Shown one piece after another: positions 1-27,226 of a DNA stretch of 27,226 bases. Under the pieces are notes generated by a model. That model was given only the letters and a program-made list of their open reading frames with translations, did no database searches and was not told the origin of the DNA. Where the stretch lies: positions 1 through 27,226 of IMG/VR virus record IMGVR_UViG_3300029319_000394, one strand, 5' to 3'. Numbering within the stretch: the first letter of the stretch is position 1; the number at the start of each line of letters is the position of its first letter. The DNA comes from a virus. The translations under genes and the position numbers were made by a program.

Positions 1-1408
1 TAAATAAACCATCAGCTTTTTCTTTATTGATTCCAAGTTCAGCTTGTAATTTATTTTTACCCATACCATAGAACAGACCAAGGTTTATAGTCTTGGCCTG
101 TGATCTAGGTATCTCCGCCATGTCGGCAACGATCTGATGAAAGTCTACATTGGAATCATTGTAGGCATCCAATACATCGCCCACTCCATAGAGATTTTGT
201 AATGCTGCGTAGTGTACAACCAGTCTTGGTTCTTGTTGTGAATAATCAAATACACCCCACTTCATACCTTCTTCAGGTATAAACAATGATCTTATCTGTG
301 GTCCAAGTTCTTTGTTACGTGCTGGAATCTGTTGTAGATTAGGATTTGCATAACTAAATCTACCAGTAACTGTACCACCACTATCTGATCTAAGTTGGTT
401 TATTTCAGCATGAATTCTTCCTTTATGTGTATGCTTTATTATGGTATCAATAAATGTGGTATGAGCCTTATTTATCTCTCTGGCTCGGGCGATTAGTTTC
501 ACCAGTGGGTGGGGGTGATTTTGTAAGAAGTTTTTTGTAAATGATGGAGAATTTGTTTTTATGGTTCGGTCATATGATAGGGCGAGTTTTTGAAAGACTT
601 GCTCAATTGAACGTGCAGCCCATATTTGAACATCTACTCCAGTTTGTTTTTTTACTTTTAGTAAGCATTCTTTTTCTTCTTCTACTAGTTTGTTCTTTAG
701 TGCAAATGCTCCTTCAGTATTTACTCGAACACCTAAAAAACGCATATCAACTAGGCAAGGAAAAAGTTCTGTCTCTAAATCAAAAATAGATTTTATATCT
801 TGATGCTCTATTTCTTGTTTCATCTTCTGCCATAATTCAAGAGTCATTTCAGCATCTCTTTCAGCATACTCACCTACATATATTGCAGGTAATTTATACA
901 TCTCAGATTTAGGATCTACACCCCATAATTCTGCTGTTTCTTTCAATACAGCCTCATTTTTACCTCTTCCAAGGTAATCGCGACCCATACTACCTAAATC
1001 GTAACGAAAGCGATTCTCGTCCACGAGAGAGCCAGCAATCATGGTATCTACGATGGGTCCATTGATTCTTAGCCCTGCAGATCTAATAAAACATACGTCA
1101 TACATAGCGTTATGAAATATCTTAATTGCAGGGGTATTTAATACATCTGCAAACCATTTCATGACTCTGTCTTTGTCCATGTTACCGCCACCGCCATGAG
1201 CTATTGGATAGTATCCAGACCAGCCTTCGACAGCAACAGCTATACCTACTATTTCTCCTCGTCCTGTTACAGAACCAGATCCCATAGTTTTTAATTCAGG
1301 ATCTTTAGTTTCTAAGTCTATTGCTATCTCATCATAGTTTAATAAATTAGGAAATGTTTCTGGCGGTGTCCATTCTACCTGTGGACTGAACATAGGTTTC
1401 TGTATCAT
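1..1408 (-). CDS. polA: DNA polymerase I, family A (3' end cut by window edge)
   Basis: Replicative family A DNA polymerase; 469 N-terminal residues are visible and the frame runs open off the left edge, so the palm motif C and the C-terminus are missing. A 3'-5' proofreading exonuclease domain comes first: Exo I D31-L-E33, Exo II N100 with D104, Exo III Y181-A-E-R-D185. No 5' nuclease domain precedes it. The polymerase domain shows the T-G-R-F motif near 348-351, motif A D388-Y-S-Q-Q-E393-P-R, and the O-helix R435, K439, L443, Y447. Leu443 aligns with E. coli Phe762. The ATG was chosen because it overlaps the upstream DUF3310 stop as ATGA and has an AGGG sequence about 7 nt upstream. It is the last visible gene of the leftward replication module. 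Identification as PolA is secure; assignment of Leu443 to position 762 comes from motif spacing. Confidence 0.95.
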   Translation of the reverse strand, partial: MIQKPMFSPQVEWTPPETFPNLLNYDEIAIDLETKDPELKTMGSGSVTGRGEIVGIAVAVEGWSGYYPIAHGGGGNMDKDRVMKWFADVLNTPAIKIFHNAMYDVCFIRSAGLRINGPIVDTMIAGSLVDENRFRYDLGSMGRDYLGRGKNEAVLKETAELWGVDPKSEMYKLPAIYVGEYAERDAEMTLELWQKMKQEIEHQDIKSIFDLETELFPCLVDMRFLGVRVNTEGAFALKNKLVEEEKECLLKVKKQTGVDVQIWAARSIEQVFQKLALSYDRTIKTNSPSFTKNFLQNHPHPLVKLIARAREINKAHTTFIDTIIKHTHKGRIHAEINQLRSDSGGTVTGRFSYANPNLQQIPARNKELGPQIRSLFIPEEGMKWGVFDYSQQEPRLVVHYAALQNLYGVGDVLDAYNDSNVDFHQIVADMAEIPRSQAKTINLGLFYGMGKNKLQAELGINKEKADGLF

Positions 1409-1614
1409 GAGTAATCCCTCTCTATTATCATTTCTATAAAATGTATTGCTTTCAATAAATCTTGTTTCTTTCCCTTATCTCTATGTCTTATTATATATTT
1501 TATAGCACAGCCTTCAGGGTATAACAATTCATTCTCTACTACAAACTTACTTGGTTGAATTTTATACTTCTGATAGTGTGATCCTCCGTGTTGTTTATCC
1601 CATACGTTACTCAT
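1405..1614 (-). CDS. DUF3310 family small phage protein
   Basis: A 69-residue protein with the DUF3310 signature: an N-terminal H-Y-x(5)-Q-P segment (residues 13-21), the G-x-A-I-K-Y-I-x-R-H core (35-44), then a K-x(3)-D-L-x-K-A-I-x-F-I-E helix. Such proteins are common in phage replication and nucleotide-metabolism modules. Some annotations call them nucleotide kinases, but this protein has no Walker A loop, so no catalytic function is claimed. It lies between the helicase and polymerase genes and overlaps both by ATGA (4 nt), with an AAGGA ribosome binding site about 8 nt before its ATG. The context suggests an accessory replication role, which is inference. Confidence 0.85.
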   Translation of the reverse strand: MSNVWDKQHGGSHYQKYKIQPSKFVVENELLYPEGCAIKYIIRHRDKGKKQDLLKAIHFIEMIIERDYS

Positions 1615-3104
1615 ATTTTATATCCTTTGTATTCTTGTTTTGGTTCTATTATGTGTAAATGTTCCTTGGTCCTTGTTGCGCCAACATAGAACAATCTATT
1701 CTCATCATCTGTATTTCTTTCGTATGCTTTCATAGTATTCTCACTTAAATCTGTGAGAAGTATTACATTTTCTGATTCGCCACCTTTAGCTCCATGTATT
1801 GTTGACAATGTAATTCTTGGTTCTTCATTTAGTTTCTCTCCATTCTTTCTCATCTGACGTAGATAGTTTACATCTCTCTTTGGTGCATCATCAAATGCTT
1901 CATACCAAACAGCATTGGTATCTACTTTTAATCCGTAACTTTGTTTTAATGTAGCAATGTCATAAGAACTTTCTTTTAACATACCTTTTAGTTTTGTTTT
2001 ATCTGCATTGTCTTTCATGTATCCGTAAATTCTTTCTATCTGTTTGTATGCAAGTGGTTGACCTTTACGTAAGTTTTCCCAGTCTTGTGCAGCATAATGT
2101 AATTCTTGTTCTTTTGTTTTCTTAAATTTATTTTTATAATAATAACCATTACGATATAAAGTATCTTCTAAATCATTTAACATATACTTTGTTCTAGCTA
2201 ACACTAGCCATTCACCTGATGACATATCTATTTGTTCAAAGTCATCATATCTAGATAAAGATCCTTTGTGTACTTTTGGTTGCCATGTTTTATCAATTCT
2301 ATTTCTAATTTTATTTATAATACCCATAGCTAAATTATGTACCTTTGCAGGTATTCTGTATGATTGTTTTAACGGCATCATCAAACCTTTTTGTGCAATA
2401 AAAGAATCTACATCTGCACCAGCCCATCTAAATATTGCTTGGTCATCATCACCTGCAATAAAAGAGTCTGTTGTTTTATTCCATATTGTTTTAGCCATGT
2501 CCCATTGCATTAGTGATAGATCTTGTGCTTCATCTATAAATACCACATCAAACTTTGGTGACTTATCTGATTTAATAAAATCTAAAATCATGTCGTTAAA
2601 ATCTATTAAGTTGTATTCTTTTTTATATCTATCTATTTCGTTGACTATGATACGTAGCTTATCTCTTTCTAAATCTTGATTGTGTTCTGCTAAATCAAAT
2701 TGTTGTTCTGGTGTAATGTTTCGTAACTTTGCAAGATTTATTATTCGTAAGTATTCACTATCAGATGTAAAGATACCACCATGGTCATCTTCAAATTTTG
2801 CATAGTTTACAGGGAAACCAAGTTTTTTACCTAGATCCATATAATGTCTTCGTTGCATAACATCTTCTTTTTTAATTCCTAGTTTTCTAAATGCTAGTGA
2901 GTGTAGTGTTCTGAAATATGGTAAGTCATCTTCTGTAAGATTAAATTTTTTAATAGCTCTATCTCTTGCTTCGTATGCAGCTTTTTGTGTAAATGCAAAG
3001 TATCCAACTTTATCTGGATCTGTTTCTTTTAGATAGTCATCTACTTTATTTAATAATGTAGTTGTCTTTCCTGTGCCTGGTGGTCCTAATACTATTGTTT
3101 TCAT
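1611..3104 (-). CDS. UvrD/PcrA-like superfamily 1A DNA helicase
   Basis: An ATP-dependent SF1A helicase, probably the fork or recombination helicase of the module. Numbered from the ATG at 3104 (497 aa): Walker A G-P-P-G-T-G-K-T-T (7-15), motif Ia F-T-Q-K-A-A (38-43), Walker B D-E-A-Q-D (191-195), motif III G-D-D-D-Q-A-I-F-R-W (218-227), motif IV Q-S-Y-R-I-P (247-252), motif V I-H-G-A-K-G-G-E (near 436-443) and motif VI L-F-Y-V-G-A-T-R (near 472-479). At about 500 aa it is shorter than cellular UvrD or PcrA (over 700 aa), so the 1B/2B subdomains must be reduced. An upstream GTG at 3128 is in frame. The ATG is preferred because it directly precedes the P-loop strand and overlaps the stop of the small ORF before it (ATGA). 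The nearest AGGA is only 2 nt from this ATG, so translation probably depends on coupling. Confidence 0.93.
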   Translation of the reverse strand: MKTIVLGPPGTGKTTTLLNKVDDYLKETDPDKVGYFAFTQKAAYEARDRAIKKFNLTEDDLPYFRTLHSLAFRKLGIKKEDVMQRRHYMDLGKKLGFPVNYAKFEDDHGGIFTSDSEYLRIINLAKLRNITPEQQFDLAEHNQDLERDKLRIIVNEIDRYKKEYNLIDFNDMILDFIKSDKSPKFDVVFIDEAQDLSLMQWDMAKTIWNKTTDSFIAGDDDQAIFRWAGADVDSFIAQKGLMMPLKQSYRIPAKVHNLAMGIINKIRNRIDKTWQPKVHKGSLSRYDDFEQIDMSSGEWLVLARTKYMLNDLEDTLYRNGYYYKNKFKKTKEQELHYAAQDWENLRKGQPLAYKQIERIYGYMKDNADKTKLKGMLKESSYDIATLKQSYGLKVDTNAVWYEAFDDAPKRDVNYLRQMRKNGEKLNEEPRITLSTIHGAKGGESENVILLTDLSENTMKAYERNTDDENRLFYVGATRTKEHLHIIEPKQEYKGYKI

Positions 3105-3175
3105 ATTCCTAAGTGTAAGTATATCCACAATGCTGTAAACATTGTGATCGCCAATAAATCCATTCTAGCAATCAA
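3101..3175 (-). CDS. Predicted 24-aa membrane peptide between primase and helicase genes
   Basis: A very short ORF starting at TTG (3175-3173) and ending TGA (3103-3101). The start overlaps the primase stop as TTGA and the stop overlaps the helicase ATG as ATGA, so it fills the space between the two genes with 4-nt overlaps at both ends. A perfect AGGAGG (minus strand 3188-3183) lies exactly 7 nt before the TTG, inside the final Glu codons of the primase. The peptide has a short basic start (I-A-R-M-D) followed by a hydrophobic stretch (L-L-A-I-T-M-F-T-A-L-W-I-Y-L) ending H-L-G-I, which is enough for one membrane span. An internal ATG at 3163 would give 20 aa, but it is about 19 nt from the AGGAGG. 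No family is recognised. It may be a functional micropeptide or only a coupling leader for the helicase, which has a poorly spaced ribosome binding site. Confidence 0.5.
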   Translation of the reverse strand: MIARMDLLAITMFTALWIYLHLGI

Positions 3176-4674
3176 TACGGCTCCTCCTCTTTTAATGTTT
3201 TCTGATTGTATTCATCTTTTTTCTTATCAAACTCTTTTACAACAAATACAGATAATTTTTCTTTTCCTATTCTTTTATTTTCACAATCACATTTTTCTTT
3301 TAATAATTGTGCTGTTCTTGAATAACCAAGATCCCATCTTCTACGCATTAGAAACTGATGATAAAATCTATCGAACACAAAATGGTGATAGCCTTCTGAT
3401 GTCCACACACCACCTTTTTTTAAATCGTTCTTATCTGTTGATACTTGTCTGTTTAAACAAAACTCTTCTAAATGGTTTTGTAATTGATCTTCTGTTCGTA
3501 GTCCCTCTGCAGGTTCAGTAACCTCTGCATTGTTTAATAATAAATTTGTTATGGTCACCCAATCTTTTTCTTTTAATGTTGGTGGTCTGTTTCGTAATTG
3601 TTTCATACATGCTTCTTGAAATAAACTTTGTTGTCTTAAGTATTTTACATTCTCCAAGTATAATCTTTCTCCGTCTACATTGAGATAGTAGTAAGGGTCC
3701 TCCAAGTCTATTACCTGGAGGTCGGTTAGCCCAGGAAACAGTATCTCTTGGCCGATACCATATTTTCTACTCCGACATAAAGTTTTATCACATACACTAC
3801 ACATTGGTTGATCTTTACATTTGTAACCCCAATCTTTTTTATCGTGTTGAGTTATAACTATTTGAACTTCAGAATCAGGCATAGGTTTTTCCATAGCCGT
3901 TGCGTTAAACATTATTAATTTTGATTTCCATTCACTAGGCCATTTTTGTTTTGCATATGTACCATAATGAAATAGTGCATTGTTTCTACCACCCTCACCT
4001 ATTTTATTTAATGCAAGTATTTCAATACAAGGTGGAGCATCATTATGTTCTGATTTAGGTCTTTCTACTTTTATGTTGTCAACATTTTTTTGTTTTTTAT
4101 TTTCATACAACAAATAAAAACCATCTAGATTAACAGCTTCTCCATTATCATTAAAGGCATATCTTGTAGAATTATTACCATTAAAGTATGGTAAATTTAA
4201 AAAATTTCCTGTATCATCTTGCGATTTTAATTCTGTTTGTTTTGGAAAAACTTCTGATCCACCATAACCCAATACAGCTTTTATCTCCATTAATTTATCT
4301 TGCATAGATCTTGCAGATACATAATCTTCAGTAAATAAAAACACATGTGCACCACCAGATTTAGATCTAAATACTACTAATGGTAATTTTAATTTTTGAA
4401 TTTTTTCTATTAATTGTTTGTGATCAAAACCTGCATATGAATCAATATCTATACAACCCCATCTACAATTATTATCATCGTTTATAGGTATTACACCTAA
4501 ACTATCTTTACCTTCTAAATGTTTTTGCCATAATAAATCTGTAACTGGTTCTCTTTTTACAAAAGATTTACCTTTTAATTTAGTCCCATTACCATTTGAT
4601 TCACCTACGATGGTGACACCATGCGCACGTTCTAATCCTGTAAATATATTTTTAAACTTCTCAATCATAATCAA
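3172..4674 (-). CDS. Archaeo-eukaryotic-type (TOTE-like) DNA primase
   Basis: A 500-residue primase that would make primers for PolA. The AEP catalytic motifs are readable: hydrophobic-D76-I-D78 for metal binding, R103-S-K-S106-G-G-A-H110 as the S-x-G-G-x-H motif, then E141-V-F-P-K-Q followed by G-N-F-L-N-L-P (156-162), a signature of TOTE-type AEP primases. A PriCT-like G-G-R-N-N-A-L-F helix is at 228-235. A four-Cys cluster, C286-x5-C292-x2-C295-x4-C300, precedes a basic R-S-R-K-Y-G and could bind zinc or an Fe-S cluster. The last roughly 190 residues carry no recognised domain. It is not a DnaG/TOPRIM or T7 gp4-type primase. The ATG at 4674 has no clear Shine-Dalgarno sequence, and a second ATG lies 6 nt further in. 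A structured hairpin occupies the gap upstream. Confidence 0.85.
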   Translation of the reverse strand: MIMIEKFKNIFTGLERAHGVTIVGESNGNGTKLKGKSFVKREPVTDLLWQKHLEGKDSLGVIPINDDNNCRWGCIDIDSYAGFDHKQLIEKIQKLKLPLVVFRSKSGGAHVFLFTEDYVSARSMQDKLMEIKAVLGYGGSEVFPKQTELKSQDDTGNFLNLPYFNGNNSTRYAFNDNGEAVNLDGFYLLYENKKQKNVDNIKVERPKSEHNDAPPCIEILALNKIGEGGRNNALFHYGTYAKQKWPSEWKSKLIMFNATAMEKPMPDSEVQIVITQHDKKDWGYKCKDQPMCSVCDKTLCRSRKYGIGQEILFPGLTDLQVIDLEDPYYYLNVDGERLYLENVKYLRQQSLFQEACMKQLRNRPPTLKEKDWVTITNLLLNNAEVTEPAEGLRTEDQLQNHLEEFCLNRQVSTDKNDLKKGGVWTSEGYHHFVFDRFYHQFLMRRRWDLGYSRTAQLLKEKCDCENKRIGKEKLSVFVVKEFDKKKDEYNQKTLKEEEPY

Positions 4675-4680
4675 TAGCGC

Positions 4681-4709
4681 GGGCGGCTTCCACTCTCGCT
4701 TTGCCGCCC
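4681..4709 (-). promoter_or_regulatory. GC-rich RNA hairpin with GNRA-like cap in the primase leader
   Basis: In the 51-nt gap between the SSB-like gene and the primase gene, the minus strand has a perfect 7-bp stem, GGGCGGC (4709-4703) with GCCGCCC (4687-4681). The 15-nt apex AAAGCGAGAGTGGAA can form an inner 2-bp helix (G-U, C-G) closed by a GAGA tetraloop, leaving purine-rich AAA and GGAA strands as an internal loop. The stem is strikingly GC-rich for this AT-rich genome. No U-tract follows it (the next bases are GCGCTATTG), so it is not a standard intrinsic terminator. It ends only a few nt before the primase start, so it could control translation, mark an RNA processing site or bind a protein. 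Its function is unknown. Confidence 0.55.
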
Positions 4710-4725
4710 ACTACCTAGGGTTCTG

Positions 4726-5475
4726 TTAGTATGGTTGTTTCGAGTCTGCCTCGTTATTACCATGCTTCGCCTCAATCTCACCTTTACCTACTTGTTCTGC
4801 AAAACGTTTTGCCATATCGTAGATTGCTTTATCTTCGACAGGACCAACCTTTTCTACATCCCAACCAAACCATGTACCTTTGTCGTTAGACATCTGTACG
4901 GTCTTTAGATTATAAATGTGACTATATGTTGGCGGAGTAAAAAGTCCGTTTTTACCCTGCATTTTAATACCCATCATCATTGAGTTCCATTTTCTACTCA
5001 CTTTTAATTGAGTAGCTTTCATAGAAATCAAAGCTGTTGATGGATTGGTACCAAGAGTAAGTACAAAGTGATCGGCAGTATTTTCAAGATAATTACCATT
5101 TGGTAATCTATCTTTATAGTCCTTACCTCTAGTCGTTTGACTAATAATATCACTGTCTGGTGCATGAATTGCAACAGGTGCACCAGTGCTGGTACCTCTA
5201 TCTTGCCATTCAATGTACTTTCTTTTGTAATGACATGGGACAACAGTCAACATATCATACAACTCGTTAGTAACAGTATTGATTATTTTGCCGGGTTCTG
5301 CGCCCTCGACATATTTACCATCTCTTTTGTTTACCTCTGGAGATAGCTGTCCCAAAACTTTCAAGAAGGGTAACGCAAGATCTTCCTGCGAAATGTTTTG
5401 AGCACCTTTGTTAGCATCAGCTTCAAAGTTTACTGTCGCTAATGCTCCTTCTGTTTTTGTTGCTACTTGGTTCAT
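4726..5475 (-). CDS. Conserved phage replication-module protein, candidate ssDNA-binding protein
   Basis: A 249-residue soluble protein. The N-terminus is low-complexity (A/T/N-rich, residues 1-30). A conserved core starts at L-P-F-L-K-V-L (35-41) and continues with K-I-I-N-T-V-T-N-E-L-Y-D, then P-C-H-Y-K-R-K-Y-I-E-W, a pattern I associate with an uncharacterised protein found in many phage replication modules. The C-terminal tail is hydrophilic, with several Glu and Asp among Lys residues. Its position between the unknown early proteins and the primase suggests an SSB or recombination-mediator role. No diagnostic OB-fold signature can be proved by eye and the tail is less acidic than T7 gp2.5, so this stays inference. 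It is followed by the GC-rich hairpin. Confidence 0.6.
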   Translation of the reverse strand: MNQVATKTEGALATVNFEADANKGAQNISQEDLALPFLKVLGQLSPEVNKRDGKYVEGAEPGKIINTVTNELYDMLTVVPCHYKRKYIEWQDRGTSTGAPVAIHAPDSDIISQTTRGKDYKDRLPNGNYLENTADHFVLTLGTNPSTALISMKATQLKVSRKWNSMMMGIKMQGKNGLFTPPTYSHIYNLKTVQMSNDKGTWFGWDVEKVGPVEDKAIYDMAKRFAEQVGKGEIEAKHGNNEADSKQPY

Positions 5476-5477
5476 GT

Positions 5478-6029
5478 TTATTTGTTCCTTTTTATTGTAG
5501 TTTTATTCTCGGTATATACACCGAAAATATCCGCTGGCATTTCTTTACCTGCCTCAATACGCTCGCGAACTAGCGCTTTCAGAGTCATGGACTCAACCTT
5601 CATCTTACGTGTTGGTTCAAGTCCTTGACTCTTCGCAAGATCGGCATAATCAGCCGCTCTTGTATCTTCGTTAGATCCAAAGGATACGGATATCTCGTTT
5701 TTGATTATATCCCCCAGTCCATTTGTACGAAGCCAGTTAAACGCCGTTTCTTTGTTGGCCTCTGTAATGTGTGCCTTGTACGACGTTGAAACTTTTAGAT
5801 GTGATCCATCTGAAAGTTTTAATTCTGATAAACCCATTTCAGTCATCATAGTTGGTATAACCTCTCCTGATATGTGGTCTCTTTTCTTTTTTAAAAGTTT
5901 TAGATTTTCTTCTGCTGCCTCTATGGTTGTTGCAAAAGTTTCTAATCTTTCAACTTGATCTGCAAGTGACTGAATATTGTCAGTCTTCTTTAGTGCATCT
6001 TGTTTGTCTTGTTCAAAATCAATTGTCAT
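5478..6029 (-). CDS. Early-module protein with N-terminal coiled coil, function unknown
   Basis: A 183-residue protein. Residues about 14-58 are highly charged and heptad-like (repeated L, E and K with no Pro), predicting a coiled coil. A compact beta-rich segment follows (E-L-K-L-S-D-G-S-H-L-K-V near 69-80). The C-terminal half contains N-K-E-T-A-F-N-W-L-R-T-N-G-L-G-D-I-I-K-N-E and a basic end (T-I-K-R-N-K). I recognise the type as a conserved marine phage protein next to SSB-like genes but know no function. The ATG at 6029 overlaps the upstream gene by 11 nt and has AGGAG about 6 nt upstream. It ends 2 nt before the SSB-like gene, so the two are probably co-translated and may act together on ssDNA (inference). 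Confidence 0.75.
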   Translation of the reverse strand: MTIDFEQDKQDALKKTDNIQSLADQVERLETFATTIEAAEENLKLLKKKRDHISGEVIPTMMTEMGLSELKLSDGSHLKVSTSYKAHITEANKETAFNWLRTNGLGDIIKNEISVSFGSNEDTRAADYADLAKSQGLEPTRKMKVESMTLKALVRERIEAGKEMPADIFGVYTENKTTIKRNK

Positions 6030-6378
6030 CTATTTCTCCTTTCTCATATAAATTAATAGAAATAGGATAATATTTTCTTTCTTGTTTATCCCATTTTAAC
6101 AAATTGTATTTACCGTTTGTAGTATCAGAAACTAAAGAACATGCAACACCTATCAATGCAGGATCACCTGTAAGTAGTAAATAATCTTTCTCTGTAAAAT
6201 CTTTTAGACCTTGTCTTAATTTACGTATTAAAGGACCAGGTGAAAAAATCATTTGAGAAAATTCTGGTAATAAAAATTTTAAGTCACCATATTCAGTAGC
6301 ACCCATAATATTTATTTTAGGACTTCCTGCCTGGCTTCCTGCAATTTCTTGTATTACGTATACTTTATTTTCTTTCAT
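6019..6378 (-). CDS. First gene of the leftward early operon, hypothetical protein
   Basis: A 119-residue protein starting M-K-E-N-K-V-Y-V-I-Q-E-I. A TTG three codons earlier (6387) would add a few residues, but it would lie on the predicted -10 box, so the ATG is preferred. Visible features are a beta-strand start, the segment G-D-P-A-L-I-G-V-A-C-S-L-V (about 71-83), and N-G-K-Y-N-L-L-K-W-D-K-Q-E-R-K-Y-Y-P-I near the end. There are no membrane segments or catalytic motifs I can name. As the first gene after the divergent promoter it is probably expressed earliest. The predicted transcription start falls almost on the ATG, suggesting a leaderless or very short-leader mRNA. Function unknown. 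Confidence 0.75.
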   Translation of the reverse strand: MKENKVYVIQEIAGSQAGSPKINIMGATEYGDLKFLLPEFSQMIFSPGPLIRKLRQGLKDFTEKDYLLLTGDPALIGVACSLVSDTTNGKYNLLKWDKQERKYYPISINLYEKGEIDDN

Positions 6379-6380
6379 GC

Positions 6381-6409
6381 TTGACAATATAGTTAAATAA
6401 TATTATATG
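6381..6409 (+). promoter_or_regulatory. Sigma70-type promoter for the SNF2 gene
   Basis: On the plus strand a perfect TTGACA (6381-6386) is followed after 17 nt by TATATG (6404-6409), a weaker -10; TTATAT one base earlier is an alternative. The expected start is near 6416, leaving about 16 nt of leader before the ATG at 6432, with no good Shine-Dalgarno sequence. It overlaps the oppositely directed promoter almost completely. Confidence 0.5.
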
Positions 6410-6413
6410 TCAA
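6386..6413 (-). promoter_or_regulatory. Sigma70-type promoter for the leftward replication operon
   Basis: On the minus strand a perfect TTGACA (6413-6408), a 16-nt spacer and TATATT (6391-6386) form a bacterial -35/-10 pair. The expected start of transcription is near 6379, at or beside the ATG of the first early gene. The element would need only host RNA polymerase, in keeping with the absence of a visible phage polymerase. Prediction from sequence only. Confidence 0.6.
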
Positions 6414-6431
6414 GTCAGAAAGTAAAAAGTT

Positions 6432-7862
6432 ATGAATTATAAATTTAGAATGAAACCTTACAAGCATCAATTGACTGCATTAGAAAAGTCATGGAACAAA
6501 GAAACGTATGCATATTTTATGGAGATGGGTACCGGTAAAACAAAAGTATTAATCGATAACATGTCAATGTTATATGATAATGGTAAAATAGATAGCGCTT
6601 TAATTATTGCACCGAAAGGTGTTGTTAAAACTTGGTACGAACAAGAACTACCTACACATTTACCAAAACATATAGAGAATGTGACTGTATTATGGCAGTC
6701 AAATATTACTAAAAAACAACAAGTTTCATTAGACAACCTAATGAAGATCGGCACAGAGCTCCACATTTTGATTATGAATGTGGAGGCTCTTTCTACTAAG
6801 AAAGGTGTTGATTTTGCATTTAAATTTTTAAACTCACATAATGCTTTAATGGCAATAGATGAGTCTACAACAATAAAAACACCAAGTGCAAAACGTACGA
6901 AAAGTATAATTAGTTTAGGTAAGATGGCTAAGTACAGAAGAATTATGACTGGTTCTCCTGTAACTAAAAACCCTTTAGATTTATATACTCAATGTTTATA
7001 TCTTGATCCTTATCTGTTAGACTTTCAATCTTATTATGCATTTAGAAATAGATACGCTGAAATGAAAACTTTAAATGTTAGAGGCAGATCAATACAAGTT
7101 GTTAATAAGTTTATTAATTTAAATGAATTATCAGATAAATTACAAAGTTTTTCATATAGAGTATTAAAAGAAGATTGCTTAGATTTACCTGAAAAAATAT
7201 ATATGAAGAGATATATATCTCTTACACACGATCAAATTAAAGTATATGATCAAATGAAGAAGACAGCTCTTGCTACATTAAATGGTAAAACTACTAGTAC
7301 AATGACTGTATTAACTCAATTAATGAGATTACAGCAAATAACTTGCGGCCACTTTGTAGCAGATGATGGATCTACACAAGACATACAAAGCAATAGAATA
7401 AAAGAATTGATGGATGTATTAGATGAAATAGAAGGTAAAGCTATTATATGGGGCCATTGGCAAAGAGATATAAAAAATATTATAAAAGCAGTTGTAGATG
7501 AATATGGTCCAGGGTCCGTGGTTGATTATTATGGATTAACACCACAAGATGAAAGACAAGATAACATACGTAAATTTCAAAATGATCCTAAATGTAGATT
7601 CTTAGTTGGTACACCTCAAACCGGTGGATACGGTATTACACTTACACAAGCAAACACTGTTATATATTATTCTAATGGTTATGATTTAGAGAAAAGATTA
7701 CAATCAGAAGACAGAGCACACAGAATAGGTCAAAAGAAAAATGTTACTTACGTTGATTTAATATGTGAAGATACTGTTGATGAAAAGATAGTGAAAGCTC
7801 TACGTAAAAAAATTAATGTAGCTTCACAAGTCTTGGGTGAAGAATTAAAATCTTGGATTTAA
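6432..7862 (+). CDS. SNF2-family (SF2) DNA-dependent ATPase/helicase
   Basis: A 476-residue SF2 motor and the only plus-strand gene. The N-terminal RecA lobe has a Q-motif-like P-Y-K-H-Q (9-13), Walker A M-G-T-G-K-T-K (32-38), motif Ia I-I-A-P-K-G-V (58-64), motif II D-E-S-T in place of DEAH (near 143-146) and motif III T-G-S-P (near 173-176). The C-terminal lobe has G-G-Y-G-I-T-L-T-Q-A (near 398-407) and motif VI R-L-Q-S-E-D-R-A-H-R-I-G-Q, the hallmark of SNF2 proteins. No nuclease, chromo or DNA-binding domain is attached. SNF2 proteins translocate on dsDNA and remodel protein-DNA complexes; here a role in replication, recombination or clearing host proteins is possible but unproven. It is divergent from the replication operon and convergent with the endolysin gene, sharing two stop-codon bases with it. 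Confidence 0.92.
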   Translation: MNYKFRMKPYKHQLTALEKSWNKETYAYFMEMGTGKTKVLIDNMSMLYDNGKIDSALIIAPKGVVKTWYEQELPTHLPKHIENVTVLWQSNITKKQQVSLDNLMKIGTELHILIMNVEALSTKKGVDFAFKFLNSHNALMAIDESTTIKTPSAKRTKSIISLGKMAKYRRIMTGSPVTKNPLDLYTQCLYLDPYLLDFQSYYAFRNRYAEMKTLNVRGRSIQVVNKFINLNELSDKLQSFSYRVLKEDCLDLPEKIYMKRYISLTHDQIKVYDQMKKTALATLNGKTTSTMTVLTQLMRLQQITCGHFVADDGSTQDIQSNRIKELMDVLDEIEGKAIIWGHWQRDIKNIIKAVVDEYGPGSVVDYYGLTPQDERQDNIRKFQNDPKCRFLVGTPQTGGYGITLTQANTVIYYSNGYDLEKRLQSEDRAHRIGQKKNVTYVDLICEDTVDEKIVKALRKKINVASQVLGEELKSWI

Positions 7863-8338
7863 ATAAATAAATCTTTTGCGTTTCCTATTATAGGTTTGTA
7901 TTTTGTTTTACCTTCAGATCTAAATGCGTGTAAAAAACTAGCTCGTGGTGTTCCCTCCGTATAGCTGCAGTGTATCCACCCGCTGTTAGGTTCACCTGGA
8001 GTATAAAATTCTAATATAAGCTGGTCATACGGAAGCTCTTTTTTGATCCAATCTGCAAGCTCACAATTGTCAACACCTACAACTTCAAAGTCCGCCGCCT
8101 CAGCTTTCGCATGTTGCGAATTCAAACTGCTGCCAATAGCAACACATAATTCAGGACTACGATAGCCTGATGTTATTTTAACTCTACCAAAATGATCACG
8201 AACTGGTTGTAAAATTTTTTCACAAAGTGTTTTTAATTTTTCTATTTGCTCTGCGTTAGGGTTATTATTAATACCCTTACGTATTGCTGTATCTGATTTA
8301 ATTAACTCTGAAAGAGTAAAGTTACGTGAAAGATTCAT
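7859..8338 (-). CDS. Endolysin, M15 family peptidase
   Basis: A 159-residue zinc peptidase of the M15 (VanY/D-Ala-D-Ala carboxypeptidase-like) type, expected to cut peptidoglycan peptides at lysis. The predicted zinc ligands are H76 and D83 in the S-Q-H-x(6)-D motif and H123 in G-W-I-H-C-S-Y. The T-S-G-Y-R-S-P motif (56-62) is typical of the family. E110 is a candidate catalytic acid. There is no signal peptide, so export would rely on the holin-like protein encoded immediately upstream, whose stop overlaps this start as TAATG. It is the last gene of the late operon, and its stop codon overlaps the stop of the converging SNF2 gene. Confidence 0.9.
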   Translation of the reverse strand: MNLSRNFTLSELIKSDTAIRKGINNNPNAEQIEKLKTLCEKILQPVRDHFGRVKITSGYRSPELCVAIGSSLNSQHAKAEAADFEVVGVDNCELADWIKKELPYDQLILEFYTPGEPNSGWIHCSYTEGTPRASFLHAFRSEGKTKYKPIIGNAKDLFI

Positions 8339-8532
8339 TATTTAAAAAATATTCCTAATGCGAAGAGTACAGCAGATCCCGCTGCTGCTAAGAGAACCCA
8401 ATAGACTTTATCTATCTTACCGCCCAACTTCTCGACGTCTTCATGTACATGTTTCAAATTTTTTTTGACACCTGATATGTGTCCGTACAAAGATAAAATA
8501 TGTTCTCTAGTATTTTTTGGTTGCATTGCCAT
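8338..8532 (-). CDS. Holin-like single-pass membrane protein
   Basis: A 64-residue protein with a charged, amphipathic N-terminal half (about 8-42, rich in His, Lys and Glu) and one C-terminal transmembrane helix (about 43-63: Y-W-V-L-L-A-A-A-G-S-A-V-L-F-A-L-G) ending in Lys. This resembles XhlA-type or other one-pass phage holin components. Size, topology and its place directly before the endolysin with TAATG overlaps on both sides support a lysis role. A second in-frame ATG two codons in is possible. No sequence motif proves holin activity. Confidence 0.75.
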   Translation of the reverse strand: MAMQPKNTREHILSLYGHISGVKKNLKHVHEDVEKLGGKIDKVYWVLLAAAGSAVLFALGIFFK

Positions 8533-11500
8533 TAAGTTCTTCTCGCTATTTCTCGTTCTTCTGGGGATAGTAATGCCTGTTCACTACGTGTCAAGTTGTT
8601 AATTTGGTTATTTTGTCTAGTAAATAAACGTTGATTAGGCATTGGCATTTGTGGTAGTGCAGATTGACCTTGTGGATCAGTGTCTGGTAAAAAGTCATCT
8701 AAACTTATATTCCAATCTTGATATAAATTTAATTTATACATTTGATCTTCCATTTGACCTAATGTACTTTCAGCTTGATTATAAACATTTGATACTCCAC
8801 CTTCTTTTGATAGATCTTCAAATCTTTCAATAATTTTTCTTGAAGGAAAGAATGGTATAAACTCACCAGATGTTATTTCATTATAGATAGATCCCAAACC
8901 TCTTTTATCAAAAATTTCATAAATATCATCATCTTTAATTCCTAATGCTTTTGCATTATTAATACTTGTTAACATTTTTTTCTTAACTTCAAATAAAGAT
9001 TTATTAGCTGTAAAGTATCTATCTATTACATCTGAAGGTGTTCTCATATCAACTGGATCAATCTCTCCTGTAAATAATTTTCTAGAATTAGATACACCTT
9101 GTTGGTATTCAAACAGTTTAAATCCTAAAGATTTTTTAGGATCAACTTTTATTAATCTAAAACCAAATATACCTGCAAGCTCGTAAGGTATTTCGTATAT
9201 TTCAGCTCCTCTACCTGGTTCACCAGTAATTGCTTTTTTAGTTCTTTCAAATGGTTGTGTTGTTGGTAATAAAGTTTTACCAAGATGTTGCATAATTATT
9301 GTAACTTTTTCTGGTCCTGGTGTTTGATCATTATATAATTGTTTACCTTCTCTTGTTCTACCATTTCTGCCCCATATATCCATGAACGCTTCTGTATAAA
9401 TTGATTCTGATATAAATGGTGAAGCTGTTTCACCGGCAGCTTCTGCAATACCTTCTACAAAACCTTTTAATAATATTTCTTCGTTATCAATACCTTCTTG
9501 AATATTACGTAATAAAGATTGAAAAGGTCTTGTTAATGTATCATAAACATTATTTTTAGACCAATCTATATAAAATAATTCACCTGTTTCTGGATCTCGT
9601 GTGTATATTTTTTGTGAACTTTTAGCCCATGGTGCTACAAAATCATTTGCTGCATCTGCTTCTTCGTTTGATACACCAAATATAGCTTGTGATCCTTTTG
9701 TTAATCCATATGGAATTATACCCATAGCACCCACCATTCCAACAAGTCTTTTCATAGCAAGACCTTTCATAGGATTTGTGCTCGTAATTGGATTTAAACT
9801 TCTTGTTACAGGATCTCTTAAATCTTTTGCTACTTGTTCAAATATACCAAAGCCTGTTCTAAATACTTCTGATGGCCATGACATAAAATTACCAAAAGGT
9901 GATACCCTTGCAGCTCTTACAAACTCACCAACCTTTGCATAATTTGGCACTGTGTCTTGTACAATTTGTGCTACCTCTTGTTTTAATGCTTGTGGTGATA
10001 TTTTTATGCCTGCTTTTGCATATCTTTCACCTCTTTGTATTAACTGCACTTCATAATTTATAATCTTCCAAATATCATCTTCTGCAACATATAAATCTTG
10101 CATAAATTTACCGGCTTTTTTAATACCTCTACTAGTTTTTTTACCTAGTGAATTAATCATAGGAAATAAAATACTATCAGTTGCAAAATTACCTTCACCA
10201 AATCTTACATCTTTCATTAGATTACGTAGATCTCCAAGCCTTACGTTTGTGTTTACAATACCTAATTCTAAATATTCTCTATATTTTTCTTGTGATAATT
10301 CTTTTCTTGGTCCACCTACTTGCACTGTACCAAAAGCATTGTTCATAGCTTGTTTAAATACTCTTGGGTCCGTGAACATTGTTCCGTTAGCAAATGAAAA
10401 TGCACTAGAACTTAAAAAGTTTCTTATGTGTGTAGGCACAGATAGAATTGTTTTTGCGTATTGTGCACCAGCTTTAGGTGTTAATAATAAATTACGCCAT
10501 GCCCATGAAAATGTTTTACCTATTGGTCCACCAGTTTCACCTCTCATAAAATCTTGTATCTTTGATACGTTGGTAAAACTTTCTGCTATCTCTCTTGTTG
10601 TATACGTATTAGATAATCTATTTACTAATACACCATCTTTAAAATATTCTTTTACATAATCATCCATCTTAACTATTTCTGGTTCGTTACCGAAAGCTCT
10701 TTTAGCTGCAAGTGGTGTAGAATGAAAAAAACCTCTTGCACCAAGTGGTGTTTCTGCTGTAGCTTTTGCTTTAGCTACTGCATCTGCATCTAGTATTTCA
10801 TCAAACAATTGATTTTTTCTAGCTACAATTGACAATCTATTCATACCTTCAAAGATAGAGTGTCTAACATCATTTATTTCACCAAATAAATCTCTAAATA
10901 TTTTTGATCCTTTACCTATAACTTGTATTTCTTTTTTACCACCAGGTAGTTTTTTCTCTATTGTTTGTGCAAATGTTTTTAATGCAAATGCATCATCGGC
11001 TGATCTAGATAAATTTTGATATGCGAACGTTGGTAGTCTATCTCTCTTTGGGTCCATCTTTCTAACCTGTTTGATAATATCATTTACCATACCTTCTGCT
11101 TCTAATTCTGTAATAGGATTCTTATTTTTAGCTGCATATCTCATAAATAATTGAATAGCTCTATCTACGTCTTGTCTTGCTGGTTTATACTTTTGTAAGA
11201 AACCTGCTTCTGCATTTTCAAATATTTCAAATGTATTACCAATATAATTTTTAACTCTATTACCCATTATCTTACGTAAATCTACACCTACACCCGCTGG
11301 TAAATCTACTTTAGCACCAGGTCCACCTGCTGTTATATTTAATATATTAGCAAACTCTTCTCTTGTTTTAACAATAGATCTTAATATATTTTGTGAAACT
11401 TCTGTACCTTCTCTTTTACCTAATCTTTTTTGAGTTTGTTGTGTTATCTCTTTTGCTAACTTTGCATCAACAGCTGATTTATTTAAATCACCTTTAAATA

Positions 11501-12563
11501 ATCCATCATCTAACAAAGTTAAAAATTTTTTTCTTTCTTCCGCAGATGATGCATTAAAAAATTTTCTAAAGTCTGGAAATACTTTATCTACTTCTCTATC
11601 TATTCTAGCAACTTGTTCCTCAGCAAAGTTTACATCTCTCATTTCTCTTGCTTTTTGTGTTTTCTTTGCTTCAGCAACCTCTTGTGGTTTTGTCCCTCTA
11701 AATCTAAATGCAGCACTAAATTTATCTAATGCTTGGTCAAATAAACCACTGCTGTATGCAAGTTCTTTACCACGTTTAGCTAATGCTTTTGCTGCAACTC
11801 CTGTACCATAAACAAAAGGTGTAAGAAAAATAGACTCTGCACCAAATTTTGCTCTGTTCATTAATTTTCTAGCTGCGTCTTCTGATGGATCATCTCTAAC
11901 ATCTCTATCTAAAGCAAGAGCAGCATCAGGTCCAAACAGATCACTTATGTTTCCTATTTTTTCTGTATCTACAACAAGTGTTTCACCGGCTGCACCACCC
12001 AATACAACAGCACTAAATCTTTGTGCACCCGATAATTTATTTAATTCTTCAGCTTTTTTTCTACCTTTTACTGCGTTAGGGTTTTTAAAACTTACAAGCT
12101 TACCAGCTTTCTTTGCTTTTAATGCTTTAGTTGCTAGTGTTGTTGCAATTTTTGCACCTGCTCCTCCTGGTATACCTATTTGTACTAAAGCTTCTGATAA
12201 TCTACCTATAGCTCTTTGTTCTGCTATTTCTTCTAATGGATTAAGTTTATCAAAAAATGCTTCTACCTGTGCAGCTGTATTTGTATCTGCTCCAAGATCA
12301 ATGAGCTCTGCACCAAGAGATACTACTCCTTCTACAGTTTTTATAAGACCAGAACCAAGACCTGCAACAAATGCTGTTGCACCTGATACTTCATTGTTAT
12401 CTTCTGCTTCAGGTAAATTTATATCTGTTGCACCTATACCTTCATCTAAACCTTGATATAAATTTTTATTTATATCATTTTCGTTTTTATTTTTTTCTTT
12501 TTCTTGAACTTTACCACCTGATATTGTGGGATTGTTTTTAGGATCGTATGGATCGAATGCCAT
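8532..12563 (-). CDS. Large internal virion / DNA-ejection-type protein
   Basis: A 1343-residue protein, the longest in the window. The N-terminus is polar and K/E/N-rich (1-55), followed by Ala/Gly-rich hydrophobic stretches (about 60-95 and 125-165). The middle is long, basic and helical, with many R and K. A second hydrophobic segment lies near 930-955 (V-G-M-V-G-A-M-G-I-I-P-Y-G-L). The C-terminal part contains the acidic D-D-D-I-Y-E-I-F-D-K-R-G-L-G near 1205-1220 and a Q/N-rich tail. No lytic transglycosylase or protease motif was seen. Size, composition and location among virion genes match the giant ejection proteins of podoviruses (T7 gp16-like role), which cross the envelope with the DNA. 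That role is inferred from context rather than homology. An AGGAG site precedes the ATG. Confidence 0.75.
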   Translation of the reverse strand: MAFDPYDPKNNPTISGGKVQEKEKNKNENDINKNLYQGLDEGIGATDINLPEAEDNNEVSGATAFVAGLGSGLIKTVEGVVSLGAELIDLGADTNTAAQVEAFFDKLNPLEEIAEQRAIGRLSEALVQIGIPGGAGAKIATTLATKALKAKKAGKLVSFKNPNAVKGRKKAEELNKLSGAQRFSAVVLGGAAGETLVVDTEKIGNISDLFGPDAALALDRDVRDDPSEDAARKLMNRAKFGAESIFLTPFVYGTGVAAKALAKRGKELAYSSGLFDQALDKFSAAFRFRGTKPQEVAEAKKTQKAREMRDVNFAEEQVARIDREVDKVFPDFRKFFNASSAEERKKFLTLLDDGLFKGDLNKSAVDAKLAKEITQQTQKRLGKREGTEVSQNILRSIVKTREEFANILNITAGGPGAKVDLPAGVGVDLRKIMGNRVKNYIGNTFEIFENAEAGFLQKYKPARQDVDRAIQLFMRYAAKNKNPITELEAEGMVNDIIKQVRKMDPKRDRLPTFAYQNLSRSADDAFALKTFAQTIEKKLPGGKKEIQVIGKGSKIFRDLFGEINDVRHSIFEGMNRLSIVARKNQLFDEILDADAVAKAKATAETPLGARGFFHSTPLAAKRAFGNEPEIVKMDDYVKEYFKDGVLVNRLSNTYTTREIAESFTNVSKIQDFMRGETGGPIGKTFSWAWRNLLLTPKAGAQYAKTILSVPTHIRNFLSSSAFSFANGTMFTDPRVFKQAMNNAFGTVQVGGPRKELSQEKYREYLELGIVNTNVRLGDLRNLMKDVRFGEGNFATDSILFPMINSLGKKTSRGIKKAGKFMQDLYVAEDDIWKIINYEVQLIQRGERYAKAGIKISPQALKQEVAQIVQDTVPNYAKVGEFVRAARVSPFGNFMSWPSEVFRTGFGIFEQVAKDLRDPVTRSLNPITSTNPMKGLAMKRLVGMVGAMGIIPYGLTKGSQAIFGVSNEEADAANDFVAPWAKSSQKIYTRDPETGELFYIDWSKNNVYDTLTRPFQSLLRNIQEGIDNEEILLKGFVEGIAEAAGETASPFISESIYTEAFMDIWGRNGRTREGKQLYNDQTPGPEKVTIIMQHLGKTLLPTTQPFERTKKAITGEPGRGAEIYEIPYELAGIFGFRLIKVDPKKSLGFKLFEYQQGVSNSRKLFTGEIDPVDMRTPSDVIDRYFTANKSLFEVKKKMLTSINNAKALGIKDDDIYEIFDKRGLGSIYNEITSGEFIPFFPSRKIIERFEDLSKEGGVSNVYNQAESTLGQMEDQMYKLNLYQDWNISLDDFLPDTDPQGQSALPQMPMPNQRLFTRQNNQINNLTRSEQALLSPEEREIARRT

Positions 12564-12571
12564 TATGTCTC

Positions 12572-13402
12572 CTAATCCTGATCTACATCAATCGGCTTAT
12601 ACCCTGCTGAAGGATCTAGTGTTACAAAATCTAACGCACCATTGCCAACACTAACTCTTTTTTTCCATTGACCTTGTATGGCATCATAAAAAATTTGACC
12701 TGTTTGTACATTTGATACATCAGGAACATATTGAACTTTACCTTTTTTACCAACATCAACATAATCTATTTCTACTAGATTTGATCTTTGTCCTGCATCT
12801 GCAGCTTGAATAAAATCTATGGTTTTTCTAGATATATCATCTGCTCTACTACCTTTATATTTAGAAATAATTCTGTTTTCTGCAGCATCTGTTAGATCAC
12901 CTCTCATAGCTTCTACTTGTTCTTCATAAGTTTGTGCGGCATAACCAGATTTATCTTTTATTTTTGCAATTTCTAAATCACTAGCTCTATCTAATGCAGC
13001 TTGTGATGCATCAAATTTTCTTTGTGCTTCTGCTATAGATTTTGCTTCATCAGATTCGATTGCTTGACCAACTATTGCTTGTTGTAATGCTCTATCCTGT
13101 AATGCTTCTTGTGCTCTTATGCCTTGAAATGTATTAAATGGTTCTTTAGCTGCTGTTGCTGCTGTCGCTAATAAACCACCTCTAGGTGGAGCAGATAATA
13201 GATTTAAACCGAAGTTAGTTAAAAAACTAGATACAGATCCAGGCATAGCTTGTGTTTGTGTTCTAGGTGCAAATTGATTATACAAAGCACGTATTCTTTC
13301 TACTTCACCACCTACATTATAGTTTTGTCTATCTAAACCTGATGTAATACCATCAGCAGATCCGCCTCTTCTAAACATAGGTCTTTTTAAAGTTCTATTC
13401 AT
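12572..13402 (-). CDS. Virion-associated protein with RRGG and RQNY-VGG motifs
   Basis: A 276-residue protein whose basic N-terminus has M-F-R-R-G-G-S-A-D-G-I followed by D-R-Q-N-Y-N-V-G-G. This pattern occurs again in the product encoded at 14337-16358 (M-A-E-G-G and R-Q-N-Y-F-V-G-G). A helical, Ala/Gln-rich middle (about 80-150) could form a coiled coil, and the C-terminal part is beta-rich. It lies between the large ejection-type protein and the Q/A-rich protein, with a TAATG overlap to the latter, so it is most likely an internal or minor virion protein. No enzymatic motif is visible and the exact role is unknown. Confidence 0.7.
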   Translation of the reverse strand: MNRTLKRPMFRRGGSADGITSGLDRQNYNVGGEVERIRALYNQFAPRTQTQAMPGSVSSFLTNFGLNLLSAPPRGGLLATAATAAKEPFNTFQGIRAQEALQDRALQQAIVGQAIESDEAKSIAEAQRKFDASQAALDRASDLEIAKIKDKSGYAAQTYEEQVEAMRGDLTDAAENRIISKYKGSRADDISRKTIDFIQAADAGQRSNLVEIDYVDVGKKGKVQYVPDVSNVQTGQIFYDAIQGQWKKRVSVGNGALDFVTLDPSAGYKPIDVDQD

Positions 13403-14337
13403 TATCTATTTCCCATTAATGCAAATGGATTTTGATTTGCAACAGCTCCATATATACCAGCTAATGTTGTACCAACTCCTAATGCAGTCTGTAATGGTGT
13501 AGGATTTGGAACGTTACTTGTTTGTGTTTGTCCCGGATATCCACCCATAATACCTGCAACTTGTGCTGCATATCTATCTAATTGTTCTTGTGGTTGGAAT
13601 GTTGCCATTCTTGTAGCTTCTCTTGTAGCGTCTAGTTGAGCTTGTGCTTGTGCCTGGTTCAATGCGCCCAACGTTCCTAATTGTGAAATATCTCCTCGTT
13701 GTAATCCAGGCACAAGTGATGCTAGACCTAGCTGCGTTTGTAGATCAGCAGCTCTTTGAGCCTGTGCCTGACCAAAACCTTGTTGTAATAATTGAGCTTG
13801 TAGTGCTGCTCTGTTTCTATCAGAACCAGTATCATATTCTGCTAGTTGAACTCCTTCTCTTCCTCCACCAAATGCGCCTGACTGTACCGCTCTATCTCTA
13901 ATAGACTGTCTATTAATAGCTGCGTTTCTGTCAAATTCTGAAAGTGTTGCATCAATAACTTGTTGTTGATATGGCGACATATATTGTTGAGTTTGTGCCG
14001 CTGTCATTGGTCCTGTTAAATTCTGTGCTGCTGTTAAATATGGTTGAAAAGAACCAACACCTTGTGTTGCTAAAGTTTGTGCTTGTCTTTGTAATGCATC
14101 TTGTTGTGCTACTTGTGGTGCAAGTCCTGCTAAACTGTCTTGTCTAATTCCAAATTGTGTAGCTGCATCTTGTCTTGCTTTAAATTGATCAGCTGTTTCA
14201 CCTGTTTGTTGTGTTAATGATCCTATCCCTCTTGTAACTACTGGTACGGCTGTTTGAGCCGTGATCTGTGTTGCAAGATCTTTACCTAAATCTTCTACAA
14301 ACTGTGCGGGTAAATTTCTTACTGTTTCTGTTGCCAT
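13402..14337 (-). CDS. Gln/Ala-rich internal virion protein
   Basis: A 311-residue protein rich in Gln and Ala, mostly predicted helical. Landmarks are Y-M-S-P-Y-Q-Q-Q-V-I-D-A-T-L near 119-132, the segment S-G-A-F-G-G-G-R-E-G-V-Q-L-A-E-Y near 152-167, and a C-terminal P-N-P-T-P-L-Q-T-A-L-G-V-G-T-T-L-A-G-I-Y hydrophobic end. I recognise this pattern from many marine and other podovirus-like genomes, where it sits with internal core or ejection proteins. It overlaps both neighbours by TAATG. The virion role is inferred from family and position; its biochemical function is unknown. Confidence 0.75.
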   Translation of the reverse strand: MATETVRNLPAQFVEDLGKDLATQITAQTAVPVVTRGIGSLTQQTGETADQFKARQDAATQFGIRQDSLAGLAPQVAQQDALQRQAQTLATQGVGSFQPYLTAAQNLTGPMTAAQTQQYMSPYQQQVIDATLSEFDRNAAINRQSIRDRAVQSGAFGGGREGVQLAEYDTGSDRNRAALQAQLLQQGFGQAQAQRAADLQTQLGLASLVPGLQRGDISQLGTLGALNQAQAQAQLDATREATRMATFQPQEQLDRYAAQVAGIMGGYPGQTQTSNVPNPTPLQTALGVGTTLAGIYGAVANQNPFALMGNR

Positions 14338-16358
14338 TATATGACTTCTCCTAATCTTTGTGATGTTTGAAACATGTTACGTGCGCCATCTAAGCCTTGC
14401 GATTCTTCTGATACGTCACCTCCGGCTTCAAGGTTTTTCATCATATTATACATAACTTCTGCGCCTTTGTCTATATCTCCATCTCCTGCATTTCTAACAG
14501 CTTCAGCTGTAAATACAAACTCATTCTTTGATAATCTTGCAGGCACATCGTCTGCTTTTTCCATTCTTCCTATTGGTACAAAACCACCTTCAGCTCTTAA
14601 ATCCATTTCTTTGCCATCTAAATCTAATAAAGGCATAGTCTTTTTTGCTACTGGTTCAACGTCTCCACCTTCAGCCATAAATCTTGGTGCTGTATATGAA
14701 TAAGGATCTCTTCTTATAGCTGCAATATCTATACCTTCGCCTCTGTATGGTTCTCCTTCATCTTCTTCTTCAGGAGCACCAACACCTAATAATGGTAATG
14801 CAGATGCTATACCTATTGCTTTTAGTGCACTGATACCACCTTTACCATCTCCTAATAAAAAATTACCTGCTTTATTATCAGTTATAGCTTTTGATAATCT
14901 TTTTAAAAGATTAGGGTCTTTTTCTACTGTTTTAATAATTTGATCACCAACTGCTTTGTCTATTCCAGCTTGAGTTGCTACATTTGATTTTGTTGCAGCA
15001 CTAAATGCAGGAAAATCATCATACAATGGTGCACTAGATGATGTTGGAATTTTTGCTACATCTCTTGCATTTGGAAAACCAGAAGTTGCAAATTCATCTA
15101 TATTTACATTTGGATTTACAAGATCTGTAACTCCTCCTGATGCAACATCGCTTGCAACTCTTGCTCTGCTAGCATCAGTTGCTACTGACGATTGTTGTGC
15201 TCCTTGAGCCGGGGCCATTGTAGCTAGAGCTCCACTTAATGCTGCCGATCTTAATATACCTTTTGCGTCTAAATCTTGACCAGATGCTAATTGTAAACCA
15301 CCTTGTGTTAGTCCTGATATAGCTGCTTGTCTCATAAAAGGACTAGCACCAGCCATAAATCCTGTGCTACCAATAGCATATGGTGCATAAAGTGCTATTG
15401 CTGTTTGTACGTATGGATTCTTTAATAATTTTTTTCTAGTTCTATTTACTTTAGAACCAATTTTTTTAACTACTTTAGTTGCTTTTTTAATAATACCACC
15501 AACAAAATAATTTTGTCTTGCAACTTCTGTATCTGCAATACCACCTTCAGCCATAAATCTATAAGCTATAAAAGGATCTTGTGTTGTTGTTGGTACATTA
15601 GAAGCTGCTGCTGCGTTTGCTGCTGCTTGTTGTTGTGCTAGTAATTGTTGTAATGTTAAAACATTGTTACCATCACCATCATTATCTTGATTAATTGTAT
15701 TACCATATGCATCTATTGTTCCAGCCATTCTTTGAGACATATAATCTTCATAGTTTTTAAAAGTTTTTTTGCCAGCAGGCACAACTTTTTGATTATAAAA
15801 ATCTAAATTATTTAAAGGACCAAATTTACTAACAAATTTTCTTGCTAAATTAAAAGGTGTAGGAATATTACTAAAAAAATTTGCAATTGGATTTTTCTTT
15901 TTTCCTATATTTTCTACTTGTCTTCTATTAAAATCTCTGATTGCTCTACTTCTATTATAATCTTGTTGAGCTTTTGTATCTGTTACTTGATAATCTCCTG
16001 TTCCTCTGTCAGTTGTTCCCACCGTATCTTTATCGCCTCTACTTCCACCCCCACCTTCAAAACCACCAGGGTTATTTCCACCAGGTCCAAAGTCTCCTTC
16101 TAAAGAAGGTAAGCCACCAGGGCCTCTATTTGGTTTACCATCTAATGATCCATATAAATTTAAATTTACAAGTATGTCTTGTTCTTCGGGTGTAATATAA
16201 GCTAACTTTGCTGTAGGTGTATTTGGTGATGATTTTGCAATTTTTGGCACAGTTACCATTTCAGAAGGCATGTAGTTCATAACACCTGCTTGTTCTACAG
16301 GTTTCTCACTACCTTTTTTATACATCTGTCTTGCTTGTTGTGCGTTTGTGATTGCCAT
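14337..16358 (-). CDS. Minor virion protein with repeated MAEGG motifs
   Basis: A 673-residue modular protein. The N-terminus is disordered, followed by a Gly/Pro-rich linker (about 75-125). A basic helical region follows, then F-M-A-E-G-G with R-Q-N-Y-F-V-G-G (near 268-288) and a Lys/Arg-rich stretch (290-315). Next come hydrophobic Ala/Gly-rich segments (about 315-385), a second F-M-A-E-G-G near 560, and R-A-E-G-G near 587. The C-terminal module D-D-V-P-A-R-L-S-K-N-E-F-V-F-T-A-E-A-V-R (near 598-617) followed by G-D-G-D-I-D-K-G-A-E-V-M-Y is shared by many phage structural proteins. It is probably an ejected or core-associated protein, given its neighbours and the basic/hydrophobic patchwork. 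No enzymatic signature was seen. Confidence 0.72.
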   Translation of the reverse strand: MAITNAQQARQMYKKGSEKPVEQAGVMNYMPSEMVTVPKIAKSSPNTPTAKLAYITPEEQDILVNLNLYGSLDGKPNRGPGGLPSLEGDFGPGGNNPGGFEGGGGSRGDKDTVGTTDRGTGDYQVTDTKAQQDYNRSRAIRDFNRRQVENIGKKKNPIANFFSNIPTPFNLARKFVSKFGPLNNLDFYNQKVVPAGKKTFKNYEDYMSQRMAGTIDAYGNTINQDNDGDGNNVLTLQQLLAQQQAAANAAAASNVPTTTQDPFIAYRFMAEGGIADTEVARQNYFVGGIIKKATKVVKKIGSKVNRTRKKLLKNPYVQTAIALYAPYAIGSTGFMAGASPFMRQAAISGLTQGGLQLASGQDLDAKGILRSAALSGALATMAPAQGAQQSSVATDASRARVASDVASGGVTDLVNPNVNIDEFATSGFPNARDVAKIPTSSSAPLYDDFPAFSAATKSNVATQAGIDKAVGDQIIKTVEKDPNLLKRLSKAITDNKAGNFLLGDGKGGISALKAIGIASALPLLGVGAPEEEDEGEPYRGEGIDIAAIRRDPYSYTAPRFMAEGGDVEPVAKKTMPLLDLDGKEMDLRAEGGFVPIGRMEKADDVPARLSKNEFVFTAEAVRNAGDGDIDKGAEVMYNMMKNLEAGGDVSEESQGLDGARNMFQTSQRLGEVI

Positions 16359-16612
16359 TATTCTTCGTCCTTGTCAGATGATGCACCTAATGCTGGCATC
16401 TTTGCTACTTTAATTTTTACAGATCTAGTTATATCTTCTCTAACTGTATCTGTTTCTGGATTTGCAATATCGTCCTCTGCTTCTTTGTCAGAGTTATATT
16501 CATAATTTGTTTTTGTATTTCTTAAAACTACTTCAGTTTCACACTTAACGACAGGTACCTCTTTGCCGTCAACTGTTATATATTCTACTGATCCTTCTTC
16601 TTTAAATGCCAT
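16358..16612 (-). CDS. Small conserved structural-region protein, unknown
   Basis: An 84-residue acidic protein. An N-terminal beta-rich part (E-Y-I-T-V-D-G-K-E-V-P-V-V) is followed by a charged E/D segment and R-S-V-K-I-K-V-A-K-M-P-A-L-G before a D-K-D-E-E tail. It overlaps the next gene by TAATG and starts 1 nt after the previous stop, in the middle of virion genes. It may be a small virion or assembly factor. I do not recognise a named family. Confidence 0.6.
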   Translation of the reverse strand: MAFKEEGSVEYITVDGKEVPVVKCETEVVLRNTKTNYEYNSDKEAEDDIANPETDTVREDITRSVKIKVAKMPALGASSDKDEE

Positions 16613-16613
16613 A

Positions 16614-16940
16614 TTAATCTCTATTTATTTGTAGCACAGAAATAACCATATGTAACCTATTTCCTGTGGCTGCTTGTGCTTTTAAAATTTCACTTTCCTG
16701 CATTATAAGGGGTTGTGATAATAACTCAACTGTTTGATTAGACGATATAGCCTTTGTTTTAAACAAATTAAATACTGATGCACCAGCTGTTAAAGTAACA
16801 GATATACTATCAGCATTACCAGAATCTTCAGATACTAATATTGATTTAATAATACTAGTGGTTGCTGTTGGACTGGTATAAACAGTCGTATTTGACGTAT
16901 CGTTAAAATCTATTTTTGCGTTTGTATATATATTAGCCAC
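16614..16940 (-). CDS. Small beta-rich virion protein
   Basis: A 108-residue protein starting at GTG (A-N-I-Y-T-N-A-K-I-D). It is rich in Thr, Ser and Val and predicted all-beta, with the central S-I-L-V-S-E-D-S-G-N-A-D-S-I-S-V-T-L. I recognise this as a frequent small protein of marine phage structural regions, but no established function comes to mind; a tail or head accessory role is likely. The start overlaps the preceding 55-aa gene by 8 nt, and the N-terminal sequence supports GTG as the real start. Confidence 0.68.
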   Translation of the reverse strand: MANIYTNAKIDFNDTSNTTVYTSPTATTSIIKSILVSEDSGNADSISVTLTAGASVFNLFKTKAISSNQTVELLSQPLIMQESEILKAQAATGNRLHMVISVLQINRD

Positions 16941-17100
16941 TTAAAAACCAAGAGAATCTCTCTTGCTCCTGTTTTATTTCATCTAGAAAAGTTGAGTTTA
17001 ATTGTTCTTTCATAAGTGTCAACGCTCTATTGATTTGTTTTTGGTTTGAAAAATCATACTCTTCTTTTGGTTCTGGTATTCTTACAGTTACTTTAGCCAT
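16933..17100 (-). CDS. Short 55-aa conserved-looking phage protein
   Basis: A complete ORF of 55 codons plus TAA fills the gap between the tail protein and the 108-aa protein. The product begins M-A-K-V-T-V-R-I-P-E-P-K-E-E-Y and continues N-Q-K-Q-I-N-R-A-L-T-L-M-K-E-Q-L-N-S-T-F, ending E-Q-E-R-F-S-W-F-L-S-G. It is an amphipathic, charged, mostly helical protein. The start overlaps the stop of the upstream tail gene as TAATG, and its 3' end overlaps the next GTG by 8 nt. This coupling and the resemblance to short proteins in the same position of other podovirus-like genomes support it as real. Function unknown; it could be a tail-assembly or connector accessory factor. Confidence 0.75.
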   Translation of the reverse strand: MAKVTVRIPEPKEEYDFSNQKQINRALTLMKEQLNSTFLDEIKQEQERFSWFLSG

Positions 17101-19052
17101 TATCTTCTACCGTCCGGTTGTATATCTAATCTTAATGTACCAAATCTCCAAGATTCACTAGCTGCATCATTTGCTATTTTTACACTAGCAAATCTACCTC
17201 TAGCTCTTGTATCTTTTTTCTGTGTTGTAGATGTAATAGTAAAAGGACTATATGTAGAATTAGATGATGTATCTTGTGGATATCTTTTTAATCCAATAGT
17301 TACTTTTGCATTACCTAATAACGTTTTAAAATCTGGTATAAATCTTCTCATAGCTATAAACACTTCTCCTGCAACTTTAGGGCCAGCACTTCTACCTTGT
17401 GCATCTTTTGATCTTTGTTCAAGATCAAAGTCAAATGATTGTATAAACGATGTAACAGTAGTAGTTGTACCATTTGGATTTACTTGATCTGTACCTACTT
17501 CATGTTCAAAATAAGTTGTTTGACCTAAACCAGTTTGACCAACGATTATTGGAAACGTACCACTAGCAGAAGAATCATATTTAGTTGCATATGGGTTTTT
17601 ATATATTGTAGCATCCATCCAACTTGTTCTTGCTTCTGTTCCTGTATACCAAACGCCACCTCTCACACCTGCTGATTCACCAAAGTTAAATACAACATAT
17701 TTGTCATTATAATCTGAATTAGCTGATGGATAGTACCAAGTAATTTCTGTAAATAGATTATTTAAACCTGCTGCAACTTGTTGTCCTTTTGTAATATCAA
17801 AGTTATCAAATACAGAATCTTCAACAGTGCATGGTAATGATTTTACTGTACCATCATAAAGAAAGAAACCTTTTGGACTTAACCAAAAAGCGGCACCATC
17901 TATTTCAACAACAGCATTTTGTCCAATCAATCCACAGTTTGTACCAACTTGTTCAACAGCGAATGTAAATGGTGCACCAATAAATTTCATTGTATACAAT
18001 GCATTATCAGTCCATATCAAAATAACTTCTTTTGCTTTTAATGCACCCATAATTTTAGTACCATCTTGTAATCTTTGTGTACCAGCTGTGTTTGTTGCTG
18101 ATGGTATAAATGTATTAATATCTTCTTGATCAGAAAATCTTATAAACATATCATCTTGTGTTCCTGTATTTCCAATAGTTGTTTCTGTTCCTAAATGAAT
18201 CAAGTGACGTGTTGTAGGTGAGATAAGAGTAGATCTTGTTTTAGTTGGATTGTTTCCTGTTGCAAAGTTAGATGTTGTTGTTGATGCACGTGTTGTTAAT
18301 CTTGCACCGATACCAGCGTCCCAAGTAAATGTTTTACCGTTTAAAATAGTTGCAACTAATACTTCACCAAAATTATCTAATGACCATAGTCCGGGTTCAA
18401 GTGTAACATCAGATGCAGCTGCTGCTTCACCCCAGTTACCATTACTCCAAGGGTCCATACCCCAACCATAACCATAAGTTTGTTCTCTCGGTCCAACAGG
18501 CTCATATGGTTTTATACTTAAACTACCACCTGTTGATACTGTGCCACTAGCATTACTAGATTGATTAATCGTAAATGTACTTGTTGTTGGCACAGATATA
18601 ACTTGAAAATTTTTATCTTCAAAGTCAGCATCATTAAAACCTGTACCACCAGGTAGTGTTACAGAATCTAATTGTACAATGTCTCCAACTTTTAAACCAT
18701 GAGTTGATTTTGTAATTGTACAAGTTGCTGATCCACTTGTTGTTGCAATTGTTGCTGATGTTAATGTAGCTTTCAAAGGTGTGATGTCATACAACTGACC
18801 TTCAAAATAAATAAGTAAAAATTTATCTGATCCAAGAGCCACGTATCTATTACCATCATTATCTACGAAAGCATGTTGTTTTCTAACTACACCAGAAATA
18901 GTATCAGTAGTAAGTGATGCCCAACCTCCAACTTTTTCTGGTAGACCATATCTAAATCTTACATTGTCAGAATCAACCCAACGATTTTCTGCACCTGCTG
19001 GTGTATCTTGTTTATCTATTCCAGGTCTAAAATTAAACTCAACGAGAGCCAC
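17100..19052 (-). CDS. Tail tube/nozzle-type structural protein (tail stabilisation protein)
   Basis: A 650-residue all-beta protein starting at GTG with L-V-E-F-N-F-R-P-G-I-D-K-Q-D-T and then N-R-W-V-D-S-D-N-V-R-F-R-Y-G-L-P-E-K-V-G-G-W, a strongly conserved start in marine podovirus-like phages. Tryptophan/Gly-rich segments (Y-G-Y-G-W-G-M-D-P-W-S-N-G-N-W-G near 193-208) and repeated beta-blade-like stretches suggest a propeller such as that of nozzle or P22 gp10-like stabilisation proteins. It is expected to close the tail end and hold packaged DNA; the nozzle role is inferred from the family pattern and from lying between ejection-type and fibre genes. A GGAG ribosome binding site precedes the GTG. 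Confidence in a virion tail role is high, in the exact subunit lower. Confidence 0.75.
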   Translation of the reverse strand: MALVEFNFRPGIDKQDTPAGAENRWVDSDNVRFRYGLPEKVGGWASLTTDTISGVVRKQHAFVDNDGNRYVALGSDKFLLIYFEGQLYDITPLKATLTSATIATTSGSATCTITKSTHGLKVGDIVQLDSVTLPGGTGFNDADFEDKNFQVISVPTTSTFTINQSSNASGTVSTGGSLSIKPYEPVGPREQTYGYGWGMDPWSNGNWGEAAAASDVTLEPGLWSLDNFGEVLVATILNGKTFTWDAGIGARLTTRASTTTSNFATGNNPTKTRSTLISPTTRHLIHLGTETTIGNTGTQDDMFIRFSDQEDINTFIPSATNTAGTQRLQDGTKIMGALKAKEVILIWTDNALYTMKFIGAPFTFAVEQVGTNCGLIGQNAVVEIDGAAFWLSPKGFFLYDGTVKSLPCTVEDSVFDNFDITKGQQVAAGLNNLFTEITWYYPSANSDYNDKYVVFNFGESAGVRGGVWYTGTEARTSWMDATIYKNPYATKYDSSASGTFPIIVGQTGLGQTTYFEHEVGTDQVNPNGTTTTVTSFIQSFDFDLEQRSKDAQGRSAGPKVAGEVFIAMRRFIPDFKTLLGNAKVTIGLKRYPQDTSSNSTYSPFTITSTTQKKDTRARGRFASVKIANDAASESWRFGTLRLDIQPDGRR

Positions 19053-19062
19053 AGTCTAGCTC

Positions 19063-19779
19063 CTATATTTTATCTTTGTAAGCCCAACCTCTAGCAGAGC
19101 TTATATAAACTAATGTAAATGCTGCTCCATTTACATTAACAACTAAGTTTGATGCCGAGCCTAAAATGTTGGAACCATTTCTGCCTATGGTTAAGTTGTT
19201 AGAATTAAAATTACCTGCTGCACCTCCACCATCAATAAAATGTACTTCTGCGCCAATAGAAGGTGATGCTGGTAATGTTACAGTTACAGGCGATGAACTT
19301 GTATCTACAATTACTTGATCGTTTGCAACTGCAGTATAAGTACCATTAGTTGTTATGTATCCTCTTTCAACAATACTTGAATTTACATTTGTGCCATCTG
19401 AATATAATAAAGATTTTGATTTTACAGGTAATGATATTCCTGTTCCTGATACAGTTTTAAAAGTTAATGTATATCTATTTGAAGTTCTATCTGTAGAATC
19501 TTCAACCACGTATACTCTCTCGACTGAATCTGGAACTGTTACAGTCCTGTTAGCCGCAAGAGTACCCGTTAGTTTTAAGTACAGGTTTTTACCATTTGAT
19601 ACAGCTCCGTTAGAAATCGCTAATGCTTGATCAGACGATGCTACATCTATTGCGATGTAACCAGATGAGGCTTGTTCTAATTGCTGTAAATTGGTGTTAG
19701 TTATAGTACCCCATGTACCTGACTTCTCACCAGTAGTCATTAATTCTAATTTTAAATTACTCGAAAATGTTGATGCCAT
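19063..19779 (-). CDS. Short tail fibre or fibre-adaptor protein
   Basis: A 238-residue beta-rich protein. The start S-T-F-S-S-N-L-K-L-E-L-M-T-T-G-E-K-S-G-T-W-G-T is the conserved N-terminal anchor of many marine phage tail proteins. After a central beta part (N-L-Y-L-K-L-T-G-T-L-A-A-N-R-T-V-T-V-P), the C-terminal section has V-T-L-P-A-S-P-S-I-G-A-E-V-H-F-I-D, a pattern seen in short beta-structured fibre ends. It is the gene nearest the nozzle protein among the fibre-type genes, which suits an adaptor or short fibre connecting to the tail hub. No enzymatic motif. Confidence 0.7.
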   Translation of the reverse strand: MASTFSSNLKLELMTTGEKSGTWGTITNTNLQQLEQASSGYIAIDVASSDQALAISNGAVSNGKNLYLKLTGTLAANRTVTVPDSVERVYVVEDSTDRTSNRYTLTFKTVSGTGISLPVKSKSLLYSDGTNVNSSIVERGYITTNGTYTAVANDQVIVDTSSSPVTVTLPASPSIGAEVHFIDGGGAAGNFNSNNLTIGRNGSNILGSASNLVVNVNGAAFTLVYISSARGWAYKDKI

Positions 19780-19786
19780 AATTCTC

Positions 19787-20032
19787 CTATGGGTTAAGCG
19801 GATCTATTGGGACCCACGTTTGCCCTGCGTTTGGATCTATTGGGTTCCAAGATACCACAGAAACAGTGCCTAATGCAAGGTTAAATCTCTTACCAGTAAC
19901 ACTAGTTCCAAAGGCTACATCTGTGTTTCCAACAGCAATATTGACTCTATTACCATTAGCTAGAACCACTACATTTTGTATACCTACGCCTGCAAAAGTT
20001 GTTGATGAAAAGGATGTTGCTCCAAAAAACAT
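19787..20032 (-). CDS. Short beta-repeat tail protein (two-repeat paralogue)
   Basis: An 81-residue protein with the same architecture as the product of the next gene upstream. The N-terminal cap F-F-G-A-T-S-F-S-S-T-T-F-A-G-V-G matches Y-F-G-A-T-S-F-S-A-A-A-F-S-D-V-G. Two repeats of about 22 residues follow (N-G-N-R-V-N-I-A-V-G and T-G-K-R-F-N-L-A-L-G). The C-cap N-A-G-Q-T-W-V-P-I resembles N-A-T-Q-V-W-T-E-I. It probably forms a small beta-structured appendage or cap on the tail or fibres. It is clearly a paralogue of its neighbour, created by duplication with loss or gain of repeats. Function is not known. Confidence 0.7.
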   Translation of the reverse strand: MFFGATSFSSTTFAGVGIQNVVVLANGNRVNIAVGNTDVAFGTSVTGKRFNLALGTVSVVSWNPIDPNAGQTWVPIDPLNP

Positions 20033-20033
20033 A

Positions 20034-20669
20034 TTATATCTCCGTCCAAACTTGAGTTGCGTTTGTTTGCACCGCTTCCCATTTTCTAATTAATATATCA
20101 GATGTACCTATGTTAAATCTATTACCAGATGGTAACACTTTAGACTTAGCTATTACAGTTACATTGTTAGTTGAAATGTTAAATCTTTTGCCTGTTACAA
20201 TTGCTGTTGCATTTGCTTTGGTTGTTGCATTACCAAGAGCTACTTCAAAACCATTACCTGTAACAGATAAATTACATTTACCTATAATTGTTACATTACC
20301 AATACCTAGATCTAAACCTTGACCAGTTATATCTGGTTTAGCATTAGCTTTTGTTATAACTGTTCCATTACCTATCTCAAAACCATTACCTGTAACTGGT
20401 ACATCTTTTGGTATGGAAGCTTGTGCATCACCTATACCTAATTCTAAACCATTACCTGTTAATATTTCTCTAGCTTTTGCAACAATTGTTACATCACTAG
20501 TTCCAATATTTACTCTATTACCTGTAACGGAAACATTAGCTTTACCGATGATTACATCATCACCGATAGCTACATTGATCCTTGATCCAAGGACATTGAC
20601 GAATGCGTTAGGATTAAAGCCTACATCAGAGAAGGCTGCTGCCGAAAAGGAAGTAGCACCGAAGTACAT
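20034..20669 (-). CDS. Beta-repeat tail protein with eight 22-residue repeats
   Basis: A 211-residue protein made of an N-cap (1-23), eight consecutive repeats of exactly 22 residues (24-199) and a 12-residue C-cap. The repeat consensus is roughly V-x-V-T-G-N-x-x-x-x-I-G-x-x-x-V-x-x-K-A. The Gly-Asn turn is at a fixed place, and hydrophobic residues alternate as in stacked beta strands (beta-solenoid or trimeric fibre shaft). Repeats 1, 2, 7 and 8 carry an R-x-N type motif after G-N/K/S, while repeats 3-6 carry G-x-E or G-x-D. It is a paralogue of the 81-aa protein encoded next. Location among fibre genes indicates a tail or fibre shaft component; receptor binding is possible but unproven. 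Confidence 0.78.
   Translation of the reverse strand: MYFGATSFSAAAFSDVGFNPNAFVNVLGSRINVAIGDDVIIGKANVSVTGNRVNIGTSDVTIVAKAREILTGNGLELGIGDAQASIPKDVPVTGNGFEIGNGTVITKANAKPDITGQGLDLGIGNVTIIGKCNLSVTGNGFEVALGNATTKANATAIVTGKRFNISTNNVTVIAKSKVLPSGNRFNIGTSDILIRKWEAVQTNATQVWTEI
20073..20600 (-). repeat. Eight tandem 66-bp coding repeats
   Basis: The eight repeat units of the 211-aa tail protein correspond to eight consecutive 66-bp blocks with no insertions or deletions. They are degenerate at the nucleotide level (recurrent plus-strand words such as accattacctgt), so this is a protein repeat under selection rather than a recent DNA amplification. Confidence 0.8.
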
Positions 20670-20675
20670 GCGAGG

Positions 20676-21695
20676 TTACCTCGCAGTTGCTGGGATATTA
20701 TTAGATCCTACGATTGATTGACCAAATGCCATGAAGAGATATTCTCCATCTCCATTTAAACCTGAAGCACTTCTTATTTTGAAACCATTTGATAAAAAGT
20801 CTACATCAGCACCTGAACTTTCTGCATTATTATTTTCAGCATCTAAAACTGCTTGATTAGGATTTAAAGCATCTCTTTTATTATCAAAAATTCCCCAACT
20901 GTTTGCGCTATCTGTTCTTTTAAACATAATCCAAGATGGTGCAAATCCACAATAAACAAACGTATTATCAGATGCGTCTATTCCAGTATATGAGCCAAAC
21001 TTGCTAAAACCAGTTTTTTCTGCAAAGCAGTAGGCAATCATATCATCTCCATTACCATTACTACCATTAGAACTTCCTAATGAAAAAACACTTGAAGTTG
21101 GTATTGTGCTATTCCATCTTGTTGCACCTGTTGCTTTTGCATTATTTAAATTTAATCTAATAAATTCTGAACCAGCTAAAGCATTATGCCAAGTTATCCA
21201 ATCATCAGAATCATCTCTATTTTTAACAATAACCATATCTAAAGCCTGCCCTAATCCATGACCCACAGTAGCATTAGCACCTGTACCTGTCCATTTAACA
21301 ATACTAAATCCTGCTGTTGTATTAGCAGATACAGTTGAGTTTATAGAGCCATCTGAATTTGATGAACCTTGACCATTTGCTTTCCAGTTCCATGATGCGT
21401 ATGTTTGACTATTTTCATTTACTCCATTATCAGCTCCATTTGTAAAACCATCACTATCAAAAGATGAAACAATACCAGATAAAGTTTCTTCAGCATTAGT
21501 GCTATCTGAAGATATTCTTTTAGTCACTCCTCTAACTGCATCTACAAGATTATGAGAAGATGTTGAGCTTCTTTCTTTTATCCAAATCAAATCAGGTTGA
21601 AATCCAACTCCTGTAATTGCATTTGTTGAGCCATTTCCAGTATAAAGTTTAGTATTAAAATAGTCTGTAGATTTATTAATTGTTGTATAAGCCAT
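20676..21695 (-). CDS. DUF7483-like fibre / receptor-binding protein, copy B
   Basis: A 339-residue beta-rich virion protein. It starts A-Y-T-T-I-N-K-S-T-D-Y-F-N-T-K-L-Y-T-G-N-G-S and contains G-V-G-F-Q-P-D-L-I-W-I-K (30-41), G-V-T-K-R-I-S (56-62) and T-Y-A-S-W-N-W-K-A near 98-106. Two further W-I/I-V-K type strands follow, with Y-L-F-M-A-F-G-Q at the C-terminus. It is paralogous to the product at 24161-25207, with matching blocks along the whole length. I recognise the architecture from marine phage fibre operons, where it is usually only annotated as a DUF (DUF7483-like; family number from memory). A host-surface binding role is inferred from context. Confidence 0.7.
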   Translation of the reverse strand: MAYTTINKSTDYFNTKLYTGNGSTNAITGVGFQPDLIWIKERSSTSSHNLVDAVRGVTKRISSDSTNAEETLSGIVSSFDSDGFTNGADNGVNENSQTYASWNWKANGQGSSNSDGSINSTVSANTTAGFSIVKWTGTGANATVGHGLGQALDMVIVKNRDDSDDWITWHNALAGSEFIRLNLNNAKATGATRWNSTIPTSSVFSLGSSNGSNGNGDDMIAYCFAEKTGFSKFGSYTGIDASDNTFVYCGFAPSWIMFKRTDSANSWGIFDNKRDALNPNQAVLDAENNNAESSGADVDFLSNGFKIRSASGLNGDGEYLFMAFGQSIVGSNNIPATAR

Positions 21696-21696
21696 A

Positions 21697-22986
21697 TTAT
21701 AAATTTAATCCTTTTGTTGATAACGCGGTATAGCCAGTTGGTACATCATATTCAAAAATTCCTATTCCACTTGCGTTAGTTCCTGCACTAGATACTGCTG
21801 TTGTTCCAAAATAACCATTACCGAAGTTTGCCTGACAATAACTAGAATGTGTTGTAGCATCACCCCATGCAAAAAAATAAGTTCCAGCAGTTATTGTTAT
21901 CGCTCCTGTGCTTGTAGTTGGATCAGCACTATTTTGCCATGTTCCATTTTTACTAAAAAATAATCTGTTATTATCTAAATCCATAGCTACACCAATAATA
22001 TCATTTTGTGTCCAAGTATTCCCACTCCATGAAATATTAGAATTATTATTTCTTACATATCCTGTATTGTCATAATAACCCCAAGAAGTAGATGTACTTC
22101 CTAATTGAGCAGACGCAGATATTGTTGGAGATTGTGTAATACCTACAAGTTGTCTATAAGGTGTAGCAGAGCCACCATTGTGTTTCAATTCAAAATAATA
22201 TTTACCAGAAGATGCTGCTAAAGTTGATGTGTTCCAAGTTTCAATACTAGTACCACCACTATTTAAAGCAGTATTACCAGAACTAAATGTTGAACTAGCA
22301 TAATAATTATCTAAAGGATTCCATGTAGCAAAAACATTACTTGGACAATCTTCTGTTTTTGTACAAGTACCAGTTAATGTAAAATTATTTCCATTACCAG
22401 AGTGGTCTGTGCCTGTATTACCATCTTTTAAAATAAAATACCCATTAGTTCCATAAGTTACACTTGGAGCAGTATTTATTTTCCATTCACCAGTTGTTGC
22501 ATCTGTTGAGCCGAATACTGTTGGGTCATAAGCTGTTCCATCTACAAAATGAAAATGTGACATAACACATTCTAAATTATCATAAGAACTAAGACCACCA
22601 CCATAAGTATGAATATAATGCTCTGCACCACCACCATTATAGTTTTGAGCATCAACTGTTATTGATGTTTTTACACTTTCGCCATTGTAATAAAGTGTTC
22701 CAGTTCCACTACTCACTTTTAAATGAATATGATACCAAGCATTTACATCTCTCATATAGACTGTTGGTGAAAATCTTGTGTTTCCATTATTTCTATAAAA
22801 AGTAATGTTGTTTGGTGTAGTATCTCCTTGAAAAAATAAACCACTTGGATCACTATCACTAATACTCCAAAGATAAGGAACATTAGTAGTTGTTGGTGCA
22901 AAATTATTTATTTTTACCCAGAATGATACTGTGTAAGTATTACTTGTTGATGGTGTAAAATCTGTTTTACTAAAATATCCTGCCAT
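21697..22986 (-). CDS. LamG-SPRY adhesin / fibre protein, copy B
   Basis: A 429-residue protein with two sugar/protein-binding beta-sandwich domains. Residues about 15-160 resemble a laminin-G/concanavalin A-like fold (Y-T-V-S-F-W-V-K, A-W-Y-H-I-H-L-K-V, G-T-L-Y-Y-N-G-E). A linker with G-T-N-G-Y-F-I-L and D-H-S-G-N-G-N-N-F-T follows. Residues about 255-395 resemble a SPRY/B30.2 domain (G-K-Y-Y-F-E-L-K, R-Q-L-V-G-I-T, I-G-V-A-M-D-L-D-N-N-R-L-F-F-S-K-N-G). The end F-G-N-G-Y-F-G-T-T-A-V-S-S-A-G and F-E-Y-D-V-P-T-G-Y is nearly identical to copy A at 25216-26574. It is probably displayed on the tail to bind glycans or surface proteins. It overlaps the upstream gene by TAATG. Confidence 0.8.
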   Translation of the reverse strand: MAGYFSKTDFTPSTSNTYTVSFWVKINNFAPTTTNVPYLWSISDSDPSGLFFQGDTTPNNITFYRNNGNTRFSPTVYMRDVNAWYHIHLKVSSGTGTLYYNGESVKTSITVDAQNYNGGGAEHYIHTYGGGLSSYDNLECVMSHFHFVDGTAYDPTVFGSTDATTGEWKINTAPSVTYGTNGYFILKDGNTGTDHSGNGNNFTLTGTCTKTEDCPSNVFATWNPLDNYYASSTFSSGNTALNSGGTSIETWNTSTLAASSGKYYFELKHNGGSATPYRQLVGITQSPTISASAQLGSTSTSWGYYDNTGYVRNNNSNISWSGNTWTQNDIIGVAMDLDNNRLFFSKNGTWQNSADPTTSTGAITITAGTYFFAWGDATTHSSYCQANFGNGYFGTTAVSSAGTNASGIGIFEYDVPTGYTALSTKGLNL

Positions 22987-24158
22987 TAGAATTGTCCTCC
23001 TCCTGATGCTCCGTGAGATATAGTAATACTAAACGCACGGTCCGCTGTTTGACCCTCTGCATCCGTTGCTCGAATAGTAAAACTATACGTTGTTGTTTGC
23101 GTTGAGCCTGATTCAGTACCCGTAATTGCACCTGTACTTGTATTTAAACTTGCACCACCTGGAAGTGCTCCAGATTGTACAGCAAAACTTGTAGCATTTG
23201 TTGCAGCAACTGTAAAGTTGATAGTTCCGCCATTTGAAACTGTTCCCAAACTACCTGCTCCAGTTGTCCATGCAGGTGCATCAGATACCGTAAGTAAAGC
23301 TGTTCCTGATCTACATGCAATACCATCGTTATTTTCTAGTCTTAAAAAATATGTACCATCAACTGGTAAAGTAAAGTTTGCAGTAACAGATGTTGCACTT
23401 GAAAATGTCACAGAGTTTGCAGTAACAATCGCACCAGTAGATGCGTTGATTGCATCAACAAAAGGTGGTGTAGAACTGTCCTTAAAATTTGTACCAGTAA
23501 TCACTACGTTAGCAGCATTATTATCAATAACAGTTGGACTGATAGATGAAATAGTTGGAAACGTAATACTATCTGCAAAAGATAATGTCCCTGATCCGTT
23601 AGTCGCGATTACTTGATTAGCTGTGCCATCAGCTGTTGGTAATTTTAAAAATACACCAGTATTGATTGTAGGTGAATTATGTATTGTGTGATTACCCATG
23701 TGTGCATGTGATGAACACTGGTAATATAAAATGCTTGGTGTATCTTTATCTACAGCAATTGTTGTGTGTGCACCTGAATTTCCTGGTGCAGGTGAACTAC
23801 CTGTATTAGTTACTCCAGTTGTAAACTCTGTTGTTTTAGCAGCATCAACATAAAATCTTAATGGGTGTCCAGAGTTAGATGCATCTGATTGATCAAATTT
23901 ATAATAGTATGGTTTTGCTGTATCATTACCTTTTAATTCTATAATTGGTGCTTCAATACCATTTATAACATACGCATTAGAACTACCAACGTTGTAATAT
24001 GGATGACCAGTAGTCTTAGTTGCAACTGTAACTGTGTATACTATTGGAGCAGACGATGATGCATAAGGACTAAGAAATCCTCCACCACCAGAATCTTTAC
24101 TGATGATAAGATTACCGTTTTGGTCCTGAATTGTATCTACTTTTAATATACTACTCAT
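22986..24158 (-). CDS. Tail fibre protein with cupredoxin-like, IPT/TIG and Ig-like domains
   Basis: A 390-residue multidomain fibre. The N-terminal S-S-I-L-K-V-D-T-I-Q-D-Q-N-G-N-L-I-I is a phage fibre anchor pattern. Residues about 38-160 form a cupredoxin-like domain with the ligand set His98 (S-G-H-P-L-R-F), Cys148, His151 and Met154 (Y-Y-Q-C-S-S-H-A-H-M-G), so it could bind copper. An IPT/TIG Ig-like domain follows (about 197-290, I-S-P-T-V-I-D and V-I-T-G-T-N-F). A He_PIG-like Ig domain (292-384) comes last, with L-P-G-G-A-S-L-N and I-R-A-T-D-A-E-G-Q-T-A-D-R-A-F-S. The C-terminal half is homologous to the truncated gene at the right edge. It is probably a receptor-contacting fibre; metal binding is a prediction from ligand spacing. 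Confidence 0.75.
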   Translation of the reverse strand: MSSILKVDTIQDQNGNLIISKDSGGGGFLSPYASSSAPIVYTVTVATKTTGHPYYNVGSSNAYVINGIEAPIIELKGNDTAKPYYYKFDQSDASNSGHPLRFYVDAAKTTEFTTGVTNTGSSPAPGNSGAHTTIAVDKDTPSILYYQCSSHAHMGNHTIHNSPTINTGVFLKLPTADGTANQVIATNGSGTLSFADSITFPTISSISPTVIDNNAANVVITGTNFKDSSTPPFVDAINASTGAIVTANSVTFSSATSVTANFTLPVDGTYFLRLENNDGIACRSGTALLTVSDAPAWTTGAGSLGTVSNGGTINFTVAATNATSFAVQSGALPGGASLNTSTGAITGTESGSTQTTTYSFTIRATDAEGQTADRAFSITISHGASGGGQF

Positions 24159-24160
24159 AA

Positions 24161-25207
24161 TTAATTAGCTGTTGTTGGTACTCCATTTGTTGTTTCATCG
24201 GCTACAAAAGGGTCTTTAGCAAATGCCATAAACATATAAGGTTCGCCACTTTGATTGTGATTTGAATGTGACATCCTTAATTTAAAACCATTACTATAAA
24301 TATCTGATTCGGTATTAGCATCTGGTGCAGTTTCTGCGTAAGTACTATTTGCGTATAAATCTCGCCATTGACCATTAAAATCTCTATTAGGGTCTCTTAT
24401 TAACCAGTCAGCAGTTCCACCTATTTTTTTAGTCATTACAAAATTAGGTTTAAATCCTGTGTAAATAAAAGGGCCCTCTGTATCTCCGTTACCATTATAC
24501 GTTCCTATTTTACAATAACCTTTTACGTTTTTAAAAACATACATTATATAATTTTGTCCACTAGCATTTGTATCAGTATCTGTTCCAATATTAACCACTG
24601 TTGATGTTGGAACAGCATCATTAAAAGCATATGGTTGATTAGAATTTGCAGCACTATTGGAATCCAAAACCATTCTTGTTCTACCATTAAAATCATTACA
24701 CCAAAAAATCCAGCTAGGGGTTTGAGTTCTACTTTTAATAATAAGTGCGTCTGGAGTTCCACCAAGACCATGAGCAATAGTTCCATTTGAACCTGTGCCC
24801 GTATATGCGTATATTCCAAAACCAGATGTTGTATTAATAGAAACTGCTGTTGGTGTTATACTACCTCCAGATATAGCTGAAGTAGTTCCTGCTTTCCAAT
24901 TCCATGATACATAAGTTTGACCATTTTGGTTTGCACCATTGTCAGTGCCAACAGTAAAACCATCAGTACCAAAAGCTGTAAGTTGTTGAGCTTGTGTGTC
25001 TTCAGCGTTATTACGGTTTGGAGATAGTCTTGTAGTTACACCTCTTAAAGAATCAAAAGAATTATGATTTTCAGTACCACTTCTTTGTTTAAGCCATACC
25101 CAGTCAGGTTGATGTCCAACACCTGTAATAGAATTAGACGAACCTGTACCCGTGTAAAGTATAGTATTAAAATATACGTTTGATTTTTTAATTGCACTAT
25201 AAGCCAT
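24161..25207 (-). CDS. DUF7483-like fibre / receptor-binding protein, copy A
   Basis: A 348-residue beta-rich protein paralogous to the 339-aa protein at 20676-21695. Shared blocks are K-S-x-x-Y-F-N-T-x-L-Y-T-G (9-21), G-V-G-x-Q-P-D (30-36), R-G-V-T-x-R-x-S near 55-62, T-Y-x-S-W-N-W-K-A near 102-110, and the Y-M-F-M-A-F-A-K end. Loop regions between the blocks are much more divergent than the blocks, as expected for variable host-contact surfaces. It is the third gene of the first fibre cassette. A receptor-binding role is inferred from context; no enzymatic motif is visible. Confidence 0.7.
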   Translation of the reverse strand: MAYSAIKKSNVYFNTILYTGTGSSNSITGVGHQPDWVWLKQRSGTENHNSFDSLRGVTTRLSPNRNNAEDTQAQQLTAFGTDGFTVGTDNGANQNGQTYVSWNWKAGTTSAISGGSITPTAVSINTTSGFGIYAYTGTGSNGTIAHGLGGTPDALIIKSRTQTPSWIFWCNDFNGRTRMVLDSNSAANSNQPYAFNDAVPTSTVVNIGTDTDTNASGQNYIMYVFKNVKGYCKIGTYNGNGDTEGPFIYTGFKPNFVMTKKIGGTADWLIRDPNRDFNGQWRDLYANSTYAETAPDANTESDIYSNGFKLRMSHSNHNQSGEPYMFMAFAKDPFVADETTNGVPTTAN

Positions 25208-25215
25208 ATTATATC

Positions 25216-26574
25216 CTATCCATAAGTATTTAAATTTTTTGTGTTTAACGCATAATAGCCAGTTGGGACATCGTATTCAAATAAAGATCCATTACCATTT
25301 GAACCAGCAGAAGATATAGCCGTTGTACCAAAATATCCGTTACCAAAGTTTATGCTTTGTTTATTACCATTTCCATAGACATCAAAAAATGGAGTAATTG
25401 GAGTGCCAGCAGCAGGCCAAGACACACTTAACTTACCATTTACACTTGTTCCTGGAAATGCTTGGTTATTATTACCACTACCATCTGCCCATGTGCTATC
25501 ACTTGCACCACCATTTTTTGAAAAATAAATATTTCCATTAGTTATATCTAATGCAACGCTTATAATATCTCCTGCAGTATATGATGACATGTAAGTTGTA
25601 GAAGAACCATTATAGTAAATTTCTCCGTTTTGGTGAATATAAAATGCGCCTGTTCCATAGTAGTAACTACCACCATGTGTTTTATTATTACTAAAAAATA
25701 TACCTAATCTATGTCCAGTTGTTGCTGCTACATCAACTTTAAATTCCCAATACCACTTTCCTGTTTCAGGTGAAATAGTTCCAAATGTCTGTCTGTTAGC
25801 ATTATCAGGGCTAGACATAGTTAAATTAGCATTTGAAAATGTTGGTGTTGCTATACCAATACTTTGTTTAATTACATCATTAGGATTTAAAGTGCAGTAA
25901 TTATTTGATGGTGTATCAAGTGATTGTATTAAATTTCCATTAGTTGTAAAATTATTTGATTGACCTGAAGAGTCTAATCCTAAATTACCAGAGTTTTCAA
26001 ATTTTAAATGAAAACCATTTGTACCCCAAGTAACACCAGATGGTGATTTAAATTTCCAAATATTTGTTGCAGTATTTGTTTCACCAAATACAGTTGGAGC
26101 CACAACACTTCCGTCAACAAAAGCTAGGTGACTTATGTTTCCTTCAAATTGATCTGCGTTATTAGAGTTATCACCAATAGTATGTGCAAGAGCTGAACCT
26201 AATCTTAAAACATAATCTTGTGAAGGATAACTTGTATCATTAAATTCAGTTTCTTGTACTCCATTTACCCAAAGTTTTATTCTATCGGCAGCTGTCGCTT
26301 GTGTAGTATCAAATTGAACAACGATATGATAAAATGCTGATGGATCTCTAAACAATCTTTTAGTTGTTACATAGTATTGTTGAGAACTTACTTTTTCATA
26401 AAATGAAAATCTATTTGCACTATTAAATCTTATATCTGCTCTATTGTTGGAGTCTGTGTATGTGCTAAAAATAGAACCATCACTACCTATATCAGCTCTT
26501 TTTACCCACATAGATAAAGTAAATTTTTTGTTTCCAGTTGGTGTTGAAAATGTATGTGTTAATGTACTTGCCAT
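25216..26574 (-). CDS. LamG-SPRY adhesin / fibre protein, copy A
   Basis: A 452-residue paralogue of the 429-aa product at 21697-22986. The N-terminal LamG/ConA-like domain (about 1-155) has F-T-L-S-M-W-V-K, F-Y-H-I-V-V-Q-F-D and I-K-L-W-V-N-G-V-Q. After W-G-T-N-G-F-H-L-K-F and S-G-Q-S-N-N-F-T, a SPRY-like domain (about 270-395) has G-K-W-Y-W-E-F-K, I-S-V-A-L-D-I-T-N-G-N-I-Y-F-S-K-N-G. The shared C-terminal peptide F-G-N-G-Y-F-G-T-T-A-I-S-S-A-G and F-E-Y-D-V-P-T-G-Y closes it. No signal peptide, consistent with a virion rather than secreted protein. Likely a host-surface binding fibre subunit. Confidence 0.8.
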   Translation of the reverse strand: MASTLTHTFSTPTGNKKFTLSMWVKRADIGSDGSIFSTYTDSNNRADIRFNSANRFSFYEKVSSQQYYVTTKRLFRDPSAFYHIVVQFDTTQATAADRIKLWVNGVQETEFNDTSYPSQDYVLRLGSALAHTIGDNSNNADQFEGNISHLAFVDGSVVAPTVFGETNTATNIWKFKSPSGVTWGTNGFHLKFENSGNLGLDSSGQSNNFTTNGNLIQSLDTPSNNYCTLNPNDVIKQSIGIATPTFSNANLTMSSPDNANRQTFGTISPETGKWYWEFKVDVAATTGHRLGIFFSNNKTHGGSYYYGTGAFYIHQNGEIYYNGSSTTYMSSYTAGDIISVALDITNGNIYFSKNGGASDSTWADGSGNNNQAFPGTSVNGKLSVSWPAAGTPITPFFDVYGNGNKQSINFGNGYFGTTAISSAGSNGNGSLFEYDVPTGYYALNTKNLNTYG

Positions 26575-26583
26575 AATATTATC

Positions 26584-27226
26584 CTAGTTAAACTGCCCTG
26601 AGTTGTTAGCTGCAAAAAGAAATGTTAAACTAAATGCTCGGTCAGCAGTTTGTCCCTCAGCATCTGTTGCTCGTATAGTAAAGTTAAACGTTGTATCCGC
26701 TGAAGCACCAGATTCCGTTCCTGTTAATGTAGACGATCCTGAGCCACTATTCAATGTAATTCCACCAGGTAGTGATCCTGATTGTACAGTCATACCTGTT
26801 GAATTTGTTGCTGTTAAAGTTATTGTTCCTATACTTGAACCTCCAGAAAATGTACCTAATGTCCCTGCTCCAGTTACCCATGCTGGTGCATCAGAAACTG
26901 TTAATACAGCACCTGTTTGCACTGCATTACCATCTGGGTTTTCAATATATAATTTGTATGTGCCATCCACAGGCAAAGTAAATTTAGCTGTAATACTTGT
27001 TGCAGATGAAAATGATACTTCATCAGCTACAACGGTTGCTCCTGTAGAACTATTAATAGCTGTAACCAAAGGCACTGATACAAAATTAGTTCCTGCTATT
27101 GTACAAGTAGTTTGTGTGTTTTCAATTGTTGATGGTGTAATAGATGAAAAAGTTGGTCTTGTTTCTGTAGTTAAAGTAATAGATCCACCAAGGGCCACTG
27201 CTTGACCATTGATTGTAATTTGTCCA
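26584..27226 (-). CDS. C-terminal part of an Ig-domain tail fibre (5' end beyond window)
   Basis: The frame is open to the right edge: upstream of a GTG at 27198 it continues as G-Q-I-T-I-N-G-Q-A, so this GTG is an internal Val, not the start. The visible 213 residues hold an IPT/TIG domain (T-R-P-T-F-S-S-I-T-P-S-T-I and I-A-G-T-N-F) and a He_PIG-like Ig domain (L-P-G-G-I-T-L-N and I-R-A-T-D-A-E-G-Q-T-A-D-R-A-F-S), ending N-N-S-G-Q-F-N. This matches the C-terminal half of the 390-aa fibre at 22986-24158. Whether the missing N-terminus also has a cupredoxin-like domain cannot be seen. It is the first visible gene of fibre cassette A. Confidence 0.8.
   Translation of the reverse strand, partial: GQITINGQAVALGGSITLTTETRPTFSSITPSTIENTQTTCTIAGTNFVSVPLVTAINSSTGATVVADEVSFSSATSITAKFTLPVDGTYKLYIENPDGNAVQTGAVLTVSDAPAWVTGAGTLGTFSGGSSIGTITLTATNSTGMTVQSGSLPGGITLNSGSGSSTLTGTESGASADTTFNFTIRATDAEGQTADRAFSLTFLFAANNSGQFN

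Follow-up and report, generated by a model that had tools for sequence, protein, structure and literature searches.

No bacterial group in surface seawater is more abundant than SAR11, and host recognition by its phages is, to our knowledge, poorly understood. One end of a viral contig carries what an initial annotation had read as a three-gene tail fibre cassette present twice in tandem. This raises the questions of how many cassettes the locus holds, how the copies are related and what they do together. The window analysed here is the entire linear IMG/VR record (27,226 bases), which ends inside the first gene of the block and displays its two last cassettes. Six ORFs on the minus strand follow the order Ig-domain fibre protein (A), LamG-SPRY protein (B) and DUF7483 protein (C), then directly A-B-C again, ahead of conserved genes (D1, D3 and D4). 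The positions given are assignments within the array described below.

26584..27225, minus strand: A1, Ig-domain fibre protein, C-terminal 213 aa (He_PIG), assigned to position 2
25216..26574, minus strand: B1, LamG-SPRY lectin-like protein, 452 aa (Pfam Laminin_G_3 and SPRY), assigned to position 2
24161..25207, minus strand: C1, DUF7483 protein, 348 aa (DUF7483, 5e-105), assigned to position 2
22986..24158, minus strand: A2, Ig-domain fibre protein, 390 aa (He_PIG), assigned to position 3
21697..22986, minus strand: B2, LamG-SPRY protein, 429 aa (Pfam Laminin_G_3 and SPRY), assigned to position 3
20676..21695, minus strand: C2, DUF7483 protein, 339 aa (DUF7483, 2e-121), assigned to position 3
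20034..20669, minus strand: D1, conserved repeat-rich gene closing the array, 211 aa (homologue of HTVC023P gp68)
19063..19779, minus strand: D3, tail-protein homologue (PHROG tail matches; 46-52% identical to HTVC023P gp69 and HTVC027P gp69)
17100..19052, minus strand: D4, virion structural or tail-stabilisation type protein (phrog_3287, 7e-103)

The start codon of A1 is absent, as the contig end cuts the ORF and its start lies beyond it. Pfam PF24299 (DUF7483) covers C1 and C2 over almost their full length. In tblastn searches, B and C were matched full-length in HTVC121P, HTVC011P, Skadi and others, and A was matched at its C-terminus. The window carries the pelagiphage cassette, that is, an A with the Ig C-terminus, a LamG-SPRY B and a DUF7483 C in this order, and D1 comes after the last C in the bounded arrays of relatives. 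No tRNAs or Rfam RNAs were found in the window.

The window is probably a fragment of an uncultured relative of the HTVC023P-type pelagiphages, judging from the matches of three proteins. PolA (compared by best match, without a tree) is 62% identical to its counterparts in HTVC027P and 023Pt_psg01 and 55% to that of HTVC023P. D4 is 49%, 64% and 48% identical to the homologues in HTVC027P, 023Pt_psg01 and HTVC023P, respectively, and an M15 peptidase shares 81% identity with its HTVC023P counterpart. The genomes of these three phages are ~58-61 kb, and phages of this type are known mainly from metagenomes (PMC9599517).

The two visible cassettes consist of three homologous pairs in the same order, in agreement with the initial annotation. 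Pairwise protein alignment gives 58% identity over 212 aa for A1 and A2 (E 4e-68), 34% over 471 columns for B1 and B2 (E 1e-52) and 44% over 349 for C1 and C2 (E 1e-85). Homology spans nearly the whole shared length of each pair, and pairwise protein comparison gave no significant cross-pair match among A, B and C. At the DNA level, the copies align in two patches, 465 nt of C at 70% identity and 399 nt of A at 68%, and the longest exact word common to both is 16 nt, around the C start codon. The shared C-terminal peptides that had been pointed out are present, but they are family-wide. For B, NFGNGYFGTTA...FEYDVPTGY proved to be the consensus across about 70 (68-72) proteins, so its near-identity between the copies is no sign of recent copying.

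The number of cassettes at this locus can be read from relatives, using an upstream gene U (151 aa) and the downstream D1 as array boundaries. Between U and D1, seven distinct contigs hold three A-B-C cassettes (L094, L145, L147, L155, L159, L165 and L221), six hold another fibre or fibre pair followed by two cassettes (L073, L180, L234, L238, L247 and L321), and three hold arrays with a split middle A (L085, L130 and L178); these loci were retrieved by similarity to the genes themselves, and the counts are not natural frequencies. Among the IMG/VR loci, tandem A-B-C occurs in one, two and three copies, and no A, B or C was found at the U-D1 locus of HTVC023P and two other contigs. The arrays with a split middle A read A-B-C-A-A-B-C, with the middle A seemingly in two ORFs; their position 1 is a 279-304 aa protein, which in L178 has a sub-threshold match to the TNF family.

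The A proteins of these arrays differ by position (counted from one end in contigs without both flanks). Position-1 A proteins read QITINGVAV(N/S)LGGSATIP and position-3 A proteins start MSSILKVDTI, and a peptide common to most position-2 A proteins is found in A1:

27169..27225, minus strand: position-2 signature in A1, GQITINGQAVALGGSITLT

The N-terminus of A2 is the position-3 sequence MSSILKVDTIQDQ. The lengths of A also depend largely on position, being mostly 263, 253-277 and 385-415 aa for positions 1, 2 and 3, respectively. The best matches of A1 (87%) are the middle A proteins of three-cassette arrays (L145, L147 and L170), and those of A2 are the position-3 A proteins of L182 (91%), L221 and L088 (80%). 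Judged by these matches, signatures and lengths, the copies in the window are positions 2 and 3 of the array. Two copies are indeed visible, but a reading of exactly two is not supported, as relatives have three positions; "twice" probably reflects the truncation, at the contig end, of a usually three-position array. Going by the relatives, position 1 should lie past the contig end, the window stopping short of U. In L238, the closest bounded relative, position 1 is occupied by another LamG fibre, accompanied by a 138-aa partner. Contig ends that fall inside such arrays can disguise a three-copy system as a two-copy one.

Trees of A, B and C (54 sequences each) bear on the age of the positions. 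The A tree groups by position with short branches and the B tree groups by position with long branches; four changes of position label are required on each, compared with 15 on the C tree. When the divergent genomes L094, L205 and L152 are removed, the B tree splits exactly by position (supports 89, 99 and 99). The nearest neighbour comes from the same position for 43 of 46 A proteins, 45 of 47 B proteins and 29 of 47 C proteins. In B, the position signal comes from the linker and the C-terminal tail; the N-terminal LamG part and the SPRY core contribute much less. Two copies from the same genome resemble each other no more than copies from different positions of different genomes do. Given this and the grouping of A and B, the sequences indicate that the positions are old, with no homogenisation seen among them. 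The proposal that the copies could recombine with each other finds no echo in these data, and replacements of B keep to the same position. The C tree has a weak position signal and poor support, and position clades were not rejected by the AU test (p 0.23, 0.34 and 0.41). C could follow position too; movement of C between positions, at which the 15 changes hinted, was dropped on the strength of this test, such exchange being neither shown nor excluded.

Comparison of the window with L088 and L238 shows where the cassettes vary. The flanks are 90-96% identical to those of both contigs, with D1, D3 and D4 at 92-96%, while B2 and C2 are 45-50% identical. At position 2, B and C are 35% and 46% identical to those of L238, and B1 and C1 are 92% and 63% identical to those of L088. 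The identity of A to both contigs remains 78-89% throughout. At the nucleotide level, identity is ~85% in A2, ~60% across B2 and C2, and 88-97% from D1 onward. Against both contigs, A-B-C cassettes with hypervariable B and C thus lie beside conserved neighbours. Because B and C diverge between near-identical flanks and a retained A, this pattern indicates that they are exchanged within a conserved frame and that the cassette is not passed on as a whole. In cultured Skadi-1, a hypervariable region has been published (13,646-15,713; PMC10504331). It takes in the B homologue together with most of C, ends short of the tail-fibre (A) gene, and is independent population-level support for the exchange of B and C. 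Elsewhere in the structural module, a second mosaic gene was observed: a 673-aa protein (14340-16358 in the window, compared with 11047-13086 in L088) alternates between blocks of 85-97% and 56-58% nucleotide identity, while its neighbours are >90% identical to those of L088.

The cassette had also been proposed to be duplicated, or acquired twice, as a unit. The simplest account is that the unit multiplied long ago, and this part of the proposal survives, but duplication or acquisition as an intact unit in this phage is not supported. Acquisition of the cassette two (or three) times independently, from different phage families, we consider unlikely. It would fit the single copies found in Autographiviridae pelagiphages and in HTVC010P-type Skadi-1, and the two copies in HTVC103P and HTVC104P. 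Against it, both positions at the U-D1 locus recur in many contigs, whose A and B proteins belong to common lineages; multiple acquisition, if it happened, thus predates this group. Beyond that point, multiple acquisition and old duplication with later exchange are inseparable on this evidence.

What the cassette might do is suggested by the predicted structures of B and C. The AlphaFold model of B2 (pLDDT 84) consists of two concanavalin-like sandwiches, and that of C2 has a pLDDT of 92.4 and a pTM of 0.91. The following parts were distinguished:

22342..22986, minus strand: B2 LamG/pentraxin-like half, residues 1-215 (VIA-align: 4dqa, Z 18.5; serum amyloid P, Z 16.7)
21709..22335, minus strand: B2 SPRY half, residues 218-426 (Foldseek E ~1e-12), ending in NFGNGYFGTTA...FEYDVPTGY
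20706..21668, minus strand: three internal repeats of ~100 aa in C2, residues 10-112, 126-228 and 226-330 (profile-profile comparison)

In the model, the first half of B2 resembles pentraxins and a Bacteroides carbohydrate-binding protein (Z 16-18.5). The SPRY fold of B is recognized by Pfam (8e-10) and by similarity of the B2 model to the Ash2L SPRY domain (Z 23.5). The three C2 repeats are mutually homologous (profile-profile E 6e-15, 5e-13 and 1e-13) and the strand pattern repeats in the model. Foldseek and VIA-align found no convincing PDB match for C (best Z 6.1), which does not imply a novel fold, and the sequence search returned a weak match to the CanA cannulae protein alone (E 0.003). 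Strong BFVD matches to C were set aside, as they are seemingly other phage proteins with the same domain, one of them named DUF7483. ORFs with two or three consecutive DUF7483 profile matches were observed in five contigs (L121, at 2-2635, L232, L265, L125 and L197). Fifteen ORFs join B and C in one protein, and LamG, SPRY and DUF7483 also occur together in phrog_19943, which argues that B and C work together.

We think it rather probable that the locus is a positional array with one multi-subunit tail fibre encoded per position, A serving as the adaptor and B and C as exchangeable binders, and that the fibres are displayed together. A would dock, probably on the tail, through the short N-terminal motif that differs between positions; going by this motif, the N-termini of A may dock on distinct sites. 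The Ig-like C-terminus of A would carry the next subunit, and the three proteins would together build a single fibre. B, a double concanavalin-like lectin (LamG plus SPRY), and C, with its triple-repeat DUF7483, would form the receptor-binding end and may bind cell-surface glycans. Alleles of B and C may be swapped between co-infecting phages by recombination in the conserved A and flanking DNA. The fuller picture is an even call: a rack of three ordered positions, each set by an adaptor gene that has its own docking motif and each carrying a swappable lectin pair. Several receptor-binding tips, evolving independently, would then appear on one SAR11 phage virion, and the locus could be refitted wholesale with other tandem fibre families.

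There is perhaps one chance in several, by contrast, that A, B and C are separate decorations of the virion (for example, carbohydrate-binding proteins on capsid or tail) and not subunits of one fibre. The classification of phrog_19943 under head and packaging speaks for such a role. However, the A-B-C order is invariant across unrelated phages, A is annotated as a tail fibre in several isolates, tail genes adjoin the array, and B and C occur fused.

Gene spacing bears on whether the cassettes are expressed together. Junctions within cassettes are -1 to 9 nt, and internal promoter-like sites showed no excess over shuffles, as was also the case for separate per-cassette promoters or terminators. 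Tight junctions and promoter-like sites at chance level make co-expression of all cassettes likely. All positions are probably transcribed together, and a virion would probably carry two or three different adhesins simultaneously; the suggestion of two adhesin sets on one virion is plausible on the same grounds. It is very unlikely that the copies are alternatives, with one cassette expressed or donating sequence to the other. The hypervariability of B and C would suit such a system, as would HTVC200P (L005, MH598801), in which, within an A-B-c-B-C-A region that apart from this runs forward, one C gene (gp036, 7384-8424) sits in reverse orientation between two B genes, a possible inversion or switch. 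In the arrays, though, every cassette has the same orientation within one tightly spaced gene string with no excess of promoters, and homogenisation between copies was not seen, with no common word above 16 nt.

A recent tandem duplication of the intact cassette in this phage's lineage has next to nothing left to recommend it beyond the identical gene order and the homology of the pairs: the copies are 34-58% identical and not closer to each other than copies at different positions in other genomes are, same-position relatives elsewhere are closer (87-89% for A1, up to 91% for A2 and 92% for B1), the A and B proteins of different phages cluster by position, and B and C change where A and the flanks are retained.

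Multi-adhesin phages, hypervariable lectin cassettes, and single and double cassettes in cultured pelagiphages are already known. In the open literature searched, we found no mention of DUF7483 and no description of tandem A-B-C arrays, the original HTVC103P report lying outside that search; as far as this literature shows, the positional three-gene array is apparently undescribed. The profile of phrog_19943, a virion structural protein, has LamG, SPRY and DUF7483 in the order of B then C, but with the domains fused, long extra regions and no separate A gene. The branched TSP1-4 complex of Ackermannviridae (PMC11414711) resembles the model proposed here in combining several adhesins that have conserved docking parts and exchangeable receptor-binding parts. 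Those spikes are each one polypeptide that docks by XD/TD (T4 gp10-like) domains, whereas the window has three polypeptides per unit, with Ig-like domains; A, B and C have no XD/TD match in Pfam, although the libraries may omit these domains and the A1 N-terminus is missing.

Closer parallels come from pelagiphages. Cultured HTVC023P (gp59-62) and phage 023Pt_psg01 also carry tandem paralogous fibre-like genes between homologues of U and D1, but these belong to an unrelated protein family, with a single gene per unit and no homologues of A, B or C. There are four such paralogues in HTVC023P and three in 023Pt_psg01, 44-64% identical within a genome, with several pairs aligned over partial length. 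We also observed that these paralogues (16242-21938 in HTVC023P, L006; 9472-13679 in 023Pt_psg01, L389) have an 85-aa domain in common with the downstream D3. From these gene contents, the U-D1 locus seems to accommodate sets of tandem adhesins regardless of protein family. HTVC121P and Skadi-1 have homologous A, B and C genes in the same order (tail fibre, lectin-domain protein and hypothetical protein), but only one cassette, and a much longer A (777 and 800 aa, respectively) with another N-terminal part. HTVC103P and HTVC104P, cultured on Ca. Pelagibacter HTCC7211, have two A-B-C cassettes in the same orientation, as does the window, but with two genes (gp66/gp65-type) between them and another backbone, and their products are annotated merely as hypothetical proteins. 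A fixed array with position-specific adaptors and swappable lectins provides testable candidate receptor-binding proteins for SAR11 phages and explains where variation concentrates, and the cultured two-cassette HTVC103P is a ready model.

Follow-up and report, generated by a model that had tools for sequence, protein, structure and literature searches.

A predicted cupredoxin-like domain with a conserved type-1 copper ligand set in tail proteins of marine phages

Blue-copper domains are known in cells as electron carriers and as modules of oxidases. In the type-1 copper arrangement, one Cys and two His residues lie in a plane and a Met residue is axial. The occurrence of such a ligand set in a phage tail-fibre gene raises the question of whether a virion protein contains a cupredoxin-like domain and, if so, what a metal site would contribute to the particle. 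The gene lies in a viral sequence of 27,226 nucleotides (IMG/VR record IMGVR_UViG_3300029319_000394), the whole of which was analysed and is referred to as the window. A first-pass annotation of the sequence had assigned His98, Cys148, His151 and Met154 to a cupredoxin-like domain placed at the tip of the fibre. Translation of 22986–24158 (− strand) placed all four residues exactly as described, and the type-1 set was complete, with a C-x2-H-x2-M loop of amicyanin-like length. The features of the gene and its surroundings are listed in Table 1.

Table 1. Tail-fibre gene with the cupredoxin-like domain, its parts and the neighbouring cassette genes (window coordinates).
Feature	Coordinates	Strand	Basis
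Tail-fibre gene P0001, 390 aa, carrying the cupredoxin-like domain	22986..24158	-	ORF and phrog_30742
N-terminal segment, residues 1–36, starting MSSILKVDTIQDQNGNLIIS	24051..24158	-	near-invariant among close relatives
Cupredoxin-like domain, residues ~37–159	23682..24050	-	AlphaFold2, Foldseek, VIA
His98 codon, predicted N-terminal metal ligand	23865..23867	-	sequence and conservation
Ligand loop Cys148-x2-His151-x2-Met154 (CSSHAHM); codons Cys148 23715–23717, His151 23706–23708, Met154 23697–23699	23697..23717	-	sequence and conservation
First Ig-like (TIG-like) domain, residues ~200–292	23283..23561	-	all-beta, pLDDT ~90 in full-length model; TIG-like label by inspection
He_PIG Ig domain, residues 305–381	23016..23246	-	PF05345, E 7e-12
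Paralogue A1, truncated by contig end	26584..27225	-	Ig-like part 58% identical to the cupredoxin gene
Cassette gene B1, LamG + SPRY	25216..26574	-	Pfam/PHROGs and paralogue comparison
Cassette gene C1, DUF7483 tail-fibre family	24161..25207	-	Pfam/PHROGs and paralogue comparison
Cassette gene B2, LamG + SPRY	21697..22986	-	Pfam/PHROGs and paralogue comparison
Cassette gene C2, DUF7483 tail-fibre family	20676..21695	-	Pfam/PHROGs and paralogue comparison

The assignment to a tail fibre held when compared with PHROGs, where the tail fiber family phrog_30742 was matched by the whole protein (E 2e-35) and by the domain alone (E 1e-36). Annotation, family and gene order together point to a virion protein. 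The gene belongs to a tail cassette, A-B-C (Ig-like fibre gene, LamG+SPRY gene and DUF7483 gene), which occurs twice in tandem at window positions 20676–27225; the two copies are 34–58% identical to each other, and their gene order is kept across many close-relative contigs. The N-terminal part of paralogue A1 falls outside the contig. The closest isolates to the window phage, a marine relative of SAR11 phages, were 023Pt_psg01 and the Pelagibacter phages HTVC027P and HTVC023P, with 55–62% identity in the DNA polymerase and 48–64% in one virion protein. Within the protein, residues 1–36 are a probable attachment segment; the cupredoxin-like domain occupies residues 37–159 of 390, and two Ig-like domains lie C-terminal to it. 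If the fibre is attached by its N-proximal part, as is usual for tail fibres, this N-proximal location contradicts the proposed tip placement for the window gene.

The structure of residues ~37–159 was predicted with AlphaFold2 from an alignment of 73 diverse sequences and reached a pLDDT of 88.4 and a pTM of 0.83. In a full-length model obtained with 24 close homologues, the domain was not folded (pLDDT ~45), and the fold result therefore depends on the diversity of the alignment. The best 50 Foldseek matches in the PDB were all cupredoxin folds (best E 4e-3, probability 0.99), mostly copper proteins such as rusticyanin, CuNIR, CueO, laccase and amicyanin, together with a few, such as SufI and factors V and VIII, that have the fold but are not type-1 copper proteins. 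The VIA matches listed were also all cupredoxin folds, the best having a Z of 7.5 over ~102 residues; a value below 8 can reflect a common arrangement and is not decisive alone, and the list was uniform. TM-scores to known cupredoxins were modest (0.4–0.5). The predicted structure is a Greek-key beta sandwich that can be aligned to known cupredoxins, in agreement with the fold that had been proposed. In a DSSP analysis of the model, His98 directly precedes a strand, Cys148 ends one, and the loop leading to the last strand contains His151 and Met154, a topology consistent with that of cupredoxins. At the level of topology, a predicted fold that separates the four residues, which would have spoken against the site, did not arise in this model. 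In a viral structure library, the matches included tail-fibre proteins of P-SSM2 and P-TIM68. The predicted fold was also matched there by giant-virus 'Beta-sandwich proteins' of Pithovirus- and Marseillevirus-like origin (A0A481Z6J5, A0A481YWX9 and A0A481Z7Q7; Foldseek E 1e-8 to 1e-6).

Sequence comparison with copper proteins gave a more distant relationship. A single-protein sequence search of the PDB returned no match, and neither Pfam nor NCBIfam contained a model for the domain. At the Pfam gathering cut-off, PF00127 (Copper-bind) matched neither the window protein nor any of the 39 members, 16 of which were matched by PF25489 (At5g54830-like; best E 2e-5), a match given no weight here. 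A profile of the domain searched against the PDB ranked pseudoazurin first (E 0.11–0.22), aligned across YQC-x2-H-x2-MG. The same profile found short cellular cupredoxins encoded by genomes related to one of a marine Bacteroidetes, with E values from 4e-6 to 2e-5; one of these matched plastocyanin, amicyanin and rusticyanin at E 0.005–0.02, and two matched PF00127 slightly under the cut-off. Profile comparison with the PF00127 set plus two cellular intermediates gave P 1.3e-5 with the ligands aligned. Direct comparison with a pure plastocyanin set remained at noise level (score 21.6 against a shuffled maximum of 20.9), as did hhalign against a single amicyanin sequence. Judged by these profiles, the domain is a remote relative of plastocyanins that lies outside PF00127 and is bridged to it by the short cellular cupredoxins.

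A short motif can arise by chance, and the ligand set was examined for both chance occurrence and conservation. C-x2-H-x2-M arose in 3 of 20,000 shuffles of the 390-aa protein and was absent from each of 11 further window proteins tested; conservation among homologues, as judged from sequence, speaks more strongly for a real motif. A loop-blind profile was made only from the part of the domain that precedes the copper loop, so that the motif was not presupposed, and 261 of the 268 distinct full-length copies that it identified continued into C-x2-H-x2-M. The seven exceptions drop the loop as a unit, and none has a single ligand exchanged (L125, L126, the L087 first copy, L343, L337, and the second copies in L338 and L339); one His may still be in register in the L087 first copy. 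His98, located 50 residues from the loop, was present in all 264 loop-bearing copies and missing in 7 of 19 copies without a detected loop (Fisher p 2e-9, uncorrected for relatedness; part of the 19 are merely alignment truncations). The ligand string HCHM was found in 287 of 297 copies (287 loci), and six more were half copies.

In the non-redundant set (<60% identity), Met154 was conserved in 97%, His98 in 94%, His151 in 93% and Cys148 in 90% of sequences, and at the non-ligand His positions 52, 131 and 153 any one residue reached at most 32–58%. The first-pass annotation had named ligand conservation as a check; the four ligands proved conserved among phage homologues, and the free replacement of Cys or His that would have spoken against the site was not seen. 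The C-x2-H-x2-M loop is present in each of the 47 distinct gp9 C-terminal domains checked. For the first His, a strict 'NHPF' pattern fitted 14 of the 47; the other gp9 domains listed keep this His and read SHPF, AHPF, THPF, QHPF, VHPF or NHPY. The domain carries the conserved His plus Cys-x2-His-x(2-4)-Met pattern of type-1 copper sites, and the four residues, in two distant segments that are kept or lost together, are best explained as a single metal site. Two other candidates were set aside. An apparent ligand loss in L131 was an alignment artefact, its sequence reading CVNHSGM, and H151-A-H153 was rejected as an HxH iron site since H153 is not conserved (Gly in 47% of the non-redundant set).

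The module is widely distributed. The tblastn searches returned 41 phage records with the window domain, 189 with the cyanophage version and 336 with the gp9 version, these sets overlapping, and two IMG/VR scans gave at least 600 matches each. Some of the homologue search patterns overlapped the copper loop, and others, including that of one IMG/VR scan, were loop-free. The carriers included virion proteins of cyanophages, pelagiphages and Methylophilales phages, with annotated tail fibres in Bellamy, P-SSM2, P-TIM68, Mosig and Melnitz, as well as baseplate wedge proteins (gp7) and gp9 'baseplate wedge tail fiber connectors'. At its N-terminus, the Mosig protein carries a domain of the T4 gp9/10 type. 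In T4-like cyanophages, the gp9 C-terminus consists of this module, with all ligands (L338, L335, L340, L344–L423). Each of 24 phage genomes, selected as carriers, had one to five module matches. In other proteins the module lies mid-fibre, near the C-terminus or in baseplate gp7 or gp9, and these varied positions argue for a module of general use in tails over a tip that binds receptors. The cellular carriers, few in number, included a Candidatus Actinomarina lipoprotein that ends in the domain (L118:3368-4279) and the giant secreted Bacteroidetes proteins L119, L125 and L126; the remaining genome matches may stem from phage sequence within metagenome or single-cell assemblies. Two of the giant proteins (L125 and L126, from Flavobacteriaceae) have one intact copy and one in which all four ligands are replaced, the strings reading YDYR and YDFG.

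Comparison with known systems places the domain nearest to the PF00127 cupredoxins amicyanin, plastocyanin and pseudoazurin, with which it shares the predicted fold and the His...Cys-x2-His-x2-Met order. The amicyanin loop CTPHPFM, grafted in 2vmj, has the same length as the loop of the phage domain. The phage domain, however, falls below Pfam detection, is larger, has an FDQSDxSN segment before His98, and sits within large virion proteins, whereas PF00127 cupredoxins are free periplasmic carriers. Amicyanin is such a carrier and is encoded with methylamine dehydrogenase genes; the window gene lies in a phage structural cassette, and no methylamine dehydrogenase genes were found among the window proteins scanned. 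By profile, the closest cellular relatives are the short secreted cupredoxins L328–L332, from relatives of marine Bacteroidetes, and the Actinomarina lipoprotein, which have the same ligands (GHPFY ... YYQCSLHGGM) but are exported, by a signal peptide or a lipobox in those with a complete start, and do not belong to virions. The PHROGs families that contain the module, phrog_30742, phrog_27200 and phrog_693 (tail fibre and unnamed families) and phrog_677 (gp9 connector), are mostly annotated as tail or baseplate; they name whole proteins and record no metal site. Iron-binding HxH tail fibres of the T4 gp37 type and of Alteromonas phage R22Y have been described, with a proposed metal role in the ocean (PMC11705849). 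These fibres share with the window protein a metal site in a phage fibre, predicted in the case of the window protein, but the former bind iron through His-x-His pairs and contain no cupredoxin, and the window domain has no conserved His-x-His, its H151-A-H153 being a chance occurrence.

We regard as probable a reading in which a cupredoxin-fold module (residues 37–159) was recruited into the virion proteins of marine phages, retained a mononuclear metal site, likely for copper, and forms a rigid building block. His98, in the loop before a core strand, would meet Cys148, His151 and Met154, which the loop connecting the final two strands contributes, and the site would bind one copper ion. As cytoplasmic copper is scarce, loading would probably take place at lysis or in seawater. 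The bound metal would fasten the ligand loop to the sandwich, giving a rigid, protease-resistant spacer or adhesion module that could serve fibres, baseplate wedges and fibre connectors. The fold, the ligand set and its joint conservation, the placement in tails by annotation and family, and the broad occurrence are results of computation; we infer the identity of the metal, its loading after lysis and, within the claim of copper binding, the stabilising role; that the domain binds copper in the virion seems to us rather likely. The presence of the module in many tail parts and in phages of unrelated hosts favours a generic structural or adhesive role over a receptor-specific lure. Since paralogues without the site persist, the fold does not strictly need the metal, which makes a purely stabilising role less certain; and because the fold tolerates metal loss, copies that retain the site must gain something from it.

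Other explanations of the site were weighed against the same observations. A structural lock by Zn(II) or another ion, in place of a copper site in use, is unlikely, even though cells have more zinc than copper available: Cys-His-His-Met with Met in the axial position is typical of copper sites, Met is a rare ligand of zinc, and the loop matches that of copper proteins. Such a lock would have company in other phage tail proteins, where zinc and iron sites occur, including the HxH iron sites of T4 gp37-type fibres (PMC11705849). The type-1 ligand set is also that of electron carriers and the domain is found at the fibre–baseplate connector gp9, which would suit Cu(I)/Cu(II) cycling at the cell surface as a trigger of adsorption or fibre rearrangement; we consider this improbable, as there is no evident electron-transfer partner, no redox partner or docking surface was identified, and the hosts (Synechococcus, Prochlorococcus, Pelagibacter and Methylophilales) are unrelated.

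A metal-free beta-sandwich spacer, with the four residues conserved for packing or a disulfide, is very improbable. The persistence of paralogues without the ligands would fit it, but the ligands persist or disappear together, the presence of His98 follows that of the distant loop, the neighbouring His residues vary freely, and the single Cys of the domain rules out an intradomain disulfide. We find it hardest to credit a copper version of the 'Ferrojan horse', in which virion copper would lure the particle to a copper or metallophore receptor. An analogous iron proposal exists for marine phages and the domain is common among ocean phages, but it is N-proximal here and also occurs in gp7/gp9, distant from the usual receptor-binding ends, and it is common to phages of unrelated hosts.

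In a search confined to open-access full text, no description of a cupredoxin as a phage virion part was found, and cupredoxins go unmentioned in the cryo-EM papers on cyanophages P-SCSP1u and A-1(L). The nearest idea found in the literature is that of iron in phage fibres (PMC11705849). If copper is bound, a trace metal is needed by a very common class of ocean viruses, which would bear on the stability of virions, on adsorption and on the speciation of copper in the sea. As hundreds of marine phages have the module in their tails, copper may be present in many virus particles of the ocean. More tentatively, and with rather less confidence than in copper binding itself, marine tailed phages could be cuproprotein particles with many type-1 copper domains per virion in fibres and baseplate, a reading that would cover many pelagiphages and a large part of the T4-like cyanophages. 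If so, phage particles would constitute a copper-binding pool in seawater, and copper would be a factor in virion stability or adsorption.

Some further genes of the window were noted. A SNF2-type helicase is encoded at 6432–7862 (+), the other long annotated genes lying on the opposite strand, and resembles helicases of phage replication and defence systems (ZorD, DpdE). Two large proteins encoded at 8532–12563 (1343 aa) and 14337–16358 (673 aa), both on the − strand, had no Pfam match, and the latter had no PHROGs match as well; both are probably internal virion or tail proteins.
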